In this document: positions 1-64,000 of the stretch, piece after piece
How the letters are laid out: every line of letters begins with the position of its first letter
Position numbering within the stretch: position 1 is the stretch's first letter
NCBI RefSeq assembly: GCF_019059575.1
Contig: NW_024881505.1
Coordinates: forward strand, 1,879,501 to 1,943,500
DNA from: Amphibalanus amphitrite
Taxonomy: Eukaryota; Arthropoda; Thecostraca; Balanomorpha; Balanidae
Direction of reading: 5' to 3'
Length of the DNA: 64,000 nucleotides
The notes under the pieces: generated by a model
What the model was told of the DNA's origin: nothing
Database searches by the model: none
The model's input: only the letters and a program-made list of their open reading frames with translations
Translations under genes and position numbers: made by a program

Positions 1-212
1 GGAATCAAAAGTTGATCTTTAAACCTCACCGGCACAGGCCATTTTGCATCCTTCGACGGCACAAGGGGGGGGGGGTGGCACGACCCCCCCTCGCGCTTGG
101 CCCCTGATTGAGCTAGAGCTTTGCGGAAAAAACGAGCTTGCTGCCCGTCACGAGAGGAAGCCGATGATACCCAATTTTAAGGTCCTAGGTCATCGGGTGA
201 CCTTCCAGGTCA

Positions 213-957
213 GATTCAGATTCAGATTCAGATTTATTCAAAAGAAGTCCACTCACCATGGCTTTTCACTCTTTCACGTCAGTGTACAAGTACAAAAAGG
301 ACGAATTTAGGCCACATTCACGTTCCACACGCATACCACTCATGCATCAACTCACTCCGATCATCACTGAGGATCCACAGATCCGACGACCGCTCTGACA
401 GCTCTACGGAACCCGGGCTCACAGGGATCTGCCCCTATACCGTTGAGCAGTGTCACGCCACGGTAACACATTCTCCGCCTACCGGATTCAGTGCGTATGT
501 TGGGGCGGCTGAATAGATCGGCTTGCCTCGTTCTGTAGGTGTGCCTTTGGCTCGATCTCGGTCCAATAGTTCCACATAGGTACTCAGGCTGCTGAGTCAC
601 GATAACACTCGCCAGCGCACACACGGTGTGGTAGTCGATCAGCTGCTCTACCTTGAGCCAACGGAGCCGCTGTATCTCACCGCTAATATGGTCGAAACGG
701 CGCTTCCCTGTCACTACACGGGCACAGAAGTTGACTATCTTCTGTACACGGTCGCGCTGGGTGACTCCGCATGAGCCGTAGACGGATAGGCAGTATCGAA
801 CCACGGACAGGACGAGTGCCTCAACAATCACCTTCAGCGTCTGTTTTGGCATGACATGGCGCGCATGAGATAACCCTATCAATATGCCTGTACACTTCCT
901 TGTGATGTATGTCACATGCGTTTCAAATGCGTTTTCACATGCGTTGTCACATGCGTT
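213..957 (-). mobile_element. 5'-truncated non-LTR retrotransposon (CR1/L2/Jockey-like)
   Basis: The insertion lies inside copy A. Its minus-strand 3' end is a short tail of GATTCA repeats (213-232, plus-strand reading). It carries the end of a reverse-transcriptase ORF. Flanking sequence matches the uninterrupted repeat at 23.8 kb on both sides, which defines the boundaries to within a few bases; GGTCA repeats at the site make the exact target duplication ambiguous. Hexamer tails of this kind are typical of CR1/L2-type elements. Confidence 0.7.
364..915 (-). pseudogene. C-terminal end of a non-LTR reverse transcriptase ORF
   Basis: This 183-codon open segment has the character of the region after the palm domain of CR1/Jockey-type RTs: a hydrophobic stretch ending YCLSVYGSCG, then a segment resembling the usual 'QKIVNFCARVV' helix and a basic C-terminus. 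No catalytic F/YxDD motif is present because the element is 5'-truncated. It would not give an active enzyme. The family call rests on these remembered motif patterns and on the hexamer tail downstream. It is one of three CR1-like fragments in the window; the others are at 4.7-5.8 kb and 49.9-50.3 kb. Confidence 0.6.
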
Positions 958-959
958 TC
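911..959. repeat. Short tandem repeat at the retroelement 5' junction
   Basis: About four imperfect copies of a TCACATGCGTTT-like unit lie exactly at the truncated 5' junction of the non-LTR insertion. They may have arisen during target-primed reverse transcription or repair. Confidence 0.6.
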
Positions 960-1086
960 AGGTCAATGACCCGAAAATCGGGAAAATGGGGACCTGTTAG
1001 AAAGTCGTAAAGTGTGGCTGCTATGGGGTTTTCCGGGGTGCTGATCACGAATATCTTGCTAGTTTTGATCAGAGATGATGTCTTAA

Positions 1087-2273
1087 CCCGCGCCCCAGTG
1101 GCGGTCTCCGCCAACTTCGCCCTAGTGGGGGGGGGGGGGGGGCATATGTTACCACCCACCTCTAACTAAAAAACTAAGAGGGCTAGAAAGACGCGGTAAA
1201 AAGCAGTCGATAGCTCTCAATGCGTACGTTTGAAAGTATTTCGGTCATTTTTCACCTTAGAGCAATATTGGGGTCACCAGAGGTCATCAAAGGTCAAAAT
1301 TTGCGAATTGTCATTATATTTTTCAGAAAACATGCCATTATCTCAGGAACTATGATAGCTAGAAAAACGCTGGGAAAAGCAATCGATAGCTTTTGAACTC
1401 TTCTTTCGATAAGGTTATCATCAAAAATGACCTCAGGTCAACGGTTTAGCCTCCAGAGGGCAAAAACTCCAAAAATAGCTGTTTTTAAGAAAAGTGTTTT
1501 TCGACAATAACTTTTGACTGAAAAAAGCTAGGTCACTTCTAATGCCAGAATCGTGTTCCTCTCGCCGAGACGCGTCGAATGAACTATAATTTGACCTTGA
1601 AAGGTCAGCTTCAAAATTTGACCTCAGGTCAAGGTCATGACCTGACCGGAAAAGGTCATGTTGCATATCAGTCGATGCGTCTCGGCAAGACACACACAAT
1701 GAGGCCAACCCCAGCGTTCTATCTCTTTCCAATCGAGAGTTATTGGCAAAAAACTGTTTGTAGCCTCAAATGACCTCGGATGACCTTTCAAGAGGCTATC
1801 AGCAAAAAAAAGACACCTTGGTCGTCACGGGTGGTCCAAATCATTGCTATCCTGAAATATTTGGACTGTTCCTACGCGTACCCACGGATCTAGAGGCATT
1901 TTCGTTTTTCTCCATTGACTTATAATGGAAAGGTCACGCCACTGACCTGACCTTAGGTCACGCATATAAAAAATCCGAGATATACAAATTGTAGGCACCC
2001 ATAACATCATGTAATCCACCAAGTTTAAAACCTCTCTGACAAACACTGCAGGCTGGACATGATTGCAAACTTTTTTTAGGCTTGGTCAGTTAACTTGACC
2101 TGGTGACCTGACCGGACATGACCTGGGGTCAAAAATTTCACACATTTTCCAAAATTGATGTACCAAAAGCTACCGCAAGTGGCGCGGCGCTACGCGCCGC
2201 GGTTTTTTATTTATACGAAAAAAACGCGACAGGGTGGTAACATATGCCCCCCCCCCCCCCACTGGAGCGAAGG
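1087..2273. mobile_element. TTAA element B nested in copy A
   Basis: It is flanked by TTAA at 1083-1086 and 2274-2277. The ends are inverted: the left begins CCCGCGCCCCAGTG and the right, reverse-complemented, begins CCTTCGCTCCAGTGG. Inside each end are a long G/C run and a CATATGTTACCACC motif in inverted orientation. The body is noncoding and has many TGACC/GGTCA motifs. At the matching position the copy at 23.9 kb has an unbroken GTCGTTAAGCG, confirming insertion at TTAA. Confidence 0.75.
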
Positions 2274-2277
2274 TTAA

Positions 2278-3350
2278 AGGTAGTGTGCCACCTTTGAAAG
2301 ATTTCCCATTTTATTTTTCCTAGGATAAGAAGCTTCTGTTTTTACCTAATATCGCAAAGAAAATCAAAAATGGGCCTGGAATAGTGCCTTTTTCGCCTAA
2401 AAGTTTATCGGTTTTTCGATATGTATAACAACTGTAGTGCAGGCTGACCTGCAAACAGGCGTCGGCAACAATCGCGAATGCGGCGCACATGTGACAATAA
2501 GCAAAGGTCATTATAGAGTTACGACGTACGGGAATGAGTTATCAGCTGTCTAATCGTAGACAACACAATGTCGAGCCTTAAACTGTAAGCCTGTATTGGT
2601 ATTGTTTCTTTTATTTGGCTGTCGAACATTATTTATGGTTTGAAATATGATTTTATGTAAAATAATTGATATGAAAAAGCCGTCTCTTAAGTTATGACCC
2701 CATTTCACCACACGCAAAAGGCAGAAATGACAATGATCAGCTGACGCATTTTTCTTGGCCGAAGTCAGAGCGCGCGGCCCGACGCACCACCACCGCACCA
2801 CAAAGTATGAGCAGAAGCCGCGCCCAAAGCCAGGGCCCCGGTAACGTGAGGTAGCCGAGTCGGGGCAGCGTGCGCTGACCCAAGCCGGGGCCGCAGCTTT
2901 GGGCGCGGTCTACCGCATCCCCGCGGGCAGCCCCGGGCTATCACATGACACCGGGAGGACGCGCGGCCCCGGCTTGGGTCAGCGCACGCTGCCCCGACTC
3001 GGCTACCTCACGTTACCGGGGCCCTGGCTTTGGGCGCGGTCTACCGCACCACCTAACAGGCGTGTTCGAAACCGCAGGAGATGATGATGAACGGGTTTAT
3101 CGAAACTTGATTGGATGAGCATATCGGTAATAGCGATTTCAGTGTGTGCATTTATTGTTCATAGTGGTGTGAAATGTGGTTGGGGTACGACCGACAACCC
3201 GTCGGGGCGAATTTCGCACTGGGGTACTCAAAATTTGAAGAATTTAAGACGTTTCCATGAGTTTTGAAGGTATGGATAAGTTCTAAAAATCCGTTTCTCC
3301 TTATCTGGGCCATTAACTCCATACGGTCCAGGAAAGCTGGCACACTACCT
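2278..3350. mobile_element. TTAA element C (AGGTAGTGTGCCA ends)
   Basis: A separate family inserted at the same TTAA as element B: TTAA at 2274-2277 on the left and 3351-3354 on the right. The 13-bp terminal inverted repeats read AGGTAGTGTGCCA. It lacks the G-run end hairpins of its neighbours. The interior holds a 77-bp-arm inverted repeat (2818-3039) and no recognisable gene. Confidence 0.7.
2818..3039. repeat. Large GC-rich inverted repeat (77-bp arms)
   Basis: Arms 2818-2894 and 2963-3039 are reverse complements with essentially no mismatch by eye, separated by a 68-bp loop. A short piece of the arm (around 2898-2915) recurs next to the right arm as a direct repeat. Transcribed RNA would form a long hairpin. 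Confidence 0.85.
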
Positions 3351-3747
3351 TTAAAGCATTTAGACCAGGTCGGGTCAGGTCAGGTCAGGTCAACCGGTAG
3401 GGGTCACGACGGGTATTCGTAATACCTGTCATCCGCCTCTGACAGCTTCGTAACATGTTACGAAGGCACCAAAACTACTTCGTAAATGTTCAAATGGTTG
3501 CTAAATTCGAATTCAGCTCCAAAAACTGGCGTAGAAACATGTAAAATTCGAGAAAGTGAACCGAGGTCACCAAAGGTCAATGACCTGACCTGACCTTCAG
3601 GTGATCTTGACACCCACCCTAATGCATCGGAGCAACATCAAATCACATGTTTGAACGCTTGAAACCACGAAAAGCTTGCAAACGCGCGGCTAATGCGAGC
3701 CGACATACGCCGAATCGCGATTCCGGCCAAACATGGTCTTGGAAAAG

Positions 3748-3767
3748 AGGTCACAGGTCAAAGGTCA
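3748..3767 (+). promoter_or_regulatory. Triple AGGTCA array with 1-bp spacers (DR1-like)
   Basis: Three AGGTCA hexamers start at 3748, 3755 and 3762, each separated by one base. This matches the DR1 layout bound by RXR/HNF4-type nuclear receptors. The same array is kept at 24348 and, inverted, at 53900. Binding is not shown; the array may simply be a conserved transposon repeat. Confidence 0.45.
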
Positions 3768-3930
3768 TTTGGGTCAGGGTCATGAAATTTTTAGGGTAGG
3801 TGTAAGATTGATCAATGCGAGGGTACTGAAAGTTTCGTCGCGATCGGCCGCTTTTTACGCGAGTTATTCGCGAAAAACCTTGGAGGGGGGGGGGGGTTGC
3901 ATCAACCCTCCCTCCCTGTGCCGGCGAGGG

Positions 3931-4690
3931 AGGTCATTTGAAGAATTTGGCCTATGTTCAAAGACATGACCTGACCAGAAATGGTCATGATGGATAGCAG
4001 GATATTAGATCCGTATCGTGAAACTTTACAAACACTTTAGATGATTTCATAACTTAATTAAGCATGTCTATCAAAAATATTTATTACATGGCTCATGTGT
4101 AAGCTGGGTGTGTGATCATGCTTACGAGTATGTTGAACGCAACTGATAATGTTCTGTTGGCCACAATTTCTATATTTAAGTTATCCTCCCGGATTTCATA
4201 TTTTTATTAATGGCACCTTGACGATGTCGAGAAAAAAAACGCTTAGAAGATTTAACAGCCTGAGATACATTCAGTATAAGGAAGGGTCAAGGGTGCTAGA
4301 TTCCTTCCGTCCTCCTATTCTCAGGAAAAACCAATCCGCACCGCATCGCCCCTAGTCTTCATGCTTCCCTCTCTGGACTGGAGGTCACCCCACCAGCCAA
4401 CCTGTAGTTGATGTCGGTTCCATTCCAAGACACATAACCCTCTTCGGGTGACCGTTGGGGAGACGGCTGGACCGCCCGACAGGGCAATCGTCCCATGCGG
4501 GAACAGTCACGCTTCTGGAGTCCGCAGATCACTGTCGCTGGCTCGCACAACCAAATTACTACACCAGAGCATAGTTAGTTATGTCATAGCTCTGCAAGGG
4601 CCTTCTCAGACCGAAAAAGATGGCTCCCAACAAAACAAACAATTTTCTCATTCAGTATTGTATCTCATCAGGCACCACATGTTTTCAGAG
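3931..4690. other. No recognised feature
   Basis: About 760 bases with no coding signal I can support. The first part keeps a few GGTCA-type motifs; the rest is unremarkable AT-rich sequence up to the tail of the next retroelement. Confidence 0.5.
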
Positions 4691-4696
4691 TGTTTA

Positions 4697-5837
4697 TTAT
4701 CATCATCATCATCATAGTTTATTAGGCACCAAAGTTGGCAAGAAAGTAAGAAAAAAAAAGGCACACACAAAACATCACACAAAGCATGACAGTGGGTGAG
4801 CAGGGGCCACACATTGATGTCGCAGGCGACACTCACTCCCGCTCCGGGCATGTCAATAGCCGGAGCAGGCGGCGAGATACTTGGTCCCGGCGACTCATCA
4901 GGAAGGCAAGCGAGTCAGCTAGGCCATCGGGAGCCCGTTGGGGGTAGATACGGTCGCTGCACGGCCGCCCTGCTGCCACCCCGAGGAGTGCAGAAAGGTT
5001 GCAGTCACACATCTCATGAAGCTGTATCAGTAATGAGCCCACTAGCTCAGTCGGGCACATAGCCAGCTTGGTGATTCCTGACAGCAGCGCCTGCTGCAGC
5101 CGGTGCTCTGAGCGCATCGCATCTTTCAAAGTGCGGAAACACGCTGCCCGCAGCAGTTCATGTGCTGGTTGGATGCCGGCAGCAGCGAGAAGCGCCGAAT
5201 GGTGGGCGGAGCGAGGCAGGCCAAGAACCACCTTGATGGAAGTCGCTTGAGCGGAACAGAGGATCGTCATGTCCCTTGCATTGAGCGGGGCGGCCACGCA
5301 GCCATATGTGAGCGCCGGTTGAATGATAGTCTTCCACAAGAAGCACTTGTCGGCTGGGCAGAGGCCGGACGTCAGCATACCAGCAGGCGCGAGACCGTAC
5401 AGGCTGGCACGAGCTCGAGACGCGCGGTGCTGGACGTGTGGCGCCGCAGATAAACTCCCATCCAGTACGACACCGAGGTGCTCGGACTGCTGGCGGGTGG
5501 AGAGCTGCTGGCCCGACAGGCTCCATCTTGGCACTTCGGATAGAAGCTCGGCGCCGAAGACCATGCAGTGGCTTTTGGTGCGGACGGGCTCCGGGTGGAC
5601 GAACTCCAGCCTCCAGGTCTTCGCAAAGTCATCAACCACATCTAGTAGAGTGCTGAGGTTTCTGGCATTGGTGGACAGGAGTAGCAGATCATCGGCATAG
5701 CAGACAGCTGGCACGTGGTGACCATATAGGTCAGCACCGAGATCGCTTACGTCCAAGGCGGCTACGAGCGGGTGTAGGTAGGCGTTGGCTAGGATAGGCG
5801 AGAGAATAGCACCTTGCCTGTTATGCGTTCCGTCCAA
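4697..5837 (-). mobile_element. 5'-truncated non-LTR retrotransposon with trinucleotide tail
   Basis: The minus-strand 3' end is a repeat of ATC/GAT units (about 4697-4716), preceded by an AATAAAC-like 3' UTR end. The element carries the second half of a reverse transcriptase and stops abruptly near 5830, where GGTCA-family repeat sequence resumes. This is typical 5' truncation. Confidence 0.75.
4833..5829 (-). pseudogene. Partial reverse transcriptase (non-LTR, CR1/Jockey type)
   Basis: An open frame of about 330 codons reading toward lower coordinates. It starts at the RT motif GAILSPILANAYL (domain 4) and continues to the catalytic CYADDLLLL (domain 5, near 5685-5705) and then thumb-like sequence with a 'LTYGC' motif. 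Endonuclease and fingers domains are missing because the copy is truncated, so it is not functional alone. The C-terminal half has no RNase H or CCHC motif that I can see, which favours a CR1/L2/Jockey-like clade. There is no ATG at the open-frame start. Confidence 0.75.
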
Positions 5838-7034
5838 AAGAAAGCGCAGTTCAACTTTCTCCCATTGACTTTAGCGATCTCAAAATTGACCCGACCTTTC
5901 TGTCAGCAATGTCAAACTTGCAAAGTAAACGTTTCAAATACATATACTGTTGCCCATTGAAATCACTGAAGGTTCTAAAGCGATCGGTTAGTCGATGTAT
6001 TTAGATATGATGAGCACAGGAACTTTCCTTGAGGTAAGGTCACTTGACGTGACCTGGTGTTATGACCTTAAATTGAAAGACTTGGGCGGGAAAAATGGAT
6101 CATTTGAAATCTTAAAATGTTAGATTTTAACAATAATTGCAAACACTATCCCGGCCAAATAGTGAGTGAGAAGGGAGCGATTCCCCATCCCCATGTTTAG
6201 CTCCTATAATTGAGCTATTTGCTAGAGCCTCGCGGAAAAAAACGAGCGCTTGCGTCGTTACGTGACGCAGCGACTGTCACCCCATTTTAAAATATCAGTG
6301 ACCTCTTAGGACAGGTCAAGGGCCCCAAGGCATTGGATCGGTTTTTGGTGAATAACTTCGCAAAAAAGGTCGCATTATCGTCATTTCGATACAATCGTGT
6401 TTCTGTTCAGTGTTCTCAGACGCGTCGATTTATATGCTTTTTTGCTTAGGTGAAGCAATTTAGGATGTTTAGGTCAATGTCATGTTAGGGCAACACAGGT
6501 CACGAAGCTGTTGAAAGGAGGACATGCTGCATAACATTTGATTCGGTAAGTCTTGCAGAGTCCATTGATGGCTGTCCCGACTGGCTAGCACATTTTGATC
6601 GGGAGTTATTGACGAAGCACTCCTATTGACGAGCACTCCGACACGCAAGGTGAACAATGCAAAAGTGAAGCATTAAACCTTGCCAAGAATGTATGAAGTC
6701 ACCATTTCATGTGCGTGAGGTATAGTTTTAGCTCATTTCCGACGCCAAATTAACAGTTTCCATATTTTACCATTATGCTTATATCATGACAATAAGTGCA
6801 TCATGGATTTGCATCATTTTATAACCGACAACCGTGCAGTCTGCAGAGGTTTACTTAAGACGTCATAGTTAAGTGACCCGACATGAAAACGTGGTTGATT
6901 TCAAATGATCCGGCTTGAATCAAATGTAAGGCATATGAAATGTCAGCCTTCTATCATCAGTGTGCTTTGAGCTACCGCAAAAAAATACATGGTGGCGGCA
7001 TCCACCCCTTCTTCTCGGCCGGCGAGGGTTAAAC
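5838..7034. mobile_element. Decayed TTAA/GGTCA element remnant
   Basis: The first 650 bases resemble the bodies of the TTAA elements at 36.5 kb (ACTTTCTCCCATTGACTT, GACCTGGTG motifs). A right end of the CCCTCGC class (CGGCGAGGG followed by TTAA at 7029-7032) closes the segment. The middle has no recognised content. Confidence 0.45.
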
Positions 7035-7094
7035 CTCGCTTCAAATTATTGCAGATAATGATGCGACCGAAAACAAAGCATTTATCTGTGTCTA

Positions 7095-7349
7095 CACCTT
7101 TTTTCGTCCGAATTCACAAAGATGAAGTCCAAATTCACAAAGCTGAATTCCAAATTCACAAAGCTGAAGTCCAAATTCACAAACCTAAATTACGAATTCA
7201 AAAGTCGAAAGTCCAAATTCACAAACAAAAAGTTGGAATTCAAAAAGATAAGATCGAATTTCAAAAAGCAAAAATGTGATTTCAAATAAGTAACAAGCAA
7301 TTTCACAAACCAAAAATGCAATTTCAAAAAGATAATGCTGGATTTCAAA
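7095..7349. repeat. Left terminal inverted repeat of the Tc1/mariner element
   Basis: It starts CACCTTTTTTCGTCCG and continues as a run of ~18-20-bp subrepeats built on AATTCACAAA and AATTTCAAAAA. It matches the right TIR nearly base for base. The subrepeats could be multiple transposase-binding sites; that is inference. Confidence 0.9.
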
Positions 7350-7694
7350 CGTTGTTTCTTGTTGTTTTCTGATGATGTTACCTAGCTCTTTTAACATATA
7401 CCTACAATTTAAAATGACAAAATATTTTGTTTTTTTTCGGATGTAAAAATAATGTTCCTATATCTTCAGAATTTGTCGGTTTTAGCTTATAGTGGATACC
7501 TAATAACGTGATAATGAGCAGAGTGGCCATCTGCAGGCACTGATCTCGTTGAAATAAATGCAAGGCAACGGACGGACAGTTTTATTTGCGACTTAGACAA
7601 AAACAACGCAAAGCTGCTTGTCTGACAACGCCGTAGGGCACGTTTGGAACTAAGCCACTACAAATCAGAAACATATCTTGAACCTCCATCACTC

Positions 7695-8924
7695 TCACAC
7701 GCCCATCGCCAGGTCGGCCAGGGCCACGCACCCGGCATAGTGGCGCTGGACGTGATTGTAGAAGTTCATGCACATCACCGGGTTGATGCACTCCATGGCG
7801 GCGTCCATCTTGGCCTCCAGGTAGCGCAGCCGGTGCTCCTGCTGGGTGATGCCGTCAGTCGTGTCCATCATGGCGCTGAATGATGACGCCATGCCCCGCT
7901 TCATGTTCGCCTTCACTGCAGACCAGACAGCCTCAATCGGGTTCAACGGCGCGCTGTATGGCGCTGTCCGTACCAGCTCCAGACCAGGGAACTCGGCTGC
8001 AACTGCCTCCAGGTCACAGTGTACCGGCGCGTTGTCACAGACGATCGTCACCTGGTCGAGCGGCAGAGGGCAGGCCTGCAGGGCACGTCGCAGCCAGTCA
8101 GAGCAGTCCGTCTTCCGAAAGGACCCTCGTCGGCGCTCCCAGTAGATGATGCCGGTCTGCGACATCAGCCCGATGATATGGACGTTGGGGCCCTTACTGG
8201 TGGCGGCCTTCACCGAACATCGCAGGCCGCGGCGGGATCGGCCCTGAGAACGCCGCAAAAACAGGTTCGCGTTCGTTTCATCCATGTAGAGCACCGATCT
8301 CCCACTCCCCGTCGCCGCCATCACCTTTCGCACGTACTCGGCCCTCTTCTGCTTATTTGCGGCGTTGTTCATGGCCACTGGCTCGGCCACGACCTTCTTC
8401 ATAGTAAACAGCTGGCCGTGCAGGTGGCGGTGGATGGTCGGGACGGATATGGTGACACCGGTGTCCTGGCGCAAATTGCGACCGATCTCCACGAGAGATA
8501 TCAATGGATTCTCCTCGACGTAAGTGACCATCTTGTCGACCATCCCCTGGGTAACTTTCTTCTTTGTGGCACCGCCACGGGGACGCGGCAGCTGTCCTTC
8601 GGGCCTCGTAATGTACCCGTAGGCAGTGCGGACCGGAATTCCATTCGCTGTCGCAGCCGCCTTCCAGTCTCCACCTTCATTGAACACGGCCACGACCCGC
8701 TCTTGGGCATCCCGGGGGATCCGCTTGTACGGCCCACGCCTGGTGCCCGGCGGAGGGCCGCGCCTGCCTCGCGGCTGTGGTGGGCCGTCACCGCCACCGG
8801 CAGGTCCAGCTTCGTCAGGAGCTCCGTCAGGAACTGGATTTTCAACCTCTGTCAATTCTACCTCAACTTGCATATCCCCATCATGGTTAAAAAAATGGTC
8901 AACCTCCGTTGAGGACTGAGACAT
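7695..8924 (-). CDS. DDE transposase, IS630/Tc1/mariner superfamily
   Basis: A 409-residue intact ORF with an ATG at 8924. The N-terminal 60 residues are acidic then Gly/Pro/Arg-rich. A helix-turn-helix region lies at about 70-105 (WKAAATANGIPVRTAYGYI), followed by a PRPRGG hinge near 113-118 and a second DNA-binding helix region to about 170. The catalytic triad is visible: D215 (YMDET), D297 (VCDNAPVH) and E331 (LNPIE), with 33 residues between the second D and E. Tc1 has 34, so this is a DD33E-like spacing. The enzyme would cut and paste the element at TA sites. There are no frameshifts or stops, and the length suits the superfamily. The frame sits between the two long TIRs. Confidence 0.9.
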   Translation of the reverse strand: MSQSSTEVDHFFNHDGDMQVEVELTEVENPVPDGAPDEAGPAGGGDGPPQPRGRRGPPPGTRRGPYKRIPRDAQERVVAVFNEGGDWKAAATANGIPVRTAYGYITRPEGQLPRPRGGATKKKVTQGMVDKMVTYVEENPLISLVEIGRNLRQDTGVTISVPTIHRHLHGQLFTMKKVVAEPVAMNNAANKQKRAEYVRKVMAATGSGRSVLYMDETNANLFLRRSQGRSRRGLRCSVKAATSKGPNVHIIGLMSQTGIIYWERRRGSFRKTDCSDWLRRALQACPLPLDQVTIVCDNAPVHCDLEAVAAEFPGLELVRTAPYSAPLNPIEAVWSAVKANMKRGMASSFSAMMDTTDGITQQEHRLRYLEAKMDAAMECINPVMCMNFYNHVQRHYAGCVALADLAMGV

Positions 8925-9222
8925 ACCTGGCTACAATAAAATAAATCACAGCAAGTTATTGACGTTAACAGAGCAAATGAGGTAAGCATCTGTGAGTTCA
9001 ACGTTTAGAATGATTCATGTGGATTCATAAACAATTGTTGTAAAAAATCACGTGTTCCATGTGCTATTTTTGTTAAATGAGTTCCTCCAAATAGGAATAT
9101 TACATAATATTAGCAGATGTATTCCTCATGCGGAAATTTATGTACCTTTTCTTATAAGCACCTCTTATAAAAATATAAAATTCAGGTGCAGCAGCTTTGT
9201 CTGTAGTTAGTTCAGAATATCT

Positions 9223-9477
9223 TTTGAAATCAAACATTATCTTTTTGAAATTGCATTTTTGTTTTGTGAAATTGCTTGTTACTTATTTGAAATCACATTT
9301 TTGCTTTTTGAAATTCGATCTTATCTTTTTGAATTCCAACTTTTTGTTTGTGAATTTGGACTTTCGACTTTTGAATTCGTAATTTAGGTTTGTGAATTTG
9401 GACTTCAGCTTTGTGAATTTGGAATTCAGCTTTGTGAATTTGGACTTCATCTTTGTGAATTCGGACGAAAAAAGGTG
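9223..9477. repeat. Right terminal inverted repeat of the Tc1/mariner element
   Basis: Inverted copy of 7095-7349 ending CGGACGAAAAAAGGTG, then the TA duplication. Only scattered differences are visible, mostly at the inner edge. Confidence 0.9.
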
Positions 9478-9479
9478 TA

Positions 9480-11755
9480 GAACGGCCGCTGACTTGTTGG
9501 ACAAGATCCCCAATCTTAATTTGCTAGATGGGAATAAAATACTCGGCATATGATACATATATACCCCTCGATTTGCCCTCGCGCAAAGTCAATTCTAATC
9601 ATCACTGTCGCTTTTTTTATCCGAGATGATGTCGCCACTAAACGGGTTGTTTTGTTTGCTTGCTTGCGTTGAATGGTCATTACGGATTATTAAAGGATTA
9701 TGATATAATAGGAATGGGGCAAGGGAGGATATGCACTGCAGTGCAGGTGTTTAATTTAGATCACAAAGGCATCGTTTCCGGCATCGTTTCCGGCATCGTG
9801 CAGAGTCACTATCTTCCCCTCCTCTGCACTGCGGCATCTCTGCGCCCCACACACGGCGTCCTCACTCCACGGCCGGCCGCCGCCAACCACGGTACATAGA
9901 ATACTAGGTAACACCGGTTTGTCCGCTCAACACAGGGCCAATGGTCACCACTTTCTTCAGCTGACGTCTGTGACCTTGAGCTGACCTAGGATGATAAACA
10001 GCTGACAATTTAGGCCATTTGGAGCTCACTTGACAGCTGAAGAGCGTGATTTAAAATATAAATATTTGTCAGGCACTTACAAAAGATATTATTCACCAGT
10101 CATTTTTTAAGCACATTCTGTCATAAATTAGCTGACTCCCTCTGGTCTTCCACACGGCAGAAAATGCAAGTGCAAATTCTGCCGTCTTGAAGTGAGCCAA
10201 ACGCTTATGATACACATGATCGTTTCTCTCAGAGCACAACGGAAACTGCGAGAAAACAAGAGAGAGTCGGACTCTACAAATGAATGAATTTGGAAGAAAA
10301 ATAGCTGTATTTTTTCCTATGGAAATGTTGACTTTGAAAACATTGGCCATCAACTTTAAAATTGCCCCCGAATATGAAAATGTGTGAATTGACAAAACAG
10401 GCAATCTTGCTGTTTTTGCCCAAGTTTGTTCATGATTGAGAGAGATTCGATGCGAAAATGCACTGATATATACTTTTGAAAGCGAGGTCTCGATCAGTGT
10501 GTTAATTTTGATTTTTAACTTAACGCTAGTCCCACTTTTCCCTCCAAGAAAATATATTTGTCAATTTTTCAATAATCATATTATGCGTCATTGCTTTAAA
10601 AATAAAGAGAGTCGGACCGTAATTCTTTCAAAATGACCGATAATGCTCAATATCTACCGGAATATATCAACAGATTGGCCAGACTCATTGGCTAAATATG
10701 TTTAAATTGCATTTTTCTTACTTTCTGCAGATTTTCCTGCAAAATTTTACTGTAGTTTAAGCTGCGTTTCCTGCAGATTGTGTTCACAGACCAATGGGAG
10801 ACAAGTATTTCTTCATCAACAGGTTTATTCGCCATCAATTGGTCTAGCGGGTGTTTTTCGCATGCGCAGCTTATGTCACAGCAGCGTAAGAACACGTTCG
10901 CTTTAAATCATTATGGATATTTCTTTTCGGAATATCAAAGGTCAATGTTGATGTGTTTCATAAGAATTGTGGTGGAGGGATTATCGTCATTAACTAATTA
11001 CTTGATATATTTTAATGGGGAGTGGTGTATATATAATACTGAACGAGGCCGGTGTAAATAAATTTTCAAGACCGAGGTCCTTACTGGATTTTTGAACGAG
11101 GCCGAAGGCCGAGTTCAAAAATCAGTAAGGACTGAGGTCTTGAAAATTTATCACCGGCCGAGTTTGGTATGTATTTTACTGTATGCCAACGATAAATTTA
11201 TTTTCTGGACCGAAGCTCTTAGCAGACTTAGGAACGAGACCATCCCAAAATGTTGGCTTAAGTGCATTCTGGTAATGCATTTTTGACCGTGGTCAATTTG
11301 CTTACACCAGTTATTACCACACCCCTCCGGCTAATGTATTTGAATAGGCCAGGCATACAGTAAAATGCCCGCACGACTGTTGACTTTCATTGTAATTGCT
11401 TGAGCTTGTTCCTGGGCTGCCTCAGATAGCAGGATGGTGTGTCAAGTACCTATCATGGCCTGACAGGAAGGTGGGTACCCAGACCCCTAGCTCAATATTA
11501 ATCTCAGATGAAGCCCGTATATATGTCTTAGAGATTGTTAAAGTTTTAACCTCACCTACATATAACCTAACATAACCTGAAATAACCAGACATGCTAGAA
11601 CCCTTATTTTGGTCAAATGCTGATGAGCAGAAAAATATTAACTTTTTGATGATTTGCCATGCCTACCTATTGCTACGTCTGGACGAGGGTTTCTCGGTTA
11701 CTGTGTAGATAAACTATGGTGAAGATAAAAAACATCATCTACCCCAGGGGGCGTC
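9480..11755. other. Intergenic, no gene recognised; imperfect hairpin inside
   Basis: AT-rich sequence with short unsupported ORFs only. A short duplication of GGCATCGTTTCC lies near 9769-9795. The one structured piece is the inverted repeat at 11041-11164, listed separately. Confidence 0.5.
11041..11164. repeat. Imperfect inverted repeat / hairpin
   Basis: Arms of about 60 bp (11041-11103 and 11107-11164) pair with few mismatches around a 3-base centre. Each arm contains GAGGCC/GGCC and AATTTTCAAGACC motifs. It could be a foldback element or the core of a larger decayed MITE. Confidence 0.65.
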
Positions 11756-11760
11756 GAAGT

Positions 11761-11962
11761 TGTTGAGAAGCTATGGCTTGACGATGCAGCTATATTTGGC
11801 CAGCACAGACACACGTGAGTACAGCTCGATCGCAACTGCCCCGCCGCGTCCGAGCGGCCCTGCGCCCGTCCGGGTAGACACCGCCCGAGGGCAGGCACGG
11901 TCAGATAGAGGTGCAGGTTTCACCCACAGACAGACACCAACACACAGACAGACACCAACACA
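11761..11962 (-). repeat. 3' LTR of the Mag-like element
   Basis: A 202-bp repeat identical by eye to 16790-16991. Read on the minus strand it starts TGTGTTGGTGTC and ends CTTCTCAACA. A tandem ACAGACAGACACCA motif lies at its outer edge. Confidence 0.95.
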
Positions 11963-11970
11963 CCTCCCCC
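11963..11970 (-). other. Polypurine tract (GGGGGAGG)
   Basis: On the minus strand GGGGGAGG abuts the 3' LTR, the expected place and composition for the plus-strand DNA primer. Confidence 0.8.
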
Positions 11971-12040
11971 ACGCGGTCCCCAACAAACAAGAACAGAAAT
12001 GTCATCACTGACGAAGGTGAACAAACACGTGCCATTTCTC

Positions 12041-15000
12041 CTACATTTCCTCAATAAGACGACGAACTGGTTTGCGGACACGCGTCGAACGGCGTAGGTT
12101 CGAAGGTTCATCAGGACACGCATCAGCCTTAGCCGGATCAGATCGAGGCACCTCTTTCCCGATGTCGACGGCAGCCGGGATTATACCGTAACGCCTCCGT
12201 AAATGGCACCGGTTGCGCTCCACCTCCCGACCGTCATCATACCTCACACGGTACCGTCGATAGGGACCGACGTGGATGATGACCCCGAACTTGTCCCATC
12301 GTCTTGTCCTAACGTCTTGGACCCGTACCCGCGTCCCCACAGCGAACTCTGGCAGATCTCGGGCATGCTGGTCGTAGCGGCGCTTGACGTCCCGGCGGCG
12401 TGCTTCTAATCGATGGTCCCTCGACGTTGCAGGTGTTGCTCCCCGGTGCGTGACGTCATCCAGCCGCTGCGTGTCCCGGGATTGAAGGGCCGAGCCGAAC
12501 TGCGTGGGGTGGATCGGTAGATCATCCCGCAGCGGCCTTCCGAAGACGATCTCGGCAGGCGAAGATCCACTGGTGCCGGGGGTGTTGCGCTGCTGCAACA
12601 TTCCCCTCGTCCAACTCTCCTCGTCGAGGCATCCTCTGTGAACATCCCAGCAGCGTCTTAGAAGCTTCTTAGCGGACTTCACTGCCGACTCGGCGAGCCC
12701 GTTGGATCGAGGGTAATGAGGGGACGACGTCCTATGCGCAATACCCCATTGCCTCAGGAACTGTTGAAACTGATACGATGTGAATGATGAGGCTCCATCG
12801 GTCCTGACCATCGTGGGGACCCCAAAATTCCGGAAGACCTTTAACAGGGCTTGCATGACACTTTTAGAATCAGCATGGGAGCCAGTACGTTCGATACACT
12901 TCCACCCAGAATACCCATCTACAATTACAAGATACTTGCCGCCAGCGTGATCGGCGAAGTCCATATCCAAGATCTGGAAGGGGCGGACGGCCGTCTCTCG
13001 GGGCAACATCGTCTCTCGTGGGTGTGACGGCAGCTCACTTTGGCATCGGCTGCAGCCTCTTGTCACTGCATCGATATCAGCGTCCAGTCCTGGCCAGTAA
13101 ACCACTTGGCGGGCACGCGTCTTCGTCTTCTCTTGACCGAGGTGGCCAGCATGAAGAGAAGCCAGCGTTGACCTCCGGAGAGAAGCGGGCACCACGATAC
13201 GCCGCCCGCACAGGACCAGCCCGCGATCCACCGTGAGTCGGTCGTGAACAGGCCAGTACTTCCGAACGGGTTCGGCAACATCAGCCCTCGACGGTGGGAA
13301 TCCGTCTACTATCACGCTGAGTAACATCTGCATCTCAGGATCAGTTGATGTCGCGCTCCTCACTTCTTCTAGTCGCAGGTCCGTGTCCGTGGCACAGAGC
13401 TCAGCGATTACGGTACTCTGCAGGTCCTGGGCCACAGGGTCTTCCCCACACTCATCATCGTATGTAGCGAGTGCTGTCGGGCTCCTGGACAGGGCGTCTG
13501 CCGCTGTGTGTTGTGATCCTGGAACCCAGGTCGCCACGAAGGACCCGACCTCGCCCATCTTCATTTTCAAACGCTGTAGCCGAGGGTTGTCAATTTCATC
13601 GAGCGTCTTGCCGTTTAGTATGGGAATGAGTGGCTTGTGGTCCGTAATCACTTGGAAAGTTGGCAGCCCAGATACAAAAAGACGACACTTCTTGATCGCC
13701 CAAGCCACTGCAGTAGCTTCCAGCTCTATCGTGGCGTAGCGGGACTCCGCCGGAGTGAGGAAGCGCGAGCCAGCTTGCACCACACGCCACGTGCCATCCT
13801 CCTGCTGCTGACGCAGGATAAATCCAATTCCCTTCAGTCGACTGGCATCAGTGGCGAGAGATGTCGCACGCTTCGGATCGAAGTAAGCCATCGTGGGAAC
13901 GGATGTCAGGGCAGCCTTCGCCACCGCAAACGCCCGCTCATGATGTCCTTCCCAGACGAACTCATTCTTGGAGCTGAGTAAAGGCCGGAGTGGGGTGAGG
14001 AGCTCCGAGACCTCTTCAACGAATGGCGCCACCTGGTTCACCATGCCAACGAAACTTCGAAGATCGGAGACCGTCTTCGGCGTTGGGAATGACGAGATGG
14101 CGGTTGTGAGCTGCGGATCCGGCCTATACCCATCGCGAGATATGACGAATCCGGCGAACTTGACTTCGGAGCGGGCGAGTTGCAGCTTCTTCAAATTCAG
14201 AGAGATCCCCCTCTCCTCGCACCGAGCCATAAACTTGCGCACATGGCTGGCATGCTCCTCCTTGGTGCGGCTGTAGATGACAACATCGTCAACGATTCTC
14301 TTGTAGCCGGCGAGGCCTTGGAAGGCCTCGTCCATCCTCCGGTTGTAGTGCTCAGATATCGAACTAACCCCATACGGAGCTCGGAGGAACGCAAATCGTC
14401 CAAACGGCGTTGTGAAGGTCGTTTTCAGGACACTATCTTCGTGCAGTGGGCATTGATGATACCCCTTAGCTGCATCGAAGACTGTGAACCATCTGGCGTC
14501 GGTACCGACGATGGAAGCGACTTCTTCCAGTGGTGTCGGAGACTGGTAGTGCTCTCTGCGGACAAACTTGTTGAGACGTGACAGATCAACGCACATTCGG
14601 ATGCCTCCTCCCTTCTTCGGTTCCACGACAATTGGAGCACACCATTCGGTGGGTTCCTTAACAGGAACGATTATCCCCTCTGACTCCAGTTTCTGCAGCT
14701 CTTCTTTGAGGGGCTCCCGAAGCGACAACGGCACTCTCCTTGGGCTGGTGACGCAAAATGGCACGGCGTCCTCCTTCAGATGTATCCTGAACCGCTCTCC
14801 GGGCATAGCGCGAATCCTTCCATCGAAGACTGAAGGAAACTCCGAGACTATGTCAGGGAATGGTGAAACGTCTCCCTCTGCTGTAGCACGATCGGTTGTC
14901 GCGTTCCTGATGATGCCGTTCGCTGATTCGCCACACTGCGTTTCCAGCCGGTTCATAGAGTACGCGGTGGGTGGTGCTGCTTGCGTGGGTTGCGCCACAG

Positions 15001-16708
15001 GCGCGGTAGGTGGCGCCACCGGTGCCAGAGGTGGCGCTGGTTGCGTGAGTGGCACCACCAGCGCCGGTGTAGACGGCCCTGAGTCTGCATTAGCGCCACC
15101 TGTCGACTGGATCGCCGGCTGGATCCCGGGTGGTGCCACTGGTGCCCCTCCTGGTGACGCCTGTCGACCAGTCGACGTCCTGTTGGCTTTCTGGTCCTCT
15201 TCAGTACTGAGTTCGGCAACTCCCAGCGACGCCGACGACTTCATCTCGCTGATTTGCCTAGGGTAGTCCTTTGGGATGATCCTGAGCCGTCTGGTGGTCT
15301 TCCAGGATAGAAGCAGCCCGCATACCCCTTCCAATATGTGGATGTTGTCGGTCGTCGTTACCTCTCCGAACGTGAGGCTCACTGGCAGGACTCCGATAGA
15401 ACGGATGATCCTCCCGTTAGCTGCCCGTGGGTGCTGCTCCGGAGGCATCAGGTTCTCCGGGTACTCTCCGAGTGTCTCCAGGAAGTCCATCCCTCCGACG
15501 CAGATATCTGCACCGGTATCGGGCAGCGCCATGACGGATGCGGTGTTCTGCGCCGTGACCTCTAGACGGATCCGTGGAGCACTGTCTGATGACGTGGCTG
15601 CTATGATGGCAGAAGCTCTCGGACGGCCGGGGTTGACACCGCTGGTGTCATTGCCACTGTCCTCAGATGACCGGAATCTGACACGCTGGTCCCGATGACG
15701 GCCGGCCGGCGGCGGCGTGTATCCGGGTGACGGGGATCGATCACGTCCTCGAGACGGATGGCTCCCCTGGGGGAGGCGCTGGTGATCGTCTGTCCGGTAG
15801 GTCTGCAGCGGCGGCGGACTGGAACTCCCTCCACGGGCAGACTCCCTGACACGACGCGGAGACCCCGGCCGGAGTCTGGACCGGTCCGCCTGCCACGGCA
15901 CCTCCGTCGGCCGCCCCGTGACAGGGCGAGGGCACATCACGGCGAAGTGGTGCAACTGCTGGCAGTTCCGACAGCGCTGTCCACGAGCAGGACAGGCCTG
16001 GTCCGCTGCGTGGTAGCGCCGGCCGCATGCGGTGCACCTGCCGTCGCCCCGGCCGCGCTCGCGGCCGCGCACCTGGTACGTGATGGCCGGCCGCGGCTCG
16101 TCCGGACGCAGCTCAGCCACGCCTCTCGTAGCCGCCTCGTCTGCCCTGCAAACAGTAATGGTATGCGCCAGAGACAGATTCGGCACGGCGCAGAGACGTT
16201 TTACCGTCTCTGCTGATCTCAGTCCCAACACGATACGATCCCTTATCAGTGAATCACGACACCCGTCACAAAAGTTACAGCCACGGGACAATTCACGAAG
16301 GGAGGTTAGGAAATCATCAAAGAGCTCGCCCTCTACCTGAACTTTCTCATTAAATCTTTTGCGTTCGAGAACTTCGTTGACTTGTCCCACTGCAAATTGC
16401 TCAATTGCAGACAGAATAGCGTCTGGGTCGGCTCTCTGTGCGTCAGTCAACTCTAGATTTCTCAAAACCCGCCGGCTGTCCGGCGTCATGCCGTTCTTGA
16501 GCGCGGCCAGTCGAATATTTGGCGGTGCTTCCCTGAGCCCGGTCAGGAGCACGTAGTCCTCCCAACTCTCTCTCCAGACATGAAACAACTCACCCCGGTC
16601 TGTTGTTAGGTCCAGACAGTCGGGTGCTCTCACTCGGCCTGCCCATGGTACCTGAGCACTTCGAGGCACGACAGCCGACGCACTATCTCTTTCTTGGTCC
16701 ATCGGCAT
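12041..16708 (-). CDS. Gag-Pol polyprotein, Ty3/Gypsy (Mag-like)
   Basis: A 1555-residue single frame starting at an ATG at 16708. Domains by residue: gag capsid-like region 30-170; two zinc knuckles, C225-C239 (CX2CX4HX5C) and C246-C259 (CX2CX4HX4C); a retropepsin DTGA at 397-400; reverse transcriptase about 640-860 with IVDDVV at 805-810; RNase H about 945-1075 (ATDAS, ITDHK, AADAL); integrase HHCC zinc finger 1186-1222; DDE core about 1245-1345 with D1304 and E1340; and a GPYRRYRV (GPY/F-type) C-terminus. All expected catalytic residues are visible and no frame break is needed, so gag and pol are presumably separated by proteolysis. The element is probably competent. Confidence 0.95.
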   Translation of the reverse strand: MPMDQERDSASAVVPRSAQVPWAGRVRAPDCLDLTTDRGELFHVWRESWEDYVLLTGLREAPPNIRLAALKNGMTPDSRRVLRNLELTDAQRADPDAILSAIEQFAVGQVNEVLERKRFNEKVQVEGELFDDFLTSLRELSRGCNFCDGCRDSLIRDRIVLGLRSAETVKRLCAVPNLSLAHTITVCRADEAATRGVAELRPDEPRPAITYQVRGRERGRGDGRCTACGRRYHAADQACPARGQRCRNCQQLHHFAVMCPRPVTGRPTEVPWQADRSRLRPGSPRRVRESARGGSSSPPPLQTYRTDDHQRLPQGSHPSRGRDRSPSPGYTPPPAGRHRDQRVRFRSSEDSGNDTSGVNPGRPRASAIIAATSSDSAPRIRLEVTAQNTASVMALPDTGADICVGGMDFLETLGEYPENLMPPEQHPRAANGRIIRSIGVLPVSLTFGEVTTTDNIHILEGVCGLLLSWKTTRRLRIIPKDYPRQISEMKSSASLGVAELSTEEDQKANRTSTGRQASPGGAPVAPPGIQPAIQSTGGANADSGPSTPALVVPLTQPAPPLAPVAPPTAPVAQPTQAAPPTAYSMNRLETQCGESANGIIRNATTDRATAEGDVSPFPDIVSEFPSVFDGRIRAMPGERFRIHLKEDAVPFCVTSPRRVPLSLREPLKEELQKLESEGIIVPVKEPTEWCAPIVVEPKKGGGIRMCVDLSRLNKFVRREHYQSPTPLEEVASIVGTDARWFTVFDAAKGYHQCPLHEDSVLKTTFTTPFGRFAFLRAPYGVSSISEHYNRRMDEAFQGLAGYKRIVDDVVIYSRTKEEHASHVRKFMARCEERGISLNLKKLQLARSEVKFAGFVISRDGYRPDPQLTTAISSFPTPKTVSDLRSFVGMVNQVAPFVEEVSELLTPLRPLLSSKNEFVWEGHHERAFAVAKAALTSVPTMAYFDPKRATSLATDASRLKGIGFILRQQQEDGTWRVVQAGSRFLTPAESRYATIELEATAVAWAIKKCRLFVSGLPTFQVITDHKPLIPILNGKTLDEIDNPRLQRLKMKMGEVGSFVATWVPGSQHTAADALSRSPTALATYDDECGEDPVAQDLQSTVIAELCATDTDLRLEEVRSATSTDPEMQMLLSVIVDGFPPSRADVAEPVRKYWPVHDRLTVDRGLVLCGRRIVVPASLRRSTLASLHAGHLGQEKTKTRARQVVYWPGLDADIDAVTRGCSRCQSELPSHPRETMLPRETAVRPFQILDMDFADHAGGKYLVIVDGYSGWKCIERTGSHADSKSVMQALLKVFRNFGVPTMVRTDGASSFTSYQFQQFLRQWGIAHRTSSPHYPRSNGLAESAVKSAKKLLRRCWDVHRGCLDEESWTRGMLQQRNTPGTSGSSPAEIVFGRPLRDDLPIHPTQFGSALQSRDTQRLDDVTHRGATPATSRDHRLEARRRDVKRRYDQHARDLPEFAVGTRVRVQDVRTRRWDKFGVIIHVGPYRRYRVRYDDGREVERNRCHLRRRYGIIPAAVDIGKEVPRSDPAKADACPDEPSNLRRSTRVRKPVRRLIEEM

Positions 16709-16777
16709 CGTTGCAATTACAAATCACACCGACACGTGCGTGCACTGCACATTAATGATCTCTACGCGGTTCTTAGG

Positions 16778-16789
16778 CCGGCTGCGCCA
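16778..16789 (-). other. Primer-binding site, serine-tRNA-like
   Basis: Directly inside the 5' LTR the minus strand reads TGGCGCAGCCGG. This is complementary to the CCA end and acceptor stem of arthropod tRNA-Ser as I remember it. A serine tRNA primer is known for Mag-type elements. The tRNA match is from memory. Confidence 0.7.
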
Positions 16790-16991
16790 TGTTGAGAAGC
16801 TATGGCTTGACGATGCAGCTATATTTGGCCAGCACAGACACACGTGAGTACAGCTCGATCGCAACTGCCCCGCCGCGTCCGAGCGGCCCTGCGCCCGTCC
16901 GGGTAGACACCGCCCGAGGGCAGGCACGGTCAGATAGAGGTGCAGGTTTCACCCACAGACAGACACCAACACACAGACAGACACCAACACA
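16790..16991 (-). repeat. 5' LTR of the Mag-like element
   Basis: A 202-bp direct repeat of 11761-11962 with no difference seen by eye. It should contain the promoter for the minus-strand transcript. Confidence 0.95.
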
Positions 16992-16996
16992 GAAGT

Positions 16997-17811
16997 CTAG
17001 TAGGAAAATCTGGAAATCCCCGGCGTGACGTCACGTCGGGGATGACCGACGGCACCTTGCACTGAAAGATACGGCAGAACGGCTATTTTTGAAAAATGAT
17101 TAAAAATACTTTTGTGCTGTTGTGACACATAAAACGCTTATCAGCATGTTCCTCATCATGTGATAAAGGCATATCCGTGGTCGAAAATAGCCGAGACCCT
17201 CCCAATTTCCAACCATCGACCTGATAAGCAAAGGATGTAAGCGTAATCCTTAAGAGCGACTTTCCGTTACATATCTGTACATATGCAGCCTTATGGAAAT
17301 CGGTAGTTTGGCGATTGGCGACGCGCGCGACATCTGTGCTGCGACTGTAGCGACACCTGGTGGCTGCTTTTCTGCTGTATGTAGGTATTGGGGTTTTGCC
17401 AGATGTGGTTCCTACTGCTACACCACTATGTTGACCCAATACTAGAAAAGTTATTTTGCTAGTAAAAGGCAAGCAAATTGAAAGAAGATTTATAAAATTG
17501 CTTATAAATGATTACGAGATAATAATAAAGAAATTTTGATTGAATAATTATTTAAATAATCAACCGTGAAACTATATTCTGGTAGGTTTAGTAGAAATAA
17601 GTCCGTGCAACCTTGTATTTAGGGCCTTGATCTACCCTAGCCTAACCTTTGCGTACTAAACTACCACTTTTGGTAAATGTTCAGAAAGAGTGATTCACTT
17701 TTCAGGCATACATTTTGTACATTCTTGCACTATTTGACATCCTGAATCCAGATATGATATTTACATGTGATACAAATACAAAACAAAAATCAGACCTTAC
17801 CTAACCCCATG
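16997..17811. other. Intergenic; 26-bp palindrome with a TGACGTCA core
   Basis: Right after the Mag-like insertion, 17017-17042 is a 26-bp palindrome with one mismatched pair, centred on TGACGTCA (17026-17033), a CRE-type site. The remaining 770 bases are AT-rich with no gene I can support. Confidence 0.5.
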
Positions 17812-18054
17812 CCAGACTGGAAAACATCCATACACTACGCCGGATGCCAGTGAGACGAAATTCGGCGCAAGCGATTTTGCGCCGAAATTTCTGAGTGATT
17901 TGCGCCAAAAATTAGGTGCCTATTTGTGCGAAAATTAAGCCCTTTTCATATAAAGCACATGTGCACATATACTGATCAAGGCTATATCAACCAGGCAGAG
18001 TGTTTCGGGGCTTTGTACGCTATCCCATGTTTGAGCGTCCGAATTAGTTTTTAT

Positions 18055-18710
18055 TTCCACGTAAACCCAATACCTCGGTGGGAGCCAGCGAGGGCCCGGC
18101 AGCGGAGCAGCACGTGCTCCGGCACATCAGCCTCTTCTCGGCTCACGGTGCAGAGCGCCGCTGGGCACCGCTTGTCTGGGCACTGCTGACACGCGGCGGA
18201 GTGGAGACAGCCGATTCGGTGCCGTATTGGAGCGAGCTGCCCCGGTGGCCGGCCCTCATCTGGTGCACCGAAATGGCATCCTCTCGGTCCTCTCCGGGGA
18301 GAGGGAGCGGCGGCGTGCTCCCGAGGAGTGGCTTGAATAGTGATTCTGAGCAGTTGTCGCGCCACTGATGCGAGGCCGCACAATGAACCGCCCTGGTCAG
18401 CGATCGGGCGTTTGAGGGCAGGGCGGCCGCCAGTTTTGCCAGATCGTCCACGCTCTCATTCCCCTCGATACTGCAGTGGGCAGGAACCCACTGCTATTGC
18501 TTAACGACGCTTGGCGACGTTCAACAACGTTTTCCATGCCTATCTCTACGCCGAAGGTTGAGGCCTCACCTGGGCGGCCGTTCCTCCGCTGAGTAGACTC
18601 AGGGCGGCTCGCCAGTTCGAGCACGCGACGACCGGGGCGGGGGACGTCTCGTCCCGCAACCTCTCCAGAGCTGCCCACGGGGCGAATCTGCTGCTAGATT
18701 GACCAGCGTA
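18055..18710 (-). pseudogene. RNase H / zinc-knuckle fragment of a non-LTR retrotransposon
   Basis: Read on the minus strand and across frameshifts, this holds a degenerate RNase H middle (a SNWRAALSLLSGGTAAQ stretch resembling the usual TDSRAAL motif), then a segment ending ESVDDLAKLAAAL, typical of the RNase H C-terminus in Jockey/R1-type elements. A CPDKRCPAAL...PEHVLLRC segment resembles the C-terminal zinc-knuckle region. Several frame changes show it is dead. It lies inside the hAT-like element and was probably captured or inserted there. The N-terminal half of a similar RNase H is at 20.4-20.65 kb on the opposite strand. Confidence 0.6.
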
Positions 18711-18910
18711 CCGCATAAATTCGGTGACTGTCTTTCGCCAAAAAAATATGCGACCGCCCTGCACCGAAAAATTCGTCCGCCGCCATGCGCTGAATTCGGC
18801 GCATGCGAAGTTACGCCGGACGTGCGCTTAAATTTTCGGCGCAATCCCGCCACTTCGCCGGACGATTATTCGGACGATTAAATCCCCAAAAGTTACGCCG
18901 GACGATTAAA

Positions 18911-18948
18911 AATACACGTTAAGCCGATTATTCGGCTTAACGTGTATT
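18911..18948. repeat. Subterminal perfect hairpin of the hAT-like element
   Basis: A 17-bp perfect stem (18911-18927 with 18932-18948) and a 4-base loop lie a few bases from the right TIR. Confidence 0.85.
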
Positions 18949-18969
18949 TTTTCCAGTCTGGACCCCATG

Positions 18970-19750
18970 TTCCATATTCATATGAACTGTAGATCAGATA
19001 TTTTTTGAACAAATACCCATCTTTCATCCTTTCAGCATGCCTACAACCTACTAAACAGCCTTGGTATCAACCTACCATTCATACTTTATCTACACAGTAC
19101 ACATACATATTGATATATGGGGTATGTGGTTCAGTAGGTTATAGTAGGTCAGGTGCCTACATGCTATCATTTGTCATGCTTTGATTTCAGGTGGTGTCTT
19201 GTGGGCTTTATAGTGGGCTTTGTGGCCCTCTCTAAGTGCAAGGGTTAAGTGTTGATGCACATAATGCAATGTGTTTTTTTTCCATGGGCGCAGGAACCTC
19301 ACTTAAAGTGTGGGGGGAGGGGGTAGAGAACTTCAATGTCACTTTGTGGGAACCCCAATACCCCTATAAACAAATTCTTTGCAGTTTCGTGCTTATCTCA
19401 CCTTGCCGAACAATTTCTTGCTCTTAGTTTTGAATTTAAATGAAAAATAAATATTTTACTTTAAAAATTAGCATAGCTGAAAAGTGGGGGACATCCCCCC
19501 CCCGATCCTAGACCTTTTTTTTCTTAATGGTACAAATCATCCAGATTCATATGAGAAGGGTAGGTAGCTACCTACAAAATCAAATCAATGCCTCAATTGT
19601 TCATTGTTTTATTACAATAAGTCCCTCCTCTGCCAATCACACTAAACTATCTACTGTCACAATGCAGTGTGCGTCATGATTTCTCAACTCTATGCATACA
19701 ATATATTTCCATTTGTCAATCACATATTGTTTTTTTTTTACAGGCTTTCC
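18970..19750. other. No recognised feature
   Basis: AT-rich sequence with only short unsupported ORFs. A G-run/C-run stretch at about 19485-19503 (GTGGGGGACATCCCCCCCCC) can form a small hairpin. Confidence 0.45.
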
Positions 19751-19754
19751 GGTT

Positions 19755-20655
19755 ATGACTGAGGCCAGCATCTCACGTGTCCTGGCTACGCCAAATCACT
19801 GGGGATGCCGGATGCCGAGGACCGGAGAGCCAACCGCTTTGAGGCGTGAGCTCTGTGGCGTGGCTCGAGTGATCACCAGGTTCTGACGGCTACGGCGCCG
19901 TCGACCTGGTTGAATAGCTGGGGCCTGGACGAGAGTGCCCTTAGTACGGTGGTCAATCGGTTACGTCCGAGGGGCGCTCGAACACGCTGCCGTCGCGTGG
20001 CTGCCGGCGGCCGCCCCCTCGCACGTGAATCTCCTGGAGCGAGGACTGCGGGAGGCGGCCGCATCATCACCTGTATCCGCGCTCAACACCGTGCCACGCA
20101 CTAATGGCGGAAGCCCGACTTTCTCCGATGGAGGAGAGAAGCTGGACGCTGGCTGCCAGGCTGCTGGGGAGGGCGCTGGGTCTGCCATCAGGGGACCCGC
20201 TGCACGCGACCGCCGAGGCCTCGGCACCGGCGCGCCTGCCTTCGGTCCGAGGCTGGAGATTGCGAGGCCGCCAGGCCTGGGCGAGAGCGAGAATCCCACC
20301 GTGGCAACAGACGGCTGGCGTCACCTTCCGGTTGGACGTGTGCCCGATCCGGGCTGGGGCCACGGCGGCGGAAAGGGAAAGCGTGGCTACGCTGCACCTC
20401 GCGTTCCTGCCCCTGTGTGCTGTCCGGCTTTGGACGGACGGATCTGTGGAGGGCGGAGTCTTCAGGCGCTGGGCGGGAGCCGTGCTGGTCTGGCTGGACG
20501 AAGAGGTCGAGGAACTGCGGGCCCCGGCCGGAGAGTTGTGCTATAGCTACCGCGCGGAGATGGTGGCGCCGGTGACGGGTCCGGAGACCGTACTCGGAAG
20601 AGACAGAGACCAGGACCTGCGGTCTCCGGTCCGTACCTATCTGCTAACTGTGCGG
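19755..20655 (+). pseudogene. Degenerate non-LTR retrotransposon ORF (post-RT linker and RNase H start)
   Basis: Two overlapping frames are needed. The first (about 19935-20100) has YVRGALEHAAVAWLPAA and LLERGLREAA, matching the thumb region of non-LTR RTs. The second (20104-20658) continues with a linker (ARLLGRALGLPSGDP), then LWTDGSVEGG and CYSYRAEMVA, the first catalytic Asp and Glu motifs of RNase H. The frame ends before the second Asp motif. A frameshift near 20100 and the truncation make it a pseudogene. GC content is much higher than in the flanks. Confidence 0.7.
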
Positions 20656-22062
20656 TAGTGCTGGTGTAGTGCAACATTTTTGGATGGCTAGCTACATTTC
20701 ATGATTAAATAGCTGGTACGTTTCAGTGCAGGTGGCGTGACGAACAATGTGTCTGTTGGCCACTTCTGCGGAAGCTGCCATTTCCTACTCGAAGGCGGGC
20801 GCGCTGTTTGGCTGGGCCGGCAGGATGTTCCCACTTCCCATTATGTGTCGACGGCAAAGCGAGTATATTCATGTTCTTTTAATGCACAGAAGTCTGTTGT
20901 ATATTTGAAGTTTTATTTTAGGTTGACGATTGCGAAGGGCAGATTCATCTTCTCTCTTTCATTTGTGTTGCCACTTTAGCGTTCATGTTTGTCATAAGTG
21001 TCCTGGTCCGGCTTGGTTGTCATCTTTATTCGTGATGTATTTTATTTTACGAACATGCTGGTGATCAATGCAATACACTTGATTAATAATGCTGCTTTAG
21101 CTCTGATCCTTTGTGGTATGTCTTGATTGTACTACTGCGATAGTGATTTTTCCTCACCAAAATATGCAGGCAACAAATGTAAATGCTGCCAAAAGTTTGT
21201 CATTGCGTGATGTATCTAAAAGACATCAAGTTTCTGAACGTGGTCGTGTACTACGCAACCGGAAACTCAATAGGACGTGGAATGCTGTGAAGCAAAACTA
21301 CAGAAGTGAGGCTGGCCACGCCAAAATCAAGTGAGATATGTCTAGCCTTTCTTCAGCCGCCAAGGCTTCGACAGACTATCCGCGGGTTCGGTGTCTCTCG
21401 AACTACGAAAATTCAACGTCGTCCGGCCAATCCTGGTTAAGGTCAGCGGGGACTTAGCTGTGGTTATGGAACAGGATTGGCCGTCCGAGAGACTCAGAAC
21501 CTGGGGTATGTTGCAGCACAGCTATGTCGACCGAGTGTCGTCGCAAGCTACCCCTTTCGACGAGAAAAAGTAAAACCGTCCCGTCCTAGGCTGACTAGGC
21601 TTAGCTAGGTGGCAGCACAGTCGCGCCGGCAGGGGACAGTGCCACAACCAGCCGACTGATATTTTCGTGTGACGTCAGAACCGGTGCCTCCCTGCCGCCA
21701 ACTGACCCACTCGCCGGGCGCCGCGACCTGACCCGTGTCACTGCTGCGGCCTGCGCAATAGAGTCGGGGCTGGAATCCGGGGGTTCGGCCGGCCGGCCGC
21801 CTCTGGAGCGGGGGACTTTTTTAGTAGACCTACTGTACTCACTCGGTGAAGTCAATATAGTAGACATGCCGATCAAATACCACAGATTTCTTCTTGGACT
21901 GCTTGATAAGCTTCTTGATGATAGCTAGTTGATCGGTATCATTTAGATATCGACGAAAATGAACGTCTGAACTTGATCTAACGAACTTCCGGTTATTCTT
22001 AGCAAGTCTGAAATAGTGCACAGATTAATCAATGGATGACCTTTTAGAGCACATACATATTA
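20656..22062. other. No recognised feature; one GC-rich patch
   Basis: No gene can be supported. About 21590-21830 is distinctly GC-rich with repeated GCCGG motifs, unlike the flanks. It could be a promoter-like or retroelement-derived patch, but nothing identifies it. Confidence 0.4.
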
Positions 22063-22200
22063 ACCCGCGCATGACTGGGGGGTTGTCTACAGAGCGCCCT
22101 CCCGTTTTCTGCAATATCTTCTAAACCGCTAAACCCGTATTAACACCAAACTTGCAGTATTTTGGCTACCTCCTTTTTTCGTGGAACCGCCTATGATCCA
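22063..22200. mobile_element. Left-end fragment of a TTAA element (CCCGCGCATGACTGG class)
   Basis: TTAACCCGCGCATGACTGGG is followed by a degenerate CTACAGAG hairpin loop and a CCGTTTTCTGCAATATCTTC stretch shared with the elements at 26.3 kb and 39.9 kb. The similarity fades after about 140 bases. Confidence 0.65.
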
Positions 22201-22912
22201 CCTCTTGTTCACTTGTGAACATGTCATACCTGCAAATAATGTTAATTTCAATCGCTATTGCATTTGTTATGTTACATACCAATTGCCATGATCGAAGTAG
22301 CAAACCTTCGCTGAGTGTAATTGCTTCCCAATATTCAGCACCTGGGCGCGTCTATGATTTTTGGAAATGTATAGCTTGAAGGTATTGCAGAACACATAAT
22401 ATATTGAATTTAGTCACTCCAGGACAATCTAGTTAATTACTACAAAACCGATCAGCGATTGGAATGGTGCATATCAATATCAACCCCTCCCCCCTTTGTA
22501 CGCCTGGATCCGCCCACTATAGGAAAAACGTGTAAAAAAGAAGATACACAATCACTGTGTATATGTTATCACATGATACCTTTCAGTTGCTGCTCGCAAG
22601 ACTGGTGCATATAGTTAAAATGCATCAGCACCGTGATCTTCACGAAAGTGGCTCACTTCACGAATAAGATCTCCTGATTTCCGATGCCCTGGGATCGCCC
22701 CTGTTAAAGTTATCGACTAGAAATTTTCAGGGGATGTGCCCAGTTTAGTTTTAGGAAAAGTCAGAAAATTTAATCATCATAGCTCCAGTCGTCGTTTCGG
22801 AGCTGTTTCCGAAAACCTGAGGGGTGGATGAAAACAGCCCCATGCCTCTAATAGGGTCAATACACCTCTCCCGATTATCTCCGAAGCTAGACGCGTGAGG
22901 TGGCGTTGGAGG
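22201..22912. other. No recognised feature
   Basis: About 700 bases of AT-rich sequence with no coding or repeat signal that I can name. Confidence 0.4.
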
Positions 22913-23138
22913 TAGAGATGTCAATCGAATACATTATACTATCGGTATTTCAATCATTATGTTTTTGGTGTATTGTTGGTATTATGAATCCTCGCTAATG
23001 TAAAATAAACCGTGAAGTTGGTAAAAAGTTGGTATTTCCCTCATGTTCCGAAGTTGGTTCGGTTTTAGCATTTTCCGCGACTTCGGTTGGTAGTTGGTTT
23101 GGTATCGGTATCCCAATTTTCGATAATTGGCATCACTA
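22913..23138. mobile_element. hAT-type MITE rich in GGTAT/TTGGT repeats
   Basis: The ends TAGAGATGTCAAT and ATTGGCATCACTA are inverted. The interior is a run of TTGGTATCGG-like words, inverted relative to the copy at 55221-55491, which has an 8-bp duplication. No clear duplication is left here. Confidence 0.7.
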
Positions 23139-23536
23139 CACCTTTTTCATTACGGAGCGAGCGAAGCGAGTGGAGTCTTTCCTTAGATTAACGGAAATTT
23201 CTGAGTATGGTGCGGACGCTTTTGCGAGGCTTATATCTCAGCAACCACTTGACCGATTCACATGCGGTAATTTTTGTAGGGTAGCTTCATTCTTTCTACC
23301 AAGTATTGGACTATTCCTGATGCATGTGGGTGACCCCTTATGCACGTGCCACGCAGGGCCTCGTCCAAGGAATTCTCACTAGGGGGGGGGGGCAGAGACT
23401 GAAGGAGCCAAACCTAGGGTACCCCCAAATCCTGTTTTCTCACTGGATTTAGGCCACTTGTTTTTCGTCACAGCCCTGAGACCATGATTTTTTTAAAACA
23501 AAAATAAAAACAAAACAGGTGATCCAAGCTACACCC
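23139..23536. other. No recognised feature
   Basis: About 400 bases with a GCGAGCGAAGCGAG low-complexity patch at about 23157-23170 and a G-run near 23382. No gene is supported. Confidence 0.4.
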
Positions 23537-24519
23537 TAACCCTCGCCCATATACATAGGAGGGGGGGGGGGGTCGAACGGACCTCCCTCGGTTTTTCGCA
23601 AATAATTCGCGTAAAAAGCGACCGATTGCGACGAAACTTTCAGTATCCTCGCGTTTATCAATTTCACATCTACTCTAAAAATTTCATGACCCTGACCCAA
23701 ATGACCTTTGACCTGTATTTAACCCTTGCCGGCTCGCGGAAAAAACGAGCGTGTTGCCCGTCACGAGAGGAAGCCAATGATACCCAATTTTAAGGTCCTA
23801 GGTCATCGGTTGACCTTCCAGGTCAGGTCAATGACCCAAAGATTGGGAATATCGGAACATGTTAGAAAGTCGTAAAGTGTGTCTGCTAAGGGGTTTTCCG
23901 GGGTGCTGATCACGAATATCGTGTTAGTTTTGATCACAGATGATGTCGTTAAGCGTTTAGACCAGGTCGGGTCAGGTCAGGTCAGGTCGTCAACCGGTAG
24001 GGGTCGTGACGGGTATTCGTAGTACCTGTCATCCGCCTCTGACAGCTTCGTAACATGTTACGAAGGCACCAAAACTACTTCGTAAATGTTCAAATGGTTA
24101 CTCAATTCGAATTCAGCTCCAAAAACTAGCCTAGAAACATGTAAAACTCGAAAAAGTGAACCGAGGTCACCAAAGGTCAATGACCTGACCTGACCTTCAG
24201 GTGACCTTGACACCCACCCTAATGCATGGGAGCAACATCAACTCACATGTTTGAACGTTTGAAACCACGAAAAGTTTGCAAACGCGCGGCTAATGCGAGC
24301 CGACGTACTCCGAATCGCGATTCCGGCCAAACATGGTCTCGGAAAAGAGGTCACAGGTCAAAGGTCATTTGGGTCAGGGTCATGAAATTTTCAGAGTAGG
24401 TGTAAAATTGATCAATGCGAGGATACTGAAAGTTTCGTCGCAATCAACCGCTTCTTACGCGAGTTATTCGCGAAAAACCTTAGGGGGGGGGGGTTGCATC
24501 ACCCCTGTGCCGGCCAGGA
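23537..24519. mobile_element. Composite TTAA/GGTCA element, copy D
   Basis: The first part (23537-23721) matches one end of the family (G-run, then CTTTCAGTATCCTCGCG, ATGACCTTTGACCTG) in inverted orientation. At 23722 a TTAACCC starts a second part in direct orientation, homologous to copy A with its insertions removed. It ends GTGCCGGCCAGGA at a TTAA (24520-24523). This copy gives the uninterrupted reference for the site hit by elements B and C. Confidence 0.7.
24348..24367 (+). promoter_or_regulatory. Triple AGGTCA array with 1-bp spacers (DR1-like), second copy
   Basis: AGGTCA starts at 24348, 24355 and 24362, in the same position within the element as in copy A. See the entry at 3748 for interpretation. 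Confidence 0.45.
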
Positions 24520-24523
24520 TTAA

Positions 24524-25202
24524 ATTTTATAAATTACATTTGAAACCAAGCTACCATTAACCACAAAATCGCCCCAAGAAACCGAAAACAATTATGCTTA
24601 GGGGTTCTATCGGAACCTTATTTTCGATTGAATTATCAGCTTTGCAGTTTTGCAGCATTTTAGGGTGTTTCAAAACTGGTATCGAATTTACTATTCATTA
24701 AAGCATTTGGGGATTATTACATTGTAGGAAAATTACATTGAAGCTGATGCCACATGTGGCAAAGCTCTGTCAATAGCTGTCAATAAACACATACGACTAA
24801 GAAATTGGTCGGGACGCATGACTTGACCATACCTGACCCAGGATACCCCAAATGCACAAATACATTATTACTGAACTCGGATGATTGTCAAATTTAGAGC
24901 CATTGGCCCAAAATGGCAAATACCCCAGAAACCTATCTGTTAAGTTGTAGCACTAGACAGTTTGACCCATTGATCTATAATAAGTACTATAATAAGTAAG
25001 TACTTGTTATAGGTCAATGGTTTGACCTGGCCATGAATGGGAAAAAATTGACACGAGGGAAAGATCGCGGGCTTCCTCTCGTGACTGGAAACTGTAGGAC
25101 GATCAGGGGCTAAACGGATGCAGTCCTTTCTATCCCACACATTACTTTTGTGGCTGTGAAAACACCAAAACGTGCGAGTGCTTAATTTTTCATTTATAGT
25201 AC
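24524..25202. other. GGTCA-type remnant sequence with a small hairpin
   Basis: No gene is supported. A 23-bp imperfect inverted repeat (24965-24987 with 25000-25022) ends in GGTCAATGG. Scattered TTGACC motifs suggest an old relative of the TTAA elements. Confidence 0.45.
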
Positions 25203-26366
25203 CCCGCGCATGACTGGGGTATTTTCCATAACGCGAGTGACTGGGGGGGGGGGCTCTACAGAGCCCCCCCTCCTATCTCCGAAACTACTGCGCCGATCGT
25301 CAAAACTCAAACGGCGTCTGATAGCCCTGGAACAACTGTCGAGTGAAACCTATTTTCATTGACCTCGAGGTCACCGATGACGTCACAGGTCAGGTCAAAG
25401 TAAAAACTATCGACATTTTTGCTAGTTCACAATTTAGGCTCTGACCACCGGACGGCCGGTCCGATCAGGCTCATTTTTGGTTTACGCACTCCTTGACGGA
25501 TTCCTTAGATACCCTGAGGGTACCGAACTTTTACTTCGAATTTTTAAGGTCAAGGCCAGGTCATCCTAGGTCACGAAAATTGTATATCATGTATCGGTCA
25601 CGTGACGCATGTTTTATGGTCCATTTGACTCGTAGCTTTCGAAAATAGTGTCGTCTGTGTCATTTGAGGGCATTGTCAGCTGAATTTACCAGAGGTCAGG
25701 TCACTATTGTCAGAAAAGGTCAAATTTTGAAAATGAAATTTTTCAACAAAAAAGGTGCCTATCAGATGCAGATTGAGCTCAGGAACACGATGGCGCCATT
25801 TATATTGCTGTACAACGTCTAAAACTTACTGAAAAATGGATTTGAAAAAAAACATAAAATTGTAAATTTTTGACAATAATGCGAATAACTTGGCTATTTT
25901 TGAAGATATTGGGCTAAAACTTGCAGATGTAGTTCATAAGTGTGTGTTCTATCACATATATTCCGTTTTTTGCGAAAAGTCAAAAACGTTTTGAAAAAAT
26001 CAATTTTGTTTGTTATTGTAAATACATATTTTTCAAAATTTTCAAAATATCGAAAATTCGAGATGTCAGTTTGATAGCTACGTGTATTTGTATTCCACTC
26101 ATGCAAAGAAAATAGATCTAGCTTTAAAACTGAGCTCTTGAGAGCGTTTGCCGTAATTCAGTATTTTGCATGAAAATCGGCCGACAAAATCGGTCTTTCC
26201 GGTCAAGCTATGGTAGCTAGAAAGTTGAAATTTTAACACAAGGTGTCAAATTGATGCTTTTGAAGGTACCGCAAGTTTCGTGTTGATCCGTCAAACGGTT
26301 TAGAAGATATTGCTGAAAAACGGGAGGGGGCTCTGTAAAGCCCCCCCCCCCCCAGTCATGCGCGGG
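25203..26366. mobile_element. TTAA element, CCCGCGCATGACTGG class
   Basis: Ends CCCGCGCATGACTGGGG and its inverse are visible. TTAA follows the right end (26367-26370); the left site has mutated to TAGTA. The left subterminal hairpin is a G-run, CTCTACAGAG, then a C-run. The body has dense GGTCA/TGACC words and no ORF of note. It is homologous, in opposite orientation, to the nested element at 39824-41019. Confidence 0.8.
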
Positions 26367-28022
26367 TTAATACACTGTTTCCGTTTACGTTTAGGTATTT
26401 AACCCGGCCGGGCCCGGGGAGTAATCCCAACCACCGCAGCCCGGGGAGGGGCGTTTTTCGCCCCCCCCCGTCTAACTCCGTAAATAAGGGAGTTACGGAA
26501 ACAAAAGCGATACCAAACGAAAGGTCCTCACGAGACGATTCTAAAGCACCTAAAATTTTTGACCTCAGGTCAATTTTCAAGGTCAGAGGTCAAGGTCAAA
26601 GGCAAAAACCGGCACATGTGTAGTGATCTCAAAGTAAGCGTTCTAGAGGACGGCAGGATGCATCAAACCGGCAAAATTGGGTGTCAAACAAAAGACAAGA
26701 AGCTGAGGATTCCGAAACTGTGCTCAAAGTCCAAGGTCAAGGTCAAGGTCACGCTCAAAATTGACCTCAAACTTTGCACTTTTTCGTACATCTTGCGTGC
26801 TAACTTCCAAGATGTTTTGAAATGTTTTGAGGCTTATCAGTTCCCTATTTGTGGTTCATCTTACGATACAAGGCTACTCAAAGGTCAAGGTCACAGAAGA
26901 GTATCCTTGCTAGAGGCTATTTCACTGATTCAAGTTAGAAATAATATATAAGACAATTTTGCCATTCGGAAGCTCTAAATGAAGGCTTAGAGGAAAATAG
27001 ATGCCAGATTCGTGATCAGCGGGTACAAATCCATCATAGGCGACATTTCATGTGTCAAGGTCAACCAAAGGTCATTCGAGGTCACATGAGGTCAACATAA
27101 AACTTGACCTTTTCCAAACAAAATATATATCATTCGACGCGGCTTGACAAGACGAATGCGATGGTACCACTGCCGAAGCTCTACGTCCATTTTTGTCGAA
27201 GTTATTTGCAAAAAACTAAAATCACATTTCGGGGTCGTTGACCTGACCTCTGACCTCAGGTCACCAAAACTATTTCTCTATTTTTCTCTAGGCCATACGC
27301 TACACAACCGTGCTCGTAATTTGTCTTTATCTTTAAAACTCTATTTTAAAGGAAATAGTTCACTTTTAACATGGGGTTTTGAGCTGGAATAGCAGTTTCG
27401 TAGCTTGAGCTGAGACTAGCACAAATCAGGAGCTTTTACAGCTCAACGATCACCCTAGACGAAGATATTCCATTTCTCGTTCCGAAAAGAGTGCCTTGTA
27501 GAGGAATGCGTGCCTTGCACAGGAATGCAGCCACGTCATCGTCAGCCAATCAGCGTGCTGCTTACAGCCAATACAGTATTCGTAGGTTTGAGCTACGCAA
27601 TATGATTGGTCAATGCGTAATAAGCTTCCGCGTCAAACATTATTTTACATAGAATATAGTTCGTCCTATATTAAAATATAGAAAATAATTGTTTTTACAA
27701 AAAGGTTTTATTTTATTTCATGATTATTTTGAGCATAAAAAATCATAAATCAATAGCAAAATACTGATTTCAGGAAAGTGGACTGTTTCCTTTAACAGTT
27801 TTTTGAAGTTTGCGTCTGTGACGCCGAAGTTTGCCGTGCAGGGGTCTAGAAAAATCGACCCTGTGACGTCATCAAGGGGGCTAGGTCCAAATTGTTTACT
27901 TCTAAAGATGACAAATTGATGGGAGAAAAGGTACTCAAAGTTTCGCTTTCCTATCCCTAAGCGTTCGGGAGCTATCGCAAATATTCGCCAGGGGGGGGGG
28001 GGCGAAAAACGCGGGTTCCGGA

Positions 28023-28640
28023 CAAAATATCGAAAAGCAAAATATCGAATAGCAAAATATCGAAGACAAATTATCGAAGTGGCAGAAGATCGAAAGCAAA
28101 ATATCGAATGCGCAAAATATCGAAATCGCAAAATATCGAACCGCAAAATATCGACATCGCAAAATATCGACATCGCAAAATATCGAATTGCATAATATCG
28201 AATTGCAAAATATCGAACTCGCAAAATATCGAATAGCATAATATCGAAAGCAAAATATCGAAACGCAAAATATCGAAAGACAAAATATTGAAAGACAAAA
28301 TATCGAAAGACAAAACATCGAAAGACAAAATATCGAAAGACAAAATATCGAACAGACAAAATATCGAACGCAGAATATCGAAAAGACAAAATATCGAACG
28401 CAAAATATCGAACAGACAAAATATCGAAAGACAAAATATCGAAAAGGCAATATATGGAACGCAGAATATCGAAAAGATAAAATATCGAACGCAGAATATC
28501 GAAAAGACAAAATATCGAACGCAAAATATCGAACAGACAAAATATCGAACGCAAAATATCGAAAAGGCAGAATATCGAACGCAGAATATCGAAAAGGCAA
28601 AATATCGAACGCAAAATATCGAAATGACAAAATAACGAAC
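28023..28640. repeat. Left arm of ATCGAA satellite foldback
   Basis: About 618 bp of AAAATATCGAA units joined by short variable spacers (CGC, AGAC, AGGC, TAGC), repeat period about 14-17 bp. The right arm is the reverse complement. All reading frames on one strand stay open because the unit lacks stops there; this is not coding evidence. Confidence 0.95.
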
Positions 28641-28834
28641 GCAAAGACTTTGCACCCCCATCCGAAATTACCTTCCGCCGCCACTGCTGAGATCTACAAA
28701 AAATATCAGAGTTTTCCAAGTCTGTCATGGACCCGCTGATTGCTCTTTGAGGCCTACAGATAACAGAGGGCCCGATGAGTTCGACAGAGCTCTAAGGAGT
28801 CCGCAGAGGGCCATTTCAAGTCGATATTTTACCT

Positions 28835-29465
28835 TTTCGACACTTTGCGTTCGTTATTTTGTCTTTTCGATATTTTGCGTTCGATATTTTGCCTTTTCGA
28901 TATTTTGCGTTCGATATTTTGCCTTTTCGATATTTTGCGTTCGATATTTTGTCTGTTCGATATTTTGCGTTCGATATTTTGCCTTTTCGATATTCTGCGT
29001 TCGATATTCTGCCTTTTCGATATTTTGCGTTCGATATTTTGTCTGTTCGATATTTTGCGTTCGCTATTTTGTCTTTTCGATATTCTGCGTTCGATATTTT
29101 GCCTTTTCGATATTTTGTCTTTCGATATTTTGTCTTTTAATATTTTGTCTTTCGATATTTTGTCTTTCGATATTTTGTCTTCCGATATTTTGTCTTTCGA
29201 TATTTTGCGTTTCGATAGTTTGCGTTTCGATATTTTGCTTTCGATATTATGCTATTCGATATTTTGCGATTTCGATATTTTGCAATTCGATATTTTGCGA
29301 TTCGATATTTTGCAATTTCGATATTTTGCGATTTCGATAATTTGCAATTCGATATTTTGCGATTTCGATATTTTGCGATTTCGATAATTTGCGACTTCGA
29401 TATTTTGCTTTCGACAATTTGCGTTCGATATTTTGCGCTTCGATATTTTGCGTTTCGATATTTTG
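28835..29465. repeat. Right arm of ATCGAA satellite foldback
   Basis: About 630 bp of TTCGATATTTTGCG units, the inverse of 28023-28640. The arms are separated by about 195 bp of unique sequence. Spacer types run in the same nested order in both arms (long-period AGAC/CGC near the loop, shorter mixed types outward), suggesting that the whole array was inverted as a block. Confidence 0.95.
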
Positions 29466-29736
29466 TCATGGAAGCGAAAAACGCCCCCCCGGGCCCGCGA
29501 GGGTTAAGTCACTTTCAATGTTTTAAGGCAAGAAGTTATGGAAACTGGACTTCTTTTCTTTCCAATACTAAGCAATAATTTATTTTAATATTTCATTTCT
29601 ACTTTTATAGGCAATTAACATGAGATACAGGTTTATACGAGAATGGTTAATCAAATCTCACGCTCCAGTCCATGAGTGGCCTTATGTACTTTTTGAGCCC
29701 TAGGGCGGCTTTGTGGTGCATGTGTGCGTGGTTTAA

Positions 29737-30100
29737 CCCTCGCCCGGCGAGGGGGGGGGGTTGATGCAATTCCGGGGCAACATTTTCGCACCTTTCCTGA
29801 AAATTTGAAGTTCCAGTCTTTTCAGGTCAGGTCACCAGGTCACACAAACCGGTACAAGGTCAGGGGCAAATTGGACTAGCTTAGCAGCAACTGAATTCCA
29901 GAGTTCACTAAAATTTGTAGCAAAGTATATCATTCGATGCGCACGGACGTCCTGAGGTCACTGGTGCTTTTATTTTTGCTCTATCTTTACTAGGTAAAAA
30001 GCTGTAAGCGAAACACTTTTGACATGTTTTAGCAAAATTTGTGCACTTATCCCCCCAAAACCCCTCTGAATATTGACTTAGAGTCACCAAACTTTCACAG
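29737..30100. mobile_element. Truncated TTAA element (CCCTCGCCCGG class)
   Basis: It starts after TTAA at 29733-29736 with CCCTCGCCCGGCGAGG and a G-run. Then it has GGTCA-rich sequence and stops where the CACTGAAAAC family begins at 30101. The missing right part is not found beyond that element. Confidence 0.6.
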
Positions 30101-30574
30101 CACTGAAAACCAAAATGAATCTCCTGATGCCCTGATCATTGAAGTCTATACCCCAATTATTCCCTTTTGATCTCTTCATTATACCTATGGGGTATATTCA
30201 TGGAATCGCAATTGGCTTCATATTCCCATGATATTCCCTCGTCCTCCATGAATTATTGATTCTCTTAATAAGCTCTTGATATCACCCTGTGAGAACCATA
30301 TTATGCCATTGATACCCCAAATGATTCTGCATGATTCCGTGCGTATAAGATGCTGTTGATACCCCAGTCGCTGATAGTTATGCCTTTATGATTCTCTATC
30401 TATTCTTGCAATATACCCTTTCATTGCCCAGAGGGTATCTTGCCGGAATCACAGGGAGGCTCATATTCCCTTGAGATGCTTCCATATTCTTCTGTTATGC
30501 TTCCTTTGCCTGATTCTTTCAAAATACTCTTGATATCACCCGAGTAGAATCATATTATTCCTCAATGATTCTTC

Positions 30575-30705
30575 GTTGGAAGCATCAGGAACGCGCCAAA
30601 GGTCCGCCATTTTTCTCCGCCATTTCCGGTGATCAGTGAAGAGCGGTGTTGGGTGCTGTGTGGTTGCGAGTGGTGCCATTTTTAGGCTGGAATTGAGCCT
30701 TATTG
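30575..30705 (+). other. Possible 5' exon with splice donor
   Basis: A short GC-richer stretch has two GCCATTTT/GCCATTTC motifs (YY1-like) and ends in a good splice donor (GAGGGTGAGTACC). It looks like a noncoding first exon of a captured gene. The link to the downstream exon-like segment is inference. Confidence 0.3.
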
Positions 30706-31261
30706 AGGGTGAGTACCATCCTTAGCAGAAACTCATATGACGATGAAATGCTTGGATTGACTTAGGCCCTTGATTTTTCATATGTAGTGTTCTTCTAAGG
30801 TTGCGTGTACTTGTGCTTCTGATGTCTAAATGAGATCATTACTATACAGCATTATATTTGTTTAAATAGGTAGGTACCCAACAGTTGAACATCGTTGTTC
30901 TGATACATGTTAACTTCTTACATATCGAGTATAAGCGAACCTGTTCAACCAATCTTATACAAAATGCATTGGGGGGGGGGGGGATTGCCTCATACTCTTG
31001 AGTATAGGTGAGCCAAACCCAGTAATCTGAGAGTAGACATAAAAGACAGGAAGACTAGGAAGACAGGAAGACTAGACATAAAAGAATGGAGTGCAACTAG
31101 GAGCCACTGGGGCCCTTACATTGCTGCACTTTCCCCAGCGATTAGTACCAATTCCCTTATAATGAAAAGCTATGCCCTTTTTAACGAAGAATGAATCCAA
31201 ACTTGCTTCAAAGAACCTAAGTGAAGTGACTGAGACAATTTCTGTTTCTTTCAAGAAACAG

Positions 31262-31452
31262 TGGTGGCCAGCGCCCAGTGCCTTGAAGAGGCACTCCTTC
31301 TCTTCGGGGTCGCCCACTACGTCTTCAACCAGAAAGTGTCCCGTGCATCGCGCTCCACGATGTGGTTCATCGTCCACGAAATCATGGGGCTGCCGGCAGA
31401 GTCAACAGCGACGGCGGACGCGCTGAAAAATCTGTCGGTGCTGACAGCATAG
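31262..31452 (+). pseudogene. Exon-like coding segment, unidentified
   Basis: An open segment of about 63 codons follows a pyrimidine-rich TTTCTGTTTC tract and an AG at 31260-31261, and it ends at TAG (31450-31452). Third codon positions are strongly G/C, unlike the AT-rich surroundings, which supports coding origin. The peptide includes EEALLLFGVAHYVFNQ and MWFIVHEIMGLP; I do not recognise the family. It lies inside a TIR element, so it may be a captured gene fragment or the element's own terminal exon. A donor-like GAGGTAAG follows the stop. Confidence 0.4.
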
Positions 31453-32177
31453 TGTGCCCGCGCAGTGAGGTAAGCCCAGGGGCGGAGTGGAGACGGAGTG
31501 ATGGACGGAGATGATGGAGACGGACGTGATGGCCCGCCCCACAGGGAAAGGGGTCACAAGCGGCATGGGCGGGCCTGTTGACATCCTGTGGCAGCCCCTG
31601 GGCTACGTTGTCGGACTTTCTTGAGGTCAGGGAGGGGGAACTCGTAGGAGCCACACGCTCAACTTTCGTTGTGTAGCAAAGGTGGGAAAAACCACGCTAT
31701 TTGAAGGGGCACCGGTTGTTTTGCGACTCCTTCGTAAGAGGGAACGGTCATCGTAGAAGAGCCAGCGGCGCTTCTCGTGTGTCATGTGTTTTTTACAGCC
31801 TGGATCTCAACATGTGATATGGCATTTGTTATATGAGGCGTGTGCGTGACATATGTTTAATATGGATAGTACAAATTGAATGTCTCTTGGCAACTAGGAA
31901 GCTGTGATTTTGACATGAATGCAGAGGCAGTTGTCTTTCCAATCAATACAGTACGTTTTTCTTATACACACAAGCGTATCGTGGTTGCTGTTGGTGTGGC
32001 TGAGCGTCGATGGCATGGGCGGATCCAGGAAATTCAGAGGAAGGGCGAAGGTGGTTACATAAATGGCGTCTCGTACCTTTGTGTGGGTAAAGAAATCAGT
32101 GCGCTAGGTATCTGGGGATCTCACGAGGAATAGCATGACCCCGCGAGCCCATCCCTTGATCCGCCACTGCGGAACGA

Positions 32178-32408
32178 AGCATCAATGGGGTATATAGAGA
32201 TCATCAAAGGAGCATCAATGTGGTGTATAGAGAGCATCAAATCAGCATCAATGGGGTATATAGAGAGCATCAATGGGGTATGTAGAGAGCATCAAAGGAG
32301 CATCAATGGGGTATATAGAGACTAGAGAGCATCAAAGGAGCATCAATGGGGTTTATAGCAAGCATCAAAGGAGCATCAATGGGGTATATAGATAGCATCA
32401 AAGGAGCA
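32178..32408. repeat. Minisatellite (~32-47 bp unit)
   Basis: About six imperfect copies of a unit containing AGCATCAATGGGGTATATAG and AGCATCAAAGG. Confidence 0.9.
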
Positions 32409-32730
32409 TAGATCGGGTTTAGACGGAGCATCCGAACTATGCTAGGGGGCATCAAAGGGGCATAGAGGAGAATCAGGGGGAATACACTAAGCATTTCGTA
32501 AGAATAATGGAGGCATAACCAGATGATCATTTTGATTCCACTTAGCCATCCAACAGGCATATTATGGTAATAATGTTGGGATATTGGGGGTATCTAAGGC
32601 CAAAAAAGTGCTACTTGAAGTATATTACGGGAATAATTGGGGTTTCGTTTTAGACCATTCTCCTAATATCACCCCCCCCGGAATCATTTTAGTTTTCAGT
32701 GAGGGGCGAGATCTTCTATGGGCCCACCTA

Positions 32731-33010
32731 CACTGAGAGCTTTTTTGATTCCTTTTAAGCATATTAGGGGAATTGGTCTAAAACAACACCCTGATCATTT
32801 CTCCGAATATACCCCAAATACACTTTCTTTGAATATCGCTCTGAAATTCTTCTAATATACCCTACACTGAAAACCTTTTTGATTCCTTTTAAGCATATTA
32901 GGGGTTTTGGTCTAAAACAACACCCTGATCATTTCTTCGAATATACCCAAACTATACCCTTGTTCTTTAAATAGCTCCCTTGAATTCTTCTAATATACCC
33001 TAGTATATAC
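32731..33010. repeat. Tandem duplicate of a CACTGAAAAC-family terminus
   Basis: Two direct copies (32731-32864 and 32865-33010) of a ~134-bp terminus starting CACTGAGAGC / CACTGAAAACC and containing TGATTCCTTTTAAGCATATT. An inverted copy lies at 34402-34553. Confidence 0.85.
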
Positions 33011-34553
33011 CGAAGAGGAAAGGAATATGATTCCTGTTCTATTCCCTGCCTTTTAACCTACCAAAATACCCTTACATCGAAACCTCTAGTATTCCTTCTA
33101 AGCGTATAAGGGGAATATTTTGCAAACTATACTCGCATTATACCACTTAACACTCCCGTATTATTCTGTGATTTCCATCACTGATCTCAATGTATTCTTG
33201 CATTAGACCCCACATAAACCCAGAAGGGAAAATAATAATGCCCTAAGTACATTCGTCGTAGAACTTGCTCAGAAACTCTCATTCACAGAAAGTCTCATTA
33301 CTCTCAGTTCCCTCGTCCGATTTCCCTTTATATATCGTAACACATTCAAAACTCACAGACATTTGGTCTTTTATTATTATTCATGTTTTACATTGGTACA
33401 ACAGCATGGACATAGCTTCACCGTTTCTCTTCCGATAAGACGCAACTTGGGATAAGTAAATCTGAGATCATCATGAATGGATATTTAATATCTATTTCGG
33501 TTATAAAACACGAAAATCAACGGTAGTTTCAGCAACGCAAAAATGGCATGTATGTTAAATAACTGTTCATTACCAAAGAGATATCATTAGAGCATTGCAT
33601 ATCCTGTAACAATTGCTTACTTTCACCTAGCAGCTTACACGACACATTTTTACAAGACAAAACTTATATGCCGGACCCTGTAAAAGGGATAATAGGACCA
33701 GATACTGCGCACTGCTCGGGTCCGGGCGCTGACCGTAAAATAGTTATGCAGATCTACACCGGGTGCGGGCAAACACGCCCACCAAGGGTCTCTTGGGTGA
33801 ATTTTCCGGTTTCCGGCACGCCGAAAAGTCGTTGTCGTGCAGGTTTAGTCTTTTCTGGGTTCCACAGCTGTGCTTTCGATGTCCTCCACGACGTCCTTTG
33901 CTCAAATGATTAATGAACACACTACACACCCGCTATCACCCGCGCTGAGCACAACCGTCCTTAACTCCTTAACTCCACTGCACGCTCAAACTCAACTGGC
34001 GCGCTCAAACCCTTTGAAAATTGGCGCACTTTCGGCCCAGCTGTCTGATCACGTGTCATGTACGTCACTGCCGGCACTGGACTGCAGTATGCTGATTGGG
34101 TGGCAGTTGCGAATCACCTGGCTCAAACGCACTTGCGCCGCGACTGGTTATAACTAGCTGCCCATACCGCGCGTCAAAACAAGCTTATAGCTGCCTGTTA
34201 TGTCGTCGCACCGCCCAAACGCACTCAGCGAAGACGGCACCGCGTTTGGTGCTGTATTAGTGGTCAGCAACACGTCCAGGGAGCGACTGCCCGTCCTCCC
34301 CGCCCGCCCGGCCGCGCCGGCCAGTCCCGGCCCGCCGACCGGTCACCGCCGGAGGCGCCGAGCGGCACAGGTACGGTATCTGACAGTAGCGGCAGAGATA
34401 TATTAGAAGAATACTAGGGTATATTAGAAGAATTCAAGGGAGGTATTTAAAGAATGAAGGTATAGTTTGGGTATGTTCGAAGAAAATGATCAGGGTGTTT
34501 TTTTAGACCAAAACCCCTGATATGCTTAAAAGGAATCATTTGAGGAATCATTT
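32865..34553. mobile_element. Second CACTGAAAAC-family element with ~140-bp TIRs
   Basis: The left terminus (32865-33010) and the inverted right terminus (34402-34553) match over about 140 bp. The right end stops short of CAGTG, cut by the following TTAA element. The interior has no gene I can support; a GC-rich, CpG-rich patch at about 34200-34375 with GGCCGCGCCGGCC motifs looks promoter-like. Confidence 0.65.
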
Positions 34554-34558
34554 GAGTA

Positions 34559-35757
34559 TCGCCGCGCCCCACTGGGTGGGGCTATTTATAGCCCCCCCCC
34601 CCCTCCCGTTTTTCTGCAATAACTTCCGAACCGCTTGACGTATCGACGCCAAACTTTCAGTACCTTCGGCTGTATCAATTTGACACCTTGTGTCAAAGCT
34701 TGAATTTCGTAAAACTTGAATTTCGTACCTATAATAGGTCGGCCGGAAATGACGTCACAGTGACGTCATGTTCGGCCGATTTCGACGCAAAACATTGAAC
34801 CACGGCAATCGCTCCCAAGAGCTCAGTTTTTAAGCTAGATCCAATTTCTTTGCATGAGAGGACTCATAATAGACTGCGCTATCAAACTGCTATCTCGGAT
34901 TTTCGAAATTTTGAAAATTTCGAAAATTTCATATAATAAAATTCAAAATTTATATTTTTACATTTTTTCAAAAAGTTTTTGAATTTTCAAAAAAAACCGG
35001 AATATATGTGATAGAACGCATTATTATGACTAACTCTAGCAAGTTTTAGCTAAATATCTTCAAAAATGGCCAAGTTATACGCATTATTGCAAAAAAATGA
35101 ACAATTATTAATTTTTCAAATCAATTTTTCAGCACGAATTTGACATCGTACGCCAATATAAATAGCACCATCGTGTTCCTGAGCTCAAACTGAATCCAAT
35201 AGACACCTTTTTTGTTGAAAAATTTTAACTTCAAAATTTGACCTTTTTTGACCTGAAAGTGACCTGAACTAAGCTAAATTTGACTCAAAATGACCTCGAA
35301 TGACACAGACGACATCAAATTCGAAATGTTTGGCCTAACTGGACCATAAGACATGTGTCACGTGACCGACGGATGATATAATATTTTCGTGACCTGTGAT
35401 GACCTGCCTTGACCTGAAAATCAAAGTACAAGTTTGGTACCCTCAGAGTATCTAGAGCATCTGTTCACGAGTGTGTGAACCAAAAATGAGCCTGATCTGA
35501 CTTGTAAGACGGCGGCCAGAGCCCAAAACGTGAAGAAGCCAAATGCTAATAGTTTTTACTTTGACCTGACCTGTAACGTCATCGATGACCTCGAGGTCAA
35601 TGAAAGTAGGTTTTGCTCGACAATTTTTCCGGAGCTATCAGACGCCGTTTGAATTTTGACGATCGGCCGAGTAGTTTCGGAGTTAGGAGGGGGGGATATG
35701 AATAGCCCCCCCCCCCCCAGTAGGGCGTGTTATACGTAGACCCCAGTGGGGCGCGGG
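34559..35757. mobile_element. TTAA element, CCCGCGCCCCACTGG class, copy 1
   Basis: The left end reads CGCCGCGCCCCACTGGG with a CTATTTATAG hairpin loop. The right end reads CCCCAGTGGGGCGCGGG before TTAA (35758-35761). The body is GGTCA-rich and collinear with the outer element at 39570-41949. The left TTAA is lost. Confidence 0.8.
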
Positions 35758-35761
35758 TTAA

Positions 35762-36937
35762 CCCGCGCCGGGCCGGTGCTCTGAGATTCCGTGCCGCGCT
35801 GGGCCGGGGGGGTCTTAACACCCCCCCCCCCTTCTAACTCGGCTCCTGGGCCACGTAGCGACACGCGGTAGGCGGCAATCGAAAGAACGTCCAAAATAAG
35901 GACGAAAACACATCGGTCATTTTTTGTGTCAGGTCAAAGGTCAGGTCACCAGAGGTCACCAAAGGTAAAATGTTGACCATTTCAACATTTTGGAAACTGC
36001 CAACGGCTATCTCGGGAACCGATAGAGCTACAGCGCCGCGGAAAAGCGCATTCGATAGCCCTTTTACAGACCTTTCTGAGTAATGCTTTCAGATTTGACC
36101 TCAGGTCAACGGTTTAGCCTCCAGAGGGCAAAAACTCCAAAAATAGCCGTTTTTACGAAAATCGGTTTTTCGGCGATAACTTTTGACTCAAAAGAGCCAT
36201 GACATTACCTTTGCCAGCATCGTGTTCCTCTTGTCGAGACGCGTCGAATGAACTATCAGTTGAACTTGAAATGTCAACTTGAAAATTTGACCTCAGGTCA
36301 AGGTCATGACCTGACCGGAAAAGGTCATGTTGCATATCAGTCGATCCGCAACGTCGAGCCGAACACATCTAAGGCGTTTTCAGCGCTCTAGCACGCCTCT
36401 ATCAGAAGTTATTAGCGAAAAACTGTTAGATTCTGTTCGTGACCTGAGATTACCTCGGGGACATAACGAGGGGTCACAGTTGCCATTTTCCGGTTCAGTG
36501 TGTCAATTTTACCTACATCTCGATGTTTGAGAGTGTCTAGAATAGCGTTCGTGCAAAACAGACGCTTTTCAATTTTCTCACATTGACTTATAATGGAGAG
36601 GCCGCAAAATTGACCTGACCTTAGGTCACCGATATCAAAATTCCGAGATATGCATTTTATAGATAATGTTGCTGTCATCAATCGCTGAAAGTTTCAAGGC
36701 AATCGATCAATCGGTGTAGCTATGACGAGCATTCCTTTTTTTCTGAGGTGAGGTCACTTGGCGTGACCTGGTGACCTGACCTAAGGTGACCTGGGTCTGA
36801 AATTTTAAAAACATGTGCGGAAATGATGTACAAACAGGTGTGCCAAAAACGGCGGCGCTCCGCGCCGCCGTTTTTGAGATATCTGCGAAAAACCACAGGG
36901 GGGGGGTGTTCAAACACCCCCCCCGGCCCGGCGCGGG
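35762..36937. mobile_element. TTAA element, CCCGCGCCGGGCC class
   Basis: It abuts the preceding element and shares its TTAA. The ends are CCCGCGCCGGGCC inverted; the right TTAA is 36938-36941. Subterminal G/C-run hairpins are at both ends (loops TCTTAACA and TGTTCAAACA). The body is closely related to element B at 1.1-2.3 kb. Confidence 0.8.
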
Positions 36938-36941
36938 TTAA

Positions 36942-37139
36942 GGGCATTCCGCCAGGAAAACGGCAGAGTTATAGGAGCATGACACACCATGTCAAAGAGA
37001 ATAGAGAATCGTTTTGGTTGTCAGTGTACCCTGTAAATTTGGCGTTTCTAAGTGCCATAGGAGCCAATCGCGAGGGGGGTCATACCAACCCCCCCCCCTC
37101 GCCGTCCGTGTTATGGAAAAGGCCCTCGCCTGGCGAGTG
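36942..37139. mobile_element. Right-end remnant of a TTAA element
   Basis: A G-run, TCATACCAACC and C-run hairpin are followed by CCCTCGCCTGGCGAGTG and TTAA at 37140-37143. The left part is missing. Confidence 0.55.
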
Positions 37140-37184
37140 TTAAAATGACTTTAATATTGTTTAATGGGACTTCAAATGTTTTAA

Positions 37185-38190
37185 CCCGCGCACCGACGGG
37201 GGGGGCGGATATCCGCCCCCCCCCTGAGGTTTTTCGCGAATAGCGGGAAAACCGCGGCGCGTAGCGCCGCGAAATTTGGTACGACTATTCCCTCATCAAT
37301 TTTACACATGGTGTGCAAGTTTGAACCTCCTACCTTTTAAGGTCAGGTCACCAGGTCACTTTGAATGACCCAACCTCAAGTCACTTTTTTGCAACTTTGT
37401 CACCGTGCCAGAGCTACAGTAGATGTCGGAGGCCTTTGAAAGTCGCAGGATATTATTAGGTCATTAGTAGCTACAATTTGTATATCTCGGAATTTTGATA
37501 TCAGTGACCTAAGGTCAGGTCAATTTCGCGACCTCCCCATTATAAGTCAATGGGGGAAAAATCAACTCCCTGTTTTTACCACTAAAACGGGTCGGAATGG
37601 CCCCATATACCATACATGACTTCATATACGATCAACCTTCACTACCTTGAGGTCTGTTTTGCTGTTGGGCAGCTGTGAGGTCATGTGACGTCATCAAAGG
37701 TCACCAAAAGTTTTTTGGCCAATAACTCCGTACAGAAACAAGATGCAGCCGCGCGGATGGTCTCATTGTGTTCAGCTCGTCAAGACGCATCGAATGATAT
37801 ACATGATGACCTCGAGGTCACGTGACCTGAGGTCAACCTTTGACCTTGACCTTTCGAGGTCAACATATATATCATTCGATGCGGATTGACGAGAGGATCA
37901 CGATGATGCCCTTAGTTTGTTCCTATCTTGACTAATTCGAAAATTATTCGAGAAAAACTCTCTCCATATCTAGCGCCGCCATTTTGACTTTTTCGACCCC
38001 TGTGACGTCATCTTTGATCTGACCTGAAAATGACCTTTGTAAAAATTGTAGATCTTGACCGTGCGTATCCGATGCCGTTTACCGCTTGTCGCTATCTTGC
38101 TTCGTTCCCGAGATCTCAGGGGGGGGGGCGGTCATCCGCCCCCCCCCCCCGTCGGTGCGAAGTTGGCGCAGACCCTCGTCGGTGCGCGGG
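37185..38190. mobile_element. TTAA element, CCCGCGCACCGACGG class
   Basis: TTAA at 37181-37184 and 38191-38194; both ends read CCCGCGCACCGACG (inverted). Subterminal hairpins have CGGATATCCG and CGGTCATCCG loops between G and C runs. The 1.0-kb body is GGTCA-rich and noncoding. A truncated copy is at 56657-57118. Confidence 0.85.
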
Positions 38191-38215
38191 TTAAATCAAA
38201 CTTTATAAGCCTTAA

Positions 38216-39373
38216 CCCGCGCCCCGTTGGGGTCTGCTGAGCAACGCACCCTGTTGGGGGAGGGCAATTTGGCCCCCCTTAGATCTCGAAAACCACGCAA
38301 AATAGCGACAAGCAGCAAACGATGTTGGATAGCCCCAGCAGGGAACTACCTTGTCACCCAATTTGATTGACCTAGGTCAAACCGATGACGTCACAGGTCA
38401 GGTCAAATGTCGAATTTTCACGGTTTACAGGCATTTCAAGAAATGCGTTGTAAAATGGACTAAAATGCATTTCATTGAAAATCATCGATAGGGAAATGTT
38501 CGTCAAACACATATTGTTCTATTTGAAGTCACTGATACCAGGTCAGGTCACAGAGTTCAGGTCACTGAGGGTATGAAAATATTATGTGATGCATGGTTTA
38601 TGGTCCATTTTATATGTCAAATGCGATTATGTGGGTCAGGCAGCCTTTGGGGTCAGTTAAGATTATGTTTTGGTGAAGGTCAGGTCAAGGCCAGGTCAAG
38701 GTCAGGTCAAATTAGGTCAAATTTCAAAGTTGATATTTTTGCATAAAATGGGTATTGATTTGGTGCAGCTCGTCACGGGGAGTTCAATTGTGTTCTTTGT
38801 TTTGCGCTACGTGGTCTAGAAATGCTAAAAATTGAGTTCAAAAATTTGACGTAATCAATTTTGAACATTTTTTTCGCTATAACTTGGCCAAAAAAAGGAG
38901 GTATCGATCTAAAGTTTGGTATTTATATAGAAAAGCGCAGGGGCTATCACATGTATTCCAGTTTTTTTTTTCAAAATGCGGGAAAAAATTGGGAGTTTTT
39001 GCGTTTTCTAAAAAAATCGTCTTATTGATATTTTGAGGGTGAAAATCTCAAAATTTTGAAAATCCGTGATGAAAGCTTTGTAGCGCTGTCTGTTGCCTAC
39101 ATGACCATATAGAGAACTTTGAAATTGCTTGGTAACCGTGTGAGCGTTTCAAGATTTCATGTTTTTTGCTCATTTCTGCTCGGACATGACCTCAGTTTGA
39201 CCTCAATAACTCCTGACCTAACGTGACCTAAGACTTGAAATTTTGTGTGAAGGTGTCAAATTCATGCCCAGGAAGGTACTGAAAATTTGGCGGCGCTGCG
39301 CGCCCCCTTTTCCTTGCTATTCAGGAAAACCACAGGGGGCCAAATTGCCCCCCCCCCCCAGCTGGGCAAGAGT
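38216..39373. mobile_element. TTAA element, CCCGCGCCCCGTTGG class
   Basis: TTAA at 38212-38215 and CCCGCGCCCCGTTGGGG on the left. The hairpin core is GGGCAATTTGGCCCC at the left and its inverse GGGGGCCAAATTGCCC at about 39335. The right end is decayed (CAGCTGGGCAAGAGTG, no TTAA). Confidence 0.7.
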
Positions 39374-39569
39374 GAAAATGAACTTTACATATTTTAATAT
39401 GAATTTTTCATGATTTAAATCAAATGTTCCAAAGATTAAATTGAACTTCATAAAGTAAAAAAGGTGCAGTTGAAGAGATCTCACGAAGACACTCTGTAAA
39501 TTTTATAAGCTGGGATATTTATATTAAGTTCAATTTCGGGCCGAGTACTGCGCTAAAGCTATTTCTTAA

Positions 39570-41949
39570 CCCGCGCCCCACTGGAGGGGGGGGGCTATTC
39601 ATAGCCCCCTCCCGTTTTCCTGCAATAACTTCCAAACCGCTTGACGTATCGACGCCAAACTTTCAGTACCTAAGGCCGCATCAATTTGACACCTTGTGTC
39701 AAAATTTGAACTTGGTAACTACTATAGGTAGGCCGGAAATGACGTCAAAGTGACGTCATGTTCGGCCGATTTCGACGCAAAACATTGAACCACGGCAATC
39801 ACTCCCAAGAGCTCAGTTTTTAACCCGCGAATGACCGGGGGGGGGGGCTCTACAGAGCCCCCCTCCCGTTTTTCAGCAATATCTTCTAAACCGTTTGACA
39901 GATCAACACGAAACTTGCGGTACCTTCAAATGCATCAATTTGACACCTTGTGTCAAAATTTCAACTCTCTAGCTACCATAGTTTAACCGAAAATGACGTC
40001 AGAGTGACGTCATGTCCGCCGATTTTCATGCAAAATACTGAATTACGGCAAACGCTCTCAAGAGCTCAGTTTTAAAGCTAGATCAATTTTCGTTGCATGA
40101 GTGGACTACAAATACACGTAGCTATCAAACTGCTATCTCGAATTTTCGATATTTTGAAAATTTTGAAAAATATGTATTTACAAATACAAAAAAAAATATA
40201 TTTTTTATTTCTTTCAAAAAGTTTTTGACTTTTCGCAAAACCCGGAATATATATGATAGAACACACACTGATGAACTACATTTGCAAGTTTTAGCCCAAT
40301 ATCTTCAAAAATAGCCAAGTTATTTGCATTATTGTCAAAATTTTACAATTTTATGTGTTTTTTTCAAATCCATTTTTCAGTACGTTTTTGACGTCGTACA
40401 GCAATATAAATGGCACCATCGTGTTGCTAAGCTCAAACTGCATCTGATAGGCACCTTTTTTGTTGAAAAATTTCATTTTCAAAATTTGACCTTTTCTGAC
40501 CTGAAAGTGACCTGACCTCCGGTAAATTCAGCTGACAATAACCTCAAATGACACAGACGACACTATTTTCGAAATCTACGAGTAAAATGGACCATAAAAC
40601 ATGCGTCACGTGACCGATACATGATATACAATTTTCGTGACCTAGGATGACCTGGCCTTGACCTTAAAAATTCGAAGTAAAAGTTCGGTACCCTCAGGGT
40701 ATCTAAGGCATCCGTCAAGGAGTGCGTAAACCAAAAATGAGTCTGATCGGACCGGCCGGTGGTCAGAGCCTAAATTGTGAACTAGCAAAAATGTCGATAA
40801 TTTTTACTTTGACCTGACCTGTGACGTCATCGGTGACCTCGAGGTCAATGAAAATAGGTTTCGCTCGATATTTGTTCCAGGGCTATCAGACGCCGTTTGA
40901 ATTTTGAGTTTTTGACGATCGGCCCAGTAGTTTTGGAGATAGGAGGGGGGCTCTGGAGAGCCCCCCCCCCCCCCCCCCCAGTCACTGGCGTTATGGAAAA
41001 TACCCCAGTCATGCGCGGGTTAAGCTAGATCCAATTTCTTTGCATGAGAGGACTCAGAATAGACTGCGCTATCAAACTGCCATCTCGGATTTTCGAAATT
41101 TTGAAAATTTGGAAAATTTAATATAATAAAATCCAAAATTTATATTTTTACATTTTTCAAAACGTTTTTGACTTTTCGAAAAAAAAACCGGAATATATGT
41201 GATAGAACGCATTATTATGACTAACTCTAGCAAGTTTTAACTAAATATCTTCAAAAATGGCCACGTTTTACGCATTATTGCAAAAAAAATCACAATTATT
41301 AATTTTTCAAATCAATTTTTCAGCGCGTAGTTGACATCGTACGCCAATATAAATAGCTTCATCGTGTTCCTGAGCTCAAACTGCATCCAATGAAACCTTT
41401 TTTGTTGAAAAATTTCAACTTCAAAATTTGACCTTTTTGACCTGAAAGTGACCTGACCTAAGCTAAATTCGACTCAAAATGACCTCGAATGACACAGACG
41501 ACATCAAATTCGAAATCTCGGACCTAAATGGACCATAAAACATGTGTCACGTGACCGACGCATGATATAATATTTTCGTGACCTGTGATGACCTGACCTT
41601 GACCTGAAAATCAAAGTACAAGTTTGGTACCCTCAGGGTATCTAGAGCATCTGTTCACGAGTGTGTGATCCCAAAATGAGCCTGATCTGACTTGTAAGAC
41701 GGCGGCCAGAGCCCAAAACGTGAACAAGCCAAAATGCTAATAATTTTTACTTTGACCTGACCTGTGACGTCATCGGTGACCTCGAGGTCAATGAAATTAG
41801 GTTTCGTTCAACAGTTTTTCCGGGGCTATCAGACGCCGTTTGAATTTTGACGATCGGCCCAGTAGTTTCGGAGTTAGGAGGGGGGCTATGAATAGCCCCC
41901 CCCCCCCCCCAGTAGGGCGTGTTATACGCAGATCCCAGTGGGGCGCGGG
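39570..41949. mobile_element. TTAA element, CCCGCGCCCCACTGG class, copy 2 (split by a nested element)
   Basis: TTAA at 39566-39569 and 41950-41953. It is the same family as 34559-35757. At the point where the other copy reads CAGTTTTTAAGCTAG, this copy carries a complete second TTAA element (39824-41019) with duplicated TTAA. Removing it restores collinearity, a direct demonstration of TTAA target duplication. Confidence 0.9.
39824..41019. mobile_element. TTAA element nested in the previous one
   Basis: TTAA at 39820-39823 and 41020-41023. The ends are CCCGCGAATGACCGGGG and, inverted, CCCGCGCATGACTGGGG. It has a CTCTACAGAG hairpin at the left and a CTCTGGAGAG hairpin at the right. Opposite-orientation homologue of 25203-26366. 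Confidence 0.9.
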
Positions 41950-41953
41950 TTAA

Positions 41954-42298
41954 GTGTCAAACTCATATTGTTCACACAAGCAAAATATCTCCAAAGGCGC
42001 ACGCTATCTTCTATCCTTCAGCGTAGACAAGATGGCGTTCCTTACCTCTTGATTAGTGCGTTGAGCGAGGAGCTGCCACATTTATCTACTCGGTTGTAGA
42101 AAACGATACGAGAACTCACTGTACGATTTTGTCCTCTTGTTTTTATGAACCGTTTCCAAGATATATCTGAAATGAAATAAAAACAGCATTTAAGTCACAT
42201 TCCAATACATATAAAATACAAGGCTCACGTAGTCGGGTAAATATCCATTCAGAGTTGGTAAAAAGTACCGAAGTTCAGCGGTAGGTAATACCGGAGCT
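41954..42298. other. Flank of the env-Gypsy insertion; MITE-like tail
   Basis: The last 60 bases (TTGGTAAAAAGTACCGAAG, GGTAATACCGG) resemble the end of the hAT-type MITEs at 22.9 and 55.2 kb. On the minus strand this segment lies immediately downstream of the host-like exon at 53145-53314 if the retrotransposon is removed. Confidence 0.5.
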
Positions 42299-43091
42299 TG
42301 TAAGATGAGATGATGTACTCTCTCCGATTTATGTTTATGGTGCAATCTAGCGTAGTTCTATACTAATTACCTGTAGCGTTACCTGCGTGACGGCCATATC
42401 ATAATTGCATAATCGACACCACACCAACGTTGCAGTCAGGTTAACTTCACTTTTATATTCGGTATATTTTACGTAGCTCCAGTTCTATGATCTGTATATT
42501 TAATGTAACTCGGCCGCGCGCCCAGCCCGCCACGACGGTGCCGCTGAGTCGCGCCAGCCTGTCGCGCGCCATCCGTCATTCATGCCGGCCCGCGCAGAAT
42601 AGTGACCTGGTTAATGTCCGACAATGCTTCCGACGTGTTTCTTAGAACGATATCATGCTACGCCCCCCCTCAACCACGGTGCCAGCGTGTGACGATTGGC
42701 AACTCACTTGACACGTGTCTCCTGGGAGCTACCAGAGAGCCGAGGGGCGGTGACCTAGTAATAGCCAATCACGAGACGAGTCTCAAAGCGAAAATGTTTT
42801 AATCCAATAGCGGGCCGTCATGCAGGATAGTTTTACGTTCTAGTATGTAGTAGAAACTAGGTCGGGTGAGCCGAGCTGAGAGCACCCCGGCAAAGGGAAA
42901 TTCAGAAGACCCCCGAGTCCCAGAGCCATCGGACGTGTACCATCTGCTCCGTGTGCCGACACCGTAGCCGATCACCCTGCTCTGTGTTGTGCTGCTCAAA
43001 TACAACTCGACCGGAAGACCGTCGTCTCTGACGAGGACCGCCAACAACACGAAGTGCCCCGCTCTGGGCACGAGAACACACACGTGTTACA
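42299..43091 (+). repeat. 5' LTR of the env-Gypsy element
   Basis: Starts TGTAAGATGAG and ends GTGTTACA. It differs from the 3' LTR by a C/T at about 42719 and one C in a C-run near 42670, as far as I can see by eye. Confidence 0.95.
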
Positions 43092-43109
43092 TTGGTGCCG
43101 TGCCCGACC
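43092..43109 (+). other. Primer-binding site
   Basis: TTGGTGCCG begins one base after the LTR. TGG plus acceptor-stem-like sequence is expected here. The following bases resemble, but do not cleanly match, any tRNA 3' end I can recall, so the primer is not assigned. Confidence 0.6.
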
Positions 43110-43194
43110 CGGATCGAACCAACCGCCGAAGAAGCCGTCTTCTCCTCCATCTGCTTCTTCGTCTCTGCCGCCGATACTGCGATCAGCCAGTGGT

Positions 43195-43815
43195 ATGCCA
43201 TTCCACGAATCACTGGCCGGCTTCCGAATTCTCCTAGACGTGCCTATCGACCCAAAACTATATTCGATAGACTGCATCTGCTGGCGCCTACTGGAACCGG
43301 TCTCTACATTCAGAGCCAGCCTTTCCGACGTGCTGCCACGCCTCTGTGGATACCACAAAACTTTTATTCAGGCCAGAGTCGCCGCGCCTGTCTCCAAGGA
43401 CCCGTGTGACTGTCAGCACAACAGCCAACGCAACTTCTGCCAGGAGTGCGGATTCTGTCACCGCTGCGGCAGTGACCTCTGTACGATCTCCACGGCCAGG
43501 TTCCACTCGTGCAGTTGCCCGCTGTGTCTAGAGCGCTGCTGCCAACTCGAAGGCGCTAACCCAAACCAGTTCAGAGCTACCCAGCTCAAACACCTCCTGC
43601 TCCGCCGACGCCAGCTGCCTCAGCGCAGGCGCTGCTCCGGACCCGTACTACTCGCCGAATCACAGAGCCGAGAGGAACTCCCACCCCTCCGTGGACTGAC
43701 ACCAGAGCCATCCACCGACGCCGACAACCCCGCGCCCGCTGATCGCGCAATCGCTAAGGGACAACTACAAGTACAACTGCCCAGCCCGCTCAACCGCGAC
43801 TCCGACGACTGGTAG
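43195..43815 (+). CDS. Cys-rich leader ORF of unknown function (env-Gypsy)
   Basis: A 206-codon ORF from the first ATG (43195); the frame is open upstream into the LTR without an ATG. It precedes gag, where most Ty3/Gypsy elements have only an untranslated leader. Its central part holds about 15 cysteines in a compact block with a CX2CX2CX2C run (CQECGFCHRC), an upstream CDC and a downstream CSCPLC and CC, suggesting metal binding. The C-terminal third is Arg/Pro-rich and polar. I do not recognise the family. It could be an accessory protein, or a captured host exon. The segment is GC-rich and other frames are partly open, so coding status is probable rather than certain. Confidence 0.5.
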   Translation: MPFHESLAGFRILLDVPIDPKLYSIDCICWRLLEPVSTFRASLSDVLPRLCGYHKTFIQARVAAPVSKDPCDCQHNSQRNFCQECGFCHRCGSDLCTISTARFHSCSCPLCLERCCQLEGANPNQFRATQLKHLLLRRRQLPQRRRCSGPVLLAESQSREELPPLRGLTPEPSTDADNPAPADRAIAKGQLQVQLPSPLNRDSDDW

Positions 43816-43994
43816 TGCAGTGTGTGTGCCCTCCCAACGGCCAGTCAACCACGAACAGGTACGTCCCGACAACTCCCAAGTGGCCACTAAATTTTTTGTT
43901 TTAATTTTTGTGCGTATAGTAATTTTTACTTGATATAACGTAACGAAAAGAGTTTATATTCCCACTGTTAGTGAACTGTTAATTGATCGTCTCG

Positions 43995-45107
43995 ATGGCT
44001 CATCCGGAAACGTCCCGCTCGCATGCTTCCGCTTCTGCCCCCTCTAACACCATGATAGATGCAATGATGCAAGGCTTTGGCATTCTTAAAAACCAGCTAA
44101 TGACAAATCAATCAGTATCCGGTAAACACCATTTTGACGGAACAAACGGTGATCATTTTTGCAAATGGCTAGCCGAAATGGACAACCTATATATGGCGCT
44201 CAAAGGCGACGAGGAACAAACTCTTTGGGCCGCTAGTCAAACACTCAAAGGCACAGCTCTCGATTACTTTCATGAAGTTTCTTCGTCTGTTGACTCTTGG
44301 GCACGCTTCAAAGCTCTCATGACCCAACGTTATCACTATCTTGACGACTCAGACACAGCCAAACAAAAGCTCCAGACGTTCGTACAAAGACCAAACGAAT
44401 CCATCCCTCTCTATGCAGAACGACTTCAGACACTCTCCCGACGGGCATACAAGGACAAAATAGACGAGTCCAGCGTAGTAGAGGCGATCACTAGGACATT
44501 CATCAATGGTATCACCGACAGAAAACTCCAGGAACGTATAGCGACCCGCCGACCAAAGACCCCAATGGAGGCATATCACATAGCCATGGACCAGATTAAA
44601 TTGATGACAGAACTAGCTACGTATCGCGACCACTCGAAAGGAAAACCAGAACCGATGGACTGCAACGCTGTGACACCTGCTCCCGAGCCCCCCGCGCAAA
44701 ATAGCGACCTGTCCGAGGTCAGAGATCTACTAGAAGTTCTGGTCAGACGCGGTGGCGATTCTTTCCAAGTCAGACCGCAGGTTAATCAGAGCTACCAACA
44801 ACCGAGCACCAATCCGAGATATCCACCACCGGTCAATCAACCGCCCCCGGGCCAGTTCTTCCAACGACAGCCCACTCAGCCGGGCCAACAGCGCCAGAAC
44901 TCTGGTAACTTCAGGCAGAATCCTGAGCCAAAACCGGTCTATCAGTGGACTCCTGATCACCGGCCGATCTGCTACTACTGCGGTATTATAGGCCACATGC
45001 AACGCGTCTGTCGAAAACGACAGTCGGCCAACGCTCCCATTCAGCACCCTCCGAACCAGCAACAAAGCAGGCCCAACAGAGACCAAACGCAGTCGGGAAA
45101 CATGTAA
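43995..45107 (+). CDS. gag: Gag polyprotein (env-Gypsy)
   Basis: 370 residues from the ATG at 43995; the same frame is open a few codons upstream without an ATG. A retrotransposon Gag capsid region lies at about residues 35-190 (WLAEMDNLYMALKG, LKGTALDYFHEV, FKALMTQRY). A long Pro/Gln-rich linker follows, then a single CCHC zinc knuckle CYYCGIIGHMQRVC near the C-terminus and a Gln/Asn-rich tail. It packages the RNA genome into a particle. The last codons contain a G-GGA-AAC heptamer in the gag frame, two codons before the stop, ideal for -1 frameshifting into protease. Confidence 0.9.
   Translation: MAHPETSRSHASASAPSNTMIDAMMQGFGILKNQLMTNQSVSGKHHFDGTNGDHFCKWLAEMDNLYMALKGDEEQTLWAASQTLKGTALDYFHEVSSSVDSWARFKALMTQRYHYLDDSDTAKQKLQTFVQRPNESIPLYAERLQTLSRRAYKDKIDESSVVEAITRTFINGITDRKLQERIATRRPKTPMEAYHIAMDQIKLMTELATYRDHSKGKPEPMDCNAVTPAPEPPAQNSDLSEVRDLLEVLVRRGGDSFQVRPQVNQSYQQPSTNPRYPPPVNQPPPGQFFQRQPTQPGQQRQNSGNFRQNPEPKPVYQWTPDHRPICYYCGIIGHMQRVCRKRQSANAPIQHPPNQQQSRPNRDQTQSGNM
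45095..45101 (+). promoter_or_regulatory. -1 ribosomal frameshift heptamer GGGAAAC (gag to pro)
   Basis: The heptamer fits X-XXY-YYZ and is correctly phased to the gag codons (TCG GGA AAC ATG TAA). A -1 slip enters the frame that stays open through the protease. The same heptamer is used at some retroviral gag-pro junctions. A downstream pseudoknot was not assessed. Confidence 0.7.
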
Positions 45108-45505
45108 AGCCTCACACCAATTCGGCGACAGGCGGTACAGAGACCGCCCAAATTTTGAAGATCAATGAGAACTGCCCTTACGTCGACATTTCTATCGGGA
45201 CGCACCCCTTTCATACACTTTTGGATACTGGATCGCAGCTTTCCCTTGTTAGTGAAAAGTTCGTCGAATTGTTGGACCCGTCGCTAGTGAGACCAGCAGA
45301 AAAGCAAAGAGTTACCTTGGTGTCAGCTTCTGGGCATAAACTGAAACCGACCAGATCGGTCAAAATACGAATCACGCTAGGAAAAGTGCGCATGTATCAT
45401 GACTTCGTGGTAGTGGACGATTTCAACCATGATATGATTTTGGGTATCGATTTCTTGAATGCCAGGAAAGCACTGTTGGATTTTTTGAGGATTTTGAGAT
45501 TATGA
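45101..45505 (+). CDS. Retropepsin-type protease (env-Gypsy)
   Basis: The frame is open from the frameshift site to the TGA at 45503-45505. It holds an active-site LLDTGSQLSLV and the second conserved hydrophobic-Gly motif ILGIDFLNA, the two halves of an aspartic protease monomer. It would mature Gag-Pol. The internal ATG at 45155-region is not needed if translation enters by frameshift. Next to the end is a T-run heptamer aligned for a second -1 slip. Confidence 0.8.
   Translation, partial: HVKPHTNSATGGTETAQILKINENCPYVDISIGTHPFHTLLDTGSQLSLVSEKFVELLDPSLVRPAEKQRVTLVSASGHKLKPTRSVKIRITLGKVRMYHDFVVVDDFNHDMILGIDFLNARKALLDFLRILRL
45481..45487 (+). promoter_or_regulatory. Possible second -1 frameshift heptamer TTTTTTG (pro to pol)
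   Basis: T-TTT-TTG is phased to the protease codons (GAT TTT TTG). A -1 slip enters the pol frame, whose first ATG is at 45502. Alternatively the T-run has simply lost or gained a base in this copy. Confidence 0.45.
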
Positions 45506-48189
45506 TCATTGGAAGGTACGTATACCCACTCAAAACCAAACGAGGCAAGAGCGCTAAAGAAACAAATTTAGTGAGACTCGCGGAGGACGTAGACGTCCTC
45601 CCACGTTCGGATTTGCAGGTCAAATGCGCTATCACAAAGAAAAACAAACCTGGTGAAAGTTTCGTCGTGACTCAGCTCTCATCGTCCCCGTGTTTCGAAA
45701 ATGAACCCGGTATTCTGCTACCAAACGCTGTCGTGAAACTCTCAAAAAATCGTCATATTCCCTGGGCAATTGTGAATGAAACGGGTCGGTATTTGCATCT
45801 GAGAAAAGGACAAGTTATTGGAGTAGCTACAAAATTCGACGATTCAGAAATCAAGCCGAACGTTTCAACAGTACAAAAATCAGAGGAAAAAGTGAAAGAG
45901 AACCCAGAGGACAAGAGCAAGTCATTCAAGCTAGATCATATTCCAGACGACCAAAGAGATCAATTGAAAACGCTTTTGCTTGGCAATATGGACATATTTG
46001 TGGAAAAGGATATAGAGTTAACTACGACCAACGTTACTGAAATGAGAATCAATACACAAGACCATCCCCCAACGTATCAGGCTCCCAGGCGACCGCCGCT
46101 CGCCTATCGAGAAGCGCTAGAAAAACAAATTCAGGACATGTTAGCCGCCAACGTCATCCGTCGGAGCAATTCACCGTGGATGTCACCTGTTCTGCTAGTT
46201 CCCAAAAAAGATGGCTCGCTTAGACTTTGCGTAGACTTTAGAAAGTTGAATGCTATTACAGTTAAGCCAGCAGCTAGCATCCCGTCGCCCGATGACATAT
46301 TCTTCGCGCTAGGAAAATCTAAGTTCCGCACTTGTCTGGACATGAAACAAGGTTTTTGGCAAATTCCTATCAGGGAAGAAGACAAAGAGAAGACTGCTTT
46401 TGGAACAGATGCAGGCGTGTTCGAATACAATCAATTGGCCTATGGATTGTGTGGCTCGCCAGCCGTTTTTCAAAATTGCATGAACGCTGTTTTAGGAGAC
46501 ATTCGTCATTTTGCCCTAGCGTTCGTGGACGACATCATAGTGTTCAGTGAAACGTTCGAGGACCATCTGAAACACCTAGATGAAGTGTTCAGTAGACTGC
46601 GCAAGGCCAACCTGAAATTAAAAATTTCAAAGTGCGAATTTATCAAAGATAAACTCAACTATCTGGGACATATAATTTCAAACGATGGAATTTCGGTTGA
46701 CCCCCAGAAAGTCTCAGCAATCCAAAACATGCAACCTCCCCAAAACGTGCGAGACGTCAGAAGTTTTCTCGGTATGGCATCATACTACAGAAAGTACGTT
46801 CCAAATTTCAGTAAATTAGCGAAACCTTTAAATTCACTGACAAAGAAACATGCCAGATTCCACTGGCCGCCCGGAGCGCAAAGCGCATTCGAGTCAATCA
46901 AACAAGCACTCCTCCAGGCCCCGATCTTAGCTTTCCCAGATATAACTAAACCCTTCAAGCTGTACACCGATGCTTCCCAGTACGCCTTAGGCGCAGTTTT
47001 GATGCAAGAGCAAGACGGCCAAAATCGGGTCATTCAATATATTTCACATCAGTTTTCGGAGCAAAGACTTAAATGGCCTACCATCGAACGCGAAGCATTT
47101 GCCATTGTCTATAGTTTGGAAAAACTCCGTCCGATTATCATTGGTACCGATATCACAGTTTATACCGATCACAAGCCGCTGAAACATTTGTTCACTAGTG
47201 AAATGAAAAACCCTCGCATCCAAAGATGGGCTATTATTCTCGGCGAATACGGATGCAAAATCGAGTACATTTCCGGCCCTCAGAACGTAGCAGCTGACAT
47301 GCTGTCACGACTGCACAACACCCCAGTAGCAGACGACCTGAACGACAATGAGCACCTCGACTGGCAAGGCGACTCGGTCAATGTCAATGTAGTCGATAAC
47401 CAGGTACAAATCGAGGCGGACGAACAAGATTCCACTCAGAAACCACCAGACTATCACGGTATCGACGCAGATTCGTTACGGAAAGCACAACGGAACGACC
47501 CAGAATCGAAACAAATTATAGCGGACCTTCAGTCAAACGATGAAAGCAATCCAAATAGCCAGAGGTATTGTTTGGACGACGGACTCCTATATCACATAGA
47601 GAAAAGTACAAAAACCCGGCCGCTTACTAAACTCCAACTCGTCCTGCCGCCCGAATTTAGGAAAATAGTTCTTCAGTCCGCTCATGACGGTTATTTTGGA
47701 GGTGATTTAGGAATCGAGAAAACCACAGACAAAGTGCTCAAATCGTACTATTGGCCCTCAATACTGAAAGACGTCATGCAATATGTCTCGTCATGCGACA
47801 CGTGCAACAGAAAAAGGCTCAACAAAGAAAGACGCCCAATGCAGGACATGCCTATGCCTTCAGCCCCCATGGAAATCATCGGTATAGACACGTGTGGTCC
47901 ATTTCCCATATCAGACAAAGGAAACAAATATGTATGCACGATCGTTGATCACTTCAGCGGATGGCCGGAAGCGTGGGCTATCCCAGACAAGTCGGCTAAT
48001 ACCATCGCAAAATTACTTTTGGAAGAATTCATCCCGAGACATGGCTGTCCGCGAACCATCATTAGCGATCAAGGTACGGAATATTGCAATGCGCTCCTGG
48101 ACCTAGTCAACCGTGAATTGGGAATTTCACGAGTCAGAACGTCAAGCTATCATCCCCAGTCAAACGGAAAAAACGGAGCGATTTCATAG
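45484..48189 (+). CDS. pol: Reverse transcriptase-RNase H-integrase (env-Gypsy), 5' part
   Basis: An open frame of about 900 codons (first ATG at 45502). Visible domains: reverse transcriptase with motifs VPKKDGSLRLCVD and the catalytic AFVDDIIVF (VDD codons 46525-46533); RNase H with LYTDASQYALG, an ERE motif and VYTDHKPL; integrase zinc finger H-X-H-X-CX2C (ending SCDTCNRK); integrase core with the first Asp in GIDTCGPF and the second in IISDQGTEY. The frame stops at TAG (48187-48189) just after the PQSNG motif, before the catalytic Glu, because of an indel in an A-run (48168-48173). The rest continues in another frame. As read this copy gives no full integrase. Confidence 0.9.
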   Translation, partial: FEDFEIMIIGRYVYPLKTKRGKSAKETNLVRLAEDVDVLPRSDLQVKCAITKKNKPGESFVVTQLSSSPCFENEPGILLPNAVVKLSKNRHIPWAIVNETGRYLHLRKGQVIGVATKFDDSEIKPNVSTVQKSEEKVKENPEDKSKSFKLDHIPDDQRDQLKTLLLGNMDIFVEKDIELTTTNVTEMRINTQDHPPTYQAPRRPPLAYREALEKQIQDMLAANVIRRSNSPWMSPVLLVPKKDGSLRLCVDFRKLNAITVKPAASIPSPDDIFFALGKSKFRTCLDMKQGFWQIPIREEDKEKTAFGTDAGVFEYNQLAYGLCGSPAVFQNCMNAVLGDIRHFALAFVDDIIVFSETFEDHLKHLDEVFSRLRKANLKLKISKCEFIKDKLNYLGHIISNDGISVDPQKVSAIQNMQPPQNVRDVRSFLGMASYYRKYVPNFSKLAKPLNSLTKKHARFHWPPGAQSAFESIKQALLQAPILAFPDITKPFKLYTDASQYALGAVLMQEQDGQNRVIQYISHQFSEQRLKWPTIEREAFAIVYSLEKLRPIIIGTDITVYTDHKPLKHLFTSEMKNPRIQRWAIILGEYGCKIEYISGPQNVAADMLSRLHNTPVADDLNDNEHLDWQGDSVNVNVVDNQVQIEADEQDSTQKPPDYHGIDADSLRKAQRNDPESKQIIADLQSNDESNPNSQRYCLDDGLLYHIEKSTKTRPLTKLQLVLPPEFRKIVLQSAHDGYFGGDLGIEKTTDKVLKSYYWPSILKDVMQYVSSCDTCNRKRLNKERRPMQDMPMPSAPMEIIGIDTCGPFPISDKGNKYVCTIVDHFSGWPEAWAIPDKSANTIAKLLLEEFIPRHGCPRTIISDQGTEYCNALLDLVNRELGISRVRTSSYHPQSNGKNGAIS
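48168..48173 (+). other. Frameshifting A-run in integrase
   Basis: Six A residues; the frames before and after differ by one base, consistent with one extra A. It separates the PQSNG motif from the catalytic Glu region. It could be a true mutation or a homopolymer sequencing error. Confidence 0.8.
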
Positions 48190-49330
48190 GTGCATGAATG
48201 ATATGATTAGGAAACAAATTAGCGAAGACCAAACAAAGTGGGATGAAGTTTTGCAACCATGTTTAGGCGCTTACAGGGTGAGCAAAAACGAGTCTACTAA
48301 GTACTCACCCTATTTTATCATGTATGGTAGAGACCCCGTTCTGCCTGTTGACACGCTCCTGCAACCTAGATTGCGGTACTTTGGTGAAGATTACGTTCCA
48401 ACAATGTTCGAGCATTTGCATAATGCTTATTCACACGTAGTAGAAAACATGCAGGAAGCTAGAGATCGGAACAAAGCTCTTATTGCGAGGAACGCGACCC
48501 CTTCAGATTTTGCACCAGGTGACCTTGTTTACTATTTTGATCCTTCAGTACAACCGGGTGATACTCCCAAATTCACGCTACCGTGGAAAAACCACTTCCG
48601 AATAGTCTCAAAATCAGGTCCCGAGAACTATTACATCAAAAACATGTTAACGGGGAAATCAAAATTAGTGCATTCAGAAAACTTGCGTAGGAAGGACGAG
48701 AACGATGTTTGGGACAGAGTTTATGATGCAGTAAAACGCCCCCTACAGGTAGGCATCCGCCCAGAAGAGGAACCTACTCGCCAGCAACCACTCCGTGCGG
48801 CCAGGTTACCGTTCGGTGACCAACCCTGGTTTGCTTCTATGAGCACACCAAACCCCACAGACAAATCAAGAGAAGGCACTGCAGATATCCAGGGAAAGGA
48901 CAGCGGTCCTACCCCTGAGACCCCTTCAGTAGCAATAGGTGACCCCAGTGTTATTAACTCGCCACAGTCACCGGACAATGGTGAGCATGGTCAGTTACCG
49001 CCGCTACCACAGAGGCTACATGGATACAACCTCAGGTCTCGAGCTCAAACGAACGAGCCTCTAGAAGGGTATGAATACGTACGGAGACCTTACGTAAGGA
49101 AACGAGATGACAGCTTTGATGAGTGCCCGCCAGACAAGAGGCCTAAGGTCCAATCGGAAACTGACTGCCTGGCAGTGATAGCTAGCGGTCCAAATGACGC
49201 TGAAGTCCAACAGCCATTTGCCGAGATGACTCACCATGATCACAGTGATTCATCAAATTGGTTACCGAAAGCCCACATGTTTCTTGTATATACATTGACT
49301 ATGGCTCTTCTTAGCCCTAGCCCAATGTGA
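48174..49330 (+). pseudogene. Integrase C-terminal part and long pol tail (env-Gypsy)
   Basis: The open frame after the A-run break has the integrase core's third catalytic region, the LGAYRVSKNESTKYSPYFIMYG segment typical of Ty3/Gypsy integrases, an SH3-like C-terminal segment (FAPGDLVYYFDP, NYYIKNMLTGKSKLVHSENL), and a 200-residue polar tail with a YNLRSR motif. The far C-terminus is hydrophobic (FLVYTLTMALL). Labelled a pseudogene piece because translation from pol cannot reach it without a frame change. Confidence 0.8.
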
Positions 49331-49340
49331 TATATGGTCG

Positions 49341-49356
49341 TTGTGTTGTGTTCCAG
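49341..49356 (+). promoter_or_regulatory. Putative splice acceptor before env
   Basis: TTGTGTTGTGTTCCAG lies just before the env ATG (49359). Errantiviral env is known to be made from a spliced RNA; use of this site is inference. Confidence 0.4.
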
Positions 49357-49358
49357 AC

Positions 49359-49901
49359 ATGGCAGTCACAACGATGCTGTACGGATGGCTGCTGCTGCTC
49401 ATGGTAACAAAAACGCTTAACATTGCTTACTGCTCTGCTGCCCCTACTGACCCCGGACATCTATTCATCCCGCTAGGAAAAACTTACCCAAGCTATAGTT
49501 CATGGGCTATCACCCTCTCAATCAGCATGCAACCCTACCGCCAAGATGTCCGAGAGATCAATGATGCTACCGACCAACTCTTCCGCACCGCAAGAACGCT
49601 GATTACAAATCACCCGCCGCCTGCCAATGCCACCGCTGCTGACCCAGCTCATGCTTCTCTAACTGTATCGCTCAAACATCTGTCCCACTCCATTGGTCAG
49701 CTGCAAACAGAGGAGAACCATCTCGTCAACACATTTCGTGACCTGCTGTCCATCCCTGAGGCACGGAGTTCTGCACGTTCGGCTAACTCTGTTCGTCGAA
49801 CTGGTCGCTCCAAGCGCGTTAAGCGAGGACTCATAGATGGCATTGGAAGCGTAATGTCGTCTCTGTTTGGAACGGCCACTGAAAGTGAGATCAAGCATTT
49901 G
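49359..49901 (+). pseudogene. env: env-like ORF, N-terminal part (interrupted)
   Basis: Starts at ATG 49359 with a hydrophobic signal peptide (LYGWLLLLMVTK). Ectodomain follows with an N-glycosylation-type site, and ends shortly after a basic furin-like cleavage motif (around 49806-49826) and a small-residue-rich putative fusion peptide. This layout is that of the F-type envelope proteins of errantiviruses and related baculovirus proteins. The frame is interrupted at 49902 by a small retroelement and then runs into a TATTCA repeat and a stop (49932-49934). An intact copy elsewhere might mediate membrane fusion; this one cannot as it stands. Confidence 0.75.
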
Positions 49902-50347
49902 TATTCATATTCATATTCATATTCATATATTTAACGAATCATTCCACGTGTGTGGCTTATTGTGCGATCCGTGTTAGGTTCAGTAACATCAGTAAGTACA
50001 TGTGCAACAGAAAGAACAGAGAACGAGTGACCAGAGACAAAGACGAAATTGACGACTAGACGATACAAATTTCAGGGCAGTGCATGTTCATCGAGCATAG
50101 CCGTGAGACGGGCACGGGTGCGAGAAGACCTAAGTTGTTGCGGCAGGCGGTTCCAAGTTGCGGCCGCTCTGTAGGAGAAACTTCGCCGCGACATACTGAG
50201 GCGAAAACCAGGTAACTCAAGTACCCCCGTACTGCTGGCGCGCGTCGTTCGCGCACTGACATCAGCCCGGTACGAAAACAGTGCGCGGGTGGCAGTAGGA
50301 GCGCGGAAGTCATTCAAGGCCCGGTGTATGGCCATACAGTTGATTTG
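49902..50347 (-). mobile_element. Truncated non-LTR retroelement inserted in env
   Basis: A 446-bp insertion including a 5-bp target duplication ATTTG (49897-49901 and 50343-50347). The minus-strand 3' end is a TGAATA repeat tail; the inside (minus strand, 50080-50300) codes for a typical CR1-like RT C-terminus (RSFSYRAAATWNRLPQQLRSS). The env frame resumes in phase after it once the insertion is discounted. It resembles the insertion at 213-957. Confidence 0.9.
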
Positions 50348-51934
50348 AATAATAACGTCGAGCTCATCAACGCTAAAGAGGTTGCTATGGCCCACGCATT
50401 TAACGGTACGCTTAACGTCATCAACTCCACTAGAGTAGCTACTACACAAAACCGCAAAGCCCTTCGTACTCTTCAGTCAGCGATCCGCTCGATGAGCGCA
50501 TCGCACTCGCAATTAATCAGGGCCGCCGACAATGCAGATGAACTTATCACGGTATCGCTTCGAGTAGCCGACCTTGCTGAGAACGTAAGACAAGTTACTA
50601 GAAGTCTCAACCATCTGTATACTTCGTTGGTGTCTCTCTCTGGCAAACTCGCTCTAGCCCAGGTAGGGATCCTCCACGCTGACCTTATTCATTCCCGTGA
50701 CCTCAACCGTGTCCTTCGCAAGGTGAGCAAAAGCCTTCCGGCACATTTTGCACTACCCTTTCCGCCTTCAGCTACCCGCGACTACATTCGCATTGTTAAA
50801 ACCAAGCTCATCCCCGTTGATGATGCCTTCCATGTCCTCTTTTACATCCCACTCCTTCACACGCTTCATGCGTTTGATGTTTATCGTTTCTTCCCTTATC
50901 AGGTCCCGTTCCACAACCACAACATTTCTCTCCTCTATGTCCCGAACGAACCACGCTACCTGGTTGTATCAGAGAACAGACAACAATACATTCAACCGGT
51001 CGACTCTGAAATGGAAGCTTGCCTTCTGATCAAACAACCGTTCTGCCCCCTTCATGAACCAGCCTACTCCATGGCAAATGCAGATTCGTGCGTTGTCGCA
51101 CTTTTCCGTCAAGACGAGCCAGCTATCTCTCGTCTCTGCAGCCCAATTGTCCGCCCCACGAACGACGCACCCAAGGCCCATTATCTCTCCCGGGGCACGT
51201 GGCTATTAGTCTCCCGTCCTCCCCTGTCAATTACCATCGTCTGCCCTTACAACAGCACCACGATATCTATCACGTCCCCGGTTCGCCTTCTCACCCTACC
51301 CTTGGAATGTTCTGCCTCTAGCGATTCCCTCTATCTCCCTCCTTATTACGCCAGCGAGACACACCTAAATTTCCCTGACTTTGACGACTCGTTCTTAATC
51401 TCAAATGACTCGTCACTAGTTCCACTCTGGCGCCCGCACTGGACCAGCGCCATTCCAACGGTTACGCCAGCCAACGCCTCACTCATACCTGCACTTCACG
51501 TCGCAGGTATGCCAGCTAATGCTTACTTCAACCGTCTAGAAGCCCAGCCACTCGAACAGGTTGTTGACGACACTCCTTCCGCATTCTCATATACCTGGCT
51601 GCTCATGATCACACTAACTGTTATCGCCGCTTGCTGCATGTGCTTCTGCATCAAACATTGCTGCCCCCGCTCCCTCGCTAGCTACCGCTTCCCACGCTTT
51701 GTGCCTGCTTCTGCTACTAGAGTCAACCCAGAGCCAGCCATCGAGATGGACGAGTGTTACCCCACACTTGGCCCTCCAGCTGCTCCACCGGGCAGTTTGC
51801 AAAGCCTCCGTGAAGACACCGCAGTTGACGCATCGGCGTCTCTCGGTGAGACCGTGGCCACAACGGACTTGTCGCGACGTGACCCATTTACCCGCCGACC
51901 AATTCCGCCCACACAGCTGTCGCCAGTGGTGTGA
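50348..51934 (+). pseudogene. env: env-like ORF, C-terminal part (interrupted)
   Basis: About 528 codons from the resumption of the env frame to TGA at 51932-51934. It contains heptad-like helical segments early on (VADLAENVRQVTRSLNHLY), several cysteines, multiple N-glycosylation motifs, a transmembrane helix at about 51589-51660 (WLLMITLTVIAACCMCFC) and a cytoplasmic tail of about 90 residues with Pro-rich ends. The layout suits the fusion subunit of an F-type envelope. It is disconnected from its signal peptide by the nested insertion. Confidence 0.75.
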
Positions 51935-52341
51935 GGCCGTATCAGTGTTTCCCCTTTCCCAGTGAAACGACCGCGTATGCAAGGCGCCGTGCTTGCACCG
52001 TGACGGACTATAAACTTTCGGGTCACCGTATGACCCCGCGCGACCGCTAAGTGACCGGGTCACCACCGATCCGGCCTTCGACCAACGGCAATCTCCACCA
52101 TCACGGACCACGACAACCGCTCTGGTGCTGCAGCGAGTGACCGCGCGCATACCGTGCCGTTCCGTGACGCCGACGGTCTTGCCGCGTAACCCTTCGTCGC
52201 GTTACTTCCCGGTGCCCGCCCACCCTCCCCACGCGTCGTGTTCTGTAGTTAACAGTGTTCGTTCTGTGTCGTGTTTCCCCACCGTGTCCTCCGCCCTTCA
52301 GGCGCCGGACCCTGCTTTGGCTTACCCAAAGCTCTCGCCCT
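51935..52341 (+). other. 3' untranslated segment of env-Gypsy
   Basis: GC-rich, without a supported ORF, between env and the polypurine tract. Confidence 0.6.
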
Positions 52342-52355
52342 GGGTGGGGGAGGTA
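52342..52355 (+). other. Polypurine tract (env-Gypsy)
   Basis: GGGTGGGGGAGGTA abuts the 3' LTR. Confidence 0.8.
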
Positions 52356-53149
52356 TGTAAGATGAGATGATGTACTCTCTCCGATTTATGTTTATGGTGC
52401 AATCTAGCGTAGTTCTATACTAATTACCTGTAGCGTTACCTGCGTGACGGCCATATCATAATTGCATAATCGACACCACACCAACGTTGCAGTCAGGTTA
52501 ACTTCACTTTTATATTCGGTATATTTTACGTAGCTCCAGTTCTATGATCTGTATATTTAATGTAACTCGGCCGCGCGCCCAGCCCGCCACGACGGTGCCG
52601 CTGAGTCGCGCCAGCCTGTCGCGCGCCATCCGTCATTCATGCCGGCCCGCGCAGAATAGTGACCTGGTTAATGTCCGACAATGCTTCCGACGTGTTTCTT
52701 AGAACGATATCATGCTACGCCCCCCCCTCAACCACGGTGCCAGCGTGTGACGATTGGCAACTCACTTGACACGTGTTTCCTGGGAGCTACCAGAGAGCCG
52801 AGGGGCGGTGACCTAGTAATAGCCAATCACGAGACGAGTCTCAAAGCGAAAATGTTTTAATCCAATAGCGGGCCGTCATGCAGGATAGTTTTACGTTCTA
52901 GTATGTAGTAGAAACTAGGTCGGGTGAGCCGAGCTGAGAGCACCCCGGCAAAGGGAAATTCAGAAGACCCCCGAGTCCCAGAGCCATCGGACGTGTACCA
53001 TCTGCTCCGTGTGCCGACACCGTAGCCGATCACCCTGCTCTGTGTTGTGCTGCTCAAATACAACTCGACCGGAAGACCGTCGTCTCTGACGAGGACCGCC
53101 AACAACACGAAGTGCCCCGCTCTGGGCACGAGAACACACACGTGTTACA
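52356..53149 (+). repeat. 3' LTR of the env-Gypsy element
   Basis: 794 bp; see the 5' LTR for the two differences seen. Its last bases supply a TAA stop (minus strand, 53145-53147) to the neighbouring host-like exon. Confidence 0.95.
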
Positions 53150-53314
53150 AGCTGAGCCAAAGGCTGCTAAGCGCGAAACTCAAGCACCATGCGGCCATGG
53201 CTAATACAAATGCAACGAAGCTGTAACCGCGGTTCTGTGTGATAACTTCTTTTTTCTGCATGATACGAAACGTCGTGTTTCTAGACAACAGATAACAGAT
53301 GGGAATGATCGTTA
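53145..53314 (-). CDS. Terminal exon of a host-like membrane-protein gene
   Basis: On the minus strand an acceptor (TTTCTCTTTTCATAG) is followed at 53314 by an exon with a short hydrophobic segment (TIIPICYLL), a basic loop, and a transmembrane helix (YSFVAFVLAMAAWCLSFALS). The reading phase matches the exon at 53410-53555 (1+2 nt). The frame reads into the env-Gypsy 3' LTR and stops at TAA 53145-53147. Without the retrotransposon the frame would run about seven more codons into MITE-like sequence before a TGA. I do not recognise the protein family. The GC and codon use differ from the transposons around it. Confidence 0.55.
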
Positions 53315-53409
53315 CTATGAAAAGAGAAATGTAAAATATATGTATCGACTGATTGCAGCAATATAACACAGCAGTGCGTGCGTTCCTGTATACATATAGC
53401 TGCGCTAAC

Positions 53410-53555
53410 CTTGGCTGCGGTCCGGGTTGAGCTGCTGCTGCGCGACTTCTTCAGTAAGCGGCGGCAAATTGGCTGGCTGCCACGGCCTGTCACTGTAGGT
53501 GTAAACCAGCAGCACCAGAAAGAACCCGCTGGCCATAGACAGAACAGCTGTGCAC
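53410..53555 (-). CDS. Upstream exon of the same host-like membrane-protein gene
   Basis: 146 bp between an acceptor (TGCGTCTCCATTTCAG, ending at 53556) and a donor (CCAAG|GTTAGC at 53410/53409). It encodes a transmembrane helix (LSMASGFFLVLLVYTY) followed by a polar loop (PLTEEVAQQQLNPDRSQ). It starts in phase 2 and ends in phase 1, agreeing with the next exon. The 95-bp intron is small, as is common in invertebrates. Earlier exons were not found in this window. Unidentified family; possibly a small multi-pass protein of the secretory pathway, by inference from hydrophobicity only. Confidence 0.55.
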
Positions 53556-53739
53556 CTGAAATGGAGACGCACAAATATAATCAAGGAACAATTTCGGTAT
53601 TCCGTTGGACGCGTGCCATAAGTAAGAAAAGAGTCCATTGACAAACTTGTGGAACTTTTCAGGATTCGTATGTGATTTGTATGTTGGTTTACGAACTGAT
53701 TTCCTTATGACCCATTTACTTCACTCCGTGAATGGATAT

Positions 53740-54624
53740 CCCCCGCCGGCACAAGGGGGGGGGGGGTGATGCAACCCCCGCCCTAAGGTTTTTTTGCAAA
53801 TAACTCGCGTAAAAAGCGGTAGATCGTAACGAAACTTTCAGTGTCCTCGCAGTGATCAACTTTACACCTACCCTGAAAATTTCATGACCCTGACCCAAAT
53901 GACCTTTGACCTGTGACCTCTTTTCCGAGACCATGTTTGGCCGGAATCGCGATTCGGCGTATGTCGGCTCGCATTAGCCGCGCGTTTGCAAACTTTTCGT
54001 GGTTTCAAACGTTCAAACATGTGAGTTGGTGTTGCTCCCATGCATTAGGGTGGGTGTCAAGGTCACCTGAAGGTCAGGTCAGGTCATTGACCTTTGGTGA
54101 CCTCGGTTCACTTTTTCGAGTTTTACATGTTTCTAGGCTAATTTTTGGAGCTGAATTCAAATTGAGTAACCATTTGAACATTTACGAAGTAGTTTTGGTG
54201 CCTTCGTAACATGTTACGAAGCTGTCAGAGGCGGATGACATACCTACTATGAATATCCGTCACGACCCCTACCGGTTGACCTGACCTGACCTGACCCGAC
54301 CTGGTCTAAACGCTTAACGACATCATCTGTGGTCAAAACTAACACGATATTCGTGATCAGCACCCCGGAAAACCCCTTAGCAGCCACACTTTACGACTTT
54401 CTAACAGGTCCCGATATTCCCGATTTTTGGGTCATTGACCTGACCTGGAAGGTCAACCGATTACCTAGGACCTTAAAATTGGGTATCATTGGCTTCCTCT
54501 CGTGACGGGCAACACGCTCTTTTTTCCGCGAAGCTCTAGCTCCATCATGGGCCAAACGCGAGGGGGGTGCCCCCCCCCCTCCTTGTGCCGTCGAAGGACT
54601 CAAAATGGCCTGTGCCGGCGAGGG
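53740..54624. mobile_element. TTAA/GGTCA-family element flanked by ATAT, copy E
   Basis: Ends CCCCCGCCGGCACA and, inverted, CCCTCGCCGGCACA. It is collinear with copies A and D in inverted orientation. The flanks are ATAT at 53736-53739 and 54625-54628 rather than TTAA. Subterminal G/C-run hairpin loops are GTGATGCAAC and GGTGC-type. Confidence 0.8.
53900..53919 (-). promoter_or_regulatory. Triple AGGTCA array with 1-bp spacers (DR1-like), third copy
   Basis: TGACCT begins at 53900, 53907 and 53914; the minus strand therefore carries the same array as 3748 and 24348. Confidence 0.45.
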
Positions 54625-54628
54625 ATAT

Positions 54629-55220
54629 AATTCAGATAAAACACCTCTTATAATCGTTTACTTACTTATGTATCCACGAGCTATCTGAGTCGGTTTTCTC
54701 TGTCAGATTTTGCAGGTTGGTGGCCATCGTTGCGTCACGAACAGGCCACACTGCACTGGTCAGTAGTCACTGTCCCGCTACTGCCTCTAGACTGACACCG
54801 CGACTGGCAATCAGCACCAGGCAGGCACCGCGACTGATAGATACCGAGCAGCGCCAGGGAACCATATGGCGGTCGATACCAGAATTCGCACGGTCCCCCT
54901 GAGCTACCTGCTCATGCGAGCATTTCCGTGGGCCAGGAATTCATCATTTAATCAGCGATTTTGCTCATATACATATTAAATGTGACATGTTTTTACTATG
55001 ACAATTATTTCCGAGGAATGCTACTATTCTTGCTCGGTGCACCGCTCCCCTAGCAGGGCGCGGCTAGTAGCATAGTGAACAGGTTTTGCAAAAGATGAAA
55101 TAAATACGTGCATATATCTCGCATAATTAACCGCTATTCAATCCTTTCACGTGGATAATATGTACATAACTGAACTGAAATACTATTGAGCGATATACAT
55201 TCCTTCCTTTCTATTAGGAG
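54629..55220. other. No recognised feature
   Basis: About 590 bases without a gene or repeat I can support. Confidence 0.4.
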
Positions 55221-55491
55221 TAGTGATGTCAATTACGGAAAATCGGAATACCGATACCAAACCAAATACCAACCAAAACCGTGGAGAAATACCGAAACCA
55301 AACCAACTTGGGAACCTCAGAGGAAAATACCGACCTTTTACCGATTTCTTAGCCTCTTAAACATTAGCGAGGGTTCATGATACCAGAAAAATACCAAACA
55401 CATTAGGATTGAAATACCAAATACCGAGTTGGTATCGGTTTGGTATCGGTATTCGGTATACCAAAAAGTTGGTATCCGATGGACATCTCTA
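55221..55491. mobile_element. hAT-type MITE with 8-bp target duplication
   Basis: Ends TAGTGATGTC and, inverted, TAGAGATGTCC are flanked by ATTAGGAG at 55213-55220 and 55492-55499. The interior is low-complexity: TACCAAA/AATACCGA words on one half and TTGGTATCGG words on the other, so the whole element is nearly foldback. Confidence 0.9.
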
Positions 55492-55536
55492 ATTAGGAGT
55501 ACCGAAATGTGAATAGTCGGAAACATGCATCATTAT

Positions 55537-55775
55537 TAGTGACGCCAATTAAAGAAAATCGAATTACCGATACCAAATCAAATACCAACCAAAACCATCA
55601 GGAAATACCGAAACCGAACCAGCTTGAGAAGACGAGGATAATACCAACTTTTTACCGATTTTTCAACCTTGTATACATTAGCAAGGGTTCATAATACCAA
55701 CAAAATACCAAAAACAATCGGATCGAATCGAAAAGGTAAAAAGTACCGAAGTTTGACGACGGTTTAGGTACCTGG
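55537..55775. mobile_element. Partial second copy of the hAT-type MITE
   Basis: Begins TAGTGACGCCAATTAAAG and follows the first copy for about 240 bases (TACCGATACCAAA, ACCGATTTTT), then diverges at GGTAAAAAGTACCGAAG. The right end is lost. Confidence 0.75.
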
Positions 55776-55895
55776 TAAATGCACCACAATGACAAAATCT
55801 AGACAAATCTCTTATGCAGAAAATGATTTCATTTATTCAAAGATGCTTGTTCAGAGTGATTTAAATTAAATATTTCACAGAAGAAAAATATTTAA

Positions 55896-56652
55896 CCCGC
55901 GCACCAACGATGGTCCGCGCCAACTTAGAGCCGACGGGGGGGGGGGGGCGGTTGACCGCCTATATATATATATATGGTCACCTCCAAAGGTCAAGGTCAA
56001 AGGTTGACCTCAGGTGACGTGACTTCAAGGTCATCATACATATCATTTGATGTGTCTTGACGAGCTGAACATATTGAGACCATTCGCGCGGCTTTATCTC
56101 GTTCCTGTAAGGAGCTATTAGCAAAAAAAGCTTTGGTGACCCTTGATGATGTCGCATGACCTTACAGTTGCCCAAGAGCAAAAAAGGCCTCAATGTAGTC
56201 AAGGTTGATCGTATATGAAGTCATTCATGGTATATTGGGCCACTTCGACGCGTTTTAGTGAAAAAACAGGGGGTTGGTTTTTCCCCCATTGACATTAAAT
56301 GGGGTAGGTAGTCAAGAAATTGACCTCACCTTAGGCCATCGATTTCAAAATTCCGAGATAAACAAATTGTAGCAATCAATGACCTTATTACATCCTACGA
56401 CTTTTAAAGGCCTCCGTCATCTACTATAGCTCTGACACAGAGACAAAGTTGCAAAAAAGTAATTTGAGGTTGTGTCATTCGAAGTAACCTGGTGACCTGA
56501 CCTTGAAAATAGGAGGTTCAAACTTGCATACCATTTGTAAAATTAATGAGAAAGAGTCATGCCCAATTTCGCGTTTTTCCGTTATTCACGAAAAACCTCA
56601 CGGGGGAGGGGGCTGCGGTCAACCGCCCCGTCCCCCTCCGTCGGTGCGCTTG
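55896..56652. mobile_element. TTAA element, CCCGCGCACC class (short member)
   Basis: TTAA at 55892-55895 and 56653-56656. The left end CCCGCGCACCAACG is followed by a G-run, CGGTTGACCG and a TA microsatellite; the right end has CGGTCAACCG between runs. The 757-bp body is homologous, inverted, to 37200-38150. Confidence 0.8.
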
Positions 56653-56656
56653 TTAA

Positions 56657-57118
56657 CACGCGCACCGACGGGGGGCGGATATCCGCCCCCCCCCCCCCTG
56701 AGGTTTTTCGCGGATAGCGGGAAAACCTACGTGCCGCGAAATTTGGTACGACTATTCTCTGTTCAATTTTACACATGGTGTGCAAGTTTTAACCTCCTAA
56801 CTTTTAAGGTCAGGTCACCAGGTCACTTTGAATGACCCAACCTCCAGTCACTTTTTTACAACTTTGTCACCGTGCCAGAGCTACAGTAGATGTCGGAGGC
56901 CTTTGAAAGTCGCAGGATGTTATTAGGTCATTAGTAGCTACAATTTGTATATCTCAGAATTTTGATGTCGGTGACCTAAGGTCAGGTCAATTTCGCGACC
57001 TCCCCATCATAAGTCAATGGGGGAAAAATCAACTCCCTTTACCACTAAAACGGGTCGGAATGGCCCCATATATACCATACATGACTTCATATACAATCAA
57101 CCTTCACTACCTTGATGT
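56657..57118. mobile_element. Truncated TTAA element abutting the previous one
   Basis: Starts CACGCGCACCGACGGGG directly after the shared TTAA and follows 37185-37650 closely, with a CGGATATCCG hairpin. It stops after CACTACCTTGATG. Confidence 0.8.
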
Positions 57119-57228
57119 ATTGAATGGTCGGTTTTGCCATGATCAAATAATTAAATATGGTGATGAAATTGACCAATAACATGGCAGTGAGATGTATTTT
57201 TATATAACAAAATAAGGCCGAAAATATA

Positions 57229-58584
57229 CAGGGTGTCCCATAAGTTCCTTCTCACCTAAATTTTTCTTTTAGAGGCTCTCTTATTTAAAGCCACGCTTAA
57301 TTTATTTTGTAACTGAGCTTTTGGGGTTGCCATGGCAACTGTGAATGTGCTCCACGGTAACTAATTCGTCTAGACAAAATATTTTTTGCCAGAGAGTTCA
57401 CTTCCTGTGGAGACGGCTTACGCCGCAACATAGAGGTCTCCGATACGGGAACGTCTCGGTATTTAGTCCGCACTGGGCCATTCACGACGGTTGAGGGTGA
57501 TTGAGGCCATCCAGTATGTAGCCAATGTCTGTCGCTAACTGGACGCACAGTCAACAAGTGACGCCGATGATTTGTCGGGAGTCAATCGCTGCAAGTTTAT
57601 GCTCTTTTTTGTCAGCTTTCACGAGTGAGCCATGTGGCCAAAACTGTGTGGCGCCAAAATGGCCGTCAAAAAGGTCTTAGCGTTAGAAAGTTGGTAAACA
57701 GGCTTTTCAGGATGCATTACCAGCTGTCTAAGAGTATCATTTTGGGGTACCTAACTCAAGGTGACTTAAGCTCTACTTACCGGAGGGCTCAAAACAGTCA
57801 AAAACGTCTTAAAATGGCCAAACATGTGTTTCGTTATGCCTGAGGCTAAAAAAACTGGAGGGCCGATGACATCAATGTGGTCATCTGGACTACCTAGTCC
57901 GTGCTCGAGATAAAACACCGGTCCAAACCCCAAAACGGTCCCATATGGGCGACGGAAAAGGCTTTTATGTCATCCCGCTTTATTCCTATGCGAAAGGCCA
58001 GGGTCACGGTAATGTGGGGTAATATGCGTCCAGACACTGATCACGTTGCGATTGATACTCCGGAAACAGTCTTGGGACGCAGAATGCTTCTCCAAGAAGA
58101 TCTAGTAGGAGTTTCAGCTTTCTAGCATAACTCGAACCGCAAGTATGACCACATTTTTTTAGGAGAAAATGGCATCCGGGAGGTCGTAGGCCCATCTTCA
58201 AGCAAGACAGTGCATCAGTGCACAGGTCAAGCAAAGCTTAGAAGCAGTGCCAGGAGACTGTGATAGGCATGTGTGGTAAGATCACATCCCAGCCAACTCA
58301 TCGGATCCAAATTTCATAAAAATGTGTTGGGAATATTGAAATCGAGGCTCGTCGAAGCGAAGCGGTGTTCCAGCATTGAGGAGCTCACGGCGCATGCCAA
58401 GTCAGTCTGGGCTAGCTTCAAGCCTGCTATGCTGCCAAACATGCCGGTTGGCATGTCGCAGCATGTATTCATGTGTTTGCCTATGAAATGGGGAGCACAT
58501 TGAGGGGTTATAAACATATCAAAACGCAATGCACTCTGTTTTACATGCAAATATAAGGTGAGAACGAACTTATGGGACACCCTG
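57229..58584 (+). mobile_element. Degenerate mariner-type transposon
   Basis: The inverted ends CAGGGTGTCCCATAAGTTC and CAGGGTGTCCCATAAGTTCG are flanked by TA (57227-57228 and 58585-58586). The 1356-bp length suits mariner. The coding region is broken by many stops and indels. Confidence 0.9.
57625..58503 (+). pseudogene. Mariner-like transposase remains
   Basis: Pieces in several plus-strand frames: an N-terminal DNA-binding region (LGYLTQGDLSSTYRRAQNS near 57740), a KQDSASVHRS segment near 58200 like the usual QDGAPAH motif with the second catalytic Asp, and a C-terminal RCSSIEELTAHAKSVWASF stretch. Multiple frame changes show it is long dead. It once catalysed TA-specific transposition. 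Confidence 0.7.
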
Positions 58585-58586
58585 TA

Positions 58587-59382
58587 GAACAAGCTTTCGT
58601 CTTACGACATCATCGGGTTCTGGTCTAGCCGAGGCAATCACATTTGAAAAATTGAAACGGAACCAAATATTCACACGTGCACATTGGCCCAGATGGCTTT
58701 TGGAGGTCATGTAGCAACGTGCATTGCGCAATTGAGGCGTACACTTAACAAACTAATACAAATATAGGTACAAATAGATACAATATTTAAACAAGAGCAG
58801 ACCGCAGCACGCTCGCCGTCACATTCCACGATACATCACACACCACACACACATATACCAATATTTGTCCATACAGATATGTGGACTGAGGTCATATAGG
58901 CTACACAAGTATCCTTACAGTTTTCATAGTATACTACATCGTAAACCAGTGGTCATCTAGAACTAGACTACATAAGTATGTGTGTGTGGGGGGGGGGCTG
59001 TGTGTTTGTGTTGGTTGTTTGCATGTTAAAACCTAGTGTGTTAAAGGCCAAGAGCTTTGCATTGTGTTCAGGCTGGGCCGAAGGTTTCTTATGTGGATTG
59101 ATTCTATTATCTTTACTTCTGCGCAATCTTTACCTGTATCCAGAATTTCTATGCGGAAGGAGTTGTTAATGTCACTATTGGAAAGGTCGTTGTGAGAGTG
59201 CAAGATATGCTCGCCTAGCGGTGTGTCTAGCTTGGGTGATATGGGTGATACTTTGGGTGATATTTTGGGTGATATTTTGGGAAAAGGACCTAAGTTTGCA
59301 CTTACACAGAATGTGACGTCCTACACCCTGCGATTGGTAGAAACTGGCATAGAGCGTGCATTCTATGGCCTGAAGTGGCAAC
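58587..59382. other. Probable 5' part of the Penelope-like element; short tandem repeat
   Basis: No ORF is supported. 59234-59282 is a tandem repeat of GGGTGATATTTT-like units. I looked for a hammerhead ribozyme core, known in some Penelope-like elements, and saw no convincing one. Confidence 0.4.
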
Positions 59383-60526
59383 ATGTCCGCGAAAAAACAG
59401 AACACTTCAGCTCAAGTTACAGCCGAAGACGGTACTACACCATCCTCGTCAGCTGATCCCACCAACGACGACACCGCTCTGCAAGACAAAGGTGGTCTGC
59501 CCAGACCCTTCTTTCAAGACAGCGCAGCGCGTCAACCTCCTATCATTTCAAACGATGGGGAAAAGAAGCTTGAAGACGTCAAATCAAAAATTATGAGGCT
59601 GTATCAAGGATCTCGCAAGAACGCCGATTACAACTACACTCCTTCTCAGAAACAAGAGCTTGCTATTCTGGAAAAAGACGATGAAACCATCATAAAGAAG
59701 TCGGATAAATGTAAAAATCTCGTTCTCATGGATAAAACAGAATACATTTCCAAAGCAGAAGACATCATTCAGAACTATGAAATCACAACGAAAAATCCCA
59801 CGATAAAACCGGAAGAAGAAACCAAAACTCTCATGAAAAAAAAACTCTCAAAGACAAGATACCGGATGACTACCTGCGAAAAATTCTACCACAGCACTCC
59901 AGGACCGCCGAGTTTTATGGCCTACCTAAGACGCACAAAGCCGGTAACCCGCTACGTCCCATCGTATCAGCTTGCGGGGACCCGCTTGATAAGCTTTCGT
60001 GGCTGTTACAGTGTATCCTGACTCAACTCTTATCATTCGTTCCATCCCACCTCTCTAATACGCAAACCTACCTAACCCGCCTGCGCAATACCTTTCCGAA
60101 TGGCCTGCCCCCAAAAAGCATTATATTCAGCATAGACGTCTGTAATCTTTATGGAAGTATCCCCATTCAGGAGGGCATAGACGCAGTGATTAGCTTGCTG
60201 GAATCCAATTTAGCTAAGATAAACACCTTTAACATCTCTCTTACTGACATCCGTTCCCTCCTCACGCACGTACTCACCAACAACTATGTGCGGTTTGACT
60301 CTAAAATCTTCAAACAGAACTCTGGAATAGCAATGGGCAACCGCCTAGCACCTCCTGTTGCTATTGCATTCATGCATGCATTTGAGACAAGTTTTCTAGC
60401 CAAACTATCAGAGCTACCTGTCTTCTATGTACGCTATATAGATGACATTCTTGGAGTTTGGACCTATGGTATCGACCGCCTCAGTCATTTCTTTAACATC
60501 ATGAACAGTCACAATCCGGCCATTAA
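59383..60526 (+). pseudogene. Penelope-like element reverse transcriptase, first part (frameshifted, interrupted)
   Basis: Starts at ATG 59383. The N-terminal region has KKSDKCKNLVLMDKTEY, corresponding to the DKG motif of Penelope-like RTs. An A-run at 59834-59842 shifts the frame; downstream, in the frame ending at 60526, are FYGLPKTHKAGNPLRPIVS, SIDVCNLYGSIP, AMGNRLAPPVAIAFM and the catalytic YVRYIDDILGVW. These motifs are diagnostic for Penelope-like elements. The frame is cut at a TTAA (60523-60526) by a 3.2-kb insertion and resumes at 63741. Its GIY-YIG endonuclease, if any, lies beyond the window. Confidence 0.85.
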
Positions 60527-61171
60527 CCCATTAGATACGCTTGGTAGCTTTTGCTGCCACAGGACAAAATAGCGCCGCATTCCTAAACGTTGCGGTGAAC
60601 TTTCAAAGTTCTCACCCGAACGGAAGACCAAAACAATGCACGTCATGTGCGCGCCGAATTATTGATCGAGAAAGCGAATGTGCTGAGAAATAAACAATTT
60701 ATCGCGGGGGTGCAAGGGGCGCGCGATGGCGGCCGTGCGGCGGACACCAAAGAAGTCAGTTGCGAAGGTGGTGTGAATAAATGTTACCTTTTTATTATTG
60801 ATTATTGTAAAGAAATGTGTGATTATCAATGGGAAGGGCTTAGGTGCGACATGAATTTCTCTAAGTATCGCCAATCGTGCGTTATATTTAAGTGGCAGCA
60901 AAAGCTGCCAACCGTATCTTACGTAGTCAAAAATGGAGCAGTTACGTCCTTTTTGCTATGTCATTCGTAAGTGAGCAACAATGTCTGGCTTTATGGCTCA
61001 TAGTGTAATGCCCCAGTGCTTTGCCTTTCCAAAAATGGTCATTGCCGGGGTTTCTGCTATTTATTCTTGTCTGCAGAGCATTGCATACCAACACACTACC
61101 AGGCGTGTCATGTATTCCGCCATTGCTGAAGCAGGGACGTTGAACGGAGTGGTGCGGACAAACTGTCATCA

Positions 61172-61675
61172 GAGGCGCCATCCCTCAAGGGGCGCGCCGT
61201 CGCCTAAGGGAAGGTGGTGCCGTGGCTCTATAGATGAACGGGAAGAGGGGCGCCTGCTAGGCCTGTTGGGGCGCCTTTGAGGCCTAACTATGGGGTCGCG
61301 CCCGCCCCCCGCCCCGCTCCCGCCCCCCATGCAAAAGAGGGGCGCCTACGAAGGTCATGGCCATAATGGCGCATCTGCACGAAAGAGGGGCGCCTGCATG
61401 CCGAAGAGGGGCGCCTATGAAGCCCAATGGGGCGCCTCTGCGAGAAAGAGGGACACCTGTAAGGTCTATAGGGGTGCATGTAATGTCCATAGGGCACCTT
61501 TATGCGAAAGAGGGGCGCATTGCATATGAAAAAGAGGCGCATTGCACAAGAAAGAGGGGCGCCTCTGAGACCTATAGGGGCGCCTTTGATGACCAAATGG
61601 GCGCTTACATGGGAAAGAGGGGTGCCTATAAAGCTTAAAGGGACGTCCTCCATGTGAAAAAGGGGCGCCTGGAAC
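61172..61675. repeat. Minisatellite with AGAGGGGCGCCT motif
   Basis: Many imperfect units containing GAAAGAGGGGCGCCT and ATGGGGCGCC; unit length varies from about 17 to 36 bp. Confidence 0.85.
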
Positions 61676-61679
61676 TTGA

Positions 61680-61950
61680 GCGCCCTTCCGAGCTGTCCGA
61701 GGTCGCCGGAAAGTTTGTATATGTCCAGCTCCTGCTGCACTATCCTCCAAAATAATTCGATTGGATTTAGGACAGGACTGTTCCCTAGCCAAGTGTCCTT
61801 CCCCCAGATATCGGACAGATGGTCCTGGCACCGCCTAGTTCCGGAAGATCGATGAGATGGAGTACCGTCCAGCATGAAAATGCTGTCCGACCTGCGGGAC
61901 ACCATGCGCCGTTGGAGCACGGGGTAGTGGTCTTTTAATGCCAAATGCAC
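61680..61950 (-). pseudogene. Tc1-like transposase fragment
   Basis: On the minus strand: FMLDGTPSHRSS, like the second catalytic motif (QDGAPPH), and WLGNSPVLNPIELFWRIVQQELD-type sequence, like the third (SPDLNPIE). About 90 codons are recognisable, then the frame enters the minisatellite. Dead fragment; possibly the source of a lost transposon inside the composite. Confidence 0.75.
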
Positions 61951-62880
61951 GCTTTTTCAGTATGTTTTCTAGGTAGTCGTCGGGATCGACTTCGTCTTTT
62001 GCTAGATCACGTCCAGCTGGTTCAGCTCAGGCCCTGCTAGGACATCGTGATCGTTCGACAACCATTGCGGCGAGAATTTTTCGCAGAAGTCTGTCGGAAC
62101 TTGGGCCGCGTTTTCAGCCCATGCTCGTTTTGGGGGTCCGTGTGGTGAAACCATTGAAACGGAGACTAGTCGCCGAGCTAGACCCGCTTCTACATACCTA
62201 CTCCGTTTCCACTCTTCTACCGGCCAGATTCTCCGTTTCGTGCAAATCTGAGGGCTCTGGGCTTGCTGATTTTCGTTATTTTGGCCGCACCAATAGTCAA
62301 GCGCCTTCAGTCTAAGGGCTTTCCTCCCTTATCAATGGACAACATTATCCGAGTGAGCATTACGAATAAGACTTCAGATTCTCCGCAGAATGGTCAGACT
62401 TCCCAGGTGCTTTCTTCATGACGATCTTGGCGACGGTTGAGACGCAGGAGGACCATGCTGATTGGGGCTTATGCGTGACGCTACTCGTCCCTAAACTTCT
62501 TCCACCAGCGCTTGTTGGTGAAAACGGGGGCTTAGAAGTGTGAGGCAGCGTCCTTCCATGTGTTGCCACTTGCCAGCTTGGAGCATGCCAACAGCGCAAC
62601 TACGAACCTCTCAACTGTAAAGCTAAACCTTCATGCTTAGACGTTCAGTAAATGCGCCGTTTAATGGTTAAACAATTACCCATGCCAGTGACCCCATTGG
62701 TAAAGGTCAGCTTTTCAGATAATTTCCGCTTCAGAGAAAGACTCAGGGACACAATTCGTTGAAAGGAACGCGATATTTAGGAGCACATTGGAAACACGCC
62801 AAGTTGCTTTAAATAAACGGTCGACGGACGTCATCAAAAACTTCGTCGCATCCTATATAAGATTTTGCTCTGTCGCGTAC
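61951..62880. other. Degenerate Tc1-like remains, no intact gene
   Basis: Minus-strand pieces near 62540-62620 (CSKLASGNTWKDAA in one frame) and plus-strand pieces near 62040-62150 resemble Tc1 N-terminal regions, but the frames are broken and orientation is mixed. Confidence 0.35.
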
Positions 62881-63190
62881 TCATAGGGCCTTTTCTGGCT
62901 TAGAGGGCCCCGTCAAGCAATCATGGGCCCGTCAAGTGATCAGAGGACCCTTTCATGCACTTAGGGGGCTCTGTCGTGTACTCAGGGCCATTCTGTAGCT
63001 CAGAGGGGCCCCGTCGAGCCTTCTGTATTGTATGCGCTCAGACGGCCCTCATAAAGAGATCAGGGGCCTATTCATGCGCTCAGAGGGCCTTGTGTATTCG
63101 CACGGCCGTTCTGTAGCTCAGGGGACCCCGTCAAGTGTTCAAGGGGCCCCTTCATGTGCTCAGAGGCTCTTTCTGTAGCTAAGAGTCAAG
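62881..63190. repeat. Imperfect minisatellite with AGGGCCCCGTCAAG motif
   Basis: Eight to ten imperfect ~35-bp units of the form CTCAGAGGGCCCCGTCAAGC. Confidence 0.75.
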
Positions 63191-63740
63191 CGTTCAGACT
63201 CCGGGCCAGGAATCTTATATAGGGAGGGGAAGGGAAATGTGGGGAGGGGAAGCGCGTATGAGCTGAAATAATGAGAGACAGAACATGATCTCTCAGAACG
63301 AGCTGAACTGTTAGCTGAGGTCTGGATTTTGAGTTAATTATTCTTGAGAATTATTGGCTACGGTCGTTATTTGCAGGCTACGGTCGAATGGAAATCCGAA
63401 CAATTACACATATTCAAGATCATATCTGGTACGTAAATAAAATAGTTCATGAAAATTGTACATGCACCAACAGGAGACACTCTGTGGCAAAGGTTGTTGG
63501 TATCGAAAGATCATTTCCTCGCGGTTTTGATATGTTTGTGCTTCGAAATGTGACAAACCACTCCATTTTTGACTATGTAAGATACGCTTGGCAGCAAAAG
63601 CTGCCAGACCGGAAACGTACACTTCCGGTTTCGTGATCTGGCTAAAAATGCACATGTATTCTCCTAAAGGGTGCCTGACAAACATATGTTAAAATCGCAG
63701 TGAAAGTCGACAAAAAAAGTTTTCGGCTCTAATGTGTTAA

Positions 63741-64000
63741 GCTTACCATGGAGCACACACTAACTTCGGGGAAGATAGCCTTTCTGGACACCTTGCTGAC
63801 GGTCGATCCTTCGGGATCTTATTCCACAGAGTTATATTTTAAGCCGATGACAGCTCCGATCGTCCTCCATTTCACCTCTGCGCACCCCATGTCCACGAAA
63901 AGAGCAGTGCTAAACTCAGAAGTCCAGCGAGCCATGCGGGTGTCATCGGATCTACAAACAATGGAGCGCAGCCTCAACACTATTACGACATTATTCAGGG
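63741..64000 (+). pseudogene. Penelope-like element reverse transcriptase, continued (to window edge)
   Basis: The open frame resumes after the composite insertion with GKIAFLDTLLTVDPSG and ELYFKPMTAP, the thumb-region FLD and Y-KP motifs of Penelope-like RTs, and continues (HFTSAHPMSTKRAVLNSE) to the window end. It is disconnected from the first part by the insertion. Confidence 0.85.

Follow-up and report, generated by a model that had tools for sequence, protein, structure and literature searches.

The window analysed here is a stretch of 64,000 nucleotides of the barnacle Amphibalanus amphitrite (contig NW_024881505.1, positions 1,879,501 to 1,943,500 of the forward strand), in which positions 34,559 to 41,949 contain a cluster of mobile elements (Table 1). 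COX1 and the names of matched proteins point to a barnacle as the most likely source. The elements are real, and the end motifs, TTAA flanks, G-run/C-run palindromes and GGTCA-rich bodies that a first-pass annotation had described are all present in the sequence. The same annotation put their number at at least a dozen, which is corrected here to six in the cluster, with element F nested in element E, and in the window as a whole a perfect TTAA adjoins 16 listed CCC[GT]CGC ends. Elements A and B have one TTAA in common, and A, whose left end is decayed and flanked by ATCG in place of TTAA, shares 94% identity with E across aligned bases. No open reading frame of at least 150 aa was found in the cluster.

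Table 1. Elements and G-run palindromes at positions 34,559 to 41,949 of the window (LE, left end; RE, right end).
Feature	Position	Strand	Remarks
Element A	34561..35761	+	non-autonomous; loop class CTATTCATAG/CTATTCATAT; right end intact
TTAA within A	34830..34833	.	empty site equivalent to F insertion in E
G-run palindrome, RE of A	35689..35718	-	39 bp from tip
Element B	35758..36941	-	non-autonomous; intact at both ends, with RE on the left and LE on the right; 24 GGTCA/TGACC
G-run palindrome, RE of B	35806..35831	+	44 bp from tip
G-run palindrome, LE of B	36898..36924	-	13 bp from tip
Element C	37181..38194	+	non-autonomous; intact at both ends; 21 GGTCA/TGACC sites
G-run palindrome, LE of C	37198..37224	+	loop CGGATATCCG; 13 bp in from tip
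G-run palindrome, RE of C	38119..38150	-	40 bp from tip; loop CGGATGACCG
Element D	38212..~39374	-	RE (left) intact, LE (right) decayed
Element E	39566..41953	+	non-autonomous; both ends intact; split by F; 1188 bp long when F is excluded
G-run palindrome, LE of E	39586..39609	+	–
Element F	39820..41023	+	non-autonomous; sits at TTAA inside E, TTAA duplicated
G-run palindrome, LE of F	39837..39863	+	loop CTCTACAGAG
G-run palindrome, RE of F	40945..40979	-	loop CTCTCCAGAG
G-run palindrome, RE of E	41880..41910	-	–

The combination of TTAA and CCC had been read as the piggyBac pattern, correctly. Flanks mostly other than TTAA, which the first-pass annotation had wanted checked, were not what was found: in part of contig C1 and the local sequence, TTAA adjoins 22 of 27 CCC[GT]CGC ends that bear a G-run hairpin (305,723 bases searched, leaving out L001-L008, the loci fetched via TTAACCCGCGC) and, on contig C1, 37 of the 45 left ends. 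Moreover, uninterrupted A provides the empty site for F, with a single TTAA and flanks identical at 19/20 and 58/60 bases, and together with the end counts it displays the TTAA target-site duplication of the piggyBac superfamily. The tips likewise follow the CC[C/T] form of piggyBac, CCT being the left tip of a 4.7-kb element described below.

These elements are abundant in the 807.6-Mb genome, where TTAACCCGCGC occurs 46,791 times (23,341 + 23,450) compared with 142 times (75 + 67) for the reversed pattern, and where CCCGCGCN6G7, counted without the TTAA requirement, occurs 8,646 + 8,682 times compared with 29 + 29. The copy number is estimated at about 23,000 and the genome share at about 28 Mb or 3.5%, the latter on the assumption that each copy has both ends intact and the median length from contig C1, on which 28 of 31 paired ends lie 923-1205 bp apart (median of all 31, 1194 bp). 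Thousands of the copies are short and non-coding, and a few are long and carry a transposase gene; the short ones have the traits of MITEs, being small, uniform in size and without transposase.

Full-length elements with such ends and long transposase frames are of two types, 4.7 kb and 4.0 kb, and answer the search for autonomous piggyBac copies that the first-pass annotation had proposed. The 4.7-kb type, with a CCCGCGC right end and subterminal zones packed with GGTCA at both ends, has a 666-aa frame at three loci; both ends were located in two of them, and for the third (C257) the surrounding sequence examined yielded no left end. The other type, 3.97 kb long, has a frame that reaches 674 aa, whose product matches the transposase of Trichoplusia ni piggyBac at 267 bits with the catalytic D motifs aligned. 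The three D motifs of the 674-aa frame align with chain 6x67_C, in keeping with the catalytic aspartates of the superfamily. The DDE_Tnp_1_7 domain (PF13843) was matched over positions 2-349 or 5-349 of 349 in the full-length relatives. In a tree of 37 rows the transposases of such elements form a single clade of eight (100/100), and six of these eight have the cysteine-rich domain (CRD) of T. ni pattern, C-x2-C...C-x2-C-x4-C-x2-H...C-x2-C, the other two having disrupted or C-terminally short frames; the pattern was found in none of the 29 rows outside the clade, some of which are fragments. For the clade's two remaining transposase lineages (C778 and C702), the nearest correctly oriented left ends are also G-run ends, assigned by place and orientation because the right ends of these elements were not found in the surrounding sequence examined. 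The tip and loop of element D are similar to the left end beside the transposase at C702.

The short copies differ in how closely they resemble these long ones. B can be aligned with both termini of the 4.7-kb element at 62-66%, and B and C taken together match these termini at 60-66%, so that on alignment they look like internal-deletion relatives in which the subterminal zones have been fused. In A, E and F, similarity to the full-length elements examined is confined to 57-142 bp at the ends, so that an autonomous partner specific to these three was not found among them. The piggyBac families of this genome ending in CCCATTA or CCCAGAT were considered as a source and rejected; they lie on another branch of the tree, lack the T. 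ni-pattern CRD and, in the three tested, show no enrichment of GGTCA.

The palindromes occupy two fixed distances from the tip, in place of the single subterminal position first described. In a survey of 46 TTAA-flanked ends, which required TTAA, permitted the G run anywhere from 8 to 48 bp from the tip and took in L001-L008 as well as near-identical copies, the G run lies at 13-16 bp in 20 ends, at 39-46 bp in 26 and elsewhere in none. When ends were paired automatically, 14 of 17 pairings comprised one left and one right end of the same element; the remaining three linked an end of one element to an end of another and were not counted. The ends are thus asymmetric as in the T. ni group, with the palindrome deeper at the right end, which also carries a second copy of the tip motif. 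The palindromes of the window are 24-35 bp long, and with the 19-bp CRD site of T. ni piggyBac they share neither sequence nor length, the position being close only; in two full-length elements the left palindrome is centred at bp 29, not 25. Because of this difference in palindrome sequence and length, placement in the T. ni group rests on the transposase and the CRD pattern. Five of nine other piggyBac families of this genome have a palindrome of 18-26 bp at one end, centred at bp 24.5, the same place as the CRD site at bp 17-33 in T. ni piggyBac (PMC7351741, in excerpt), and a comparable palindrome was not seen in the other four. We infer that the G-run "hairpin" is the palindromic CRD site of T. 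ni piggyBac, its arms converted to G and C runs.

Other accounts of these ends have been weighed. That the copies are a separate superfamily without transposase, merely mimicking piggyBac ends, would suit the lack of any frame of at least 150 aa in the cluster, and to this extent the description "transposase-less" stands for the copies seen there; for the family it fails, since full-length elements bearing ends of this kind carry piggyBac transposase genes, one type with the GGTCA zones as well. A transposase-less family is ruled out by these partners, and we give the separate superfamily virtually no credence. The runs themselves, with a median length of 9 and a maximum of 19 over 92 runs, are long enough to recall quadruplex or i-motif signals in place of a protein-bound palindrome, and there is a parallel in Tetrahymena, where A5G5 tracts and the G-quadruplex-binding Lia3p occur close to the deletions that a domesticated piggyBac carries out (PMC6547420, in excerpt). 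A canonical G4 motif, however, is predicted in only 6 of 46 ends and a run of at least 15 occurs in only three, which rules it out as the general feature that had been suggested, and both ends show both arms of the palindrome, not solely a G run; quadruplexes are weakly supported, and this account is distinctly unlikely. It could also be argued that the runs are artefacts of assembly or sequencing, as two 4.7-kb copies differ at 10 positions and in nine of these by run length, but slippage in the cell would be equally expected to produce such differences, and the G runs keep fixed distances across thousands of copies. Doubt is limited to exact lengths, and an artefact is very improbable.

The bodies, described at first as saturated with GGTCA, show a strong excess, with 106 GGTCA/TGACC sites in the cluster against 12.9 expected and a maximum of 24 in 100 first-order Markov sequences, but A, E and F hold GGTCA almost only in one half. 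A separate conservation analysis by pentamer set aside classes that had under 16 sites or were built of just two letters. Between diverged copies, AGGTCA is conserved far over background in each of four comparisons (p 2e-5 to 7e-9), and GGTCA/TGACC is not enriched in three CCCATTA/CCCAGAT-ended families (6, 8 and 7 sites vs 6.2, 6.2 and 6.7 expected); therefore AGGTCA is probably a protein-binding site. AGGTCA arrays are not known from T. ni piggyBac. The protein need not be the transposase, for A precedes GGTCA at 77% of 176 sites in eight elements, AGGTCA is the nuclear-receptor half-site, and in the 4.7-kb type the arrays flank the gene on both sides, as might be expected if they served a host nuclear receptor in expression or chromatin opening. 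Against this stand the commonest same-strand spacings, 5 bp (25) and 10 bp (17): half-sites 5 bp apart overlap, unlike those of known receptor pairs. The inverted repeat with a 1-bp gap, the ecdysone-type spacing, occurs once, and such repeats are ruled out. We rate the receptor somewhat below an even chance. A bolder combination, which we consider a long shot, is that some 23,000 copies may have spread receptor-like arrays and rewired barnacle gene control, the arrays recruiting a host nuclear receptor and the homopolymer-armed palindrome serving as a length-tolerant dock along which the CRD dimer slides.

The reading we prefer, and consider very probable, is that these are T. ni-type piggyBac elements, mostly non-autonomous and about 1.0-1.2 kb long, which are moved by the transposase of their relatives, with a CRD dimer binding the G/C-run palindrome and the AGGTCA arrays acting in cis. 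Its foundation in the sequence is the TTAA duplication, the CCC tips, the two kinds of end, and the full-length relatives with transposase frames and, in one type, GGTCA zones. We claim that the ends would function as in T. ni piggyBac. Short copies would be cut and pasted by a transposase dimer gripping both tips, its dimeric C-terminal CRDs resting on the palindrome, which begins 13-16 bp in from the left tip and 39-46 bp in from the right. In this clade the arms of the palindrome would have turned into stretches of G and of C that vary in length. The approximately 27 extra bp of the right end, including the second tip motif, would allow a second transposase dimer to be loaded, as in T. ni. 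The subterminal AGGTCA arrays would act in cis as sites bound by the transposase or a host protein, and selection for mobility would have retained them. B, C and similar short copies would have formed when the middle was lost; what A, E and F have in common with the full-length elements examined is limited to the ends.

Among known systems, Daphnia Pokey and mPok, also crustacean and of the piggyBac superfamily, offer large MITEs (~750 bp) beside full-length elements, TTAA at 88% of Pokey insertions, adjoining insertions with a common TTAA, and short repeats in non-coding parts; mPok, however, has 90-110 copies compared with the approximately 23,000 estimated here, and the excerpt of the source reports no G runs (PMC3849761). 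PiggyBat of Myotis lucifugus resembles our elements in its repeated subterminal transposase-binding sites and in a left end with a motif and imperfect palindrome (PMC11707139, in excerpt), but its transposase match is weaker (108 bits) and its CRD fold differs from that of piggyBac (same excerpt). Coral CMITEs are piggyBac-type MITEs with an unusually conserved interior; there conservation spans the whole interior, and neither a short-word array nor G runs are reported in the excerpt (PMC2872659). In the literature searched, as excerpted, no other piggyBac lineage has a strongly conserved short-word array. The closest likeness is T. ni piggyBac (LE35/RE63), which shares TTAA, a palindrome close to one tip and deeper at the other, and a right end with an insertion and repeated motif (PMC7351741, in excerpt), as well as the CRD pattern, and which is the top match among solved structures (267 bits). 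The palindrome shift is 28 bp in T. ni (63 vs 35) and about 27 bp here, but the T. ni site is a 19-bp palindrome-like sequence that, in the excerpt, has no G/C runs (PMC7351741). The first-pass annotation had called the architecture undescribed, which can be upheld for the G runs and GGTCA packing, both unusual, but not for the spacing, left/right asymmetry and repeated tip motif, all found in T. ni piggyBac (same excerpt). The asymmetric ends of T. ni piggyBac have been described as puzzling and enigmatic (PMC7351741, in excerpt), and the barnacle elements offer a natural clade with thousands of copies in which the asymmetry is kept while the palindrome changes, so that the rule behind the asymmetry may be readable from evolution.

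The studied stretch carries six non-autonomous elements, A–F, of which B, C and E have both ends intact. At the intact ends TTAA is followed by CCCGCGC or a near form and then by a palindrome in which a class-specific core separates a G run from a C run. GGTCA/TGACC is present at 106 sites in this stretch, compared to 12.9 expected and a maximum of 24 among 100 simulated first-order Markov sequences. Four frames that belong to other elements of the window hold 7, 21, 3 and 2 such sites, none above its own simulated maximum, and the remaining window (52,140 bases), which includes other ends of the G-run family, holds 221 against 96 expected.

Features in the window and at two other loci
Location	Strand	Feature	Basis
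34559–41953		Elements A–F; F nested in E	
7695–8930	-	411-aa frame, similar to a Tc1/mariner-type transposase	frame search
12041–16723	-	1560-aa open frame resembling gag-pol of an LTR retrotransposon	frame search; motifs
43983–51934	+	Frames similar to those of an LTR element: gag and pol, plus an envelope-like protein	frame search
59374–60572	+	Frames similar to a Penelope-like reverse transcriptase	frame search
27724–29387		Repetitive; several frames open on both strands; translated repeats such as SIFCVRYFAF	
1087, 7028, 22064, 25203–26366, 29503, 29737, 54624, 55896		Further G-run family ends or fragments (with 3930, including CCCTCGC classes)	
3930		G-run family end; tip and core same as left end near the C778 transposase	
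L057:878–1948	-	357-aa mariner-like frame adjoining the third copy of the 4.7-kb type (left end of that copy not found)	
L028:7–3825		Short element whose two G-run ends enclose a CCCATTA-type piggyBac of 2681 bp, one piggyBac group nested within another	

Across the genome (807,550,619 bases) TTAACCCGCGC has 23,341 + 23,450 matches, compared to 75 + 67 for the reversed control, and the left-end pattern CCCGCGCN6G7 has 8,646 + 8,682, compared to 29 + 29. In the range of contig C1 covered by the TTAACCCGCGC matches listed, this sequence is in place at 37 of 45 forward left ends and upstream within 6 kb for 31 of 33 reverse left ends; end-to-end distances of the 31 pairs on C1 (median 1194 bp) are 923–1205 bp in 28 cases and 4053–4658 bp in three. 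Assuming two such ends in every copy, this sample suggests a family of about 23,400 copies occupying 28 Mb. Target site preference was counted over 305,723 bases, leaving out loci fetched by TTAACCCGCGC, and a perfect TTAA flanks 22 of the 27 ends that combine CCC[GT]CGC and a G-run hairpin, the other five flanks being AAAA, TTAC, GTAA, GTAC and ATAT. An empty site is also available, as E without F matches the uninterrupted A with a single TTAA (19/20 and 58/60 bases identical).

Two kinds of end can be distinguished by the distance of the G run from TTAA. An end search permitting the run at 8–48 bp gave 46 TTAA-flanked ends, which include loci L001–L008 and several near-identical copies; the run lies at 13, 14 or 16 bp in 20 of them (left ends), at 39–46 bp in 26 (right ends), and never between. 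At the right end a short motif adjoining the run is present twice, such as ACCGAC in C or ACGACCA in the full-length 4.0-kb element. The piggyBac of Trichoplusia ni (T. ni) likewise has its palindrome farther from the right tip than from the left, and repeats a motif at its right end (PMC7351741). Nine further piggyBac families of the genome were compared. In five, one end has an 18–26-bp palindrome whose centre is at bp 24.5 and whose best perfect-centre form contains no more than one mismatched pair (left end in L009, L044, L034 and L030, right end in L032); it is absent from the other four (L010, L014, L022 and L019). The G/C runs have a median length of 9 and a maximum of 19. Single-strand folding gives a clear hairpin in five of six ends and a weak one in the sixth (z -1.9 to -4.2), and a canonical G4 motif is found in 6/46 ends.

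The transposase profile PF13843 has 116 genome matches, part of which were inspected (L009–L028 and 26 further places), and most inspected elements whose ends were found start with TTAACCCATTA. Elements of 3,971–4,819 bp that carry both G-run ends and a frame of 590–674 aa lie at four loci, and a fifth, L049, has a G-run right end and a TTAA with one changed base. The 4.7-kb type (tips CCTTCGC left, CCCGCGC right; 666-aa frame) occurs at three loci with unlike flanks, hence as separate insertions, and both ends were found at two (4,723 and 4,732 bp). These two complete copies are one substitution apart, the other nine of their ten differences being in run length; such differences between near-identical copies fit either slippage or sequencing error. 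About 1.1–1.5 kb from the left tip (C33, C431) lies a 188-bp unit whose neighbour is 100% identical, a direct repeat between left zone and gene. Two entries of Amphibalanus amphitrite, annotated as ‘PiggyBac transposable element-derived protein 4’ and ‘putative nuclease HARBI1’, each cover 51% of the 4.7-kb transposase in a 98% match, and a third from that species matches at 42%. On the mitochondrial contig tRNA-Leu(TAA) comes directly after COX1, a pancrustacean gene order, and the host is probably A. amphitrite or a closely related barnacle.

In a tree of 37 different transposases, midpoint-rooted and with some long branches, L033, L035, L037, L038, L039, L041, L049 and L052 form one group with 100/100 support. 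The C-terminal cysteine-rich domain (CRD) pattern of T. ni type is found in six of the eight rows of this G-run clade and in none of the 29 others, some of which are fragments; within the clade, the C-terminus of L035 and L038 is disrupted or short. L033 and L041, whose ends were not yet known when the tree was built, are each followed downstream by a correctly oriented left end whose G run stands 14 bp (L033) or 13 bp (L041) from the tip, that of L033 with CTAA instead of TTAA. These ends are assigned to the two transposases by their place; the right ends were not found.

As for the short copies, B aligns with the 4.7-kb element at its two ends, 66% over 742 bp and 62% over 766 bp, and C does so at 60% over 753 bp with one end and at 64% over 459 bp plus 65% over 220 bp with the other. 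B and C thus look like internal deletions of relatives in which the subterminal zones were fused, which would explain their GGTCA-filled bodies. A, E and F align with full-length elements at the ends alone (57–142 bp), and D aligns with the 4.0-kb type over about 180 bp, its tip and core resembling the C702 left end.

The motif is also enriched in full-length elements, with 42 sites against 10.8 expected in the 4.7-kb type, mainly in the outer 800–1000 bp on both sides with the gene nearly without, and 29 against 9.2 in the 4.0-kb type; no excess was found in the three CCCATTA/CCCAGAT families tested. The preceding base is A in 77% of 176 sites from eight elements, some of them related, and sites on one strand are most often spaced 5 bp (25 cases) or 10 bp (17) apart. 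Conservation was compared with control pentamers from the same zone having no CpG, two or three G/C and no overlap with the motif: 11/12 motifs of A are conserved in F (controls 34/134), 10/16 in B against one end of the 4.7-kb element and 12/16 against the other (18/197 and 15/174), and 8/20 between D and E (13/262). Fisher p-values for the four comparisons, 1.7e-5 to 7e-9, serve as a guide since sites next to each other lack independence. When pentamer classes of 16 or more sites are ranked, AGGTC comes first and GGTCA second, of 47 classes in pairs at 80% identity and of 95 at 60%, where the aligner may favour the motif, making the A/F pair (80%) the safer one.

Judged by title and start of abstract, none of the papers found on barnacle and piggyBac deals with the G-run elements and none of those on piggyBac and AGGTCA with transposon ends; Repbase may have an entry for these families. 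Homopolymer arms on a palindrome situated where the CRD site would be, together with conserved AGGTCA arrays, are traits new to us, and the roles suggested for both are inferred. The G-run elements themselves are real, are firmly assigned to piggyBac, and constitute a T. ni-type lineage of very high abundance.
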